Virus record (IMG/VR): IMGVR_UViG_3300021964_000172
Span: 1-40,165 of that record
Source of the DNA: a virus
Length of the DNA: 40,165 nt
Reading direction: 5' to 3' (one strand)
Notes under the pieces: generated by a model
Told to the model about the DNA's origin: nothing
What the model saw: only the letters and a program-made list of their open reading frames with translations
Databases searched by the model: none
Program-made: the position numbers and the translations under genes
Shown: piece after piece, positions 1 through 40,165 of the stretch
How positions within the stretch are numbered: position 1 is the stretch's first letter
How the letters are laid out: the number at the start of each line of letters is the position of its first letter

Positions 1-189
1 ACATTGAGGATTTGATGACATTTTGTATTCGCCCATGTGGTTTCTTTGATGTTGTGCGGCAGTTCCACTTCTCCAATTGTGGATAGTGTCTAATTCGTCG
101 CAACTGGCCTGACTTGTTTCAAGAGCCGATTCAAGTTCTTCCCTGTTTGGTGCTTGACAAAGACCACAACGCTTGCGATTAACTGTCAT
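1..189 (-). CDS. Zinc-finger/HTH DNA-binding protein, partial (terminase small subunit-like?)
   Basis: The gene starts at 189 and leaves the window at position 1 with 63 codons read. I translated it by hand. It begins MTVNRKRCGLCQAPNREELE, giving a CxxC pair at residues 8 and 11 and later histidines at about 47 and 51 (HQRNH). This C-x2-C...H...H layout with an intervening helical segment is common in small phage HTH proteins that sit beside packaging genes, so a small terminase or regulator role is possible but inferred. GGTGAG precedes the ATG, and the upstream gene ends inside this ribosome site. It lacks the W-tag of its neighbours. Confidence 0.6.
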   Translation of the reverse strand, partial: MTVNRKRCGLCQAPNREELESALETSQASCDELDTIHNWRSGTAAQHQRNHMGEYKMSSNPQC

Positions 190-194
190 AAATC

Positions 195-530
195 TCACCT
201 ATGAAAAATATCATACCCTTTGGATAAAGTAAGAATTGCACTATAATAAGCCATAAAGTCATCAGTTCCAATACTTTCTTCCATCAAACTTAATGTGTGT
301 TGCATAGCAAGATAAACATTGGGTTCTTTTGCAATAATCTTGTTCTTATTTGCTTGAATTTTACTTTTTGTATCTTTATACTTTTTAGTATGTCTTTCAA
401 TATCTTTAGCAGCATTCGCCATATTACTATTAAGACTAGCCTCTTCCATTTCTTCGGGAGCGTATTTATCGCCTAACTCGTTAAACTCCCTTGCTTCATC
501 AGGGTCTAACTTTAAAATGTCTTTCCACAT
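195..530 (-). CDS. W-tag protein, 111 aa, function unknown
   Basis: The protein starts MWKDILKLDPDEAREFN, one of the clearest copies of the N-terminal peptide shared across this operon. The rest is charged and helical, with a lysine-rich middle and no cysteine. There is no signal peptide or membrane segment. It starts one base after the stop of the 375-residue gene and ends inside the ribosome site of the next gene, so it is co-transcribed in the leftward operon. I do not recognise the body. Association with the virion is inferred from the shared tag and operon only. Confidence 0.7.
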   Translation of the reverse strand: MWKDILKLDPDEAREFNELGDKYAPEEMEEASLNSNMANAAKDIERHTKKYKDTKSKIQANKNKIIAKEPNVYLAMQHTLSLMEESIGTDDFMAYYSAILTLSKGYDIFHR

Positions 531-531
531 T

Positions 532-1659
532 TTAATCCCGCCATAAAAGTTGTTGCCACATTTTAGAAATAACCTTGTTATCTAAATTACCTTGGGCTTC
601 TTCCCCGAACTTTTCTCTTCTAGTTTTTCTGTAATCAAAACCAGTTTTTCTATCGCTCTGCCATGCTCTAAAACCATTAGGTGCTTTGTTAGTATTTCTG
701 CGCTTTAGTGCTCTATCAACTAAATTAATGATAGGTAAAGCAGTAAGTCTAATTCCAGTCACTTGACCAGTTAAAGAATCCTTTTCTCCTTCTGGCCCAA
801 TCTGAGTAATTTTTCTTGCTAATGCTTGTTCTTGTGGGCCTGACTTAATGGGAAACTCCGTAGCCTTTAATTCAGACCTAATTTTACTTGTAAGCAATCT
901 TCCACCAGCATTCCAATAAGTAGCATCACGAACAACCTTGTTAAAGAACTCTTCAACTGATTTAATTCCATCAATTTCAGTTTCAAAGTTTGGAGGAATG
1001 TCTCTAACCTCAACTTCAACTTCCATGTCATCTAAAAACTCAGCCGCTTCTTTCATTAGATAAAGAAGCCCTTTAGGATTAGAAAACTTAGTTTTAGTTT
1101 CAGAGAATAATGCCTGATGAGGTGGATTTTCACCAGCAAGCCATTCAGGAGGAACAGCAGTTACACCTTCATTTCTTTCAGCATACCAAGGTGTAGCATA
1201 ATGTCCTTGAACAAAACGAGGTGCTTTCTTCTGACCTGTTTTGGTCTTTTCTTGCTCAGTAAAGAGAATAAAAGCAGGGTCAAATGCAGGGCCTTTACCG
1301 CCAGCATCCTCACCAGTATCTTTCATATCTTCTAAAGTAGAGGCTAACTGCTCAATAAGTTTTGCCTGACCTTCTGTGAATAAATCATTATCAACAAACG
1401 CTTCAATGACTTCAAGGAATTGAATAGCCCCTTGACCGTCAAGACCCTTATTTCTGCTACCTGCACGAATATTTCCAGACATATGAGTTTTAAGAAACAT
1501 ATACAGGTTAGGGACACTTTTCACTTGAAGTTGTTCTCCAGAAATACCCTGACAGGTGCTTCTCCAAGTCTTGAAGTTTTCAATAAAAGGAAAGGTTCCC
1601 CCTTGGGAAACTTTATTTCCTTTGAAGTCCTTAACATTCTTTTTCTTATCTTCGGGCAT
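532..1659 (-). CDS. Large operon protein, 375 aa, probable virion or packaging protein
   Basis: This soluble protein begins MPEDKKKNVKDF and, unlike most neighbours, has no N-terminal W-tag, although the C-terminus ends with a tryptophan-rich KMWQQLLWRD. It has a mixed alpha/beta-looking composition, an acidic stretch around residues 205-215 (DDMEVEVEVRD) and a basic C-terminal third (RALKRRNTNK). GGAGG sits eight bases before the start. The start overlaps the end of the metalloprotease gene by 14 bases. I do not recognise the family. As the largest gene in a structural-type operon it is a candidate capsid-associated, portal-associated or packaging protein. Confidence 0.7.
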   Translation of the reverse strand: MPEDKKKNVKDFKGNKVSQGGTFPFIENFKTWRSTCQGISGEQLQVKSVPNLYMFLKTHMSGNIRAGSRNKGLDGQGAIQFLEVIEAFVDNDLFTEGQAKLIEQLASTLEDMKDTGEDAGGKGPAFDPAFILFTEQEKTKTGQKKAPRFVQGHYATPWYAERNEGVTAVPPEWLAGENPPHQALFSETKTKFSNPKGLLYLMKEAAEFLDDMEVEVEVRDIPPNFETEIDGIKSVEEFFNKVVRDATYWNAGGRLLTSKIRSELKATEFPIKSGPQEQALARKITQIGPEGEKDSLTGQVTGIRLTALPIINLVDRALKRRNTNKAPNGFRAWQSDRKTGFDYRKTRREKFGEEAQGNLDNKVISKMWQQLLWRD

Positions 1660-2671
1660 CCTTATCCCTCCGCTTCTTCCTACCCCTCACCACTTTATTA
1701 AACATAGCGGGGGCAGATGAAGTAGTGACAGTTGCCGCCATTTTAAGTTCGCTATCATCAAATTCAACATCTCTACCTACCGACCTTAATACTTTTGAAA
1801 GGAATTTTCTATGTTTTTCTCCATATCTTCCAACTAAGTCTTCTATATCGGCTGGGTCAATATCTCTAAGTTTTTGATTCTTTTTGTGTGTTCTAGCGGT
1901 TATTTCCATCCTTGCTAGTTTTTCTTTTGCTTTATCCTGATGCGCTTTATTTTTAATATCCGAAGTCAAACCATCAATAAACCCAATAATAACCTTAACT
2001 TCTTCTACTGGCTCTTTACTAACTGTTGTTTTAACACCTATTTCGCCCAATACACGAGGAAGTATTCTTGTTTGAGAATCTGGATGTTTAAGATAGGTTT
2101 TTAGTCTATAATAAGTATTATCTGGGAATTGTCCAACAATTGCCCCATATTCTGATGCACTATTAGACATAGGGAATTGTTCTGTTCCCATTCCAGCATG
2201 AGTGCCTTCGTGCATAATTGTTCTAATTACAAATTCCATTATTTCTTTTTCTGTGGGTTCCCTTTCTAATTTCTGCTTTAAATATCTATAAATACCCTGA
2301 TGATTAATTCTGATTTTTTCATCAACTAAATCCTTAAGTTCGGGGGCTTTACCCGTCATCATAGCATTCATCATCATGCTCATTAGCGATGCTGGAGTGT
2401 CATGTTTATTTTCAAAAGAATATGCCCCAAACGCTTGAAGGTCTTTATCAAAGTCAATATCATCTACTTTTAGAATATCCAACCATTTAACTAGCAGTCT
2501 TCTTCCTTCTTCTTCTCTCATAGGACAACTCGGACTAACAGGTGGTGCTGGAAGTCTTAATGGGCATTTTTGATATTTTGTCACTATTTGCTGACAACGG
2601 CGACAATAGCCCGTCATTTGGACACGGCTTTCCACATCTCTTTCGTCAAACTTGACAATTTCTTTCCACAT
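1646..2671 (-). CDS. Putative HExxH zinc metalloprotease with two W-tag motifs
   Basis: The 341-residue protein opens with the operon tag (MWKEIVKFDE). Four cysteines follow (residues 23, 26, 36, 49) that could bind zinc, and then a second tag-like motif, WLDILKVD, at residues 63-70. Residues 154-158 read HEGTH, matching the HExxH zincin active site, with a plausible third ligand at E174 in SASEYGA. The C-terminal half is charged and helical and ends in a very basic tail (RGRKKRRDKDARR). The combination suggests a protease that travels into the virion or assembling head and may act there. That is inference: the HExxH is visible, the substrate is not. Confidence 0.65.
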   Translation of the reverse strand: MWKEIVKFDERDVESRVQMTGYCRRCQQIVTKYQKCPLRLPAPPVSPSCPMREEEGRRLLVKWLDILKVDDIDFDKDLQAFGAYSFENKHDTPASLMSMMMNAMMTGKAPELKDLVDEKIRINHQGIYRYLKQKLEREPTEKEIMEFVIRTIMHEGTHAGMGTEQFPMSNSASEYGAIVGQFPDNTYYRLKTYLKHPDSQTRILPRVLGEIGVKTTVSKEPVEEVKVIIGFIDGLTSDIKNKAHQDKAKEKLARMEITARTHKKNQKLRDIDPADIEDLVGRYGEKHRKFLSKVLRSVGRDVEFDDSELKMAATVTTSSAPAMFNKVVRGRKKRRDKDARR

Positions 2672-2672
2672 A

Positions 2673-2936
2673 TCAATCTTTCCGAGTAAATGGATTCTTG
2701 GGCTTAGGTTTCTTTTTCTTTGCCGCTTCTTTCATAGATTCGGTTCTGTTTCCATCACCGTCAATGTCTATGTAATCAGGCTTTGCACCTTTAGCGGTAT
2801 GTCCACAAATACATTCGCTTCGTGGTGCATTTCCATCACAATGAGGACAACCGCCCTTATTCAAACATTCTTCGCAACTGCAAGTTCCCATTTTTGCGGT
2901 GCAATTGCTTTTTCTAACAATATCTCTCCAACTCAT
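2673..2936 (-). CDS. W-tag protein with Cys-rich zinc module and EF-hand-like loop
   Basis: The 87-residue protein starts MSWRDIVRKS, a tag variant. Residues 12-45 contain eight cysteines in CxC, CxxC and CxC spacings (for example CSCEEC and CPHC), which suggests one or two zinc sites. A segment DIDGDGNRTESM at about residue 56 resembles a calcium-binding EF-hand loop. The tail is lysine/proline rich (KKKKPKPKNP). The start overlaps the preceding gene's stop by ATGA, with GGTGAG upstream. Function is unknown; each module is short, so the calcium assignment is tentative. Confidence 0.65.
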   Translation of the reverse strand: MSWRDIVRKSNCTAKMGTCSCEECLNKGGCPHCDGNAPRSECICGHTAKGAKPDYIDIDGDGNRTESMKEAAKKKKPKPKNPFTRKD

Positions 2937-3040
2937 TTTTTCTCACCTGTAATCAAGTCTTTCTTTTGTTTTAGTTCTTCTTCGTCTAAACGCTTTGATT
3001 CAGCATCAAACCATGAATCTAAGTAAGTGCATCTTGTCAT
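2933..3040 (-). CDS. Small charged protein, 35 aa
   Basis: I place the start at 3040 (MTRCTYLDSWFDAESKRL) because GGAGAAATTAAC stands just before it. A longer reading would run through the repeated intergenic spacer. The peptide has one cysteine and a helical charged C-terminus (DEEELKQKKDLITGEKK). Its stop overlaps the next gene's ATG, so the two are translationally coupled. No family is recognised. Its size makes it a weak but plausible gene. Confidence 0.5.
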   Translation of the reverse strand: MTRCTYLDSWFDAESKRLDEEELKQKKDLITGEKK

Positions 3041-3043
3041 GTT

Positions 3044-3074
3044 AATTTCTCCAAAAATTTTTGGCGGAATTTTT
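3044..3074 (-). repeat. Intergenic spacer repeat, copy 1
   Basis: Read on the minus strand this is an AT-rich spacer containing ATTCCGCCAAAAATTTTTGG. Almost the same sequence lies in front of other W-tag genes at about 3655-3686 and 4266-4300, with shorter versions at 3418-3435 and 3936-3950. It places a self-complementary AAAAATTTTT core 10-25 bases before the start codon. Confidence 0.6.
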
Positions 3075-3407
3075 TCAAATCTCATCCGTTTGTTGTTCAA
3101 ATAGACTATGCACTTCTTTAATTGAATCTTCAACCTTGTTTAAATGCTCGTATAACTCTTCCACAGCACCATAAATTTCAAAGTATTCTAACTCCTCACG
3201 CACTTTTTCGCTCATAAGATTTGCTTCCATTTCATCTAGGTATTTTCCAATTTCACCCCTATTAATGCTATTAACCATTTCTTTAACCAAATCTCTCAAA
3301 TATGAAAAAGCCTGCTCATCGCCATATTTAAAATTACGAACAGGTTTGCCCGTTTTTTCATCTCGCCAATAGCCGAATTCGTTTTTAATAATATCTTCCC
3401 AATTCAT
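3075..3407 (-). CDS. W-tag protein, 110 aa, helical
   Basis: I choose the start at 3407, giving MNWEDIIKNEFGYW, because the tag then aligns with the neighbours and the sequence before it (GATGATTAAC) is the same as before the next tagged gene. The body is strongly acidic and helical, with heptad-like hydrophobics from about residue 60 to the end (EELYEHLNKVEDSIKEVHSL), so a coiled coil is likely. It has no cysteines or membrane segments. Function is unknown; it is treated as virion-associated from the shared tag. Confidence 0.7.
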   Translation of the reverse strand: MNWEDIIKNEFGYWRDEKTGKPVRNFKYGDEQAFSYLRDLVKEMVNSINRGEIGKYLDEMEANLMSEKVREELEYFEIYGAVEELYEHLNKVEDSIKEVHSLFEQQTDEI

Positions 3408-3432
3408 GTTAATCATCTCTTTTCTCAAAATT

Positions 3433-3642
3433 TTATCTAAACTCATTGACTAGTCTTTGAACTTCTTTGAGTAATACAGGCCTTAACTCTTTATCTACCA
3501 TATTATCAAAATAATCCATATCACGATTTTCTGTCATAGTATCATCTTCAAATAATTTAGAATACATAGCCTCAACCATAGAATTTACAGTCTCCTGTAA
3601 TCCAGCCTCAGTTCTTAATTTAAGTATATCCGTCCAATTCAT
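3433..3642 (-). CDS. W-tag protein, 69 aa
   Basis: The start at 3642 gives MNWTDILKLRTEAG, a near copy of the other tag openings. The 5' leader up to and including ATGAATTGG is the same as for the 110-residue gene downstream. The body is a short amphipathic helical protein with a methionine-rich middle (MVEAMYSKLFEDDTM). No domain is recognised. It lies 25 bases before the next gene. Confidence 0.65.
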   Translation of the reverse strand: MNWTDILKLRTEAGLQETVNSMVEAMYSKLFEDDTMTENRDMDYFDNMVDKELRPVLLKEVQRLVNEFR

Positions 3643-3654
3643 GTTAATCATCTT

Positions 3655-3687
3655 TTTTTTCTCAAAAAATTTTTGGCGGAATTTTTT
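3655..3687 (-). repeat. Intergenic spacer repeat, copy 2
   Basis: On the minus strand the spacer reads AAAATTCCGCCAAAAATTTT followed by TTGAGAAAAAAAAGATG. It matches copy 1 at 3044 over about 25 bases and again ends shortly before a W-tag start codon. Confidence 0.6.
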
Positions 3688-3918
3688 TCAAAATTGACCC
3701 ATATCAATAATATCTTGTAATTCATCAGCAAATCTATCTGCTTTTTGGGCTGCTCTTTTCAATGCTTGTCTTTGCTCTTTACTCACCATTTGGGGGTCAT
3801 TACTAGCCCCAAGGTCATAAAGAGCATCTTCTATATCAAATAGCATTTTTATAAGCCTTTTTAGACTATCAGTTGGTTCGCCATAAGTTTCTTCTTTTTT
3901 AATTTCTTCTTTCCACAT
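3688..3918 (-). CDS. W-tag protein, 76 aa, helical
   Basis: The protein starts MWKEEIKKEETYGEP, a divergent tag that keeps the tryptophan, acidic and basic positions. The rest is one or two long amphipathic helices (LKRLIKMLFDIEDALYDL, then QALKRAAQKADRFADEL). GGTGATATT precedes the ATG. It is probably a small multimerising protein. I do not recognise a family. The operon position and tag tie it to the same unknown process as its neighbours. Confidence 0.65.
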   Translation of the reverse strand: MWKEEIKKEETYGEPTDSLKRLIKMLFDIEDALYDLGASNDPQMVSKEQRQALKRAAQKADRFADELQDIIDMGQF

Positions 3919-3950
3919 AATATCACCTTTAATTTCTCAAAAATTTTTTA

Positions 3951-4259
3951 CTAGTATTCCTCAGACTTCTGCACATAGGCCTTCATAGCCAGTTGGTATC
4001 TATGTAATAATTTAATTAACTCAGTAGGGGAAACATCAATTTTTTCACTATTAGGGCCAATATTTTCATTGTGTAGTTTAACTGCTGATTCTAAAATATT
4101 AGTCCCTAACCTTTGAAGGTCTTTATGTAAATTTAACATCTGTTTATCAATATTAGAATCAACAATTCTACTTGCAGAAAGAGAATTTGAAGTAGTAATC
4201 TCTATGTCGTCCTCATCATCTACAAATCTTATGTTTTTCCTAATCGTATCTTTCCACAT
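3951..4259 (-). CDS. W-tag protein, 102 aa; first gene of the tagged operon
   Basis: The start at 4259 gives MWKDTIRKNIRFVDDEDD, so the tag is followed by an acidic patch. The middle carries hydroxyl-rich residues (TTSNSLSASR) and a C-terminal helical half (MLNLHKDLQRLGTNILESA). No cofactor motif is seen. The repeated spacer stands directly in front, and the possible TATA sequences near 4315-4340 would make this the promoter-proximal gene of the leftward operon. Confidence 0.65.
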   Translation of the reverse strand: MWKDTIRKNIRFVDDEDDIEITTSNSLSASRIVDSNIDKQMLNLHKDLQRLGTNILESAVKLHNENIGPNSEKIDVSPTELIKLLHRYQLAMKAYVQKSEEY

Positions 4260-4265
4260 AATAAT

Positions 4266-4300
4266 CACTTTTCTCAAAATTTGGGCTGGAATTTTTTCGG
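4266..4300 (-). repeat. Intergenic spacer repeat, copy 3 (diverged)
   Basis: The minus strand reads GAAAAAATTCCAGCCCAAAT then TTTGAGAAAAG. It is the same layout as copies 1 and 2 with a few changes (CCAGCC for CCGCC). It is the promoter-proximal copy. Confidence 0.5.
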
Positions 4301-4312
4301 CACTTGCGTTCT

Positions 4313-4341
4313 GGTTTAAATTTTATGAATTGTATAAACAG
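4313..4341 (-). promoter_or_regulatory. Possible TATA promoter of the leftward tagged operon
   Basis: On the minus strand two A/T boxes, GTTTATAC and ATAAAATTTAAACC, lie 55-80 bases before the first tagged gene in an otherwise uncoded gap (4260-4461). A start of transcription near 4300 would give a 40-base leader. The call rests on composition and position only. Confidence 0.35.
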
Positions 4342-4461
4342 GATAAAAACTTATTCATTTAAATTTGTTTGTTTAAAGATAATGAGTTTGGCCGCCGTGT
4401 AAAGATGTTGTTATAAGAATGCGAATAATAATAATTAAATTAATTTATTTAATAGTATTGT

Positions 4462-4704
4462 TTATTGTTCAGTATTTCCGATGCCAAACTGAGTTAATGA
4501 GGTTTGCACACGGAACGATGTTATGTATTTATTCAGATTTGTGCGAACTTGTTTTAATTTATTCAATATCTCATTAAGTGCTCTTTTCTCATCATTTGAT
4601 AGTTGCCTAATATCTTTTCTCTGTTCTTTGGCTTCTTCAAGGGTTTCTTTGATTAGGGTGAATATTTCATTTAAATGCTGTCTAGCCTCTTCTTCGGCAG
4701 ACAT
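4462..4704 (-). CDS. Coiled-coil protein, 80 aa
   Basis: The protein (MSAEEEARQHLNEIFTLI...) is almost all helix with regular leucine/isoleucine spacing to residue 60, so it is a probable coiled coil. It has no W-tag and is separated from the tagged operon by about 200 bases. A TATA-like ATTATAGGG lies about 30-40 bases upstream on the minus strand (4735-4743). The gene is therefore probably an independent leftward unit. Function is unknown; a scaffold or regulator role is possible. Confidence 0.6.
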   Translation of the reverse strand: MSAEEEARQHLNEIFTLIKETLEEAKEQRKDIRQLSNDEKRALNEILNKLKQVRTNLNKYITSFRVQTSLTQFGIGNTEQ

Positions 4705-4845
4705 ACTGTATCATGTTATGGGAGGAAGGCATACCCTATAATACTGGCGGCTTCAACCTTGCTTTATTTAAAGTTAATGCCCTAAAATAGGAGGTTTAAA
4801 GCGATTTCATTCAACTCTACATAAATAAAAAATTTTGAAACAAAG

Positions 4846-4853
4846 CCATATGG
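4846..4853. repeat. CCATATGG element, copy 1
   Basis: The core is flanked by CAAAG directly to the left and by ATGCTTTAG to the right. It is the leftmost copy of the array. Confidence 0.7.
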
Positions 4854-5045
4854 TTGTAGATTATGCTTTAGGGGAATAAAATAAATATAGGTCTATATAT
4901 ACGATATAGGCTCCAAAGCGTCCTATGTTAAACAAAAAACTATAGAACGCATTACGCAACCCTTCAAACATTGTTTATAAGCCTCTAACCCCTTTTGATG
5001 ACGTTTCACCCCTAGTCAATATATATAGATGCCTAATCAACAAAA

Positions 5046-5053
5046 CCATATGG
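5046..5053. repeat. CCATATGG element, copy 2
   Basis: The core sits in ACAAAACCATATGGTTGGC followed by TTTGCC. It lies 60 bases beyond the stop of the 168-residue paralogue gene. Confidence 0.7.
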
Positions 5054-5116
5054 TTGGCTTTGCCAGTGATTTAACGTAACCCCACAGAAGAGGGGCTACG
5101 GGGGGAATTGGAGACA

Positions 5117-5623
5117 TCATTCCTCTTCTTGACCTCCTTCGTCGGCTTTCACCGCAGGTGGGGTCATTGATGGGATTTCACCGTTCATGGTTCCATCCCA
5201 ACGACCTTCTTTGTAGCCCTTAACGAGAGCATCATAGGCCTTTTTGCCCATTGACTGAGCAAGTGCCTCAATATCCTCAAAGGCTCCACCAGTTCGCCCA
5301 TGAGGGAGAATAACGGTAGTAATCAAGTCAGCGTTAGAAATACCCGCAAAGGCAGCAACGACCATATTCTTCACAGAAGCCGCAGACAACTCTACTTCTT
5401 CGGGCAAAGACGATTCTCGGCCTCGGCGGGCGACTGGGAAATCGTCATAAGGACTCCCAATTGAGCGAATTGCTGTCCAATAAGTTGAGCGCAATTCATC
5501 GCTTTCCGTTGCATTTCCAAGTGTAATAGAAAGAGAAATCGCATTACCGACATCTCCCCTATCTTCACGGTCTAGCCATGCTAGAACCGCATTCGTGTTC
5601 TTTATCCAATTTTTCGCATTCAT
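5117..5623 (-). CDS. Cassette paralogue A, 168 aa
   Basis: The start at 5623 (MNAKNWIKNTNAVLAW) is chosen because GGAGG lies about ten bases upstream. The protein is clearly related to the gene at 6782-7306: both contain DELRSTYWTAIRSIGS, then FP.ARRGRES, HGRTGG and EGRWDG, and both end in an acidic GG(Q/S)EEE tail. A more distant relative is at 9505-9978. No membrane segment or catalytic motif is recognised. The conserved Arg/Trp/Gly blocks suggest a binding protein, possibly for DNA or for itself. Gene plus 5' flank are duplicated as a unit. Confidence 0.75.
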   Translation of the reverse strand: MNAKNWIKNTNAVLAWLDREDRGDVGNAISLSITLGNATESDELRSTYWTAIRSIGSPYDDFPVARRGRESSLPEEVELSAASVKNMVVAAFAGISNADLITTVILPHGRTGGAFEDIEALAQSMGKKAYDALVKGYKEGRWDGTMNGEIPSMTPPAVKADEGGQEEE

Positions 5624-5692
5624 GATAATCAATCCTCCAATAAAGGTTTTGATGCTCCGTTTTCCCCCCGAAGCAACCCAACCTTACAATAT

Positions 5693-5703
5693 CCTATAAG
5701 GTT
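5693..5703 (-). promoter_or_regulatory. TATA-like box AACCTTATAGG for paralogue A
   Basis: On the minus strand AACCTTATAGG lies 70 bases before the start at 5623. Equivalent AACCTYATAT boxes precede the other minus-strand cassettes at 6043, 6470, 6677 and 7377. Spacing fits an archaeal TATA box with a leader of about 45 bases here. Confidence 0.45.
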
Positions 5704-5736
5704 GTTTTTATGTTACACTCGCAAAGCGAAAAACAA

Positions 5737-5744
5737 CCATATGG
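5737..5744. repeat. CCATATGG element, copy 3
   Basis: The core is flanked by GCAAAGCG on the left and ATCTTTGAG on the right. It is the end of the first long cassette repeat. Confidence 0.7.
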
Positions 5745-5779
5745 TCATATCTTTGAGTAATGACCCGAAGGCCGCCAAA

Positions 5780-6019
5780 TTAGGCAAAGGCTGCCTTTTC
5801 AGCACATTCGTTGCAATAGTCGGCAATAATCATCAATTTGTCGTAACTGCAGCCCCAAAGGAACTCTAAGGGGTTTCGCTGGAATTGAAGCCACTTGAGT
5901 TCATTGTAGCGTTCATCGGGGCTATTTGGGAATAGAAGTTCAATGAAATCGAATTTGTTTAGGCGGTTGAGAAATTTCAAGTTATCAAGGTAGTGTCCGA
6001 GGATATTCCAGTTTATCAT
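5780..6019 (-). CDS. Small cassette protein, 79 aa
   Basis: The start at 6019 gives MINWNILGHYLDNLKF. An in-frame GTG at 6031 would add four residues, but a TATA-like AACCTTAAATT at 6043-6053 suits a leaderless start at 6019. The protein is aromatic-rich and ends with DYCNECAEKAAFA. Its middle, ERYNELKWLQFQRNPLEFLW, resembles RFIKAFKENHEFIWG of the next cassette gene, so the two may be distant paralogues. Function is unknown. A short hairpin with a TTCG loop follows the stop on the minus strand (near 5750). Confidence 0.6.
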   Translation of the reverse strand: MINWNILGHYLDNLKFLNRLNKFDFIELLFPNSPDERYNELKWLQFQRNPLEFLWGCSYDKLMIIADYCNECAEKAAFA

Positions 6020-6067
6020 GCCTAAAGCCACAAATGGCGCTTAATTTAAGGTTATACCAAAGCATTA

Positions 6068-6075
6068 CCATATGG
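6068..6075. repeat. CCATATGG element, copy 4
   Basis: The core lies in CAAAGCATTACCATATGGTG followed by TTGCTTTGC, giving well-formed CAAAGCA/TGCTTTG outer arms. Confidence 0.7.
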
Positions 6076-6102
6076 TGTTGCTTTGCTATAACCCAAGTGG
6101 GA

Positions 6103-6129
6103 CGGGAAGAATTACCTCTTTTCTTCCCG
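6103..6129 (-). terminator. Hairpin after the 70-aa cassette gene
   Basis: CGGGAAGA (6103-6110) pairs with TCTTCCCG (6122-6129), an eight-base stem with an 11-base loop. It lies downstream of the minus-strand gene at 6236 and before the next palindrome. A second stem, GTCAAGA/TCTTGAC, is at 6172-6193. Confidence 0.45.
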
Positions 6130-6235
6130 CCCCCGTCTATCCCTCTATTCCCTGTTTATTTGGGTCATAGTGTCAAGACGAGAGGCTCTTGACTTTCGGG
6201 CCGTTTTTGGGGTGCTACGGACTTCATGCCGCATT

Positions 6236-6448
6236 TTATGAGACATTGTATGAACGGATTTTATGAGGGTAGGGAACGCCCCATATAAACTCATGATTCT
6301 CTTTGAAGGCTTTGATGAAGCGGTCAGCGTCAAAACGCTCATTATCACGACGGAACATGATAATAAAGCGTTCAATGACGGGAACATTAATACCGCCCAA
6401 TTCTGCTAGGGTTTCTGCTATTTTTTCGTAGTGCCTTCGTTGGAACAT
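6236..6448 (-). CDS. Small cassette protein, 70 aa
   Basis: The start at 6448 (MFQRRHYEKIAETLAELGG) is preferred over an upstream one because AACCTTATAT at 6470-6479 is placed as a TATA box for a leaderless message, and the upstream extension would run through the CCATATGG element. The protein is basic and aromatic, with RRDNERFDADRFIKAF then HEFIWG. The C-terminal half resembles that of the 5780 gene. No known domain is recognised. Confidence 0.6.
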   Translation of the reverse strand: MFQRRHYEKIAETLAELGGINVPVIERFIIMFRRDNERFDADRFIKAFKENHEFIWGVPYPHKIRSYNVS

Positions 6449-6469
6449 GATTAACCGCTTGATAAGCAC

Positions 6470-6479
6470 ATATAAGGTT
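6470..6479 (-). promoter_or_regulatory. TATA-like box AACCTTATAT
   Basis: On the minus strand the box lies 22-31 bases before the ATG at 6448. This is the distance expected for a leaderless archaeal transcript. Confidence 0.5.
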
Positions 6480-6498
6480 TTATTACCAAAGTATGCAA

Positions 6499-6506
6499 CC
6501 ATATGG
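6499..6506. repeat. CCATATGG element, copy 5
   Basis: The core lies in CAAAGTATGCAACCATATGG followed by GCTTACTTTGGG. The outer arms are CAAAGTA and TACTTTG, a coordinated change from the usual GCA/TGC. Confidence 0.7.
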
Positions 6507-6539
6507 GCTTACTTTGGGTATAATGGCCCGAAGGCTCGC

Positions 6540-6656
6540 TTATCGCTCAGATTCGTGAGCAGAATCAAGATAAGCAAAGAATCCGCACCTTTTACATTCA
6601 TAACATTCATTTTCGGGGTCAAACTCCATTTTTCCACACATACCCGGACAAAACAT
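6540..6656 (-). CDS. Mini zinc-ribbon protein, 38 aa
   Basis: I translated this short gene by hand: MFCPGMCGKMEFDPENECYE continues as CKRCGFFAYLDSAHESER. It has a C-x3-C pair and a C-x2-C-x2-C cluster, enough for one zinc site. It occupies its own interval between two CCATATGG elements. AACCTCATATC at 6677-6687 is about 25 bases upstream and could be its TATA box. The partner and function are unknown. Tiny zinc proteins recur throughout the window. Confidence 0.6.
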   Translation of the reverse strand: MFCPGMCGKMEFDPENECYECKRCGFFAYLDSAHESER

Positions 6657-6717
6657 GATTAACATAAAAATTGGCTGATATGAGGTTGCAGCGTTTCACT
6701 ATAATCAAAGTATGCAA

Positions 6718-6725
6718 CCATATGG
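6718..6725. repeat. CCATATGG element, copy 6
   Basis: The core lies in CAAAGTATGCAACCATATGG followed by TTAGGCTTTGCA. The left half is identical to copy 5 over 20 bases. Confidence 0.7.
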
Positions 6726-6744
6726 TTAGGCTTTGCATTAACCC

Positions 6745-6770
6745 CCCGAAAGGGGCCACAAGGGGGGAAA
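6745..6770 (-). terminator. GC-rich hairpin after paralogue B
   Basis: CCCCCCGAAAGGGG and the following AAGGGGGG can form a stable stem (CCCC-GAAA-GGGG, a GNRA-type loop on the plus strand). It lies just beyond the stop of the minus-strand gene at 6782. A terminator or processing role is likely. Confidence 0.4.
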
Positions 6771-6781
6771 ACCTTGCAGAA

Positions 6782-7306
6782 TCACTCTTCCTCGGAACCT
6801 CCTTCCGATTTGCCCGTATTTACAGGCGGTGGCGTGATTTGGGGAACTCCGTTGTTATCAACGGTGAGTCCATCCCAACGGCCCTCTTTAATGGCCTTAG
6901 TCATGTAGGAATGAGCCTTTGTGCGGTAAGAATCAACTAAATCGCTAAAAGTCTCATAAACGCCACCGGTTCGTCCATGAGGCACAATAACGGAAAGAAT
7001 CATGCTTTGGTGTTCAGTAGGGATTTGAGCAATAGCATGAGCCACACTTTCCTCCACAGTCGCCAAAACAAGTTCCTGTTCCTCCGAAAGCGCAGATTCT
7101 CGCCCTCGTCGTGCCGCAGGAAAACCCTCCATAGTGGAGCCAATTGAACGGATAGCCGTCCAATAGGTGCTTCTTAGTTCGTCCGTAGCCGCATTGTCGC
7201 CCAAAGTGAGCGATAGCAACACAGCATTCAAATTGTCGGATTTGGGTTGATTTTCAGCCCACGCCCGAACCTTGTTCGTGTTCAATGTCCAATTTTTCAT
7301 CTTCAT
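6782..7306 (-). CDS. Cassette paralogue B, 174 aa
   Basis: The start at 7306 (MKMKNWTLNTNKVRAW) has GAGGTGA close upstream. A much longer reading upstream is rejected because it would run through the palindrome region and antisense to a plus-strand gene. It shares DELRSTYWTAIRSIGS, ARRGRES, HGRTGG, KEGRWDG and the acidic GGSEEE end with paralogue A, and weaker blocks with the gene at 9505. The two leftward paralogues also share the 80-base 5' repeat. Unknown function. The duplication argues that its dose or diversity matters to the virus. Confidence 0.75.
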   Translation of the reverse strand: MKMKNWTLNTNKVRAWAENQPKSDNLNAVLLSLTLGDNAATDELRSTYWTAIRSIGSTMEGFPAARRGRESALSEEQELVLATVEESVAHAIAQIPTEHQSMILSVIVPHGRTGGVYETFSDLVDSYRTKAHSYMTKAIKEGRWDGLTVDNNGVPQITPPPVNTGKSEGGSEEE

Positions 7307-7344
7307 GTTTTTCACCTCGTTTTTAAAGTGTCTCCAAGTGTTTT

Positions 7345-7421
7345 CCCCCCTTGAAGCACCAAACCCCATGCAATAGCATATAAGGTTGATTCCATGCAAA
7401 GCAGTAATCAACCATATGGTT
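7345..7421 (-). repeat. Long cassette 5' repeat, copy 2 (upstream of paralogue B)
   Basis: It has the same order of blocks as the copy at 5664: CCCCCC..GAAGCA, CATATAAGGTTG, GCAAAGC, CAACCATATGGTTG. The arms GGTTGATT (7384-7391) and AATCAACC (7406-7413) pair perfectly, although the bases differ from copy 1. A TATA-like AACCTTATATG on the minus strand is at 7377-7387. Confidence 0.65.
7412..7419. repeat. CCATATGG element, copy 7
   Basis: It lies between the divergent genes at 7306 and 7460, with GCAAAGCA to the left and TGCACTTTG to the right. It is the point where the coding strand switches from minus to plus. Confidence 0.7.
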
Positions 7422-7459
7422 GCACTTTGTAGAAAGCCAAGAATAATCGCACCTGTTTG

Positions 7460-7759
7460 ATGAATATCATGCAAAGCGTGTTCGTCGTCCAAATCTGTGA
7501 ATTGCCCGCCAAATACCCCGAATGGAAAACTCAACTCCAACACGGAATCTTCCGTCGTCGTGAGGAAGCCGTAAATGCCATGCTCAATTTCATGGCTCGC
7601 AAAATGCGAGACGGTATTGATGAGATTCGTGAAATGTCCTCCACCAAGCGAGGCAAGGGCCTTGCCGACTACAACCGCAAAGTGGATGAAATCGTGGTGC
7701 AAATCCCACGCTCAATTCGTGTCCACGAATTGCCTCTCCGAGACAATCGGGGGTATTGA
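7460..7759 (+). CDS. Cassette protein, 99 aa
   Basis: First plus-strand gene of the array, starting MNIMQSVFVVQICELPAKYP. A TTG three bases earlier is a less likely start. The protein is basic and helical (RRREEAVNAMLNFMARKMRD) and ends in a beta-like VVQIPRSIRVHELPLRDN. It has no recognised domain. It is followed after seven bases by a strong TTCG hairpin and then by palindrome copy 8, so it is a self-contained unit. Confidence 0.6.
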   Translation: MNIMQSVFVVQICELPAKYPEWKTQLQHGIFRRREEAVNAMLNFMARKMRDGIDEIREMSSTKRGKGLADYNRKVDEIVVQIPRSIRVHELPLRDNRGY

Positions 7760-7766
7760 CCAAGAT

Positions 7767-7782
7767 GGGGGCTTCGGCCCCC
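7767..7782 (+). terminator. UUCG-tetraloop hairpin
   Basis: GGGGGC-TTCG-GCCCCC is a perfect six-base stem closed by a C(UUCG)G tetraloop, followed by CTCTTGG. It stands directly after the 99-residue gene. Confidence 0.6.
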
Positions 7783-7806
7783 TCTTGGGCCTTAACAAAG
7801 ATACGA

Positions 7807-7814
7807 CCATATGG
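7807..7814. repeat. CCATATGG element, copy 8
   Basis: The core lies in ACAAAGATACGACCATATGG, followed by TAATGATTATGCTTTGCA. The spacing to the right arm is longer than in other copies. Confidence 0.7.
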
Positions 7815-7819
7815 TAATG

Positions 7820-8363
7820 ATTATGCTTTGCACTTAATTAGAACCATATAAAGGCTACACCATAACGGACAGGGAAAAGCCTACATTGGTCTTTTTTGCG
7901 CTAATTTGTCCGTTATGGTGGGTGAATAAAAGAAACGCCGCCTACTCCATGCATATCCGACTAACTGCTCCTACTTTGTTTCCATTTTGCCATGTCCCTA
8001 GGAACCGTGTCAATTTGTTGCTTTCGGGTCTTACTGCGCTGTGTTTCGGCTTTGTTTCCGATTGGTGTTTATGGCCAATCAACCAAGGGAATGTGAAAAG
8101 GTGGGATGAAGAATTGGGTATCTTCAAGTATGATACGATTGGGTCGCACTCACTTTGAACGCTCTAATTGTCTTAAGAGCCATACTGCCGATTTCATGAA
8201 GTTGGTTTGTAGCCAACCGCCTTTTGAGCCTTAATCACTTTCACAGGGAACAATTACTCCATACCACTTGGTCGTCATAACTGCTTTGTGTCCCACAACA
8301 GGAGAAATCGCCCATTACCCCCGTTCAAAGGGCATTAATGGTAATCCCCTCCGAGGGGAGCGA
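7820..8363. other. Cassette interval with no convincing gene; possible structured RNA
   Basis: A TATA-like CATATAAAGG lies at 7845-7854. Just after it ACCATAACGGACA (7859-7871) and TGTCCGTTATGGT (7907-7919) form a perfect 13-base inverted repeat. Other stems are GTTGG/CCAAC near 8201-8217 and CCCCT-CCG-AGGGG at 8346-8358. A 69-codon plus-strand frame from 7949 (MHIRLTAPTLFPFC, ending WDEELGIFKYDTIGSHSL) exists but its first half looks unlike a protein. A minus-strand promoter-like box at 8395-8404 points into the interval. I read it as a likely non-coding RNA or decayed cassette. Confidence 0.35.
7859..7919. repeat. Perfect 13-bp inverted repeat
   Basis: ACCATAACGGACA at 7859-7871 is the exact reverse complement of TGTCCGTTATGGT at 7907-7919, with a 35-base loop. 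It starts within the expected first bases of a transcript from the box at 7845. Confidence 0.7.
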
Positions 8364-8438
8364 CCCCCCGAAGCAATAGAACCTCATGGTTAGCAGATAA
8401 GGTTGTTAATGTGCAAAGCAATCATCAACCATATGGTA
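8364..8438 (-). repeat. Long cassette 5' repeat, copy 3
   Basis: Blocks CCCCCCGAAGCAA, AGATAAGGTTG, TGCAAAGCA and CAACCATATGGT follow the same order as at 5664 and 7345. The pairing arms GGTTG/CAACC are at 8401-8405 and 8426-8430. Unlike the other two copies there is no paralogue gene on its minus-strand side. Confidence 0.6.
8429..8436. repeat. CCATATGG element, copy 9
   Basis: The flanks are TGCAAAGCAATCATCAA to the left and TAATGCTTTG to the right. It stands 35-56 bases before the starts of the following plus-strand gene. Confidence 0.7.
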
Positions 8439-8484
8439 ATGCTTTGTAATACCCTAAACAAATATGATATTGTATATTAGAACC

Positions 8485-8727
8485 ATGTCAAGAGAGATTG
8501 TGAACCTGCTATGCCAAACCTTTCCTAAAATCCTTCAGCCTTTTATGGAGAAGCAATTTAACCAAGCCATTATCACCGATATGCACTATGTTGATGAACC
8601 TCACGCCATGATTGCTCTTATTATTTTTGAACAATCATGGGCGGGATTTGCTGAGGCTATGACCCATCAAGCGATGATGGATATGATGGACATAGCATTA
8701 TCCAAGTTTCAAGAGGATATGGCTTAG
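8485..8727 (+). CDS. Cassette protein, 80 aa
   Basis: I prefer the start at 8485 (MSREIVNLLCQTFPKILQPF). An ATG at 8464 in frame would add seven residues, MILYIRT. No Shine-Dalgarno precedes either, so the message may be leaderless. The protein is acidic and helical and very methionine-rich near its end (MTHQAMMDMMDIALSKFQEDM). A small CCC-TTCG-GGG hairpin follows the stop at 8731-8740, then palindrome copy 10. Function is unknown. Confidence 0.55.
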   Translation: MSREIVNLLCQTFPKILQPFMEKQFNQAIITDMHYVDEPHAMIALIIFEQSWAGFAEAMTHQAMMDMMDIALSKFQEDMA

Positions 8728-8759
8728 GCCGCCCTTCGGGGTCAAAAAACAAAGCATGA

Positions 8760-8767
8760 CCATATGG
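8760..8767. repeat. CCATATGG element, copy 10
   Basis: Rightmost copy, in CAAAGCATGACCATATGGTT. It lacks a clear right CTTTG arm. No further CCATATGG was seen to the right of it. Confidence 0.65.
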
Positions 8768-8947
8768 TTTGAAAACATCAAAGAGAGAAGAATCTTCTTA
8801 TTTAGCCGTAGTCAATGCAACTGAAATAGGGATAATTTTCAGCCCCCGAAAATCCGTCAGTTTTGACAGGGTGTTCCCCAACTGTGGTTATATTAATTCG
8901 TATTCATATTCTAATATTCAATATTAGTATTATATTAAACAAAAGTG

Positions 8948-9250
8948 GTTGTCTCATGGTCGGGAGGGTATGAGACGAGACAACACATGAAAGAATCATT
9001 AAGGTTGTGTAACATAAGTATAGATTTATTATATATTTCTCATTATCTCATCTATCTCATCTATCTATCTATCTTCTTCTTCTTCTCTTACATAACCCCT
9101 TATATTCTATGGGGTATGGAGAGAGAAAGATTCCCCTTTTGTGATGAGACGAGACGAGACAACCTTTTTTTGCGGGTTTCCGCAAAGTTCTAAGGGGTTG
9201 TGTTGCATAACCTCATTGTCTCAAGATGAGACAACAGGCGAGACAGTCTC
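8948..9250. other. Candidate replication origin: GAGAC repeats around an AT/pyrimidine tract
   Basis: Ten GAGAC or GTCTC units lie in four clusters: GTTGTCTCAT with ATGAGACGAGACAAC (8948-8984), GATGAGACGAGACGAGACAA (9143-9162), TTGTCTCA-AGA-TGAGACAA (9216-9234, perfect) and GAGAC-A-GTCTC (9240-9250). Between them the DNA is AT-rich (TAGATTTATTATATATTTC near 9021) and then pyrimidine-rich. No gene is supported between 8728 and 9504. Repeated binding sites flanking an easily melted tract are typical of origins and of partition sites. This role is inferred. Confidence 0.45.
9039..9089 (+). repeat. Pyrimidine microsatellite (ATCT/CTT)
   Basis: The tract runs as ATCTCATCTATCTCAT, then CTAT repeats, then four CTT units. 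It is nearly pure pyrimidine plus A on one strand. It lies between the GAGAC clusters. Confidence 0.75.
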
Positions 9251-9438
9251 ATGTGTCGTGCCGACAAAGTTATTTCAATGGGCAAACTATTGTTGTAAAT
9301 AAAATCTATTTGTTTTAACAAAACGATTAACTAACCAATTAGTTAAAATAACAAAAGTGAAAAATACTTGCCCTGCCAAACTCGCCTTAGCAAAAAGTTG
9401 GTAATTCCTCCAAGTGAAGTGCATTCGGAGGCATTTCT

Positions 9439-9454
9439 GGACTCCTTTATATAC
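9439..9454 (+). promoter_or_regulatory. Strong TATA promoter GGACTCCTTTATATAC (copy 1)
   Basis: The 16-mer is identical to the one at 17911-17926, where it also stands 40-50 bases before a start codon. It contains a TTTATATA box with an upstream purine/C-rich BRE-like stretch. Expected transcription start is near 9480, giving a short leader to the gene at 9505. A CCCCGCAAAGGGG hairpin (9477-9489) lies in that leader. Confidence 0.65.
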
Positions 9455-9504
9455 CTCAAGACAACTGTTGAGAATACCCCGCAAAGGGGAAGGAGTTAGA
9501 TAAT

Positions 9505-9978
9505 ATGGATAACACAGCATGGGATTCACTTGTCATTGAAGTGAACGAATACCTTGAAGCCGACCAGACGCTTGACGCAGGATTGCGCCAAGTTGTTGAA
9601 TTGAACCTGCAAATCGGGACGAACAACCCTGATGAGCGAACTGCCGCCGAAGGTGCTTTAAAAGCCCTTTTGCGAGGCCGTGACGGAACCCCGTTCCGCC
9701 GTGGACAAAAGAGCGCAGTTCCCGCATCTGTTCGTGTCGCTATTGACCGAATTTGTGGCGTTGTTGAAGAAGCCTCCGTTGCTTACTACAACCACGACAC
9801 CATTATCGGTGCAATTACGATGAAGCACATCAAATCTGGCGGTGGAGCCTTTGATGACGCAGAAGATTACGCTTCTGCCGTTGTCAAGAGAACCCGAAAC
9901 AATTTGAGCAAAATGTTCAAAGACGGTTCTTGGGATGGTTCGGTTGATTCCCTTTTGGGCGAATCGGACGAACTTTGA
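9505..9978 (+). CDS. Cassette paralogue C, 157 aa
   Basis: The gene starts MDNTAWDSLVIEVNEYLEAD behind AAGGAG and a strong TATA box. It is a diverged relative of the genes at 5117 and 6782: DERTAAEGALKAL replaces DELRSTYWTAIRS, RRGQKSA replaces RRGRESA, KSGGGAFDD replaces GRTGGAFED, and KDGSWDG replaces KEGRWDG. The end is acidic (GESDEL). No known domain is recognised. It stands outside the palindrome array with the strongest promoter in the region, so it may be the ancestral or main expressed copy. Confidence 0.7.
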   Translation: MDNTAWDSLVIEVNEYLEADQTLDAGLRQVVELNLQIGTNNPDERTAAEGALKALLRGRDGTPFRRGQKSAVPASVRVAIDRICGVVEEASVAYYNHDTIIGAITMKHIKSGGGAFDDAEDYASAVVKRTRNNLSKMFKDGSWDGSVDSLLGESDEL

Positions 9979-10021
9979 AGTTTAAAACTTCAATCCAACA
10001 CCATTACAGGTCATTGACCTG
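9976..10021. repeat. Two consecutive palindromes
   Basis: TGAAGTTT-A-AAACTTCA (9976-9992) and CAGGTCA-T-TGACCTG (10007-10021) are near-perfect and perfect palindromes, each with a one-base centre. They begin at the stop codon of the preceding gene. Confidence 0.6.
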
Positions 10022-10030
10022 AACAACAGG

Positions 10031-10056
10031 GGATAAGGGGCCAAGGCCCTTTATCC
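10031..10056 (+). terminator. Long GC-rich hairpin
   Basis: GGATAAGGGGCC-AA-GGCCCTTTATCC gives a 12-base stem with one G-T pair. It follows the palindromes after paralogue C and is a likely terminator or processing site. Confidence 0.5.
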
Positions 10057-10072
10057 ACCTCTTTTCCAATGG

Positions 10073-10102
10073 GGGAGAGTCTCTTTTATTTGGGACTCTC
10101 CC
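10073..10102 (+). terminator. Second hairpin
   Basis: GGGAGAGTC (10073-10081) pairs with GACTCTCCC (10094-10102) around a T-rich loop. It lies directly before the next gene's ribosome site. Confidence 0.5.
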
Positions 10103-10121
10103 TCGCCTTTGGGGTGATTTG

Positions 10122-10379
10122 ATGCGTTTAGTAGAAGAAGTGTATGTCAAAGCCAAAGAGGATTTAATCTGTCAATCTTGTGGAATTGATATTCCTAAAG
10201 ACAGTAATCATCTTCTTGAGTCTTATGTGCATCACGGAGTTATTTCAACTAGTCATTATTGTTTAAACCCAAAGTGCAATCCTCCGAATAATGTTCGTTT
10301 AAAGTTATTTTGGGGAACCGTTGTTATAGGCGTTAGCCTGTGGCTTTCATACTTTTTTTATCAAAACGCAGGGTTTTAG
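10122..10379 (+). CDS. Small zinc-finger membrane protein, 85 aa
   Basis: The start at 10122 (MRLVEEVYVKAKEDL) follows GGGGTG. The N-terminal domain has CQSC, HLLESYVHH and CLNPKC, so one or two zinc sites are likely. Residues 63-80 (WGTVVIGVSLWLSYFFY) form a single membrane helix, placing the zinc domain on one face of the membrane. The hairpin chain lies upstream. It is unrecognised. A role in host membrane take-over or lysis is possible but has no direct support. Confidence 0.6.
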   Translation: MRLVEEVYVKAKEDLICQSCGIDIPKDSNHLLESYVHHGVISTSHYCLNPKCNPPNNVRLKLFWGTVVIGVSLWLSYFFYQNAGF

Positions 10380-10409
10380 GTCTATTCGCTTGAGCGACCC
10401 CCTGCGCCG

Positions 10410-10419
10410 AACCTTATAC
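10410..10419 (+). promoter_or_regulatory. TATA-like box AACCTTATAC before tRNA-Leu
   Basis: AACCTTATAC has the same form as the boxes in front of the minus-strand cassettes. It lies about 100 bases before the tRNA, with a CCCTCCGAGGG hairpin at 10421-10431. Use as a promoter is inferred. Confidence 0.35.
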
Positions 10420-10517
10420 GCCCTCCGAGGGTGGGGTTGTCTTTCAACAGTCGCAAACGACCCAGTTTCACTTTTGTAAATTGAAATTGGTGTGGCTTTG
10501 ATTGAACAATCACAAAT

Positions 10518-10601
10518 GCTGAGATGGCTGAGTTTGGTTAAAAGCGCAGGGCTTAAACTCCTGTCCTAAACGGTTCGCAGGTTCAAATCCTGCTCTCAGC
10601 A
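10518..10601 (+). tRNA. tRNA-Leu (UAA)
   Basis: The acceptor arm is GCTGAGA (10518-10524) with TCTCAGC (10594-10600) and discriminator A. The D stem is GCT/AGC, the anticodon arm CAGGG-CTTAAAC-TCCTG with anticodon TAA, and the T arm GCAGG-TTCAAAT-CCTGC. The 13-base variable arm with a CC/GG stem is typical of leucine tRNA. No CCA is encoded. Confidence 0.95.
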
Positions 10602-10616
10602 CTTCCAATTTCACAT

Positions 10617-10683
10617 GGGGAAGGTTGAACAAAGGGGCTACTTAGAAGTAAAATGCCGAGTAATCGGTATTGTTCCCTTCCCC
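10617..10683 (+). ncRNA. Cruciform-like structured RNA element after tRNA-Leu
   Basis: GGGGAAGG (10617-10624) and GAACAA (10627-10632) pair with TTGTTC and CCTTCCCC (10670-10683). This closes a junction holding TACTT-AG-AAGTA and GCCGA-GTAA-TCGGT, the latter with a GNRA tetraloop. It starts 16 bases after the tRNA and ends 32 bases before the next gene. It could be a processed small RNA, a terminator or a leader structure. Confidence 0.45.
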
Positions 10684-10714
10684 ACCTATTCACTAATTTT
10701 AATGAGGTAATAAA

Positions 10715-10903
10715 ATGAACAACGAAGAAAAAGACATGGTGTATTCATTGGTTGAACACACTAAGCAAGAAGCACGAAATGAGAAAAGAGAAGCACTTGT
10801 TATGATGCGTAAAGTGTATCATGACTGGATGGTTTCTCAAGAAATTGAAATCCCTGAACTTTTCAAGCAGGGAGATTTCATTGATTTTTTCGTGAACAAC
10901 TGA
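10715..10903 (+). CDS. Small helical protein, 62 aa
   Basis: The gene begins MNNEEKDMVYSLVEHTKQEA behind GAGGTAATAAA. It is charged and helical, with a hydrophobic end (FKQGDFIDFFVNN). It lies ten bases before the helicase gene and shares its message. I do not recognise it. It could be a small partner of the helicase, which is inference from position alone. Confidence 0.65.
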   Translation: MNNEEKDMVYSLVEHTKQEARNEKREALVMMRKVYHDWMVSQEIEIPELFKQGDFIDFFVNN

Positions 10904-10913
10904 GGTAAAGAAA

Positions 10914-12341
10914 ATGAAACATACAGAAGAACAAACAGCAATCTTTAATTGCATAGAAAATACGGAGAACCACCTAATTATCAATGCAGGTGCAGGAACA
11001 GGGAAAACTACGACTATTGTTGAAGCAGCAAATCGTATTAATGGACAAAAAGCCGCTTTCTTGGCTTTCAACAAGTCTATTGCTACTGAATTGGCTGAAC
11101 GACTTCCAACAGGTGTTGAAGCAAAAACTTTCCACGCTTTCGGCTTTGCTGCTATTCGTGCTGCTGGAGTTAGAACTCGCGTGAATAATTTCAAACTTAA
11201 CAACATTATCAAGGAATTACTTGGTGCTGATTATCATATCGCACCACTTAAGAAATTGGTTTCGCTTGTCAAGGGTAGTTTGGTTTCACCAACTGACAAA
11301 AACGCAATTCTTGGTTTGATTGATGAATACAATATCAACTTTAATTCTGACCGTGAAGAGACAATTGCTATCAATGCTATTCCTTCTATTCTTACTCTTT
11401 GTAAGAGCCAAACTCATCACATTGATTTTGATGATATGATTTGGATGCCCATTGTAAATGAATATCCTTTTCCAAAATACGATGTTTTGTTTGTGGACGA
11501 AGCGCAGGATTTCAACGAAGCACAACGAGAAATGATTTCTTTGTGCGTTAATGGTGGTCGTTGTATTATTGTCGGTGATAAAAACCAAGCAATTTACGGT
11601 TTTCGTGGTGCTGATTCAAACTCAATCGCCATGTTCCGACAACGGCTTCTCAAGACCCAACGAGAAATTAGCGAATTTCCTCTTTCAATTACTTGGCGTT
11701 GTCCAAAGTCGGTTGTTAAGGAAGCCAATCGGTATGTTGTTGAGTTTAATGCACCCGATTTTGCCGAGGAAGGCGCAGTTATCGTAGATGCTCCCTTTAA
11801 TCCACAACGAAACGATATGGTTCTTTGCCGATACAATGCTCCTTTGGTGTCTGCTTTCTATGATTTGATTTCACAGGGTAAATCTGCTTATGTGCTTGGT
11901 CGTGATATGACAAAGGGTTTAATTACTGCCGTTCAAAAGATTACCAAGAACAACCAAATGGGCGTTGAAGAGTTTGTCCAATTGTTCCAAAAAGACTTTG
12001 CTTATAATTATCAACGACTACTTAACCAAAACAAAGAGAATCAAGCGATGGCTCTTGAAGATAAGCGTGATTGTGTTATGATTTTCGTTAATAAAGCAAC
12101 AACTGTTGGCGGAATTATTGAAGAAATTAAGCGTGTCTTTGACGGTAATGATGAAGGTGAAATTATGCTTTCAACCGTTCACAAGGCTAAGGGTCTTGAA
12201 GCAGACAATGTGTATATTCTCGCTACTGAACGAATGCCTCATCCTTTCGGAAACAAGGAAGAGAATAACATTTGTTATGTTGCGATTACACGGGCTAAAA
12301 AGAATTTATTCTATGTCGGCCCAAAACCGGGAATTGTTTGA
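10914..12341 (+). CDS. Superfamily 1 UvrD/Rep-like DNA helicase
   Basis: The 475-residue protein carries the SF1 motifs in order: Walker A AGAGTGKTT at residues 25-33, motif Ia around FLAFNKSIATEL, motif II LFVDEAQDFNEAQ near 197, motif III VGDKNQAIYGFRGAD, motif IV-type SITWRCP, motif V MLSTVHKAKGLEADNVY and motif VI ICYVAITRAKKNL. All catalytic positions are present. It is shorter than cellular UvrD (about 720) because the 1B/2B insertions are reduced. It would unwind duplex DNA 3'-to-5' during viral replication or recombination. Confidence 0.92.
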   Translation: MKHTEEQTAIFNCIENTENHLIINAGAGTGKTTTIVEAANRINGQKAAFLAFNKSIATELAERLPTGVEAKTFHAFGFAAIRAAGVRTRVNNFKLNNIIKELLGADYHIAPLKKLVSLVKGSLVSPTDKNAILGLIDEYNINFNSDREETIAINAIPSILTLCKSQTHHIDFDDMIWMPIVNEYPFPKYDVLFVDEAQDFNEAQREMISLCVNGGRCIIVGDKNQAIYGFRGADSNSIAMFRQRLLKTQREISEFPLSITWRCPKSVVKEANRYVVEFNAPDFAEEGAVIVDAPFNPQRNDMVLCRYNAPLVSAFYDLISQGKSAYVLGRDMTKGLITAVQKITKNNQMGVEEFVQLFQKDFAYNYQRLLNQNKENQAMALEDKRDCVMIFVNKATTVGGIIEEIKRVFDGNDEGEIMLSTVHKAKGLEADNVYILATERMPHPFGNKEENNICYVAITRAKKNLFYVGPKPGIV

Positions 12342-12419
12342 TTCCAAACATGGCTGTAAGTGTGAGCCTATACTTGACACTCAACAAGGTGCGAAGCCAA
12401 TACAAATGAGGTAATGAAA

Positions 12420-12632
12420 ATGAAGAAAAAAGAATTTGACAAATTAACCGAACTATGGAGTTATACTGACATTGTATCTTTCATTATGGAAGATAGCAAG
12501 TGGTGTCATATGATTATGCAATTTATTGATGAAGCATGGTTTAACGACAATGAAATTGAATTGGGCGAACTAAATGCCTTTGGAAAAGGTAAAGGCTACC
12601 CTGAACAAACTCAACTTAATTTGGAGGAATAA
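12420..12632 (+). CDS. Small acidic protein, 70 aa
   Basis: I start it at 12420 (MKKKEFDKLTELWSYTDIVS) because GAGGTAATGAAA then has the same spacing as GAGGTAATAAA before the 10715 and 16755 genes; an in-frame ATG at 12414 is the alternative. The protein is acidic and tryptophan-rich in its first half (WSYTDIVSFIMEDSKWCHM). It ends two bases before the next ATG, and that gene's ribosome site lies inside its end. Unknown function. Confidence 0.6.
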   Translation: MKKKEFDKLTELWSYTDIVSFIMEDSKWCHMIMQFIDEAWFNDNEIELGELNAFGKGKGYPEQTQLNLEE

Positions 12633-12634
12633 AT

Positions 12635-13939
12635 ATGGAATCTATTATTGCTAAGAGAGAACTCGGTAATGGCCGATGGGACAAAGCATTGAAGCGTAAT
12701 ATGGTTGCTCTTTCTGTTGCAGATAATTATAATGATGCTAAAGAAGAATGGATTGCTACTGGTGAAGTTTGGTGGGCAGGAAATGAAGAAATTCCTGATT
12801 GGGTTTCTGATTCGCAAATGGGACAAGGTAAGTGTCTTTGCGGCCATATCGTTGTTTATCACTTTCAAATTGTGAACACCGAAAATGGTGTTGTTGAATG
12901 CGTTGGTAGCGACCATATCAATACCTATCTTATTATGCGAGCAATTGCAGAAGATGAAGGGATTTCAATTGATGCTATTACTGATGAGAAGATTCAAGAA
13001 TGGATTGATGTGCGAACTAAATCAATGAAAGCAGAAGCATGGTGGAAAGCCAACGGTGCTGGATTTGAAATGATGTTTGATTCTGTCAAGGAACTAGATT
13101 TGTTTGTAAATGTTCGTGAAGGCAATAAGACCTTCTATGATTCTGAAACTCAATGGTATGAAACTGAAAAGTTTATTCGTAAGAGAGCAGAAGGCCAATT
13201 TGGTAGTCCTGAATATAAGATGGCTTCTATTGTTTGGCGGTGGAATCACCCCGATAACCCAAAGGCACAAATCAATACTACTGGCTATCCTAACGATAAT
13301 CTAATGAAAGATTTGTCATTGTTGTATGTCACTCAAACTCAGTATTTATCTAACTTTAATCAGGCTAAAATTCGTAGAAAAGAAAGAATTGCTGAATTGG
13401 CTGAACAAAAGCGATTGCGTCTAGAACGCTTAGAACAAGAGCGTATTCAGCGTCAAGAACAAGAAGCCGAGCGTTTGCGTATTTACAATCTTCCCGAAAA
13501 TGTTGAAAAGCGTCGTCTTCAAGCAATTGAACAAGAACGCATCCGAGCCGAACATCAAGAACGATTGCGTATTGAACGCATTGAGCGTGAAAAGCGGGAA
13601 CAAGCACGAAGGATTCAAGAACAAATGCAACAAGAGGAAACACTTGCCTCAAACAATGCTGAGTTTGAAAATATGTGTGGCTACTATGGTATTCCTGTCT
13701 TTGATGAAACAATGGCTGGTAATGATTGGGAGAGAGAATTTCTCTCCAGTATTAAAAAACAATTGCTTGCTGGTAAAACCATGTCTGATAGACAACTCAA
13801 CACACTAAGGAGACTCCTTGTTCAAGATAAGGCAACCGAAAAGCAGATTAACTATCTGCGTAGTCTCGGTTTTACGGGGGAAACCTCAACCCTCACTAAA
13901 ATGCAAGCAAGTAAATTAATTGAGGAATATATTCAATAG
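12635..13939 (+). CDS. Zinc-binding coiled-coil protein with C-terminal phage domain, 434 aa
   Basis: The N-terminal half contains a likely zinc site (GKCLCGHIVVYHF, then VECVGSDHIN near residue 90). Residues 250-340 are a long Arg/Glu/Gln coiled coil. The last 35 residues, KATEKQINYLRSLGFTG then LTKMQASKLIEEY, match a short module often seen at the ends of phage recombination or DNA-binding proteins. Codon use in the coil is repetitive. A DNA-associated structural role is likely. It is co-transcribed with the helicase. Confidence 0.65.
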   Translation: MESIIAKRELGNGRWDKALKRNMVALSVADNYNDAKEEWIATGEVWWAGNEEIPDWVSDSQMGQGKCLCGHIVVYHFQIVNTENGVVECVGSDHINTYLIMRAIAEDEGISIDAITDEKIQEWIDVRTKSMKAEAWWKANGAGFEMMFDSVKELDLFVNVREGNKTFYDSETQWYETEKFIRKRAEGQFGSPEYKMASIVWRWNHPDNPKAQINTTGYPNDNLMKDLSLLYVTQTQYLSNFNQAKIRRKERIAELAEQKRLRLERLEQERIQRQEQEAERLRIYNLPENVEKRRLQAIEQERIRAEHQERLRIERIEREKREQARRIQEQMQQEETLASNNAEFENMCGYYGIPVFDETMAGNDWEREFLSSIKKQLLAGKTMSDRQLNTLRRLLVQDKATEKQINYLRSLGFTGETSTLTKMQASKLIEEYIQ

Positions 13940-13972
13940 GTGGAGGTTCGCAGTCTATCTCGTTGTCCACCT
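13938..13972 (+). terminator. Hairpin after the coiled-coil gene
   Basis: AGGTGGA (13938-13944) pairs with TCCACCT (13966-13972) with a 21-base loop, starting at the stop codon. The 170 bases that follow contain no gene, only a second small stem (CAACC/GGTTG, about 14126-14140) in front of the next start. Confidence 0.4.
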
Positions 13973-14146
13973 TTGAAACCGCAGGTTTAAAAGTAAAAAT
14001 CATCTTCTGGGTTCGGCCTCATATTTGATGGTTTTCCTGCACCTTCTCACGGGGTTTTTCCAGTAAAAACGGCATTTCTTTACCTCATGGAATAGTAGAT
14101 TTGTTCTCTATGAGCCGTTTTCCCCAACCTTTAGGGGTTGCTAATA

Positions 14147-14329
14147 ATGAAATTAATGAAAGATATAATTCCTGCCCATTCACAGCGTTTTTACAAAAAA
14201 GAGTTTTTGTTGCGAAGTTCTTGGGCAGAAAAGAATAGAAAAAGAATATTTAAAGAACTAAGGAGTTTAGGAATGCCTCCGTATCAAGCATTCCAAATAT
14301 CAATAAAAAGGATGTATGAAAATGAATGA
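14147..14329 (+). CDS. Small basic protein, 60 aa
   Basis: The start at 14147 (MKLMKDIIPAHSQRFYKKEF) follows the second stem of the leader. The protein is strongly basic (RSSWAEKNRKRIFKELRSLG), which suggests nucleic-acid binding. No domain is recognised. Its last codons overlap the next gene by eight bases. Confidence 0.55.
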   Translation: MKLMKDIIPAHSQRFYKKEFLLRSSWAEKNRKRIFKELRSLGMPPYQAFQISIKRMYENE

Positions 14330-14489
14330 AGAAATTAAGAAAAAAATGTGGGAATTGCTTGAGTATGCGACTTCTACTTTGAAGCACTATGATAAAGGAG
14401 ATGAACATTGGAAAGTTACGCTTTCTTTGGCTCGCCATGAAGCGATAGAATTGCTAAAATTGACTGAATCTTTGAATGAGGAGGAATAA
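14322..14489 (+). CDS. Small helical protein, 55 aa
   Basis: I read this short gene by hand: MNEEIKKKMWELLEYATSTL, then KHYDKGDEHWKVTLSLARHE and AIELLKLTESLNEEE. It is two amphipathic helices around a turn. It overlaps the preceding gene by ATGAATGA and its end forms the GAGGAGGAA ribosome site of the next. No family is recognised. Confidence 0.6.
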   Translation: MNEEIKKKMWELLEYATSTLKHYDKGDEHWKVTLSLARHEAIELLKLTESLNEEE

Positions 14490-14491
14490 TT

Positions 14492-14725
14492 ATGGAAGAT
14501 AACTTTATTACTATTGAATGGGGAAATACTATTCATAACGACAACACTATCCACAAGCGAACTATTTATCAGTTTGATACTATTAATGGTTTGCGAACTG
14601 CTTGGGAAAACCGAAATCGTTTGTCTGGTTGTGAATATGAAGCAAACACTAGAGAATTGACTATTACTGCCCGTGAATGGGTAAATGTTGATGAATACTT
14701 TGTTATGATGGAGGAAGAAGAATGA
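14492..14725 (+). CDS. Small acidic protein, 77 aa
   Basis: The protein begins MEDNFITIEWGNTIHNDNTI and looks mostly beta (repeated T/I/W strands), with one cysteine. It ends in MMEEEE because the last codons double as the next gene's Shine-Dalgarno (GGAGGAAGAAGAATG). Function is unknown. Confidence 0.65.
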   Translation: MEDNFITIEWGNTIHNDNTIHKRTIYQFDTINGLRTAWENRNRLSGCEYEANTRELTITAREWVNVDEYFVMMEEEE

Positions 14726-14841
14726 GAAAGGTTTTTTGCTCTAATTGTTCGGTTCCTATTGGTAAATCACCACATAATTTTAACACCAAAGTCATATTTT
14801 GTTGGAGTTGCTCAGATTTGAAGGAGAATGGAATTATATGA
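14722..14841 (+). CDS. Mini zinc-ribbon protein, 39 aa
   Basis: Read by hand: MRKVFCSNCSVPIGKSPHNF, then NTKVIFCWSCSDLKENGII. Two CxxC knuckles about 20 residues apart form a classical zinc ribbon. The gene overlaps its neighbours on both sides by ATGA. Such free-standing ribbons can act as transcription or assembly cofactors. The target is unknown. Confidence 0.65.
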   Translation: MRKVFCSNCSVPIGKSPHNFNTKVIFCWSCSDLKENGII

Positions 14842-15497
14842 ATATCTTTGCACTATCACGAAACCCTGTTGAAGCGGCTCAACAAATGATTGATAAACAC
14901 ATTATCAAAATGCCGACTGAAACCTGTCAAATGTTGCATACTAACATTCTTTATATGCAATATGTCAAAGAACACGGTGAAGAACCTCAATTGAAAGACC
15001 TTAAGGCTTTTCACCTCGCCACCGAGTCCAATTTAATGAAGCCAGCCATGCTAAACCACCCCTCAACCATTTGGGCGAGGCAAACTTATGCTAATTGGAA
15101 TTGGCTTTATGAGCATGGCTTGGCTCTTTGCGACGAATACACTTATCGTTATGAGAAAAAACATGGAACTCTTCAAAGAATCCTTGATTGTATTCCTTAC
15201 TTTGATGTGGTGTTTGAACACCCCTTTCAAAAGAAGAGACTACAACCCGTAACAATTGCTATGGACGACCAGTATCGGATTCGTAATCCAATGGAAATTT
15301 CTAACTGGAATTTTGTAATTAAATCTTATCGCCACTATTATCTTGAGGGCAAGTGGCGTATTGCTGAATGGCGTAAAAATCGCCGTCCTAATTGGTTTCC
15401 TGCAAACCATTACGCAAAGAAATATAATGTAGGTGTTCGTGCCTACAATGCCCGCAAACCACGATACCCTCAAAAACTAATGGAGGAAGAAGAATGA
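14838..15497 (+). CDS. Conserved phage protein family, 219 aa
   Basis: The start at 14838 (MNIFALSRNPVEAAQQMIDK) overlaps the zinc gene's stop. The opening MNIF.L..NP..AAQ...DKH..KM..ET.QML, the later NHPSTIWARQTYANWNWLYE and EYTYRYEKKHG, and the end WRKNRRPNWF follow a pattern I recall from widespread uncharacterised phage proteins, which are sometimes annotated as pyrimidine-dimer glycosylase-like. I cannot confirm that activity. The conserved His, Asp and Trp residues suggest an enzyme or DNA-binding protein. Confidence 0.7.
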   Translation: MNIFALSRNPVEAAQQMIDKHIIKMPTETCQMLHTNILYMQYVKEHGEEPQLKDLKAFHLATESNLMKPAMLNHPSTIWARQTYANWNWLYEHGLALCDEYTYRYEKKHGTLQRILDCIPYFDVVFEHPFQKKRLQPVTIAMDDQYRIRNPMEISNWNFVIKSYRHYYLEGKWRIAEWRKNRRPNWFPANHYAKKYNVGVRAYNARKPRYPQKLMEEEE

Positions 15498-15769
15498 GTG
15501 AAAATATTAACTGGAAAGAATGCGCCCAAGACTATTACAACAAAAACGGAAATGACCTTACTTGGGCTTTTGAGGTTGTTGATTCCTATATTCCCATCTA
15601 TTATAATGATATTGCACAAGAAGCGATGCGCCTTAATTTGTATGGTGAAGAAATTGAAGAAACAATGTCTGGTTGGCCGATTTATAAAGTGCTTCAGATG
15701 TTGATTTTTAATGAATATTATGGCCTTTTCATTGAAGAATATACTGAACTTTTGGAGGAAGAAGAATGA
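15494..15769 (+). CDS. Acidic protein, 91 aa
   Basis: The protein starts MSENINWKECAQDYYNKNGN and is rich in Tyr, Trp and acidic residues, with a probable helical bundle. It overlaps the previous gene by ATGA, and its LLEEEE end encodes the GGAGGAAGAAGA ribosome site of the next. No family is recognised. Confidence 0.65.
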   Translation: MSENINWKECAQDYYNKNGNDLTWAFEVVDSYIPIYYNDIAQEAMRLNLYGEEIEETMSGWPIYKVLQMLIFNEYYGLFIEEYTELLEEEE

Positions 15770-15882
15770 AAATTAGAACACCACGACGATGTATTGCTTG
15801 TAATGTAGTAGTGAATAGAAAATACCCCTACTGCTTTACTTGTTTAAATGAATTAGAAGATAAAAAAGGAGATGAATTGTAA
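15766..15882 (+). CDS. Mini zinc-ribbon protein, 38 aa
   Basis: Read by hand: MKIRTPRRCIACNVVVNRKY, then PYCFTCLNELEDKKGDEL. The two CxxC knuckles are 16 residues apart, with a basic N-terminus. The gene overlaps its neighbours by ATGA at the start and TAATG at the end. Confidence 0.65.
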   Translation: MKIRTPRRCIACNVVVNRKYPYCFTCLNELEDKKGDEL

Positions 15883-16133
15883 TGTATAGTGAAGTAGAAA
15901 ACAAAGTTATTCAATCCCTACAAAAAGAGTTTGGGATGATTTATGAAGAAAACGAAGAACATATTGTTATGGAAAAGGTAAGGATTGCCCGCCACTTTTA
16001 TGAAAAGGCAACCGATGATTTCCGAGTGAATCAATCTGCTCAAAACTATAATAATCTAATTATTGCTATGGTTTCTTTACAATACTGGAATCAGAAGAAA
16101 GTTCGTCTGTTCTCAATTAGGGAGGACTTTTGA
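15882..16133 (+). CDS. Small helical protein, 83 aa
   Basis: The protein begins MYSEVENKVIQSLQKEFGMI. It is helical with an aromatic C-terminal half (YNNLIIAMVSLQYWNQKKVR). The start overlaps the preceding stop as TAATG. The opening MYSE is shared with the 16755 gene but the rest is not. Unknown function. Confidence 0.6.
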   Translation: MYSEVENKVIQSLQKEFGMIYEENEEHIVMEKVRIARHFYEKATDDFRVNQSAQNYNNLIIAMVSLQYWNQKKVRLFSIREDF

Positions 16134-16244
16134 ATGTGTGGTGCGATTTCTACCCCATGTGAAACTGAAAACTGTGAGCGATTTACTAAAGAAATTTATT
16201 GCTCTAACTGTAAGGCAAACATGGCTCATTTAACAGGTGTTTAA
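16134..16244 (+). CDS. Mini cysteine-rich protein, 36 aa
   Basis: Read by hand: MCGAISTPCETENCERFTKE, then IYCSNCKANMAHLTGV. Five cysteines including a CxxC suggest a zinc ribbon. The gene follows the previous stop directly, and GGAGG lies ten bases upstream. Confidence 0.55.
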   Translation: MCGAISTPCETENCERFTKEIYCSNCKANMAHLTGV

Positions 16245-16245
16245 G

Positions 16246-16548
16246 ATGGAATGTAAAAAATGTCAAGGAACAGGATGGTATAAAGTTCCAAATGTCCGTC
16301 TTGAAATTATGGAGAATGTTGAGTGTCTAGATTGTTTAGCACATGAAAACTACAAAGACCATTTGAAAGGCGAATTATCCCGTCTCTTAATCAACACAAG
16401 CCAACAAAAACTTGCACAAATTGTAGCACAGTTAATTGTTAATTCAGTTGATAGGAATGAGAACGACGACATTCAACGGATTGAGGGCATCATCCATACT
16501 AAAGACACAATGAACGCTCTCACGCTTGCAGAAGCGTATTCACAATAA
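16246..16548 (+). CDS. DnaJ-type zinc-finger protein, 100 aa
   Basis: The start at 16246 gives MECKKCQGTGWYKVPNVRLE. CKKCQGTGW is the CxxCxGxG repeat of DnaJ-like zinc fingers, and CLDC at about residue 30 supplies the second half. A helical tail follows (LAQIVAQLIVNSV). A small chaperone cofactor or an RNA-binding role are both possible. It ends 15 bases before tRNA-Arg. Confidence 0.65.
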   Translation: MECKKCQGTGWYKVPNVRLEIMENVECLDCLAHENYKDHLKGELSRLLINTSQQKLAQIVAQLIVNSVDRNENDDIQRIEGIIHTKDTMNALTLAEAYSQ

Positions 16549-16563
16549 GGAAATGGCTCACAT

Positions 16564-16639
16564 GGGCGTATGGTGTAATGGGATAGCATTTTGGCCTTCT
16601 AAGCCGAAGATTCGGGTTCAAATCCTGATACGCCCGCCA
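16564..16639 (+). tRNA. tRNA-Arg (UCU), CCA encoded
   Basis: The acceptor GGGCGTA pairs with TACGCCC, followed by discriminator G and an encoded CCA (16637-16639). The D stem is GTGT/GCAT, the anticodon arm TTGGC-CTTCTAA-GCCGA with anticodon TCT, and the T arm TCGGG-TTCAAAT-CCTGA. It reads AGA, a codon this AT-rich virus uses often. Confidence 0.95.
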
Positions 16640-16687
16640 TTTCCTGTTGTTAAACCAACTTTTAGACAGGCCCGCCGCAGTTTTGAG

Positions 16688-16701
16688 TTTTTTATATACT
16701 C
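16688..16701 (+). promoter_or_regulatory. TATA promoter TTTTTTATATACTC
   Basis: The box lies about 55-65 bases before the gene at 16755 and resembles the TTTATATAC core of the two strong promoters at 9439 and 17911. An imperfect inverted pair GACAGGCC...GGCCTGAC type arms (16671-16715) flanks it. Confidence 0.5.
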
Positions 16702-16754
16702 TCGGCTGTCAGGCCTTTCAACCAAATCAAATTAAAAATAAAGAGGTAATAAAA

Positions 16755-17129
16755 ATGTATAGTGAACAAGAAACGATGCAAACCGTGATTCTTAATATCC
16801 TTTTGAATCATGAAAGAGTTACAAATGAAGACTGTAAAAATGCTTTGACTCATGCAAATCTTATTAAGCCAACAACCAATGCTATGAATAATACTATTCG
16901 TGCATTGTTAATTTCTTTGAATAGATTTTTCAAGGAACATGATATTTTGTTGTATCGTGGTTTTTTAGATGTAAAAGATAATGTTAAGTATTACAAAGCA
17001 ACAGAAGAAGCAGTTGAGTTTTGTAGCAAGCATCTATTACAAGAAATGTATGATGAAGATGGACAATTAATTGGGTATTTCTTTCAACACCCAATTGCAC
17101 TTAAAAAAGAGAGGATGGAATTAATATGA
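16755..17129 (+). CDS. Protein of 124 aa, possibly winged-helix
   Basis: The protein starts MYSEQETMQTVILNILLNHE behind AAGAGGTAATAAAA. The arrangement of an N-terminal helix, then VTNEDCKNALTHANLIKPTT, then a helix, then YRGFLDVKDNVKYYKATEEA looks like a winged helix-turn-helix, so a transcription regulator is possible. It has its own TATA promoter after tRNA-Arg and overlaps the next gene by ATGA. Confidence 0.6.
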   Translation: MYSEQETMQTVILNILLNHERVTNEDCKNALTHANLIKPTTNAMNNTIRALLISLNRFFKEHDILLYRGFLDVKDNVKYYKATEEAVEFCSKHLLQEMYDEDGQLIGYFFQHPIALKKERMELI

Positions 17130-17374
17130 ACGAAATAAAACCAAAAGTAGAATTTAGAATAATTGATGCAGAAGATATGCCGCCTATTGTCATATCACAG
17201 AATGAAAATGATGAACCGAAGGTAGTGATTAATACTTATCACCGACTTTGGTTAAGTCTTAACCGACGATTAATTGCAGGTATTGTTGATGCTTTGCCTG
17301 AAAAGTTTGATATGATTTTAACTGCATATCTTGAGCAACAACGAGCATATGAAAAAATGGATAGGGAGGAATAA
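17126..17374 (+). CDS. Protein of 82 aa, unknown
   Basis: The gene begins MNEIKPKVEFRIIDAEDMPP and has a beta-rich first half followed by two helices (HRLWLSLNRRLIAGIVDAL). It overlaps the preceding stop and ends two bases before the next gene, with AGGGAGGAATAAAT as the shared ribosome site. No family is recognised. Confidence 0.65.
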   Translation: MNEIKPKVEFRIIDAEDMPPIVISQNENDEPKVVINTYHRLWLSLNRRLIAGIVDALPEKFDMILTAYLEQQRAYEKMDREE

Positions 17375-17376
17375 AT

Positions 17377-17802
17377 ATGGGAATACAAAAAGAATGCAGT
17401 ATATGTAAAAATACTTTCGTGAGCAGGACGATTAAATCAGCACGATGGGAAAGGAAATGTCCAGAATGTTATGGAAAATCAAAACAAACAACTGCTGCTG
17501 AAAAGGTTCAAAAACAACACCTTTATAATGATGCTTCAATGCGTAAAGACATTGAAAAGTTGTATGCAAAAGTTTCTGATATTGATGTTCTGATAAGTGC
17601 AGAAATTAGTAATACTCTTGCCTCATTATCAGACAATCAATTGTTTGACAAAATCCATCAACAGATGGAACAAACTCTTAATGAGAAACTTAAAGAAATC
17701 AACGAAGAGAACGATAAGTTCAAAACTAAGATTCAGAGTCAATTGATTTCTTTGAATAATAAAATTGTAAAAATTATGCAGGAGATGAAAGAAAATGATT
17801 AA
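17377..17802 (+). CDS. Zinc-ribbon coiled-coil protein, 141 aa
   Basis: Residues 7-33 form a zinc ribbon (CSICKNTF then RKCPECYG). The rest, from about residue 45, is a long charged coiled coil (LNEKLKEINEENDKFKTKI). The layout of zinc knuckle plus coil suggests a dimeric adaptor. It overlaps the following membrane peptide by eight bases. Confidence 0.65.
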   Translation: MGIQKECSICKNTFVSRTIKSARWERKCPECYGKSKQTTAAEKVQKQHLYNDASMRKDIEKLYAKVSDIDVLISAEISNTLASLSDNQLFDKIHQQMEQTLNEKLKEINEENDKFKTKIQSQLISLNNKIVKIMQEMKEND

Positions 17803-17908
17803 AACATTGGTAAAGATAGCATTTTGGGGAACTGTCGGCGTAGCAACAGGTGTTGTGGGTATTGGCTTACTTGCCGCCCTTGACGACGCAGATTACCCTT
17901 TGGAGTAA
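17795..17908 (+). CDS. Small single-pass membrane protein, 37 aa
   Basis: Read by hand: MIKTLVKIAFWGTVGVATGV, then VGIGLLAALDDADYPLE. A glycine-rich hydrophobic helix spans residues 5-28 with a basic N-terminus and acidic C-terminus, so the N-terminus probably faces the cytoplasm. It has the size of a holin or small virulence-type membrane peptide, but function is unknown. Confidence 0.6.
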   Translation: MIKTLVKIAFWGTVGVATGVVGIGLLAALDDADYPLE

Positions 17909-17910
17909 GT

Positions 17911-17926
17911 GGACTCCTTTATATAC
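17911..17926 (+). promoter_or_regulatory. Strong TATA promoter GGACTCCTTTATATAC (copy 2)
   Basis: Identical over all 16 bases to the promoter at 9439-9454. It lies about 41 bases before the start of the ubiquitin-like gene, so it should drive that gene with a leader of about 20 bases. Confidence 0.7.
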
Positions 17927-17966
17927 TTTGGAAGAGTAGAGAAAACACACATCAGGAGATGATATT

Positions 17967-18173
17967 ATGATTAAGTTAAGAATTATGAATGAAACTGGAC
18001 ATACAGAAGTTGTCCTCGCACAAAGCGAGGTTATTGACGAAATTGACCGACACCCTACCCATTGGGTCTTTATTGACGGAGAAATGGTTAGCCGAGAATC
18101 TATCGGTGAAATTAACTGGGAAACGGTTCAATCTGTTGATTTGACTCCCGCAATCGTTGGAGGGTGCTATTGA
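17967..18173 (+). CDS. Ubiquitin-like/MoaD-like beta-grasp protein ending GG-CY
   Basis: The 68-residue protein starts MIKLRIMNETGHTEVVLAQS, a beta-hairpin, then a helix (EVIDEIDRH), then WVFIDGEMVSRE, and ends VDLTPAIVGGCY. The final VxLxPAIxGG matches the C-terminal tail of MoaD/SAMP-type ubiquitin-like proteins. Two residues (Cys-Tyr) follow the Gly-Gly, so it would be a precursor needing cleavage, as known for the GGCF tail of QbsE cut by the JAMM enzyme QbsD. The virus also encodes a JAMM and an E1-like enzyme. The gene is alone between a strong promoter and a hairpin terminator, suggesting high expression. The fold is inferred from sequence pattern. Confidence 0.6.
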   Translation: MIKLRIMNETGHTEVVLAQSEVIDEIDRHPTHWVFIDGEMVSRESIGEINWETVQSVDLTPAIVGGCY

Positions 18174-18212
18174 AATTAGTGTAATTTCTTTACTCTTCCA
18201 AAACCGCATATT

Positions 18213-18255
18213 GGGGGTAGCGTGGGGTTAATCCTCCCTGCGCTATCCCCTTTTT
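18213..18255 (+). terminator. Hairpin plus T-tract after the ubiquitin-like gene
   Basis: TGGGGGTAGCGTGGGG pairs with CTCCCTGCGCTATCCCC around TTAATC, with one or two wobble pairs, and TTTTT follows at 18251-18255. It ends the single-gene unit from the 17911 promoter. Confidence 0.7.
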
Positions 18256-18261
18256 CGGGTG

Positions 18262-18642
18262 ATGCAACCCGATTTGATTAATTTTATCAACCAAAATGGA
18301 TTAAAAATAATGCTAGACCTGAAAGGATGGAAATTAACATCCTGTATTCAGATAAATGGTTTAGCAGTAGTAAAACCTGACTTCTATCCCGCCCGTCATG
18401 TCCTCGCTATGGGGACGAGGGGCTACATTTATGCCGAAGGGCAGACTCGGATTGAATACGCAGGGCAGACATTTTCATCAACAGAAGAATTGCTTCTTTC
18501 TTGTGGAAAAAATGCTATTCTGAATTTTAAGGACTGGGTATTCCTTGAAGAAATGGAGTGGGTAATAACCGATGGAACTAATTGGTTATCTTCTTTCTCT
18601 AATCTTTCTGAATTACCTAAACGAAGTAAATATAGGTGTTAA
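18262..18642 (+). CDS. Protein of 126 aa, unknown
   Basis: I start it at 18262 (MQPDLINFINQNGLKIMLDL); a GTG three bases earlier is the alternative and the ribosome site is weak. The sequence is mixed alpha/beta with several aromatic clusters and three cysteines that do not form a clear zinc motif. It ends two bases before the RNR gene, so it may be a partner of RNR, but this is only from position. Confidence 0.55.
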   Translation: MQPDLINFINQNGLKIMLDLKGWKLTSCIQINGLAVVKPDFYPARHVLAMGTRGYIYAEGQTRIEYAGQTFSSTEELLLSCGKNAILNFKDWVFLEEMEWVITDGTNWLSSFSNLSELPKRSKYRC

Positions 18643-18644
18643 AC

Positions 18645-20510
18645 ATGACTCAAGCCCCAAATAAGAAAATTTTATCTGACATTACTGTGCATATGAAATA
18701 CGCAAAATACAACCCCGAACTTCTCCGCCGAGAAACTTGGGATGAAATTGTTGAGCGAAACATGGAAATGCACATAAAAACCTATCCTCAATTAGAAGAG
18801 GATATTCGTGATGTTTATACTCATTTTGTCAAAACTAAGAAAGTTTTGCCTTCTATGCGCTCAATGCAATTTGGCGGTAAGCCAATTGAAATTAGCCCTA
18901 ATCGGGTCTATAATTGTGCTTATATGCCTATTGATACTCATATCGCTTTTAGTGAAGCCATGTTCCTATTGTTAGGTGGAACAGGTGTAGGATATTCGGT
19001 TCAACGACACCATGTTGAATTAATGGCTCCTATTCAGCATCCTAACTCAAACCGCCAACGACGATATTTAGTCAATGATTCAATAGAAGGTTGGGCTGAT
19101 GCAGTTAAAATTCTAATGGAGTGTTATACTGGTGTTAGAACATCTACACCTACATTTGATTATTCTGATATTAGACCAAAAGGCTCTCTTTTGAAAACTT
19201 CTGGTGGAAAAGCGCCAGGCCCACAACCATTAAGAGAATGTCTCGTTAAAATTGAAGGTATGCTTCAAAACATTCCTAATGGTTCTATGTTGAAACCAAT
19301 TCAAGCACACGATATTATGTGTCATATTGCTGATGCAGTTCTAAGTGGAGGTATTCGTCGTGCGGCTATGATTAGTTTATTCTCCGCAGACGACCATGAA
19401 ATGATTGCTTGTAAATCTGGTAATTGGTGGGAAAACAATCCCCAAAGAGGCAGGGCAAACAATTCAGCAGTTCTTTTGCGACACCGAGTTACAAAAGAAT
19501 TTTTTATGGATTTGTGGAATAGAATTAAAGCATCTGGTTCAGGAGAGCCGGGAATTTATTTCAATAATGATAAAGATTGGGGGACTAATCCCTGTTGTGA
19601 AATTGCACTCCGACCATATCAGTTCTGCAATTTAACTGAAGTTAATGCTTCAGATATTACAGACCAAGCGGATTTAGAATCAAGAGTTTCTGCCGCCGCA
19701 TTCCTCGGAACGCTTCAAGCAGGATATACTGATTTTCACTATCTTCGTGAAGTATGGCGTAAAGCAACAGAAAAGGATGCTTTGCTCGGTGTTTCTATGA
19801 CAGGTATTGCTTCAAATGTTGTTGAACATTTAGATTTAGAAATGGCCGCTTATGAAGTCAAGAAAGAGAATGAGCGTGTCGCTAAAGAAATAGGTATTAA
19901 TCCAGCATCAAGAACAACCTGTGTTAAACCTGCTGGAACGACTTCTCTTGTTCTTGGAACAAGTAGTGGGATTCATGCTTATCACGATGAGTATTATATT
20001 CGTCGCCTTCGTGTCGGTAAGAATGAAGCAATCTATGGTTATCTCGCAAACAATCATCCAGAATTGGTTGAGGATGAGTTTTTCAATCCGCACGAACAAG
20101 CGGTTATTTCAGTCCCACAAAAAGCACCAGAATCAGCGATTATTCGCCATGAATCAGTATTTAATTTACTAGAAAGAGTAAAAAACTTTAGCATTCGTTG
20201 GGTTCGTGCAGGACATAATGATGGATTGAATACCCACAATGTTTCTGCTACTATTTCTATTAAAGATGATGAATGGGAAACGGTTGCAGATTGGATGTGG
20301 CTTAACCGACATTATTATAATGGACTGTCTGTTCTCCCATATGACGGAGGCACATATACTCAAGCACCTTTTGAAACCTGCGATAAAGAAACATATGATA
20401 AATTGACTGAAGCACTACAAGATGTTGATTTGACTATGATTCAAGAATTACAGGACGATACTGACCTTTCAGGTGAAATTGCCTGTGCTGGCGGTGCTTG
20501 CGAAATCTAA
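18645..20510 (+). CDS. nrdJ: Class II (adenosylcobalamin) ribonucleotide reductase
   Basis: The 621-residue enzyme reduces ribonucleotides to deoxyribonucleotides for viral DNA synthesis. Key residues match the monomeric B12-dependent type: C91 in RVYNCAYMP, the active site NPCCEI with C317 and E319, C328 in FCNLTEVN exactly eleven residues after C317, and a C-terminal CAGGACEI pair (C-x4-C) for re-reduction. The GGTGVGYSVQ and KPAGTTSLVLGTSSG motifs are intact. It is shorter than the 739-residue Lactobacillus enzyme. It needs cobalamin, which must come from the host or sea water. There is no class I small subunit nearby. Confidence 0.92.
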   Translation: MTQAPNKKILSDITVHMKYAKYNPELLRRETWDEIVERNMEMHIKTYPQLEEDIRDVYTHFVKTKKVLPSMRSMQFGGKPIEISPNRVYNCAYMPIDTHIAFSEAMFLLLGGTGVGYSVQRHHVELMAPIQHPNSNRQRRYLVNDSIEGWADAVKILMECYTGVRTSTPTFDYSDIRPKGSLLKTSGGKAPGPQPLRECLVKIEGMLQNIPNGSMLKPIQAHDIMCHIADAVLSGGIRRAAMISLFSADDHEMIACKSGNWWENNPQRGRANNSAVLLRHRVTKEFFMDLWNRIKASGSGEPGIYFNNDKDWGTNPCCEIALRPYQFCNLTEVNASDITDQADLESRVSAAAFLGTLQAGYTDFHYLREVWRKATEKDALLGVSMTGIASNVVEHLDLEMAAYEVKKENERVAKEIGINPASRTTCVKPAGTTSLVLGTSSGIHAYHDEYYIRRLRVGKNEAIYGYLANNHPELVEDEFFNPHEQAVISVPQKAPESAIIRHESVFNLLERVKNFSIRWVRAGHNDGLNTHNVSATISIKDDEWETVADWMWLNRHYYNGLSVLPYDGGTYTQAPFETCDKETYDKLTEALQDVDLTMIQELQDDTDLSGEIACAGGACEI

Positions 20511-20519
20511 GGTGATTAA

Positions 20520-20888
20520 ATGACACTCTTCAAATCATTTGAAGAGTATTTAGAAACAGTAATATTAATGATTAGAGATTTGTCAGACGACTCTCTCAAA
20601 AGAATAAACTTAGCAATAAATGTCTGTGATTCATACATAGATGAGAATGAAAAAATGTTTAGGCTAAATACTACATTAAAAGAATGTTTTTGGGAAATTG
20701 AGGAAGCCATCCTTTGTGGTTTCCATAAATACCTAAAAGAACAAAGTGCTAAGACTAAAGAGTTGGTTGATTATCATAGAGTCAATTGCGAAGGAATGGA
20801 TTGTAAAATCTGTAAATCAAAAAAATTAACAATAAATAGAATGAGGAGTTTAAATGAGAGAACACGACCCAAATTATATTCTCAATAA
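20520..20888 (+). CDS. Protein of 122 aa with C-terminal cysteine motif
   Basis: The protein (MTLFKSFEEYLETVILMIRD) is helical for 85 residues and ends with HRVNCEGMDCKICKSKK, a likely zinc site. It starts ten bases after RNR behind AAGGTGA and overlaps the next mini-gene by 35 bases. No family is recognised. Co-expression with RNR is likely. Confidence 0.6.
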   Translation: MTLFKSFEEYLETVILMIRDLSDDSLKRINLAINVCDSYIDENEKMFRLNTTLKECFWEIEEAILCGFHKYLKEQSAKTKELVDYHRVNCEGMDCKICKSKKLTINRMRSLNERTRPKLYSQ

Positions 20889-21015
20889 GAGAAACAATAA
20901 ACAAATAGCCACACGCTGTCGTGTGTGCGGTGGGCAACTTATGGTTGCTGATGAAATTAAAAAAGAAATTCACAATAAATGTGATAATGATGATAAAAAT
21001 ATATATATGATGTGA
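20854..21015 (+). CDS. Small zinc protein, 53 aa
   Basis: Read by hand: MREHDPNYILNKRNNKQIAT, then RCRVCGGQLMVADEIKKEIH and NKCDNDDKNIYMM. The CRVCGG knuckle with HNKC supplies a possible single zinc site. GAGGAG lies before the start. It sits between the RNR operon and the 388-residue gene. Confidence 0.55.
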   Translation: MREHDPNYILNKRNNKQIATRCRVCGGQLMVADEIKKEIHNKCDNDDKNIYMM

Positions 21016-21019
21016 TAAA

Positions 21020-22186
21020 ATGAAATTAAATATATCAGTTCCCGACGATTCCAATAAATATTATAGTTGTGATATTACTTGCGAAACCTTTTCATTTCCT
21101 GAACATAAAACCGTTTCTTATATAAGAGCCGCAAAAGACCCTGTTCAAGCAGGTTTAGAAACATTCTGGAAAAACATTATTTCTCCAAGAAGAAAACAAC
21201 GGTATCATAGTCTAAGACAGCGAATACATTTTGCTGAAGAATTTCATCATATTGTATTTATTGAACAATGTCCCATTGTTCTTTCAAGACAAGGCATTCG
21301 CTACCACTTGAACGGTAAATCTTATAGTTTAGCAACCATTTGTTCTGCTTTGGCTAGAATTACTTTCAAGGCTTGCTTTGAAAAAGATGGTGCTAAACTT
21401 CTTTCTTCTCTTTATTCAACTCTTAATTTACCTGAAGATGTTCAGTATTGTCTTGAAAACCGAGCACCTTTTCATTTCTTTGTTGATTTTGAAAAACAAG
21501 AGGTTCGTTTAAATGTTGTTCAAATTGATGAGAAAATGCTGGCTATGGAAATTAGTGATGGTATTTGGGGCGAAATCACTCCTAAGCAATTAGATTCATA
21601 TTGTAGTTTTTATGTTCATGGAAAGAAAAGAGGTTCTTGGAAATATCTTTCTCCTAAGAGTCTTTATACTAAATTAATGGGTCGTGAACCTAGCAGTTCT
21701 GAGTTAAAGGTTATGATTGCCTTTTTGATGCAAAACAGAATGCAAGATATTGTTGATGCTAGGGCATTGGAATTGGTTGGAGATATGCTTGTTCAGCACA
21801 AAGGCCGTCTTTCTGCTGAATATGATGATGATGGTATTCTTAGCACTATTTATATTCGTGGTAAAGAGTATGATTGGATGCTAACCAACAACCGATATAA
21901 GTCAGGGATTCAAATGGTTTCAACTTATGTCTATCAACCAATAGTAGAAATCCTTACTGATGAAAATGATTCTAGCAAGGCTAAAAAGACATTTTCTGAA
22001 CCAGATTGGCGAGGCCCGATTTGTATTGATAATATGGCTGAAGGTTCTCCTTTAGGCGACCAATTCGCAACACGGGCATTGGCTTTATTAAACGACTTCC
22101 ACACAATTAAAATAGTGAATACAATTAGGCGGTATCTTACTGCTGAACCTAATGAATATAGAGTTGATAATGATGAATTGCGATGA
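21020..22186 (+). CDS. Protein of 388 aa, unknown
   Basis: The gene starts MKLNISVPDDSNKYYSCDIT and encodes a soluble mixed alpha/beta protein. Visible stretches include SPRRKQRYHSLRQRI (basic, about residue 55), GRLSAEYDDDGILSTIYIRG and RGPICIDNMAEGSPLGDQFA. I see no ATP, metal or nuclease motif. It overlaps the TFB gene by 17 bases, so the two are made together. A transcription- or replication-linked role is inferred from this position only. Confidence 0.65.
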   Translation: MKLNISVPDDSNKYYSCDITCETFSFPEHKTVSYIRAAKDPVQAGLETFWKNIISPRRKQRYHSLRQRIHFAEEFHHIVFIEQCPIVLSRQGIRYHLNGKSYSLATICSALARITFKACFEKDGAKLLSSLYSTLNLPEDVQYCLENRAPFHFFVDFEKQEVRLNVVQIDEKMLAMEISDGIWGEITPKQLDSYCSFYVHGKKRGSWKYLSPKSLYTKLMGREPSSSELKVMIAFLMQNRMQDIVDARALELVGDMLVQHKGRLSAEYDDDGILSTIYIRGKEYDWMLTNNRYKSGIQMVSTYVYQPIVEILTDENDSSKAKKTFSEPDWRGPICIDNMAEGSPLGDQFATRALALLNDFHTIKIVNTIRRYLTAEPNEYRVDNDELR

Positions 22187-23030
22187 ATGTGGTAGCAAAG
22201 ATAATTACTTTGATGAGATTCAAGGTGAAAGAATCTGTAATGAATGTGGTCTTGTTCTTGTGCAAGAAATGTTTGAAGAAACCGTCCATCTTTTAGATAC
22301 TGGCGGTAATCTGCAACATTCAGCAGATAAAGGGAAGTTAGGCTCAGTTATTACTGGGAAAGGTTCTTATAAATTTAATAAGTTTGGTAAAAATAGTGTG
22401 ATTCCACAATCTATACAAAATGGACTTGTTCATTGTAATATGGTATTAGCAAATGTAGCACCTAATCTTAAGTTAAATGAAAGGGTTGAGAAACTTTACA
22501 TGGACTTAAACAACAAAGGCATATTTGGCCGAAGTCAATTTGAAGCAAGAGCAACCGCAGTTGTTTTTTATGCTTTAAGAGAAAACGGGACTCCCTATTC
22601 ATTTAAAGAAGTAATGGGTGAATTTGAACCTAATTTAAAAGTAGTAAAGCGTTTGGTTAGAAAAATCAACCAAACCTATCGTAATAGTGCAAACTATATG
22701 CCTATCAATCCTCAGTATTTACTTGAACAAACTCTCAATAAAATTACTGATGATTTAGTATTCAAGCGTCAAGCGATTAAAGTGCTTGAATTTTTTGAAG
22801 CAAAGGTTGAACAGAATACCTTTAATAGAGGCCGTTCTTATTATGCTTCTATTATTTGGATTACTGCAAAAATGTATGTGAATACTCAAATTACACAGGT
22901 ATTGATTACAAAGAAAACTGGATTTTCTAGATTTAATATTCGCAGACAAACCAAAGAGATTCTTAGTATGATTGGATTAGAATTAGCCAATCAAGTTAAA
23001 GGAAAACAATTAAGTGAACTAGGTGAATAA
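22170..23030 (+). CDS. tfb: Transcription initiation factor TFB (TFIIB homologue)
   Basis: The start is at 22170 or the adjacent ATG at 22173. Residues 4-26 form the N-terminal zinc ribbon (CDECGS...CNECGL), followed by a linker with the B-reader-like GSVITGKGSYKF, and then two cyclin-like repeats (about 85-180 and 190-275). TFB recruits RNA polymerase to TATA-box/TBP complexes, so a viral copy could redirect host polymerase to viral promoters such as the TTTATATAC boxes seen here. At 286 residues it is close to the cellular size. It shows the host is an archaeon. Confidence 0.88.
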   Translation: MMNCDECGSKDNYFDEIQGERICNECGLVLVQEMFEETVHLLDTGGNLQHSADKGKLGSVITGKGSYKFNKFGKNSVIPQSIQNGLVHCNMVLANVAPNLKLNERVEKLYMDLNNKGIFGRSQFEARATAVVFYALRENGTPYSFKEVMGEFEPNLKVVKRLVRKINQTYRNSANYMPINPQYLLEQTLNKITDDLVFKRQAIKVLEFFEAKVEQNTFNRGRSYYASIIWITAKMYVNTQITQVLITKKTGFSRFNIRRQTKEILSMIGLELANQVKGKQLSELGE

Positions 23031-23031
23031 A

Positions 23032-23355
23032 ATGTTTGAAAAAGAATGGAATAAAATAGCAAAGAAAGTATATACAAATGCAGTTAATCATGGCTTTTGG
23101 AAAGAAAAGCCTAATGATGGCGAGCGCATGGCTTTAATTCATGCTGAAATTAGTGAAGCACTTGAAGCCCTGCGAGAAGGTAATCCTTCTTCATCAAAGA
23201 TTATTGAATACAGTAATCTTGAAGAAGAATTAGCCGATGCGGTAATCCGTATTATGGATTATGCTTTTGGTAAAGATTTAGATATAGCGGGTGCGATTCT
23301 CGCTAAGATTGAATACAATCAAAGCCGTGAATATATGCATGGTAAATCGTTCTAA
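23032..23355 (+). CDS. MazG-like nucleotide pyrophosphohydrolase
   Basis: The 107-residue protein has the EExxE and ExxD metal sites of all-alpha NTP pyrophosphatases: HAEISEALEALREG at about 40-53 and EEELADAVIRIMD at about 66-78. Such enzymes hydrolyse NTPs or dNTPs to monophosphates, and phage versions may clean the nucleotide pool or alter host alarmone signalling. It follows TFB by one base, and its ribosome site AGGTGAA lies in the TFB end. Substrate is not predictable from sequence. Confidence 0.82.
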   Translation: MFEKEWNKIAKKVYTNAVNHGFWKEKPNDGERMALIHAEISEALEALREGNPSSSKIIEYSNLEEELADAVIRIMDYAFGKDLDIAGAILAKIEYNQSREYMHGKSF

Positions 23356-23367
23356 GGAGGAATAAAT

Positions 23368-24123
23368 ATGGGAAAAACAGTAAAAGATATGAAATGTGGT
23401 TTTTGCGGCGTTACTGGACACACCGCTAGAACCTGTGAAGAAAAGAAAAAGCAAGCAGTTAAGGATGAAAGAAAGGCCAAAAGAAAACAGGCTAAAAAGT
23501 ATTACTATACCGAATCTAAAAGCCTTGCACCTCTTCTTGCGAAATTAACAGAAGAAGGAAAAACTGCATTGTTGAATAACGGATTTATGCGTAGCGCACA
23601 TTTCTTAGTTCAAACTAAGCCCGAAACTGCAATTCAAGAATTATTGGTTGAGCCAATGATTGAAGTTATTTCTAACCGAGCAAAACAGGAAGGGTGCAAA
23701 ATTGATTTTAGCCGTGAGCCGCATTTTAAGACTATTGAAAATAAGAACAAATACTTGGATTACTTGCTAACTGTTTCCTTCAAGGGACACAAGGCCCCTA
23801 TTAAGTGGTTAATTGAAGCAGAAGCCCCTAACCAAACACATAAGGGTATTGAACAGGTTGAAGATTTCTTGGCTTCCGTTGCGAATGTCAATGAATATCG
23901 CTTTATCGTGACTGATGGTTATTGGTGGCATTTTTGTCATCCAACAATTGATAGTGCTTTGGAGTGGACTAGTTTCACTATTGACGATAGTAGTTTTTGG
24001 TTGGATAATAATGTCGGTGCTATGGTGTTGGACATTAATCCTATTCAAAATATGAAGAAGGCCGCACTTGTTTTAGGTTTTCTAGGAATAGCCTTGGTGT
24101 TAAATAATTTTGGAATTATTTAA
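23368..24123 (+). CDS. CCHC zinc-knuckle protein with nuclease-like core and C-terminal TM helix
   Basis: Residues 10-23 read CGFCGVTGHTARTC, a canonical C-x2-C-x4-H-x4-C zinc knuckle, followed by a lysine-rich helix. The middle (LDYLLTVSFKGHKAPIKWLI then EAEAPN) resembles the beta-strand core of PD-(D/E)xK-like nucleases or host-specificity proteins. The last 20 residues (ALVLGFLGIALVLNNFG) form a membrane helix. CCHC knuckles usually bind single-stranded nucleic acid and are rare in prokaryotic viruses. A membrane-tethered nucleic-acid protein is an interesting reading but inferred. Confidence 0.6.
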   Translation: MGKTVKDMKCGFCGVTGHTARTCEEKKKQAVKDERKAKRKQAKKYYYTESKSLAPLLAKLTEEGKTALLNNGFMRSAHFLVQTKPETAIQELLVEPMIEVISNRAKQEGCKIDFSREPHFKTIENKNKYLDYLLTVSFKGHKAPIKWLIEAEAPNQTHKGIEQVEDFLASVANVNEYRFIVTDGYWWHFCHPTIDSALEWTSFTIDDSSFWLDNNVGAMVLDINPIQNMKKAALVLGFLGIALVLNNFGII

Positions 24124-24135
24124 GGAGGAATAAAT

Positions 24136-24339
24136 ATGAGCGAAGAAGAGAATATGAGCGAAGAAGAGAGAATAGTGAAAGCATATCGTGATTTAGGACA
24201 CAAGGTTGTATTCCACATGGAATATGACGCATATTTAAATTACACACTTGAACAGAAAATAGGACTTGAAAATTGTGGAGATGTTGCTTGCGAATACTGT
24301 TGGGTTGAAATTGATTGGAAGAAAATTAAGGAGGAATAA
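24136..24339 (+). CDS. Small acidic protein, 67 aa
   Basis: The gene opens MSEEENMSEEERIVKAYRDL, where MSEEE is repeated directly (a duplication of 18 bases that also duplicates the start; the second ATG at 24154 could serve). A CEYC pair follows near residue 53 with another cysteine at 47. The ribosome site is GGAGGAATAAAT. Function is unknown. Confidence 0.6.
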   Translation: MSEEENMSEEERIVKAYRDLGHKVVFHMEYDAYLNYTLEQKIGLENCGDVACEYCWVEIDWKKIKEE

Positions 24340-24341
24340 AT

Positions 24342-24521
24342 ATGAGAGAAGATAAATTAATGACAGGTTTTACTTGTATTTGTCTTGATGTGCCTTTTGG
24401 TCATCATGAAACGGTGGTCAAATGGCTACCGACAGATACAACCGCAGAATGTCTTGAATGTCAGCGAATCTGGGATTTAGACACAATTAGATATACAAAA
24501 GAAAATGGAGGATGGGAATAA
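24342..24521 (+). CDS. Small zinc protein, 59 aa
   Basis: Read by hand: MREDKLMTGFTCICLDVPFG, then HHETVVKWLPTDTTAECLEC, then QRIWDLDTIRYTKENGGWE. The CxC, HH and CLEC residues can make a zinc site. Its TAA overlaps the ATG of the E1-like gene as TAATG and its end encodes that gene's GGAGG, so translation of the E1 depends on it. Confidence 0.6.
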   Translation: MREDKLMTGFTCICLDVPFGHHETVVKWLPTDTTAECLECQRIWDLDTIRYTKENGGWE

Positions 24522-25078
24522 TGAGAAAAGTATTAATTATTGGAGCAGGTGGAATTGGAAGTTTTCTAATTCCAACATTAGATAAAGTTGGTCTTTACCG
24601 CATTCATGTGGCTGACCCTGATAGCGTAGAAACAAAGAATCTACCTTATCAAAACTTTAAGAAAGGTCATGTTGGGCAGAATAAGGCCCAAGTAATGATG
24701 GATTCTTATGAATCTGTCGCTACTTATAGTAAATATCCTATTTTGACTGAAAAACAAATGTCGGGCTATGACCTTGTGATTTGTTGTGTGGATAACATCG
24801 GAGTAAGACGAACCTTATACAACACAAGTTTTAAATGGCTTGACTTACGAGCGCAGGGCAGAAATGCCGCCCTTGTGTCGCATAAGGCCGACCCTAAAAT
24901 GTATGATGTGCTTCTAGCAGGAGATGATAGAAGTTATTCGTGTCAAGGTGATTCATGGGATGGAACGAATAGTAATGTTCATTTTATGCAAGTAGCAATT
25001 GCAGGATTAGGCGCACAATGGACGCAAAGATATTTTAACAAAGAAGAAGTAAGAGAATATATGGTGGTGAATGTATGA
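24521..25078 (+). CDS. E1/ThiF-like adenylating enzyme
   Basis: The 185-residue protein has the dinucleotide-type loop GAGGIGS at residues 8-14, then the E1 signature DPDSVETKNLPYQNF at 32-46 and the CCVDN strand at 88-92. C141 in SYSCQGDSWD lies where compact E1 enzymes carry the catalytic cysteine. No CxxC zinc pairs are present. Such enzymes adenylate the C-terminal Gly-Gly of ubiquitin-like or sulfur-carrier proteins and take them as a thioester. At 185 residues it is a minimal E1 domain (MoeB/UbaA are about 250). The GGCY protein at 17967 and JAMM at 26121 are its natural partners. Confidence 0.8.
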   Translation: MRKVLIIGAGGIGSFLIPTLDKVGLYRIHVADPDSVETKNLPYQNFKKGHVGQNKAQVMMDSYESVATYSKYPILTEKQMSGYDLVICCVDNIGVRRTLYNTSFKWLDLRAQGRNAALVSHKADPKMYDVLLAGDDRSYSCQGDSWDGTNSNVHFMQVAIAGLGAQWTQRYFNKEEVREYMVVNV

Positions 25079-26118
25079 GAACAAGAAAACAATATACTGA
25101 TGAAGAAATTGCATATATGGTTGTAAGTAGGACTCTCAAGAAAACTTGGGAAACTATTGCTGATGAAATGGAAGTAAAGTTCGGTTATCGTCGCAACCCG
25201 TCAAATCTTTCAATCAAATATAATACTTTGATTGGATTAGATTTTAGTAATCATTTTACTGATAAGCAAACACAGTTTGTTTTTGATGCTTGGCGAAATA
25301 ATTTTTCTATGAAGAAAATTATCGCTGGATTTGAGGAACAATTTCAGCAAAACATTAACAAAAATAATGTTGATTTTATCGTGAAACAGATGGCTCACGA
25401 ACAAAAAGTTAAACAAGAATTAACTGAAACAAAAAATAAAATAAAACAAAACATGGAGATGAAAAAGATGAAGAAAAGTGTATGGACAAAAGAAGAAGAT
25501 GAGCAATTGCTTGCTTGTGGTTCTTGGAAGAAGGCTATGGAATTGGATAATGGTCGGTCAAGGTCGGCTAAAAACAATCGTTGGACTATGCTTCAAAAAC
25601 AAAAACCAAGAAAAGGTGCAAAGCGTGGACGAATGACAATGGCCGAATTAGAAATGATTCGCAATTGTGAAACCGTTGAAGAAGCAATCGCTCTTAACCT
25701 GCGAAAGCCCGAAACAATTATTCGGCAATTTGCTACGCTAAAAAGTGTTTCCCCTCCTCAAAAGGAATTGAAGAAGAAAACTTCTAAGAAAAAGTCTAAG
25801 CAACGGTATGTTCCTCGTTGGACGAAAGAAGAGGACTATGACCTTATCTTAAACTTTTACGAACTTTCAATTGATGAAGCCCGAACCCGATTTAATCGGT
25901 CATACGGGGCTATCGCAACCCGCTTAGAAAGGTTGGTTGATAGCACAAAGCCTGAGCATATCTCTATGCTTATGGAGGCTTCTAAGGAAATTAAAACTCG
26001 CAAGCAAGCACAGAAGCCAACACCCAAAAAGAGCCGCAGAACGCTACGCAAGGAGCGAAAAAAGGCTAAGAAAGAGGATAAGTTGAAGGCCAAGTTGCGA
26101 AGAATCCGAGGTGAATAA
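25075..26118 (+). CDS. Multi-Myb/SANT-like DNA-binding protein, 347 aa
   Basis: The protein contains several Myb-like helix-turn-helix segments: KQYTDEEIAYMVVSRTLKKT near residue 5, SVWTKEEDEQLLACGSWKKA near 135, and PRWTKEEDYDLILNFYELSI near 243. Each has the W/Y-T-x-E-E-D opening typical of SANT/Myb domains. The C-terminus is extremely basic (RRTLRKERKKAKKEDKLKAK). It is likely to bind DNA or chromatin. It overlaps the E1 gene by ATGA and precedes the JAMM, so it is in the same message and could be a target or partner of the conjugation genes. That link is inference. Confidence 0.72.
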   Translation: MRTRKQYTDEEIAYMVVSRTLKKTWETIADEMEVKFGYRRNPSNLSIKYNTLIGLDFSNHFTDKQTQFVFDAWRNNFSMKKIIAGFEEQFQQNINKNNVDFIVKQMAHEQKVKQELTETKNKIKQNMEMKKMKKSVWTKEEDEQLLACGSWKKAMELDNGRSRSAKNNRWTMLQKQKPRKGAKRGRMTMAELEMIRNCETVEEAIALNLRKPETIIRQFATLKSVSPPQKELKKKTSKKKSKQRYVPRWTKEEDYDLILNFYELSIDEARTRFNRSYGAIATRLERLVDSTKPEHISMLMEASKEIKTRKQAQKPTPKKSRRTLRKERKKAKKEDKLKAKLRRIRGE

Positions 26119-26120
26119 AC

Positions 26121-26711
26121 ATGGGAAAAATTAAAGATAAATACTGGAAAGAAATTGAAAATGAAGATGATTCTGGCTATGATGATTGGGTGGCTGAAAA
26201 TGCCCGCATTGATGAAGCACGACTTACTGTTCAACAAATCATTGAAAACCACTTTGAAGAATTGCTTCAAGAACAATTAACTTCTTGTGCTGGCCCAAAA
26301 GAAAAACTTCTTGATGTTGCTATGCACAACCATAGTTTTCACGATACTATTTGGGAAGCATCAACGGTTCTTTTGCCCAATCTTGAAGTTCAAGTAGTTA
26401 TTGATGGTAAGAACAATTGTTTCGTATCAACAGGAACAGCAGGATATGTTGATTTCTTTAAACCCCCTGTTGGAATGAGTCTGCCTATTCGTTGTTGGAT
26501 TCATACTCATCCCTTTGGGGCGGCATACTTTAGTGGAACCGATATTCGGACTGTTTCTATTTGGGAACCAAATATGGAATGTGCATATGTTCTTGGTGGA
26601 GAAGGCCACTTTGGTTTTTGGAATCAAAGAGAACCGCAACAACTTGAAATCTATCGCAACTTTGAATCAGAAAAAATTCAAACTTGGAACAAAAAGGAGG
26701 AAGAAGAATGA
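26121..26711 (+). CDS. JAMM (JAB1/MPN) zinc isopeptidase
   Basis: Residues 126-141 read WIHTHPFGAAYFSGTD, which fits H-x-H-P-x6-S-x2-D, the full JAMM zinc motif (H128, H130, S138, D141). The N-terminal 60 residues are an acidic helical extension (EEIENEDDSGYDDW type composition). JAMM enzymes cut after Gly-Gly of ubiquitin-like proteins, either processing precursors or removing conjugates. In this virus the obvious substrate is the GGCY protein at 17967. It ends in KKEEEE because the stop region encodes the next ribosome site. Gene order E1, Myb-like, JAMM is tight (3-base or overlapping junctions). Confidence 0.83.
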   Translation: MGKIKDKYWKEIENEDDSGYDDWVAENARIDEARLTVQQIIENHFEELLQEQLTSCAGPKEKLLDVAMHNHSFHDTIWEASTVLLPNLEVQVVIDGKNNCFVSTGTAGYVDFFKPPVGMSLPIRCWIHTHPFGAAYFSGTDIRTVSIWEPNMECAYVLGGEGHFGFWNQREPQQLEIYRNFESEKIQTWNKKEEEE

Positions 26712-26995
26712 CGAAGTTTAGAACAATTAAAAGTGGATTAAGCACCGCAAAGAAATACGGAGAAAGACCAATGCGCCGACATGATGAAGAACCATTGGAA
26801 CCTCATCATATTCGTCATCCCAATGACAAAAATGAGCGAAGAACCGATAAAGGCGTTCAATGGGTTAAAAAAGGTGCAAAAAAGACTGAGCGTGAAAAGC
26901 GTCTTGCACAATTTTACAAAACTCATGTTTATACTTGGGTTTCAGAAAACCGCCGAGCATGGGTCGCTATTCCTCAATCGGAGGAAGAAGAATGA
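26708..26995 (+). CDS. Very basic protein, 95 aa
   Basis: The protein (MTKFRTIKSGLSTAKKYGER) is rich in Arg, Lys and His, with RRHDEEPLEPHHIRHP and KKGAKKTEREKRLAQF, and is probably disordered or nucleic-acid binding. It overlaps the JAMM stop by ATGA and the GroES-like start likewise. Unknown function. Its high lysine content would suit a conjugation target. Confidence 0.6.
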   Translation: MTKFRTIKSGLSTAKKYGERPMRRHDEEPLEPHHIRHPNDKNERRTDKGVQWVKKGAKKTEREKRLAQFYKTHVYTWVSENRRAWVAIPQSEEEE

Positions 26996-27210
26996 AGGCT
27001 TTGGGAAATTATGCAGTAATCAAACTAGAAAACTCAGTATCTTCTTCAGGTATTCAGGTCAAAATTGATAGCACAGGTATTGTGCATTCATGCCCTTCAA
27101 TGCCTGAAGTAGAAGGTAAATTGGTTCTATTTGATGATAGACACCGTTTCGTTTCTCACGAAGATATGATTATTGTTTCGGTTGAACATTTGTTAGGGGT
27201 GATTGAATGA
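26992..27210 (+). CDS. groES: Miniature GroES-like co-chaperonin, 72 aa
   Basis: The protein begins MKALGNYAVIKLE, matching the GroES opening (P.GDRV.IK), then SSSGIQV in the position of the mobile loop (GGIVL in GroES), then VEGKLVLFDD and ends EDMIIVSVEHLLGVIE, matching the GroES C-terminal EEDILAVIE. It is 72 residues against 97 for GroES, with the roof region shortened. It overlaps the GroEL gene by ATGA, as expected for a chaperonin pair. The partner and arrangement make the call fairly firm despite the weak overall similarity. Confidence 0.75.
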   Translation: MKALGNYAVIKLENSVSSSGIQVKIDSTGIVHSCPSMPEVEGKLVLFDDRHRFVSHEDMIIVSVEHLLGVIE

Positions 27211-28730
27211 TTTTAAATGGGGAAGAAGTAAAACAAAAGTTGCTACAAGGTATTAACTTGGTTGCTGATACTGTAAAACCTACGCTTGGCCCTCAAGCCA
27301 AGACTGTTATTTTGCAGGGTAATCCACCAGTCGTCATTAATGACGGAGTAACTATTACAAAGTATGTTTCTCATAATGACCCCTATGTTCAAATGGGTGT
27401 GCAATTGGTTCAAAACTTAGCAAGTAAAGCACAAGAAGGTTCGGGAGACGGAACGACTACTGCTTGTATTCTTGCACAGGCTTTTTGTAACGAATTGATG
27501 AAGAATGAAGAACAACTGACTACTCACAACTTTAATCTCCTAATGGAATCTCTTCGTGAACAGACTATCAATTTCTTGAATAGTATTTCTATTGAAGTTA
27601 AGGATGATGATATTATGAATGTCGCTACTATTGCGGCAAATAACGACTCGTCATTGGGTGAATTGATTCAAGAAGCATTTAATACGGTTGGTCGTGATGG
27701 AGTTATTACTGTTGAGGAATCTAATAATTACCAAACACAACTAATTCTTCGTGAAGGTATGGAGATTCAAGAAGGCTATCTTAGCCATCTTATGTGTAAT
27801 ACAGAAAGTGGAAAAGTTGAATTTGATAATCCTGTTGTTTTCATGTCAAATATGAGCCTTCGCCATTTCAAGGACATTATGCCTTTGCTTGAGTATTCAG
27901 CAAGTCAAAGCCGACCACTTTTAATTATGTGCAAAGGTATGGATGGTTCAGCACTTAACAATTTGATTATGAATCTAATCAATAAGACTGTTGAATGTGC
28001 AGTAGTTATGGCTCCTAACTTCGGAGATGCTCAGATTGATGAGTTGTCTGATATTCAGTCTTTGATTGGCGGTAAGGTCTTTGTTGAAGAAAGCAAAGAT
28101 GATTCTAAACTTTTTACTGAAACTGATTTGGGAACCTGTTCTAAGGTTATTATTACAAAGGAAACTACGACCTTTGTTGGTGGAGAAGGTAATACAGAAG
28201 AACGCATTAAATCACTAAAGCAACAGGCTCAAGAATTAAAGGGACACGATTTGGCTAGGATTAAAACGAGAGTCTCTCGTCTAAAGGGAGGTATTGCTAC
28301 TATTAAGGTCGGTGCTTCATCTTCAATTGAAATGCGTGAAAAGAAAGAAAGACTTGATGATGCACTTAACGCAACAAAAGCCGCTTTAGAAGAAGGTATT
28401 GTTGTCGGTGGCGGTGTTCCGTTTATTCGTCTTGCTTATGCAATTGAAGCACCCGAATGGTTCAGAAAGTCAGTTGTTAAGCCTTATCGTGTTCTATTGG
28501 ACAATGCAAACTATACCGAGCAAACAAGAGTCGTTGGGTTTGAAATTGAAAAGACAATTGATGGGACAAATCCTAATTGGGGATTCAATGCTGTTTCATG
28601 TCAGCATGAAGATTTAGCAGAAGCAGGAGTCTTTGACCCTGTGAAGGTTTCTAAGAATAGTTTCTTAGCGGCATTATCAATTGCTCAGTTGTTTTATTCA
28701 ACAGATGTAGCAGTATTAGTGGAGGAATAA
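27207..28730 (+). CDS. groEL: GroEL-like group I chaperonin
   Basis: This 507-residue protein folds proteins in an ATP-driven ring. It has TLGPQAKTVIL, NDGVTITK, the ATP loop SGDGTTTACI (D81), VGRDGVITVEE, EMREKKERLDDALNATKAAL and EEGIVVGGG, all group I (GroEL) rather than thermosome motifs. The apical domain includes EIQEGYLSHLM. It is shorter than GroEL (548) and lacks the GGM-rich tail, ending VAVLVEE. With the upstream GroES it is probably used for folding viral capsid or replication proteins. Group I chaperonins in archaea are limited to some lineages, so the origin by transfer from bacteria or phage is likely. Confidence 0.92.
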   Translation: MILNGEEVKQKLLQGINLVADTVKPTLGPQAKTVILQGNPPVVINDGVTITKYVSHNDPYVQMGVQLVQNLASKAQEGSGDGTTTACILAQAFCNELMKNEEQLTTHNFNLLMESLREQTINFLNSISIEVKDDDIMNVATIAANNDSSLGELIQEAFNTVGRDGVITVEESNNYQTQLILREGMEIQEGYLSHLMCNTESGKVEFDNPVVFMSNMSLRHFKDIMPLLEYSASQSRPLLIMCKGMDGSALNNLIMNLINKTVECAVVMAPNFGDAQIDELSDIQSLIGGKVFVEESKDDSKLFTETDLGTCSKVIITKETTTFVGGEGNTEERIKSLKQQAQELKGHDLARIKTRVSRLKGGIATIKVGASSSIEMREKKERLDDALNATKAALEEGIVVGGGVPFIRLAYAIEAPEWFRKSVVKPYRVLLDNANYTEQTRVVGFEIEKTIDGTNPNWGFNAVSCQHEDLAEAGVFDPVKVSKNSFLAALSIAQLFYSTDVAVLVEE

Positions 28731-28732
28731 AT

Positions 28733-28864
28733 ATGTTAGATGCTTTAAATATTTTATTAGATAACGAAATTGTGAGAATGACTGTTGTTTATGCTGATGG
28801 TTCACTAGATATTCTTCTTAGGCAAAAGGACGGGACATTTAGTGTAGAAAGGAGGAAACCCTGA
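28733..28864 (+). CDS. Small protein, 43 aa
   Basis: Read by hand: MLDALNILLDNEIVRMTVVY, then ADGSLDILLRQKDGTFSVER and RKP. It is beta-rich with no cysteines. It has GGAGGAATAAAT upstream and ends in an overlap (TGATG) with the next zinc gene. Confidence 0.55.
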   Translation: MLDALNILLDNEIVRMTVVYADGSLDILLRQKDGTFSVERRKP

Positions 28865-28980
28865 TGGAATGTCCAAATTGTAAAAGAAGTGTTATTCCTC
28901 ATTTTGGTGGGTATCATCTCCGAAGATACGGTATGTGTCAAGATTGTTGGGAAATTAAATTTAAAGAGGGTAAAAAATGA
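28864..28980 (+). CDS. Mini zinc-ribbon protein, 38 aa
   Basis: Read by hand: MECPNCKRSVIPHFGGYHLR, then RYGMCQDCWEIKFKEGKK. Two CxxC knuckles with basic residues form a complete zinc ribbon. It overlaps both neighbours, with AAAGGAGGAAACC as its ribosome site. Confidence 0.65.
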   Translation: MECPNCKRSVIPHFGGYHLRRYGMCQDCWEIKFKEGKK

Positions 28981-29372
28981 AAAAAGCAGTAACTGTGACT
29001 TTACCCGCACCTCACAAAGCAAGGGTTAAATGCCCTATTTGTGTGGGAAATAAATGCAAAGTCTGCGGAATGACTGGAGAATTAGCAATTGAAGTTGCGC
29101 CAAAAATCCCTATTCAAAGAGCACATATTATTAAATATGTTGTTGAAAATATTCATGAAGTAGCGAAAGAAATAACCAAAAAGTATGGTTTAGTTCCAGA
29201 AATCAATACTTCTGAAGTATTGGAAGTTAATCAAGGACAGTATGAAGTGGTTCAAGTTTCTAGTCTAGGTGGTGTTTGTTGGGTCGTTAATCGTTTGGAT
29301 GATTTAGATACCCCAAGATATTTTACTTCAAAACAGGAACTTGACAAGTTTAAACAGGGGTGGATGAATTGA
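28977..29372 (+). CDS. Zinc-finger protein, 131 aa
   Basis: Residues 19-31 hold CPICVGNKCKVCG, a tight zinc cluster, following a basic N-terminus. The remainder (IIKYVVENIHEVAKEITKKY and a beta-rich WVVNRLDDLDTPRYFTS) is not recognised. It overlaps the preceding gene by ATGA. A regulator or a subunit of a larger complex is possible. Confidence 0.6.
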   Translation: MKKAVTVTLPAPHKARVKCPICVGNKCKVCGMTGELAIEVAPKIPIQRAHIIKYVVENIHEVAKEITKKYGLVPEINTSEVLEVNQGQYEVVQVSSLGGVCWVVNRLDDLDTPRYFTSKQELDKFKQGWMN

Positions 29373-29581
29373 CAGATGATTTAGAAGTAAAAGGAACCAT
29401 AGTCCGTAATGCTGAACTGGACTGTAAAATAAAGCGTGGTGTCTATTGGAACATAGATGTCATGGATATTCGTTGGTATCGTAATGACAAGCCAACAAAT
29501 AAAGGCATTCGTTTGAATGTTGATGAAGCAAAATTGTTATTACAAATTTTAAGGAGAGAATTAGATGAAGAGAGTAAGTGA
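29360..29581 (+). CDS. Protein of about 73 aa; start uncertain
   Basis: No ATG fits. GTG at 29360 (MDELTDDLEV...) or TTG at 29369, which would overlap the previous stop as TTGA with GGGGTG six bases upstream, are both possible. The protein is mixed beta/alpha (VYWNIDVMDIRWYRNDKP) and ends LRRELDEESK. It overlaps the next gene by 17 bases. Function is unknown. Confidence 0.6.
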   Translation: MDELTDDLEVKGTIVRNAELDCKIKRGVYWNIDVMDIRWYRNDKPTNKGIRLNVDEAKLLLQILRRELDEESK

Positions 29582-29828
29582 TGTTCAATCAAAGAAAAGC
29601 CTACGGGCGGCAAATGAAGAAAGACAATATGGACAGGGAGCAGTTCCTCGTTTTGGGACTTGTTCTGGAAAAATTATTGATTTGTTTGCTATTTATGTTG
29701 AAGAAAGTATGACTGTTCCGCCTAAAGGTGGAAGAGGTTGTCGTGTTCAAAAAGAACATATTGATTTGTGTTTTGGTAAGTTTTATCAGGCTATGAGAGA
29801 GTTTATGGATGGTGAAAAGAATGAATAA
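29565..29828 (+). CDS. Protein of 87 aa, unknown
   Basis: The gene starts MKRVSDVQSKKSLRAANEER behind AAGGAGAG. It has a glycine/arginine-rich centre (VPPKGGRGCRVQKEH) and a helical end (FYQAMREFMDGEKNE). It overlaps the following gene by eight bases. No family is recognised. Confidence 0.6.
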   Translation: MKRVSDVQSKKSLRAANEERQYGQGAVPRFGTCSGKIIDLFAIYVEESMTVPPKGGRGCRVQKEHIDLCFGKFYQAMREFMDGEKNE

Positions 29829-30174
29829 ACTTTACTTGATTACAACCAACAATAAGAAGTTTGATTCTTGGTCTAAAGAGATGAAGAAGAAACTAAAAGA
29901 TGCGGCATTAGACCATTTCAATGCAGGATATAATGATGTTGTAAATGGGAATTATTTTGCTAGAGCGTCATTTGTTTGTTATTGGGAGATTTATGACAAT
30001 GATTCCCTTGCACGATTAGCACCCGCTATTACCCAAGCATCATTTGTTCATATGTTCCATAGGTTCATGGAAATGGGAATGCACGAAGAAATAAGGGTTG
30101 TTGAGCAATTAATGATGAATTTCTTGCGACTCCTTCAAAGACTAGAAGGAGAGGAAAATAATGAAGAAGAGTGA
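29821..30174 (+). CDS. Helical protein, 117 aa
   Basis: The start at 29821 gives MNKLYLITTNNKKFDSWSKE. The body is helical with aromatic clusters (FVCYWEIYDNDS, FVHMFHRFMEMG) and an acidic end (EGEENNEEE). It overlaps both neighbours. Unknown function. Confidence 0.6.
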   Translation: MNKLYLITTNNKKFDSWSKEMKKKLKDAALDHFNAGYNDVVNGNYFARASFVCYWEIYDNDSLARLAPAITQASFVHMFHRFMEMGMHEEIRVVEQLMMNFLRLLQRLEGEENNEEE

Positions 30175-30403
30175 TTGGATTTACTTGGCGAAAGCCATGT
30201 GGTCTTATTCAGAAAAAAATGAAGGTAAAGTCAGTAGCCTTCTAAAACAACTGATTAGAGAAATAAATAATAATAAGGAGATGATTGAAAATGACATGGG
30301 AAAATATGAGCAGAATGCTACAAGCGACAGACCAATTGACACCGACTCAACAGATAAGTCGGATTTCACGGGACTTGGAAAAATTCACGACGGAGAAGAG
30401 TAG
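30161..30403 (+). CDS. Protein of 80 aa overlapping the ligase start
   Basis: The first 40 residues (MKKSDWIYLAKAMWSYSEKN) lie in DNA with no other gene and look real. The last 38 (NATSDRPIDTDSTDKSDFTG) overlap the beginning of the ligase gene in another frame by 113 bases, an unusually long overlap for this window. An AAGGAG for the ligase start lies inside it. The C-terminal part is probably disordered. Confidence 0.5.
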   Translation: MKKSDWIYLAKAMWSYSEKNEGKVSSLLKQLIREINNNKEMIENDMGKYEQNATSDRPIDTDSTDKSDFTGLGKIHDGEE

Positions 30404-31832
30404 TCCTTCTTTAGTTTTGCAGATTCTTGATAAAGATAAACTAGAAGCAAATAGTCTCGGTTTAGCAAAGGCAAAGAAATGGATGGCTAAAATCTTTGAT
30501 GTTTTTGATGATGAAATTGATGGATTAATGTATGCCCATGATGATTTGGGCGAAGCAATTTATCACCTTGACCCATCAGCAGAAAAACAACGAAACTTTT
30601 CTGTTCAGTATGTTCATCGTATTTTGAATATGAACTGCGGAAAGATTGATTCTAACGAGTTTTCTATTCTTGAGGAATCAATTTTGGCTATGTCTGCAAA
30701 CGCACGACGCTGGTTCATTCGCTATATGCTAAGAACACCACGAAACGGAATCAATGAAGGAACAGTTGCGAAGATTATCGTCAAGCACTACAATAAGAAG
30801 CAAGCAGATGTAAAGAAACATTTGAACTTCAATTCTGTTGAAGTAGTTGTTTCTCATTATGTTGCTGGTTCTAATCCTCCATGTAATCTAACATATGGAA
30901 AATTCATTAAACCAATGCTTGCTAAAGAAGTTCCGATGAATAAATGGCCGACTAACTTTGTTGTTGATTACAAATATGATGGGAACCGCTATCAGATTCA
31001 CATTGATGGTGATAAGACGATGATTTTTAACCGTAAAGGTAAGATTGTGACTAATCAATTCCCTGATGTTGTTGAATTGGTTCAAGCATATGATGTTCAA
31101 AATGCAATTCTTGATGGTGAAATCTATCCTATCTTAGAAAATGGCGCACCTGCACCTCATAAGCAAATGGGAACAAGAGTTCATTCAAAGAATATTCAAG
31201 AGGCTATGGAAAGGGTCAAGGTTGAATGGGTCATTTTTGATTGTCTCATGTTGAACAACGAAACAGTCATGGATTTGTCATACACAGAACGCTTAGAGAA
31301 GATGAAAGACTTGCCGAATCAAGCACACCGAATCACCGAAGGAGACATTATGGCTTTTTACCATGAAGCAATCAACGAAGGGTTTGAAGGAATCATCGTT
31401 AAAGATGCAAGCCAACCATACCAATCAGGAAAACGCTCCGTTTCTTGGGCTAAATACAAACCTCCGCAGATTAATCTTGATGTTGTTGTCCTCTCCGCAA
31501 AATACGGGGAAGGAAAGAGGTCAAGTGTTTTCGGCACTTACGAATTAGGAGTGAAGGCTGATAATGGTTTTCATAGCGTTGGCTGGTGCGGGACGGGCTT
31601 CTCGGATAGCGATTTAATCAACCTCACCAATACGCTACGGCGTAATGTTGAATCCTTTGACAACGGGCAATTCTTTGTTTCACCTGTTGTCATTTTAGAA
31701 GTAAAGGCTGATTTGGTTAGCCGTGATGAAAAGGGGAACATTGGACTCAGGTTCCCTCGTTGTGTTCGTATTCGTGATGATAAGTTCGTTGCAGATATTA
31801 ATACTTTAAATGATGTGGAGAGATTAGAATGA
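30291..31832 (+). CDS. lig: ATP-dependent DNA ligase
   Basis: The start at 30291 (MTWENMSRMLQATDQ) follows AAGGAG. The 513-residue protein has an N-terminal helical DNA-binding domain (1-200), the adenylation motif DYKYDG with nucleophile K228, motif III-type WVIFDCLMLN, motif IV EGFEGIIVKD and motif V SWAKYKP, then an OB-fold domain ending in motif VI-like RFPRCVRIRDDK. It seals nicks, joining Okazaki fragments during viral replication. It is of the archaeal/eukaryal ligase I type, slightly shorter than cellular ones (about 560). Confidence 0.92.
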   Translation: MTWENMSRMLQATDQLTPTQQISRISRDLEKFTTEKSSPSLVLQILDKDKLEANSLGLAKAKKWMAKIFDVFDDEIDGLMYAHDDLGEAIYHLDPSAEKQRNFSVQYVHRILNMNCGKIDSNEFSILEESILAMSANARRWFIRYMLRTPRNGINEGTVAKIIVKHYNKKQADVKKHLNFNSVEVVVSHYVAGSNPPCNLTYGKFIKPMLAKEVPMNKWPTNFVVDYKYDGNRYQIHIDGDKTMIFNRKGKIVTNQFPDVVELVQAYDVQNAILDGEIYPILENGAPAPHKQMGTRVHSKNIQEAMERVKVEWVIFDCLMLNNETVMDLSYTERLEKMKDLPNQAHRITEGDIMAFYHEAINEGFEGIIVKDASQPYQSGKRSVSWAKYKPPQINLDVVVLSAKYGEGKRSSVFGTYELGVKADNGFHSVGWCGTGFSDSDLINLTNTLRRNVESFDNGQFFVSPVVILEVKADLVSRDEKGNIGLRFPRCVRIRDDKFVADINTLNDVERLE

Positions 31833-32203
31833 AAGAAGAACAAGCAATTTGGAATACAAAATATTATCCTGATATTATGGGACGATGCCGTAAGATTTCT
31901 GAAATGAGTCTTAAACAATGCAATACAGCAATTGGGACTTCCTTTGCTAGAATGAAAACAATTAAGGTTCAACTTGATGGTTTATATCAACGGCGTTTTG
32001 TTCTCATGCAAGAGATGGGCGAAACAGATTATATGCGTAAAAACACTAAAGAAAAAATTGTGCAGAATCTTGCCCTTAAAGAACAAGTGCAACCCAATGA
32101 AAGAATGCAACAGATTTTACTTACGGCTCTCAATTTTATTGAACAAGGCCAAAGTATTGATTTAGTAAAAGCAATTCTTGAACAAGCGAGGGATGAATTA
32201 TGA
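31829..32203 (+). CDS. Helical protein, 124 aa
   Basis: The protein (MKEEQAIWNTKYYPDIMGRC) is helical and moderately basic, with TDYMRKNTKEKIVQNLALKE in the middle. It overlaps the ligase stop and the histone-fold start by ATGA. No domain is recognised. Position suggests a DNA-replication accessory. Confidence 0.6.
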   Translation: MKEEQAIWNTKYYPDIMGRCRKISEMSLKQCNTAIGTSFARMKTIKVQLDGLYQRRFVLMQEMGETDYMRKNTKEKIVQNLALKEQVQPNERMQQILLTALNFIEQGQSIDLVKAILEQARDEL

Positions 32204-32643
32204 TTCAGCAAGGAGAAATGACAATTATTGATACAGTAACATATAGGTGTTTAAAAGTTGATGAAGATGGTTATGCTCATCTTAAGAATATCCTCCATGA
32301 GCAAGGGAGGCCAAAATTAGTTTTGCAGAAATATTGCCCTTATATCAAGGATAATCAAATCGTTATTCCTGAGAAGCCTGAGTATCAAAAACCTAAAGCC
32401 ACCACTAAAATCAATGTCACTAAGTTGATTAAAGAAACGACAGACCTTCAAGTTTCAAATGAAGCAAAGTATTTCATTACACAATGGGTGGAAACTGCGA
32501 TTTCTAATCTTGTAAGCAACGCAGAAGAAAACGCTATTAACAGGGGCGACTCTCGCTTAACTGCGGCGCACTTCTTTTGGCTTGAAACAAATACAGCACC
32601 AAACGGCTACTGGCCTTCAAACACAGAATACATTCAGGATTGA
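32200..32643 (+). CDS. Histone-fold protein with N-terminal extension, 147 aa
   Basis: Residues 71-130 follow the archaeal histone pattern: INVTKLIKETTDLQVSNEAK, then a long helix ITQWVETAISNLVSNAEENA, then RGDSRLTAAHFFWLE, corresponding to the V/I-S-x-E-A start of the central helix and the final R-x-T-A-x-H-x-x-x-A segment. A 65-residue N-terminal region (beta-like, DTVTYRCLKVDEDGYAHL) and a short C-terminal tail are extra. It could wrap or condense viral DNA, or act in a CBF/NF-Y-like regulator. The fold is inferred from pattern and needs a profile search. Confidence 0.65.
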   Translation: MIQQGEMTIIDTVTYRCLKVDEDGYAHLKNILHEQGRPKLVLQKYCPYIKDNQIVIPEKPEYQKPKATTKINVTKLIKETTDLQVSNEAKYFITQWVETAISNLVSNAEENAINRGDSRLTAAHFFWLETNTAPNGYWPSNTEYIQD

Positions 32644-32647
32644 TAGT

Positions 32648-33004
32648 ATGATTACTGATACCCAAATCCAAAGTTGGATAGAAAAATTTGGGACAGTAAC
32701 GAGTTTTACTTTTGTTGTTTATGGTGATATGAAAGAAGAAGAATTAGCCACTATTATCAAAGGTTTAGTTTTTCACTTAAACTGTAAAAATTTTCAACTT
32801 GAAACGGCTGTATTTTCAGAACACATTAACGAAGAAAAAGCAGTTGCTTGGAATACATATCAAGGAACCTCAATTTCTTTTGTTTTTGCAGGAGATGTAT
32901 TAGACATTGAGAATGAGGTTATTGAAGTCGTTCAAGATGGTTTAAAGTATCTTAGATACAAAAACGACTACATGGGTAATGATAGGAGTTGTTCTTATGT
33001 ATAG
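32648..33004 (+). CDS. Protein of 118 aa, unknown
   Basis: The gene begins MITDTQIQSWIEKFGTVTSF, is acidic and looks like an alpha/beta sandwich (FTFVVYGDMKEEELATIIKG, TSISFVFAGDVLDIENEV). It overlaps the start region of the LAGLIDADG-like gene and carries its AGGAG. No family is recognised. Confidence 0.6.
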   Translation: MITDTQIQSWIEKFGTVTSFTFVVYGDMKEEELATIIKGLVFHLNCKNFQLETAVFSEHINEEKAVAWNTYQGTSISFVFAGDVLDIENEVIEVVQDGLKYLRYKNDYMGNDRSCSYV

Positions 33005-33392
33005 TAAAGATATGCTTATAGGTATTTTGCTATCTTCGGGCAAACTAGATTTTAATATTGAAAGAGTAAAAGACTCTCAAATAGGCTATCGTATTCGGGT
33101 GAAAATTATCCTTCGTGCTGAAGAACCATTTCTTAGAGCAGTAGAAAGAACACTACTTCAACATGAAATTATATCTTCTTACAAAGAAAAAGAATCAAAG
33201 ACAAGACCTAAACCAGTCTTAAAAATTGGCGGCATTAAAAATCTGTATAAACTGACACAATTAGTTCCAGTATTGCCCGACGCAAAGGATGAATGGGGAA
33301 TATTTAGAGAATTAGTTAGTTTAATATCCGAAAATAAACATAGAACATCAAGTGGACTTGATAGAATTTTTGAATTAAAAGGGGTCATTTAA
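32997..33392 (+). CDS. LAGLIDADG-like protein, 131 aa, probably not an active nuclease
   Basis: The start at 32997 (MYSKDMLIGILLSSGKLDFN) has AGGAG ten bases upstream. LIGILLSSGKLDF aligns with the LAGLIDADG helix (L.G.LDADGSF), and YRIRVKIILRAEEPFLRAVE and VLKIGGIKNLYKLTQLV match the strand and helix pattern that follows in this family. The catalytic aspartate position is serine, so cleavage is unlikely. It may be a DNA-binding or replication accessory derived from a homing enzyme. A single domain of this size would need to dimerise. Confidence 0.6.
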   Translation: MYSKDMLIGILLSSGKLDFNIERVKDSQIGYRIRVKIILRAEEPFLRAVERTLLQHEIISSYKEKESKTRPKPVLKIGGIKNLYKLTQLVPVLPDAKDEWGIFRELVSLISENKHRTSSGLDRIFELKGVI

Positions 33393-34237
33393 TGGGATTG
33401 ACAAATAAAAATAATAATAATAGAACAATTTTACTAACGGGCAAAACTGGAACGGGAAAATCAACAAAGGCACTTACATTTGTAAATGACCCAATCGTTC
33501 TTTATGCAAACGATATTGATTTTGACATAGGTTCATTTCCTGTGGAGAACGGTATTGTTATTGAAGATGTGCATTACAAGGCAGATAAGTCTGCAATTCT
33601 GCACATCATACGAAATTATCAAGGTCAAGTAGTATTGACTTCTATTAATCAAAAATCTGTCCCTAAAGAAATTAAGGATATGTGTAAAATCAAAAGAGCA
33701 GGTTCTCATAATTTTCTTGAGGAAGAAATAAAAACAATTGCACCGAATAGTGATTCTCCTTTCTCTTTAGAAAGAGATACCTATTCAATTGTAAATGGTT
33801 TTCTAAAAGAAAGAGATAGGGATTTAGTTGCCGAGGTATTGTTATTTAACAAACCATCAGATACGCAGATTTTATCATGGTTGTCTGAAAATATGCACCC
33901 TAACAGATTAATTTTTGTTGATGGAAGAGTTAAGAGAAGATGGAGTCAAAGATATTTTTATGCGATGCTCGCATATTCTCATACGGGTGGTTTCGTCGGA
34001 CAGTTAAATATGCCGAAGAGAAAAGCATACTCACAAATACCTAAACTAGCAAAAAGACTTGGTGTTAAGAACCAAAGGCTTCTTCCTGCTTTATTAAAAG
34101 ATGAAGCATTTAAGGAACACGCCAAAAAGAAACTTAATAATGCTGAATGCAGACTACTTAAAATTGGTGAAAAAAGGCGTAGAAAGAAAACTACTCCAAT
34201 TGAAATTCATCAATCTTCATTGGAGGAATACATTTGA
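33392..34237 (+). CDS. P-loop ATPase resembling a reduced clamp-loader large subunit
   Basis: The 281-residue protein has Walker A GKTGTGKST at residues 17-25. The Walker B region QVVLTSINQKSVPKEIKDMC lacks the DE pair but looks like the sensor-1 segment of RFC proteins (L.NxxxxIPxxLKxxC). A basic C-terminus follows (KKLNNAECRLLKIGEKRRRK). It is two genes before the RFC small subunit. I infer a minimal RFC large-subunit role; an independent DNA-binding ATPase is the alternative. The start overlaps the preceding stop as TAATG. Confidence 0.6.
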   Translation: MGLTNKNNNNRTILLTGKTGTGKSTKALTFVNDPIVLYANDIDFDIGSFPVENGIVIEDVHYKADKSAILHIIRNYQGQVVLTSINQKSVPKEIKDMCKIKRAGSHNFLEEEIKTIAPNSDSPFSLERDTYSIVNGFLKERDRDLVAEVLLFNKPSDTQILSWLSENMHPNRLIFVDGRVKRRWSQRYFYAMLAYSHTGGFVGQLNMPKRKAYSQIPKLAKRLGVKNQRLLPALLKDEAFKEHAKKKLNNAECRLLKIGEKRRRKKTTPIEIHQSSLEEYI

Positions 34238-34476
34238 AAAATCAATATAAAAAATTAATTCATAGAGTATTAAAAGATAGAGAACCTATGACATCAAGAC
34301 AGATTTTTGATGCTATTATTGACTTACCTGCGATGGAAGATGGAAAGCCAAAAAGAAGGGCAACCATTCCAGAATACAATGTATTAGTTGGAATGTTATC
34401 TAATCCCAAATATGGGTGTGTAAGAGCAAACGGTAAGTATGTTTATCCTGCTCTTTGGAAATTAAAGGAGGAATAA
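34234..34476 (+). CDS. Winged-helix-like protein, 80 aa (TTG start)
   Basis: The start is TTG at 34234, overlapping the previous stop (TTTGA) with TGGAGGA eight bases upstream. The sequence LKDREPMTSRQIFDAIIDLP, then VLVGMLSNPKYGCVRANGKY, is the layout of a winged helix similar to those in restriction or RNA polymerase subunits. It lies between the two clamp-loader genes and may be the missing DNA-contacting part. Confidence 0.6.
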   Translation: MKNQYKKLIHRVLKDREPMTSRQIFDAIIDLPAMEDGKPKRRATIPEYNVLVGMLSNPKYGCVRANGKYVYPALWKLKEE

Positions 34477-34478
34477 TA

Positions 34479-35387
34479 ATGCTATGGACAGAAAAATATA
34501 GACCAAAAAAATTAAATGAAGTAATTGGACAAGAACACTTTGTATCTGATGCAAGGGGTTGGATAGAAGAAAATAATATGCCTAATATTCTATTATACGG
34601 AAATCCTGGAAATGGTAAAACAGGAGCAGGATTAGTGATTGGAAGAGAAATCTTAGGTGAATCATTTCAAGATAATTTCATTGAAGTAAATGCGTCAGAT
34701 GATAGGCGATTAGAAAATGTGCGAACTACAATTAAAAATATCGCACAAAGCGGCACAATCGGTGATGCACCATTTAGAATCGTATTATTAGACGAAATGG
34801 ATGGTATGACCACCGATGCTCAAAATGCACTAAAGCGTATCATGGAACGATATGCAAGCAATATTCGTTTTATTATTACCTGCAACGACAGAAATAAGAT
34901 TATCTTTGCATTACAAAGTCGGTGTGCAAATTATCATTTTAAGCCACTCTCTAATGAGGCTGTCCTTGAAGTATTAACTTCAATCCTCAAGGCTGAAGAA
35001 ATAAACCGATTCTCCCAAGATGAATTGGACTCCTTTATATATGCGATGAATGGTGATATGCGGAGGGCGATTACGGAACTCCAAGCGGCAAAGGCCAGCA
35101 ATTCCACCCTCAAATCGCAAATTGATGCAGGATTAAACGAATACAAAAAATTGTTAATGAAAATTGTAAATAAAAATACTTTAGCATTAAGCAGTATGCA
35201 CGACTTTTTACACAACGGATTCACTATCCGTGAAGTCTGTATTGGCTTACATGATGCAGTAATTGATTCTGAATTAGAGAGTAATTTGAAATTCAAAATC
35301 CTTAGAACTATTGGAGAAAGCGAATGGCGTTCAACCACTATGACTCCAAAAGTGTTAGCCTCTTGGTTAATTAGCCAACTATCATAG
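34479..35387 (+). CDS. rfcS: Replication factor C small subunit (clamp loader)
   Basis: The 302-residue AAA+ ATPase has WTEKYRPKKLNEVIGQ at its start, Walker A GNPGNGKTG at 41-49, Walker B LLDEMDGM near 109, sensor 1 FIITCNDRNKI and the SRC arginine-finger motif (LQSRCANYHF). It loads the sliding clamp onto primed DNA. The start at 34479 follows AAGGAGGAATAAT. It is slightly shorter than cellular RFC small subunits (about 320). An internal GGACTCCTTTATATA occurs within its coding sequence at 35027-35041. Confidence 0.93.
   Translation: MLWTEKYRPKKLNEVIGQEHFVSDARGWIEENNMPNILLYGNPGNGKTGAGLVIGREILGESFQDNFIEVNASDDRRLENVRTTIKNIAQSGTIGDAPFRIVLLDEMDGMTTDAQNALKRIMERYASNIRFIITCNDRNKIIFALQSRCANYHFKPLSNEAVLEVLTSILKAEEINRFSQDELDSFIYAMNGDMRRAITELQAAKASNSTLKSQIDAGLNEYKKLLMKIVNKNTLALSSMHDFLHNGFTIREVCIGLHDAVIDSELESNLKFKILRTIGESEWRSTTMTPKVLASWLISQLS
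35027..35041 (+). promoter_or_regulatory. Internal copy of the GGACTCCTTTATATA motif inside rfcS
   Basis: Fifteen bases match the two promoters at 9439 and 17911 exactly, here within codons for D-S-F-I-Y. If active it would drive a transcript for the SSB-like gene 390 bases downstream. It may also be a coincidence of coding sequence. Confidence 0.3.
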
Positions 35388-35434
35388 AATTGAACAAAAA
35401 AACAAAAATAAAAACAAAAATGGAAGTGAAAAAC

Positions 35435-36652
35435 ATGGACGAAAACATGAAAGCAGAAATTGAAAAAAGCGCACAATACATTGGTATGAGCGTTGAAGAA
35501 GCGACGAGCAAGTTTGAAGAGATTTGTTCCGAAAACAACATTGAAACCACTAACCCCATTTCAAGGGGTCTTTGGCGTAACTATGTTGCGAATGTGCGAA
35601 GAACACAAGATAGCGGAGATTCATCCTCAAGTAATGATTCTTACTACAAAGCAGCATTTGGTTTCTTTGTTTCCCTTGATGCCCCTAGAGACATGATGGC
35701 TTGGAATCGCATGAAGGCAAAAGAAGAGTTTGTGCGTGATGCTGATAATGCCCTTGAACAAGGTATTGTTGCTATTGCATCACAAAATGCACTTGGAAAG
35801 TGGGTTGTTTCCCGCTATCACAACGGAGAATACGGTGAAAAGACTGTTTCAACGCTTCCTTCTGGTGCAGAAGAAGCAGAAGATGGTCGTTTCTTTATTC
35901 CTTTGGATAATACCGCAACTTACATGAATGGTGGTAAAAACAACAATTACGGGAAACCTCTTCCCGCAGAACAAATGCGAAGAAGTGGTGTTTTCTTCGG
36001 CTCTATTGGACAAGGAGAAATGAAGCCTTACTATTTCTCTTACAAAAATGATGCAGGTGTTCAATTTGCCCCAAACACTTTTGAATGGGTGCATTTCCTT
36101 TGTATCGCTAACGACAACGGGACTGATATTTATGGGGCTAAGGATTTAACTTTGAAGAGTCTTTCTCTTAACTCGGAAATGAATCCCGAAAACGAACTTT
36201 ATCGTGATATGTCGTCTTTTGACTTTGAGGATTGTTTGCGTGAGAACTTCTCTTCTCATCTTGTTCCTCTTGTTGATATGGATAGAGCGCATATTGAGCG
36301 TCAAGCCCTTCCTTCTAAAGAGCGTTATGTGATTACTGACGGAACTGTTTGTAATATGAACATGACTCCTACAAAGAACGGAAACAGAATCATTAACCTA
36401 ACTGACTTAAATGCAGAAATGGACTATGATTCTGAATCAACGGGTATTACTACCTGTTGGATTCCCGAACATTTGACTCTTGATTTCGGTATTGGTTCTT
36501 CCATTATCGTTATTGGGCGAACTAGTCAAAGAACGACTGATGAAGGAGTTGAGCCAGTTACTATCAATGTTGCTGGTCTTTACTGCGTTATTCGTCATGG
36601 TTCGGCAGTTGAAGTTTCAGTTCCAGTTGAAGAGGATTTTGACTGGTTTTGA
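35435..36652 (+). CDS. Probable single-stranded DNA-binding protein (RPA/SSB-like), 405 aa
   Basis: I choose ATG 35435 (MDENMKAEIEKSAQYIG), with GGAAGTG upstream; ATG 35420 and TTG 35390 are alternatives. The N-terminal 65 residues are helical, a serine-rich linker (DSGDSSSSNDSYYK) follows, and the remainder is beta-rich with OB-like stretches (FFVSLDAP, VHFLCIANDNGTDIYG, SSIIVIGRTSQRTT). The last residues are PVEEDFDWF, an acidic tip ending in an aromatic, like the DDDIPF tail of SSB that recruits partners. Location between the clamp loader and the recombinase and clamp genes fits. The OB fold is inferred. Confidence 0.6.
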   Translation: MDENMKAEIEKSAQYIGMSVEEATSKFEEICSENNIETTNPISRGLWRNYVANVRRTQDSGDSSSSNDSYYKAAFGFFVSLDAPRDMMAWNRMKAKEEFVRDADNALEQGIVAIASQNALGKWVVSRYHNGEYGEKTVSTLPSGAEEAEDGRFFIPLDNTATYMNGGKNNNYGKPLPAEQMRRSGVFFGSIGQGEMKPYYFSYKNDAGVQFAPNTFEWVHFLCIANDNGTDIYGAKDLTLKSLSLNSEMNPENELYRDMSSFDFEDCLRENFSSHLVPLVDMDRAHIERQALPSKERYVITDGTVCNMNMTPTKNGNRIINLTDLNAEMDYDSESTGITTCWIPEHLTLDFGIGSSIIVIGRTSQRTTDEGVEPVTINVAGLYCVIRHGSAVEVSVPVEEDFDWF

Positions 36653-36695
36653 TTAAAACCACCTTTTGTGTAGTCGTTGGCGTTAATGACGGCCA

Positions 36696-36720
36696 TAGAG
36701 GTGCGAAGCCTCTAGTTTTT
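36696..36720 (+). terminator. Hairpin plus T-tract after the SSB-like gene
   Basis: TAGAGG (36696-36701) pairs with CCTCTA (36709-36714) around TGCGAAG, followed by GTTTTT. It is the only intergenic hairpin in the late part of the window. Confidence 0.6.
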
Positions 36721-36734
36721 AAAAAGGTGAAAAT

Positions 36735-37031
36735 ATGCAAAAGATTACAATTAATGATTATAAATCAGCGTTTATCTCTAATGATTTTGTAGTTAAGTCT
36801 GGAAGTTGGATTATAGATTTAAAAAATGTTGAATTTATGACTTACAGATTAAACGACAAAGATGAAACTTCATATTTAGTGGCGTTTCATATTGGTGATA
36901 AAGAAACAAAAATTATGGTGACTGATATTCATGCGGTTAGAGAACTGTTTAAAAGTTGGACAAACGCTAAAGGAATTGAATTAGAATTTGAATACGAAGA
37001 TATTAAAGGAGAAGTGAGAGAATGGGATTAA
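36735..37031 (+). CDS. Protein of 98 aa, unknown
   Basis: The protein starts MQKITINDYKSAFISNDFVV and is beta-rich (WIIDLKNVEFMTYRLNDKDE, YLVAFHIGDKETKIMV) with a C-terminal helix. This could be a PH- or OB-like small barrel. It follows the hairpin behind AAAAAGGTGAAA and overlaps the next gene by ten bases. No family is assigned. Confidence 0.6.
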   Translation: MQKITINDYKSAFISNDFVVKSGSWIIDLKNVEFMTYRLNDKDETSYLVAFHIGDKETKIMVTDIHAVRELFKSWTNAKGIELEFEYEDIKGEVREWD

Positions 37032-37843
37032 CCAGTAATAATAAAACAAACGCAGTTGATGAAGGAATGACTAACAATGCAAGAGTTATTGCCTTCAAAG
37101 AAAAGTTGAAGAAACAAACAGAAGGACGAATGGCTAGAAACAATCGTCTTATTTGTGGTATTTGGGGAGAGCCTAAGACTGTTAAAAGCGGTTTGGCTTT
37201 AGATTTTCCCGATAAACAGATTTATGTTCTTGACTGGGATGATGGTTGCGAACCTACTTGGAGACAAAACCATGAAATGACGGATAGGATTACACTTTGG
37301 AATCCCGAAGTCCGAAACAAGAATGGTGAGTTAGATATTCAAAAGTCTGAAGCAAACTCAGAAGATTTTGTTTTGTTCGTCAAATCAAAGATTGAAGAAG
37401 GCGAAGATGTTTTGTTTGTCTTTGATGGAATTGATAAGTGGCTTGACTGTTGCACTTTAAATGTGACAGGTTCTTCAAAGATTGGAAAGCCCCAAAAGAT
37501 GAAGTTTGAGTGGGGAAAGCGAAACGCACCATTCTATTCTCTTCTTATGATGTGCAAGAATCTTGATTGCGACCAAATCTACATTACTCATGCTAAAGCA
37601 GATTACGGCGCAACAGGAGAAGTTATTGGTTCTAAACCAAACTGGCATAATTGGGGTGATTATCTGTATCAAATTATTTCAACAAGAAGAACACGCAAAA
37701 AGAATGATGTTGTGTATAAGGCTGAATTACTCAGCAGTAAAACCAACACCGAATTAGTGGGCAAAACTTGGGAAACTCTAACCGTTGGTGGTGGAAATGT
37801 TTCTTGGGAAGGAATGCCTGAATTGCGTGAGGGATTGATTTGA
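37022..37843 (+). CDS. Sak4/RecA-like ATPase
   Basis: The 273-residue protein has the degenerate Walker A GEPKTVKSG at about 49-57, then IYVLDWDDG, and a Walker B-like DVLFVFDGIDKW at about 128. The motif order and the later YITHAKADYG match phage Sak4/AAA_24 single-strand annealing or RecA-core ATPases. It may promote annealing with the SSB-like protein. The first residues, MGLTSNNKTN, resemble those of the 33392 gene (MGLTNKNNNN). Confidence 0.72.
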   Translation: MGLTSNNKTNAVDEGMTNNARVIAFKEKLKKQTEGRMARNNRLICGIWGEPKTVKSGLALDFPDKQIYVLDWDDGCEPTWRQNHEMTDRITLWNPEVRNKNGELDIQKSEANSEDFVLFVKSKIEEGEDVLFVFDGIDKWLDCCTLNVTGSSKIGKPQKMKFEWGKRNAPFYSLLMMCKNLDCDQIYITHAKADYGATGEVIGSKPNWHNWGDYLYQIISTRRTRKKNDVVYKAELLSSKTNTELVGKTWETLTVGGGNVSWEGMPELREGLI

Positions 37844-38103
37844 ATGACTTTCATTTAGATTGTGCATATTGCGGTGAATCTATAATTAGTTGGAATAGGC
37901 TATGTCAATATGGGGATTATAGGACTATTAAAACTGATAGAGGGAACTTTTTAGTTTGTAAGGAACATAGTCCGGCCAAAGTAAAAAAGAAATTTTCAAG
38001 AGTTCCTTGTCGCCACAAAAATAAAGACGGAACAGATTGCCGCTATGAGGCTAATAATGTAAAGCCGTATTACTGTGCAAGACATGGTGGTGGAAAAATA
38101 TGA
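37840..38103 (+). CDS. Zinc-finger protein, 87 aa (TTG start)
   Basis: The start is TTG at 37840, overlapping the preceding stop as TTTGA; the nearby ATG is out of frame. The protein has CAYCGESI, LVCKEH, PCRHKNKDGTDC and YYCARHGGGK, enough for two zinc sites, with basic residues between. It overlaps the clamp gene by ATGA. It may bind DNA or the clamp machinery. Confidence 0.6.
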   Translation: MNDFHLDCAYCGESIISWNRLCQYGDYRTIKTDRGNFLVCKEHSPAKVKKKFSRVPCRHKNKDGTDCRYEANNVKPYYCARHGGGKI

Positions 38104-38867
38104 AATTTGAAGTAAATTCAAACGACCTAAGAGAAGCATTAGAAAGCGTTCAAGTGAAAGGCAAAGGAACAACAAATAGTGGGTTTGGCTCAACCAATTT
38201 CGGCACTTATGCTTATTTGGTGGCTGATACTGCTTCTATTGAAATATGGAATGGAAATGCTACCTTTTGTGTCAAAATTAGCATTGATGCCGAGGTTGAA
38301 GAACAAGGTAGGGTTTGTTTAAATAGTGAAACTGTTATTCCCTATCTAAAAAACTTTAGTGGCGAGAATATTATTTTTTCTGTGAATGATTTTATCCTTA
38401 TCAATTGCGGAACGAAGAAGGCCTCAATTCCCTTAGTAGTAAATCATCCAAATGCTGATGCTATTTCAAGAATGCAAAACATGATGAATCCTATTTCATA
38501 TGAAATTCAGCCGCAAACATTTTTTAACTTTGGTAAATCCAAGTTTGAAGGTGCATTTACTCTTACACAAAGACAATTACAGGATGCAATTAAAGCCTGT
38601 GAATTAGTCAAAAGTGGAGTGTATAAGTTTGATTTTAATAATGGGGTGTTGAATGTCTCAACACGCCAAAATGTTACAAACAAATACGAAGAAACAATAA
38701 CTCCTGCTTTTCCTACGGGAGAACCTGCTACGGTGGAGTTTAGTTCACCAATTTATGCTTTCTTTGAGAAAGACCAGATGTTGAATTTTTATCTAAAAGA
38801 TGACTTTCCTCTTTTAGTAGTAGCGAATGATAGAATACTGTTGAAAGCACCACATATTTCAGGGTGA
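38100..38867 (+). CDS. pcn: PCNA-like DNA sliding clamp
   Basis: The 255-residue protein begins MKFEVNSNDLREALESVQVK and has two clamp-type domains: a first with NGNATFCVKISIDAEVEEQG and a second starting near residue 145 (FTLTQRQLQDAIKACELVKSG). PSL-like beta strands close the end (LLVVANDRILLKAP). It encircles DNA and tethers PolB, which is encoded seven bases downstream. Identity to cellular PCNA is low, as usual for viral clamps. Confidence 0.82.
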   Translation: MKFEVNSNDLREALESVQVKGKGTTNSGFGSTNFGTYAYLVADTASIEIWNGNATFCVKISIDAEVEEQGRVCLNSETVIPYLKNFSGENIIFSVNDFILINCGTKKASIPLVVNHPNADAISRMQNMMNPISYEIQPQTFFNFGKSKFEGAFTLTQRQLQDAIKACELVKSGVYKFDFNNGVLNVSTRQNVTNKYEETITPAFPTGEPATVEFSSPIYAFFEKDQMLNFYLKDDFPLLVVANDRILLKAPHISG

Positions 38868-38873
38868 ATAATA

Positions 38874-40165
38874 ATGATAATTAGTAAAATGAATGATGGA
38901 ATGAGAATATATAAATCTTGGAGAGAAAACGGAGAGAAAAAACATGAAATTGTTTCCTTTAGACCTTACTTCTATGTTTTACAAGATGAACCTGAGCGAC
39001 CTCACTATAAACCTACTAAATATCTTACTAGGGATTTTGAGTATCAGCGTGGCGATTGGGTTAATCTTGCGGGACAACCTTTGAAAAAAGTATTTGTTGA
39101 GTCAGCACAAGATATTAGGAACGCTAAGAATGAGTTTAGGGAAACCTATGAAGCCGATGTTCCTTTTCACTTTCGGTATTGTGTTGATGAGTTAGATGAA
39201 ATGCCCGAATATAAACTGCGTAAGTGGTATTGGGATATGGAATGGGCGCAAGGTGGAGACTATCACGACCAATTGACTACTATTGTTGTGTATGATAATT
39301 ACGACGAAGAATATATTCAATGGGTATGGTTTCCTGAGAAAATGCACATGAAACCTTCATTTCCATATGAAGAAATTTCTACGCCCCCTAACGGCCTTGT
39401 GCGTTTCTTTCCGTCAGAAAAAGAAATGATTGAGAATTTTATGAACACTATGATTGTTAAAGACCCCGATATGTTAATTGCTTGGTTCGGTCATTTTGCT
39501 GATTTACCAAAGTTATTTGAACGGGCTTGTGCGGTGGGTCTTGACCCTCGTATTATTTCACCAACTGCAACAGTTAAGGGAGTAAAATCTGTAAAAGATG
39601 GCTATGAGTTTAAATATTCGGAGAAAGGTTTTTCTCCAATTGAACAACCTATTGGCGGGCGAATTACTCTTTCTTTGGACTTAGCATTTGAAAGACAATG
39701 GAATGATTCTCAAAGAGGAACATTACCTTCTCTTTCTCTTGATTATATCGGTGAAACTGTTCTTGGTAAAAAGAAGTTAGTATCGGAAAAGTTTCCTGAC
39801 CCTAACGATTTTTACCGAAGAGCATGGCTTGAAGATACAGCAACTTATCTTAAATATGCTTTAAGAGATGTTGAATTAATGGTTGAAATTGATGAGAAGA
39901 ACTTTTGTAGTGAAGCAATTGTTTCTCTTCAACGATTACTGAAAGCACCATTTGATGCTTGTTTTTATGCTTCTCATATGGGTTCTATTTACTTTATGCG
40001 AAATGCTGATTGGAAAGCACCAACAGGTAGTAAAGTAGATAAAAGACAAGAATATGAAGGTGCTATGATTTACGACCCACTAAGCGAAGGAACCAATGGT
40101 TTGCACCTTAATGTAGCCGCTTTTGATTTTGCTGGTCTATATCCTTCAATGATGATTGCACGAAA
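38874..40165 (+). CDS. polB: Family B DNA polymerase, N-terminal part (runs off the right edge)
   Basis: Read by hand from ATG 38874 (MIISKMNDGMRIYKSWRENG); 430 codons are present. The 3'-5' exonuclease is intact: ExoI YWDMEW (D121, E123), ExoII AWFGHFADLP and ExoIII YLKYALRDVEL. The polymerase motif A begins DFAGLYPSMM at the edge of the window. It is the replicative polymerase of the virus with proofreading. Thumb and C-terminal PCNA-binding tail are outside the window. Confidence 0.93.
   Translation, partial: MIISKMNDGMRIYKSWRENGEKKHEIVSFRPYFYVLQDEPERPHYKPTKYLTRDFEYQRGDWVNLAGQPLKKVFVESAQDIRNAKNEFRETYEADVPFHFRYCVDELDEMPEYKLRKWYWDMEWAQGGDYHDQLTTIVVYDNYDEEYIQWVWFPEKMHMKPSFPYEEISTPPNGLVRFFPSEKEMIENFMNTMIVKDPDMLIAWFGHFADLPKLFERACAVGLDPRIISPTATVKGVKSVKDGYEFKYSEKGFSPIEQPIGGRITLSLDLAFERQWNDSQRGTLPSLSLDYIGETVLGKKKLVSEKFPDPNDFYRRAWLEDTATYLKYALRDVELMVEIDEKNFCSEAIVSLQRLLKAPFDACFYASHMGSIYFMRNADWKAPTGSKVDKRQEYEGAMIYDPLSEGTNGLHLNVAAFDFAGLYPSMMIAR

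Follow-up and report, generated by a model that had tools for sequence, protein, structure and literature searches.

A short tryptophan-containing peptide on unrelated late proteins of magroviruses: a probable docking motif in head assembly

The window (the whole stretch of 40,165 nucleotides analysed here) is a fragment of a magrovirus, a tailed dsDNA virus of the order Magrovirales with Poseidoniales archaea as hosts. The identifying traits are an archaeal replication set (RFC, PCNA and TFB), a GroEL, Caudoviricetes head genes, and two opposed gene blocks in about 90-100 kb; the same layout and genome size have been described for Aoguangviridae (PMC10768690). With profiles seeded with the window's own proteins, RFC, PCNA, TFB and GroEL were matched in 11-13 records and the head genes in 15. 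The comparison set consists of 16 related records, 8 of them chosen for one exact tag pattern and the remainder reached through two proteins of the block at 195-4259, and contains 1,702 proteins predicted with our own simple codon-usage caller. Seven proteins of that block open with a short peptide, hereafter the tag:

195..530, minus strand: 111-residue protein with a small helical body; N-terminal tag MWKDILKLD at 504-530
532..1659, minus strand: 375-residue protein without an N-terminal tag; C-terminal motif MWQQLLWRD at 535-561
1646..2671, minus strand: 341-residue fusion of a Cys-rich part and a HEGTH (metalloprotease-like) part; tag MWKEIVKFD at 2645-2671
2673..2936, minus strand: 87-residue Cys-rich protein with a D-x-D-G-D-G-N stretch; tag MSWRDIVRK at 2910-2936
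2933..3040, minus strand: 35-residue small ORF (MTRCTYLDSW...) with no clear tag; cluster c82, conserved in 5 records
3075..3407, minus strand: 110-residue protein; N-terminal tag MNWEDIIKN at 3381-3407
3433..3642, minus strand: 69-residue protein; N-terminal tag MNWTDILKL at 3616-3642
3688..3918, minus strand: 76-residue protein; N-terminal tag MWKEEIKKE at 3892-3918
3951..4259, minus strand: 102-residue protein; N-terminal tag MWKDTIRKN at 4233-4259
4462..4704, minus strand: 80-residue helical late protein, untagged, the first gene beyond the tagged block; conserved in 8 records

All seven openings listed in the earlier note recur here on the minus strand at the positions it gave. The tags are real. 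Alignment with unfused relatives identifies the 341-residue protein as a fusion that keeps both of its tags. Its HEGTH part has its own copy, KWLDILKVD (residues 62-70; positions 2462-2488), and its Cys-rich part is a separate 58-residue tagged gene in record G005. Tagged relatives of the 111-residue protein occur in three records (G007, G003 and G004), and the 87-residue protein, which matches phrog_24078 (E 1.8e-5), retains its tag in 6 of 6 relatives. Relatives of the 375-residue protein end in MWQQLLWRE, SWMDILRN, SWQDILRW or KWDEVLRV. The window's left edge (1-198) encodes a member of a family whose C-terminal WLDIKKK is weaker and was left out of the counts.

The earlier note had presented the tag as a feature of this block; it is present there, but it is found genome-wide on the late strand. 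In its strict form, M.{0,2}W-x-[DENQST]-[ILV]-[ILV]-[KRHQN], the motif opens 208 of the 1,702 predicted proteins, all 208 on the late strand. Inside proteins the motif occurs at 8.3e-5 per residue, equivalent to about 0.00025 expected openings per gene, and the count at protein starts exceeds this background about 490-fold. Replacing the tryptophan with each of eight other residues gave at most 8 matches. When the residue classes were arranged in 360 different orders, the real one yielded 208 late and 0 early openings against a mean of 2.2 for the others, and the higher-scoring alternative orders were near-overlapping forms of the true motif. A chance origin lies far outside expectation and is rejected. 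A profile search tagged 302 of 904 late genes versus 5 of 798 early genes, and each genome carries twenty or so otherwise unrelated tagged proteins.

The 208 tagged proteins fall into 127 body clusters, most without known relatives, and the consensus of 121 tagged representatives is MxWxxILK with no further conserved positions. In a 12-member tagged family of about 750 residues, the invariant columns are M1, W3, K8 and P11. Information falls from 4.0 to 0.6 bits just past the lysine. At the tag, all six leucine codons and all three isoleucine codons are used, and D/N/E and I/V/L interchange. Since conservation stops so sharply while synonymous codons are free to vary, selection acts on the peptide.

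Position along the genome is equally restricted. Across five records, the tag is carried by 89 of the 157 genes located upstream of the major capsid gene but by 1 of the 88 genes that start with it and continue downstream; a few tagged genes lie downstream of it in G012 and G013. Genes with the tag group close to those for terminase and portal, and early, capsid and tail proteins lack it. Position along the chain is free, with further copies lying internally or between domains and at C-termini. The idea of a purely N-terminal leader is therefore unsupported.

Beyond magroviruses, 84,980 bacterial and archaeal genomes yielded 22 matches on scanning, most of them outside ORFs and none with a second tag at the same locus; cellular genomes therefore do not carry the tag as a general trait. 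The 100 kb covered of halovirus HVTV-1 contained no such tags. Untagged relatives with the same bodies, which the earlier note had named as refuting its reading, do exist among bacterial phages, where three of the bodies occur without the tag in viruses with different heads, but within magroviruses tagged families nearly always retain it. Such retention within magroviruses would be expected of an address label specific to the lineage. Cyanophage relatives are annotated as structural.

Almost no matches came from scanning the 121 representatives and the tagged proteins in the window against Pfam and PHROGs, and functions consequently cannot be read from the bodies. The AlphaFold model of the 341-residue HEGTH protein was poor (pLDDT 58) and that of the 751-residue tagged family fair (78.9); residues 1-7 of the latter are predicted to be disordered, placing the tag apart from the folded body in this one model. 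Neither had a convincing fold match or a sequence match among solved structures. One tagged family consists of PAP2-type proteins, which are probably membrane-bound.

A close variant of the tag occurs on head proteins. The S78 prohead protease ends in MDWSDIHKMV, and the same C-terminal variant is found on a coiled-coil-like protein of about 80 residues, probably the scaffold, encoded between portal and protease. The variant, in which H or N replaces L at one position, stands at the extreme C-terminus of both proteins in 15 of the 15 records that cover the head module. Its profile score is 6.5-9.0, a level reached by 4-9 of 2,561 early tryptophan windows.

We propose that the short peptide M-[STN]-W-x-[DN]-I-L-K probably docks on a single receptor of the magrovirus procapsid, through which cargo would be gathered into the head. 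This agrees with the suggestion, made in the earlier note by analogy with T4 internal proteins, that the peptide sorts proteins or docks them on one receptor during assembly of the virus. It is supported by the placement of the tags, restricted to late-strand genes that precede the capsid gene, by bodies that are mutually unrelated, and by the variant on the protease and the coiled-coil-like protein. The peptide shared by cargo and, as a variant, by the protease suggests a common address label for loading into the capsid, and the best reading is of a position-independent docking peptide that would load cargo, protease and probable scaffold alike. Weighing against this reading are the H or N of the variant and the early windows that reach its score, the lack of a cleavage motif after the tag, the few cargo functions that can be read, and the tagged genes beyond the capsid gene in G012 and G013. 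In the scheme that we consider most likely, the protease and scaffold would bind the shell interior or the portal via the variant helix, of which the cargo proteins would carry a copy; the capsid protein is our favoured candidate for the receptor. Motif-bearing proteins would then be collected inside the head during its assembly as internal virion cargo, probably delivered into the host with the DNA.

Other partners or roles for the peptide can be envisaged. Docking on a non-structural late hub, such as a polymerase, a late regulator or the packaging motor, would co-localise late proteins and could account for the clustering of tagged genes near terminase and portal genes; the data point to a common partner rather than to its identity. 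This is nevertheless unlikely, as both variant-bearing proteins are assigned to head assembly by homology or gene position. Quite unlikely as well is an amphipathic anchor that would collect late proteins, unpackaged, in a virus factory or at the membrane of the host. A short, plausibly amphipathic motif (by inspection, W, I and L share one face) and the PAP2-type family would both suit a membrane site, but the variant-bearing protease acts inside the procapsid, tail genes lack tags, copies lie between domains, and a nearly irreplaceable tryptophan would be unusual for a generic membrane helix.

It is very improbable that the peptide marks proteins for folding by the GroEL that the virus encodes. 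Chaperonins bind amphipathic segments and magroviruses encode GroEL, but two tagged records of 99 kb (G010) and 94 kb (G017) have no GroEL match, and early, capsid and tail proteins are untagged. Just as improbable is a T4-type leader, which would direct cargo before the S78 protease cut it off; this is a sub-version of the docking-motif explanation. The encoded protease and a residue-type order as in T4 MKTYQEFI and MKTFKEFT speak for it; against it, the internal and C-terminal copies are unlike a leader, and no motif was enriched or conserved after the tag, so the earlier note's appeal to cleavage by the prohead protease gained no support. Finally, a nucleic-acid signal (promoter, ribosome-binding site or downstream box) that incidentally encodes the peptide is barely credible: lysine at +1 is AAA in 96% of cases versus 69% overall, perhaps owing to gene starts that are rich in A, but the codon and residue exchanges, the C-terminal and interdomain copies, and the lack of the peptide in capsid and tail genes all argue otherwise. 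Chance, a DNA-level signal, a chaperonin tag and a cleaved leader were each rejected or ranked low.

Marine group II archaea host abundant viruses that are uncultured and whose late proteins mostly lack known relatives. With an address label that can be read, probable internal and delivered proteins, some twenty in each genome, would be flagged by their sequence, and metaproteomics would gain a handle. If the docking motif is correct, capsid-targeting peptides would extend to archaeal viruses, cargo loading would be linked to protease and scaffold, viral heads would connect with encapsulin loading logic, and HK97-lineage shells would gain a new short loading peptide. More tentatively, and with the balance somewhat against it, one shell-binding helix may serve as a universal loading code, in which protease, scaffold and about twenty fast-changing payload proteins share one site on the HK97-lineage shell from any chain position; such a code would be the viral equivalent of encapsulin loading, with a large pre-made protein set delivered into the archaeal host.

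On our best reading, the tag would act like the capsid-targeting sequences (CTS) of T4 and the loading peptides of encapsulins, though not necessarily as a member of either group. The T4 CTS is a precedent for capsid targeting (PMC3012670, PMC5694885). As in its internal proteins and Alt, a short N-terminal peptide is shared by diverse, unrelated products of late, head-linked genes, and the residue types run in the same sequence (aromatic, polar, acidic, two hydrophobic). The T4 motif MKT[YF][QK]EF[IT] (read from NC_000866) is not itself matched, however, and the agreement is in residue-type order only. Unlike the CTS, the magrovirus tag is also C-terminal or internal, occurs on roughly one late gene in three, and has a variant on the protease and no detected cleavage motif; its role in packaging is putative. 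Encapsulin cargo-loading peptides, with a classical TVGSL-like motif (PMC8346489), are similarly short, occur at either terminus of unrelated cargo and associate with HK97-lineage shells; the magrovirus motif is instead W-x-D-I-L-K, and its putative shell binding would serve a virus with many cargoes.

The protease-scaffold-portal initiator of lambda is a further precedent (PMC3224144). As in lambda C/Nu3/B, the head protease has a C-terminal element in common with a small protein whose gene lies near those for portal and capsid, whereas the magrovirus proteins share only a short end motif and the scaffold role is probable. We know of no extension of the lambda element to a large cargo set. 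The giant phage ejection proteins gp53 and gp54 likewise have conserved N-termini on diverged bodies (PMC5694885). The head-protein propeptides of SPN3US and phiKZ, mostly longer than 100 residues and cleaved, differ in this from the seven-residue magrovirus motif.

The window (40,165 bases) is a magrovirus fragment, and seven of its proteins begin with a short tryptophan-containing tag, exactly as the earlier note described. Read by eye, the plus strand encodes GroEL, RFC, TFB, PCNA, a B-family DNA polymerase, ribonucleotide reductase and DNA ligase (the early block), and small late genes occupy the left end of the minus strand. Profiles seeded with the window proteins found GroEL, RFC, TFB and PCNA in 11-13 related records, and portal, terminase, S78 prohead protease and capsid genes were recognised in related records with Pfam or PHROGs. 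The window and these records have the gene layout described for magroviruses (PMC10768690), which are tailed and infect marine Poseidoniales archaea. One related record, G001 (184,733 bases), includes the window, shifted by 261 bases, and encodes terminase, portal, protease, capsid protein, GroEL, RFC, TFB and PCNA twice each (loci L014-L023); it consists of two different magrovirus genomes of ~92 kb each, joined probably as an assembly artefact. The window features discussed here are:

195-4259, minus strand: the seven tagged proteins
532-1659: gene at an apparent gap in the tag run
1646-2671: 341-residue tagged protein
1646-1725, minus strand: C-terminal module of that protein
5117-5632, minus strand; 6782-7702, minus strand; 9505-9978, plus strand: three related proteins of ~160 residues
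14492-30174, plus strand: early proteins, many with C-terminal EEE or EEEE

The EEE and EEEE ends probably reflect in-frame translation, at the 3' end of a gene, of the GGAGGAG ribosome-binding site that serves its successor. The ~160-residue proteins flank the early/late boundary and feature the motifs RRGRES and PHGRTGG (the third copy, which has diverged more, was assigned by eye); the first eight records contain 16 proteins of their family, and a Pfam search with it returned no match.

Sixteen related records were assembled, eight via two proteins of the window's tagged block and eight by scanning the viral collection for a DNA pattern, and a simple codon-usage caller placed 1,702 genes on them. 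The strict motif, M.{0,2}W-x-[DENQST]-[ILV]-[ILV]-[KRHQN], is confined: it starts 208 of these genes, all 208 on the late strand, a count in which related genomes are not independent and half of the records were picked for containing one exact tag. Inside proteins it occurs at 8.3e-5 per residue, corresponding to an expected ~0.00025 per gene versus 0.122 observed, and the signal is destroyed by permuting residue classes or replacing the tryptophan. A profile score of at least 8 was reached by 302 of 904 late genes versus 5 of 798 early genes, with the profile built from N-terminal tags of the same records that were scored. In five records whose layout is clear, the tag occurs on 89 of the 157 genes that lie upstream of the capsid gene and on 1 of the 88 made up of the capsid gene and those downstream of it; it was not found in the terminase, portal, capsid and tail families. 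Clustering of tagged genes, which the earlier note had suggested checking, was also evident in the pattern scan. Among the 137 exact matches in the 120 stretches listed, 111 stand at the start of a reading frame in a locus that has magrovirus genes; 101 of these share their locus with other tagged genes. Most other N-terminal matches listed belong to a single family of 73-77 residues (MSWKEIFKD), present once per locus on viral contigs without magrovirus genes (L071, L072, L076, L119, L156 and others). The tag was absent from the 100 kb of halovirus HVTV-1 that were covered and not above chance in cellular genomes.

Alignment of 206 distinct tags, anchored on the tryptophan, gave the consensus M-[S/T/N]-W-[K/E/F/Q]-[D/N/E]-[I/V]-[L/I/V]-K. 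Information from W to K is 4.3, 1.6, 2.5, 3.6, 3.4 and 4.0 bits and then drops to 0.6, while isoleucine and leucine codons vary as broadly as in the genome at large; together, these indicate that the conserved unit is a peptide of ~7 residues. The bodies behind it form 127 clusters (102 singletons), and 121 aligned representatives share the majority consensus MxWxxILK and nothing beyond. In a 12-member family of ~750 residues, M1, W3, K8 and P11 are invariant columns, and a predicted model features a folded body with low confidence at residues 1-7. Tag and body can be separated, and the tag is constrained in its own right. Two related records, G011 (L193) and G012 (L196), each harbor within one genome a cluster of tagged proteins that are related to one another (six or seven members, 150-226 residues), which suggests that cargo genes duplicate rapidly. 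Another tagged family is a PAP2-superfamily phosphatase (L026:16610-17185, minus strand, and relatives; E 1.5e-12); such phosphatases often reside in membranes and are unusual as head cargo.

The earlier note placed the tag at the N-terminus. It does open unrelated proteins, but the motif is also C-terminal and internal. The gene at the apparent gap ends in MWQQLLWRD, and its relatives end in MWQQLLWRE, SWMDILRN, KWDEVLRV or SWQDILRW, with one tagged N-terminally instead. The 341-residue protein is a fusion of a small Cys-rich protein and the metalloprotease-like HEGTH protein that keeps both tags; in record G005 the two are adjoining separate genes, each tagged. A terminase-adjacent family contains internal copies (AWFNLLK, SWKDILKW) and is split into two genes in record G007, where the motif starts the second. 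In DUF6321 proteins the motif is either N-terminal or internal, behind an extra N-terminal segment. The motif is independent of both position and body. A second mobile module, AxVTTSSxPAxFN with a basic tail, is C-terminal in the HEGTH protein and recurs on tagged proteins that are far shorter (G015:85263-85607; G020:89836-89976).

The earlier note would have weighed untagged versions of the same bodies in related viruses against its proposal. Marine bacterial phages, whose heads are different, contain untagged relatives of three tagged bodies; within magroviruses, tagged families nearly always retain the tag, as expected of a lineage-specific label. Comparison of magrovirus MEWQDILKKKKKKKSTVNQSGNYTKPGMRKRIFNRIK... 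with Methylophilales phage MEP402 MATPKKKSTVNKAGNYTKPTMRKALFNKIK... identifies the tag as an addition in front; alignments with DUF6321 relatives begin only behind it, and DUF5872 relatives likewise lack it. T4-like cyanophages combine DUF5872 and DUF6321 domains in one multi-domain protein. That of Synechococcus phage S-E7 (L061, 52966-54555), annotated as structural by its depositors, has several domains, including DUF5872- and DUF6321-like ones, and internal stretches resembling the T4 targeting sequence (e.g., SFSDFQEKA).

A variant of the motif, with L replaced by H or N, forms the C-terminus of two head-assembly proteins in all head-module records (15 of 16): the S78 prohead protease (e.g., MDWADIHKMVGGNL) and an ~80-residue protein (MDWSEIHKMVSKME) whose sequence pattern is coiled-coil-like and whose gene lies between those of portal and protease. 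Most copies have a profile score of 6.5-9.0, a level also reached by 4-9 of 2,561 early-protein tryptophan windows, so a single instance is modest evidence; coincidence is nonetheless unlikely because the variant is fixed at the extreme end of both proteins across all these genomes. The lambda initiator, in which protease and portal join a small scaffold that contacts the capsid protein (PMC3224144), is taken as a model for the magrovirus pair. An ATP-dependent DNA ligase domain (PF01068, E 3.3e-31) is part of an 848-residue late protein that G005 encodes between the coiled-coil protein and the protease (L026:8401-10947, minus strand) and that has relatives in all head-module records; the early block has a separate ligase of its own.

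Based on the precedents of T4 and encapsulins, we propose that the tag is a docking peptide through which cargo, the protease and the probable scaffold would be loaded into the procapsid. Tagged proteins may accordingly bind a receptor, be encapsidated and be delivered to the host. A search for a cleavage motif behind the tag found none, which leaves removal of the tag by the prohead protease without support from a motif.

The T4 capsid-targeting sequence (CTS) is the closest precedent by mechanism. T-even internal proteins are highly diverse, and only their CTS is conserved (PMC3012670, review). T4 IPI starts with MKTFKEFT, and two further open reading frames, taken as other internal proteins, with MKTYQEFI; the order of residue types is shared with the magrovirus tag, but the sequence is different. 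A 54-residue T4 open reading frame outside the three internal-protein genes (L230, start 19107-19130, minus strand) opens with MKTFKEFIKED and so matches the T4 targeting sequence. The second precedent is encapsulin loading, where the HK97-fold shell is bound by short peptides at the C- or N-terminus of the cargo (PMC8346489). The literature on magrovirus diversity, as far as it was covered, does not mention such a tag, and no paper covered connects capsid targeting with archaeal viruses; novelty is judged within that limit. Short peptides that load proteins into an HK97-lineage head are a known kind; what is new, to our knowledge, is the scale, the positional freedom and the fact that the protease shares the motif.

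Follow-up and report, generated by a model that had tools for sequence, protein, structure and literature searches.

The window analysed here, a 40,165-nucleotide stretch of viral DNA, carries genes for a small ubiquitin-like modifier, an E1/ThiF-like enzyme and a JAMM-type protease (Table 1). By analogy with the archaeal SAMP/UbaA/JAMM1 proteins, these are likely to form a self-contained, virus-encoded system of ubiquitin-like conjugation and deconjugation that operates without an E2. Since the viruses own a tag together with a putative activator and a putative remover, they probably label proteins in infected cells, as cells themselves do with ubiquitin. Computation establishes the proteins themselves with the fold or family of each, active sites that are nearly complete, an invariant Gly-Gly end of the modifier, and strict co-occurrence and gene order. 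All three open reading frames announced in a preliminary description of the window are present: the first encodes a protein ending in VDLTPAIVGGCY, the second carries GAGGIGS, DPDSVETKNL and SYSCQ, and the third encodes HTHPFGAAYFSGTD.

Table 1. Positions of the modifier, E1-like and JAMM genes and of associated features in the window
Feature	Position	Strand	Evidence
Predicted ubiquitin-like modifier, 68 aa, beta-grasp, GG-CY end	17967..18173	+	AF2, PDB fold matches, 83 distinct homologues
TATA-box region of the modifier gene, GGACTCCTTTATATAC with TTTATATA at 17918	17911..17926	+	TTWWATA survey
Invariant Gly65-Gly66 codons of the modifier	18159..18164	+	83/83 distinct homologues
Variable Cys-Tyr tail after Gly-Gly	18165..18170	+	Relatives have 0-2 residues
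Terminator-like hairpin, 15 pairs, then T5, 3' of the modifier gene	18213..18255	+	
E1/ThiF-like adenylating enzyme (predicted), 185 aa	24521..25078	+	Pfam ThiF, PDB profiles, ATP-site residues
Candidate catalytic Cys144 codon (SCQ; numbering from 24512)	24941..24943	+	SCQ in 112/112 distinct E1s
JAMM/MPN+ metalloprotease (predicted), 196 aa	26121..26711	+	AF2, Foldseek, motif in 114/114
JAMM motif HTHPFGAAYFSGTD	26502..26543	+	Exact HxHPx6Sx2D

Source virus and conservation of the gene set

At 40 kb, the window is a magrovirus-like fragment, its source being a virus that infects Poseidoniales (marine group II archaea). Magroviruses are common viruses of marine archaea, and their Poseidoniales hosts are very common in the ocean. 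The three genes are surrounded by replication genes (PolB, PCNA, clamp loader, TFB and ligase) and do not lie in a recognisable structural block. INPHARED apparently holds no named magroviruses, TFB having no match there and PolB a best match of 25% identity; haloviruses were covered by tblastn. The modifier was found only in viruses or in one bin with virus-like contigs: a single scan of genome contigs located it solely in an Altibacter bin, on contigs that are virus-like, apart from a spurious match of only 15 residues in a Thorarchaeota contig. No description of the three-gene set was found in the magrovirus literature searched, the founding magrovirus papers lying outside that search.

The three genes are real and belong together. 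Each of 48 viral contigs of 49-185 kb encodes both the E1-like enzyme and the JAMM protein, and 47 of them also encode the modifier, the sole exception being a contig cut off at that place; the co-occurrence of the three proteins that was suggested earlier is thus supported. The order modifier-E1-JAMM on one strand is kept at each of the 215 loci with all three genes. The E1 and JAMM genes overlap or lie within 20 nt of each other in 20 of 112 cases, and the modifier gene, 2.3-7 kb away from that of the E1, belongs to a different operon, which counts against a joint action of the three. Median dN/dS values of 0.20, 0.18 and 0.43 for the three genes indicate purifying selection.

The modifier

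The beta-grasp fold anticipated for the 68-residue protein is borne out by an AF2 model (pLDDT 86; strand and helix order E E H E E H E), whose best Foldseek matches in the PDB are nearly all ubiquitin, NEDD8 and SUMO, with a best E of 8e-3, a probability of 0.97 and modest TM-scores of 0.4-0.58. Some models of phage tip protein J also match this fold. Residues 66-68 have a pLDDT below 50 and the GG end is disordered, so that the modifier, as modelled, is a ubiquitin-type beta-grasp protein with Gly-Gly on a flexible tail. Its sequence has no match in Pfam, NCBIfam or the PDB sequences, the ThiS/MoaD families included. Separately, 27 of 48 members resemble the PinA protease inhibitor (PF10465) with E <= 1, the best of them at 1.4e-4; the modifier of the window itself scores E 0.019 and 15.4 bits, below the cut-off of 27.

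In each of the 83 distinct homologues, the sequence closes with Gly-Gly and 0, 1 or 2 variable residues. A single such case is not rare, as 4 of the 210 open reading frames in the window end in GG plus 0-3 residues. However, the search patterns used to collect the homologues contained no GG and still every distinct homologue has this end, which therefore exceeds chance. The Cys-aromatic extension, on which the preliminary description had based a likeness to the QbsE/QbsD pair and which it expected to be conserved, fared differently: although Gly-Gly is invariant, only 6 of the 83 tails are CY, 16 have no extra residue and 8 have one, and an E1 tree with 94 rows implies no fewer than 50 changes of the exact tail. 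For want of a conserved Cys-aromatic tail, the proposal is refuted in this part by the standard that it had itself set, the parallel with QbsE breaks down and Gly-Gly alone matters; this variation rules out a QbsE-like Cys-Phe maturation as a feature of the family, and the likeness is accidental.

A strong promoter on the modifier gene alone had also been proposed. Within the window, TTTATATA lies 49 nt upstream of the modifier ATG. A TTWWATA box at -60..-36 occurs in 58 of 95 distinct upstream regions of the modifier, as against 6 of 108 for the E1 and 1 of 107 for the JAMM gene. Thus most relatives of the modifier have a TATA box of their own and the other two genes do not, but the 16-mer GGACTCCTTTATATAC is not exclusive to the modifier, since an identical second copy at 9439 precedes an open reading frame at 9505. 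The terminator that had been placed after the modifier gene was located.

The E1-like enzyme and the JAMM protein

The earlier assignment of the second protein to the E1 family holds. It matches Pfam ThiF with 66 bits (3.3e-18; cut-off 28.1), its profile matches in the PDB are UBA5, Cap2, MccB and MoeB, and ThiF, MoeB and PADLOC E1-E2 models match as well. The ATP-site residues of a ThiF-type Rossmann domain (GxGxxG, DxD, N, Q, K and D) are in place; across 112 distinct variants, GxGGIG, D35, D37, N43, Q47, K58, D94 and C144 are kept throughout. An alternative start at 24512 would extend the protein to 188 aa. The enzyme is short and has no rhodanese domain and no recognised E2 domain; a search for an E2 with UQ_con (PF00179) gave zero matches, as it also did in the control genomes.

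Two features complicate its activity. In MoeB-type E1s, the arginine of the NLxRQ motif contacts ATP phosphates. Alignments including UBA5 show that this position is tyrosine in 110 of the 112 variants and arginine in none, and adenylation is therefore not guaranteed. Membership in the E1 fold stands despite the lost arginine; judged by its residues, it is the adenylating activity that is in question. Moreover, Cys144 aligns near a cysteine of UBA5 other than the catalytic one, which we take to be a probable, non-catalytic zinc ligand.

The identification of the third protein as a JAMM protease was substantiated by its fold and by its active-site residues. Its AF2 model (pLDDT 90.6) is of the JAB1/MPN type and best resembles AfJAMM (1oi0), AMSH, PfJAMM1 and an Rpn11 homologue (Foldseek E from 2e-3 upward, probability up to 1.0); for modifier and JAMM alike, the fold matches lie at E of about 0.01 to 0.002 with modest TM-scores. 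Pfam Prok-JAB gives 20.7 bits, below the cut-off of 25. The E...HxHPx(6)SxxD motif is found in 114 of 114 distinct variants and the upstream Glu89 in 87 of 87, and the invariant residues are E89, H128, H130, S138 and D141. Trimming of the CY tail by this protease, as first suggested, is plausible for the source virus, but it is not a conserved role: at 41 loci the modifier ends in bare Gly-Gly and the JAMM is kept nevertheless. The JAMM must therefore have work beyond precursor trimming, and its role as a mere maturase is ruled out.

Proposed function and alternative readings

In the mechanism that we propose, the modifier would be produced from its own promoter and, where one or two extra residues are present, these would be cut off by the JAMM or a host protease to expose Gly-Gly. 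The E1-like enzyme would then adenylate the terminal glycine and transfer the modifier to lysines of proteins of the host or the virus. This transfer, for which a dedicated E2 is probably not needed, would pass through a Cys144 thioester or start directly from the adenylate. Its later removal by the JAMM would make the tag reversible. We infer the mutual action of the three proteins, the protein conjugate as their product and the identity of the targets. In Haloferax, TBP2 is degraded through sampylation (PMC4895103), and by analogy host regulators or proteolysis are a reasonable guess as targets.

The same genes could instead serve sulfur transfer, the E1 converting the modifier into a thiocarboxylate that donates sulfur to tRNA or a metabolite, as for ThiS, MoaD, Urm1 and QbsE, and the JAMM only maturing or recycling it. 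This is the ancestral function of ThiS/MoaD and their E1, the ThiF and MoeB models match the viral enzyme, and sulfur pathways include small operons that combine a ubiquitin-like protein, an E1 and a JAB (PMC1779556, rows 4a-4e). We nevertheless regard it as unlikely. The relay partners sought (rhodanese, cysteine-desulfurase-type, cysteine-synthase-type and ATP_bind_3; PF00581, PF00266, PF00291 and PF01171) are encoded by none of 35 viral contigs, in a search whose positive controls matched; the host could provide such partners. The lack of a rhodanese domain in the E1 and the retention of the JAMM beside bare-GG modifiers point the same way, and thiamine and Moco operons have no JAB (PMC1779556). 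As judged from sequence, gene content favours conjugation over sulfur transfer.

Still less probable is a role in counter-defence, in which the JAMM would strip host SAMP-like tags off virus proteins while modifier and E1 saturate or decoy the host machinery. Borg elements carry many JAMM-type putative deSAMPylases that have been read in this way, and bacteria tag phage with ubiquitin-like proteins (PMC12660748 and work cited therein). Stripping host tags, however, needs no virus-specific E1, yet E1 and modifier are kept in long contigs, and the finding of the modifier only in virus or virus-like contigs also argues against it. Counter-defence overlaps with conjugation and may be the purpose of the proposed tagging system. 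Least probable is a virion assembly pair processing a structural protein, as with the ubiquitin-like protein I and the JAB protein K of the lambda tail: the TAPI/TAPK pairing has been described (PMC1779556) and some phage tip protein J models recall the modifier fold, but the genes lie among replication genes outside any structural block, the E1 is absent from the described tail modules, and the modifier is a free protein of 66-68 residues.

If the three proteins do conjugate, a full set of ubiquitin-like writer and eraser would belong to the core traits of archaeal viruses, being kept in all contigs examined that are long enough, and the viruses would bring such a system rather than merely hijack one. 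It would offer biochemistry a minimal E1-only set of about 450 residues, and conjugates of the tag could be traced in marine metaproteomes without culture of the host. More tentatively, and with rather more doubt than confidence, modifier, E1 and eraser might constitute a private tagging code of magroviruses, re-targeting host proteins independently of host SAMP, for instance by delivering them to the proteasome of the host or by diverting them from their function.

Comparison with known systems

Several known systems share parts of this set. In the tailed virus crAss001, gp76 (ThiF) and gp77 (Prok-JAB) are adjacent, and the gp76 E1 likewise lacks the NLxRQ arginine. Unlike the enzymes described here, gp76 has 383 aa with an N-terminal extension, and the gp77 motif reads HSHNNM where the JAMM described here has HTHPFG. 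The vicinity of gp76/gp77 yielded no free beta-grasp protein with a GG end; the TAIVGG inside gp76, considered as a modifier end, is likely a coincidence, as only about 37 residues precede it. Borgs, the extrachromosomal mobile elements of the archaeon Methanoperedens, also encode putative deSAMPylases of the JAMM type, and one carries a SAMP (PMC12660748), but their JAMM occurs in many copies, the E1 is reported in the host genome, and no fixed three-gene set is described.

The viral E1 profile also matches Cap2 and PADLOC E1-E2 of CBASS and other bacterial antiviral ubiquitin-like systems, and CBASS has a JAB isopeptidase partner (PMC10097602). These systems, however, serve host defence with an E1 fused to an E2 domain, and CBASS conjugates cGAS itself, whereas the viral modifier is a small protein of its own. 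The same three-part composition is seen in bacterial operons of a ubiquitin-like protein, an E1(-rhodanese) and a JAB (PdtH/PdtF/PdtG and the quinolobactin genes), for which the predicted site of JAB action is the C-terminal glycine (Iyer et al. 2006, rows 4a-4c); most of their E1s, unlike the rhodanese-free viral enzyme, are rhodanese fusions with a link to sulfur metabolism.

A close likeness is to SAMP1/2/3, UbaA and HvJAMM1 of Haloferax volcanii, with a free beta-grasp Gly-Gly modifier, a single MoeB/ThiF-type E1 and a JAMM. There, conjugation proceeds with the E1 only, dedicated E2 and E3 being absent, and the JAMM cleaves exactly after Gly-Gly (PMC4443979). The viral set differs in being encoded by clustered genes of a virus, in its tail of 0-2 residues, in a modifier without detectable sequence similarity to SAMPs, and in an E1 of 185 aa without the NLxRQ arginine. 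As the modifier has no sequence relationship with SAMPs (ThiS/MoaD families), the set is not classed as a member of the sampylation system; its predicted mode of action is that of sampylation.

Gene content and gene order

The three open reading frames of the preliminary description, encoding a 68-residue ubiquitin-like modifier, an E1/ThiF-like adenylating enzyme (E1) and a JAMM/MPN+ metalloprotease (JAMM), are present in the window as described there (Table).

Table. Positions of the three genes, of neighbouring features and of the crAss-like gene pairs
Feature	Sequence	Position	Strand
Modifier	window	17967-18173	+
E1 (alternative start 24512, used for residue numbering)	window	24521-25078	+
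JAMM, 196 aa	window	26121-26711	+
Gene between E1 and JAMM, 347 aa	window	25075-26118	
B12-dependent ribonucleotide reductase	window	18636-20510	
Hairpin GGAGT...ACTCC	window	17902-17917	
Second copy of 16-mer promoter	window	9439-9454	
157-aa ORF	window	9505-9978	
ORF resembling the 157-aa ORF	window	5117-5632	-
ORF resembling the 157-aa ORF	window	6782-7702	-
JAMM and E1/ThiF pair	L325 (crAss001)	6256-8654	
JAMM and E1/ThiF pair	L326 (DAC15)	6404-8660	
JAMM and E1/ThiF pair	L327	6598-8654	

The window, an IMG/VR virus record 40,165 bases long, also encodes TFB, GroEL, an ATP-dependent ligase and a B12-dependent ribonucleotide reductase, together with PolB, PCNA and a clamp loader identified by eye from translations. 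The published gene content of magroviruses, tailed viruses of Poseidoniales, agrees with this inventory (PMC10768690, PMC12999244), and the window matches a magrovirus-like virus on the basis of gene content, without a named close relative. The reductase is 66% identical to that of Microcystis phage Mel-JY01 and 63% identical to that of an Oceanospirillum phage; these identities suggest that archaeal and bacterial viruses may have swapped genes. Proteins of many ORFs (3' ends at 14725, 15497, 15769, 26711, 26995, 30174 and others) end in three or four glutamates, a run nearly invariant among relatives at the JAMM C-terminus (26711) and probably reflecting a stop codon that overlaps the ribosome-binding site of the next gene.

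Co-occurrence of the three genes is borne out by two samples. E1 and JAMM are found in 48/48 contigs of 49-185 kb and the modifier in 47; in the remaining long viral contig (G047), just 4.3 kb separate E1 from the end of the contig, a distance at which the modifier is usually expected to be cut off. Most of these contigs were picked via the modifier and some via E1 or JAMM, and the telling part is that modifier-picked contigs all have both enzymes and those picked via an enzyme have the modifier. With PCNA as an independent anchor, all 21 PCNA contigs that extend 12 kb or more upstream were also among the E1 contigs (lists compared by eye). The order modifier, E1, JAMM on a single strand holds in 215/215 loci, although loci overlap and repeat contigs, so that they do not count independent viruses and distinct-sequence counts are safer. 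The modifier lies 2.3-7.0 kb from E1 in loci with all three genes, and E1 and JAMM overlap or are at most 20 nt apart in 20/112. A divergent set (L158), whose modifier is 48% identical, has all three genes with the same key residues. L156, L157 and L158 are contigs from one bacterial genome bin (Altibacter EAC109); all three bear genes of magrovirus type and are in all likelihood virus sequence that was binned with Altibacter. The basic protein encoded between E1 and JAMM in the window has weak Myb-like and D5-regulator matches; its gene is not a fixed part of the set, because the E1-JAMM gap in relatives runs from overlap to more than 800 nt.

The modifier and its expression

The modifier has a predicted beta-grasp fold, as had been supposed. 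Its AlphaFold2 model (48 sequences; mean pLDDT 86, last three residues below 50) shows strands and helices in the order E E H E E H E, and nearly all of the top 50 Foldseek matches in the PDB are ubiquitin, NEDD8, SUMO or ubiquitin-like domains (best E 8e-3, probability 0.97, TM 0.4-0.58). Viral models matched are phage tip-J-like proteins and giant-virus ubiquitins, and sequence searches gave no match to ThiS, MoaD, SAMP or any PDB chain. The family weakly resembles PinA, the T4 Lon-protease inhibitor (PF10465; 27/48 members, best 1.4e-4), the window's own modifier falling far under the cut-off.

Among close homologues retrieved by patterns that leave out the C-terminus, Gly-Gly stands near the C-terminus in 83/83 distinct sequences. 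The Cys-aromatic end assumed to follow it is not conserved: about 29 kinds of tail occur, with no residue (n=16), one (n=8) or two (n=59) after Gly-Gly. A quick tree built from 94 E1 sequences requires at least 50 changes of the exact tail, against seven of its length.

A TTWWATA box 36-60 nt upstream is common at the modifier (58/95 distinct upstream regions) and rare at E1 (6/108) and JAMM (1/107). With a 15-pair hairpin and T run 3' of the gene in the window, this box indicates that the modifier is probably transcribed as a unit of its own, which would fit a need for more modifier than enzymes. The claim of a promoter specific to the modifier holds only with respect to the two enzymes, as the 16-mer GGACTCCTTTATATAC has an exact second copy before the 157-aa ORF. 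This ORF looks paralogous to two others, and the three would make up a repeated family of small genes, possibly under common regulation with the modifier. A short hairpin lies immediately 5' of the modifier TATA box, and some relatives show, by eye, hairpins like it; this element might serve as an operator or as the terminator of the preceding gene.

Conjugation and sulfur transfer

HxHPx6SxxD is exact in 114/114 distinct JAMM sequences and Glu89 is invariant (87/87). The JAMM model (pLDDT 90.6) matches AfJAMM (1oi0), AMSH, Caldiarchaeum Rpn11 and Pyrococcus JAMM1 (alone and SAMP2-bound) in the PDB. The sequence profile finds AMSH-LP at 1.7e-4; two designed repeat proteins scoring above it were regarded as artefacts. 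The E1 profile (A2) matches UBA5 (1e-9), Cap2, MccB, NEDD8 E1, Uba4, MoeB and ThiF, and PADLOC E1-E2 and PRTRC ThiF models match the protein too. GxGGIG, D35, D37, K42, N43, Q47, K58, D94, R113, R117 and C144 are kept throughout. The NLxRQ arginine, which touches the ATP phosphates in MoeB, is tyrosine in 110/112 distinct sequences and arginine in none, a loss that casts the chief doubt on the E1 chemistry. R113 and R117 might make up for it.

Among partners of sulfur transfer, rhodanese, aminotransferase V (the cysteine desulfurase family), PALP (the cysteine synthase family) and ATP_bind_3 gave 0/35 viral contigs, while control genomes gave matches, and the E1 protein has no rhodanese domain. 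JAMM is retained in 41 loci where the modifier ends in a bare Gly-Gly, so its function must extend beyond maturation. JAB-associated E1s behave more like eukaryotic E1s according to Iyer et al. (PMC1779556). In Haloferax, lysine conjugation depends on UbaA and HvJAMM1 cleaves exactly after the terminal Gly (PMC4443979), and sampylation can route TBP2 to the proteasome (PMC4895103). Together, the retained JAMM, the absent sulfur partners, the view of Iyer et al. and the Haloferax precedent favour conjugation, and a virus-borne, E2-less conjugation and deconjugation system seems, as a whole, a fairly probable reading of these genes.

Relation to known systems

ThiF, ubiquitin, JAB and JAMM are unmentioned in the magrovirus and marine archaeal virus literature searched, from which founding papers or supplements may differ. 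Magrovirus and ubiquitin are not joined there either, and matches to Poseidoniales, virus and ubiquitin seem unrelated by title. Borgs have JAMMs and one SAMP, but the E1 is reported in the host. In crAss-like phages, E1 and JAMM adjoin in a block with a primase and a uracil-DNA glycosylase, the JAMM motif is HSHxxMxxFFSGTD, and the E1 likewise is without the NLxRQ arginine; no linked modifier was found. These phages are a second case of a putative virus-borne E1-JAMM pair. Given these precedents in Borgs and crAss-like phages, the three-gene set is a variation on known systems and not categorically new.
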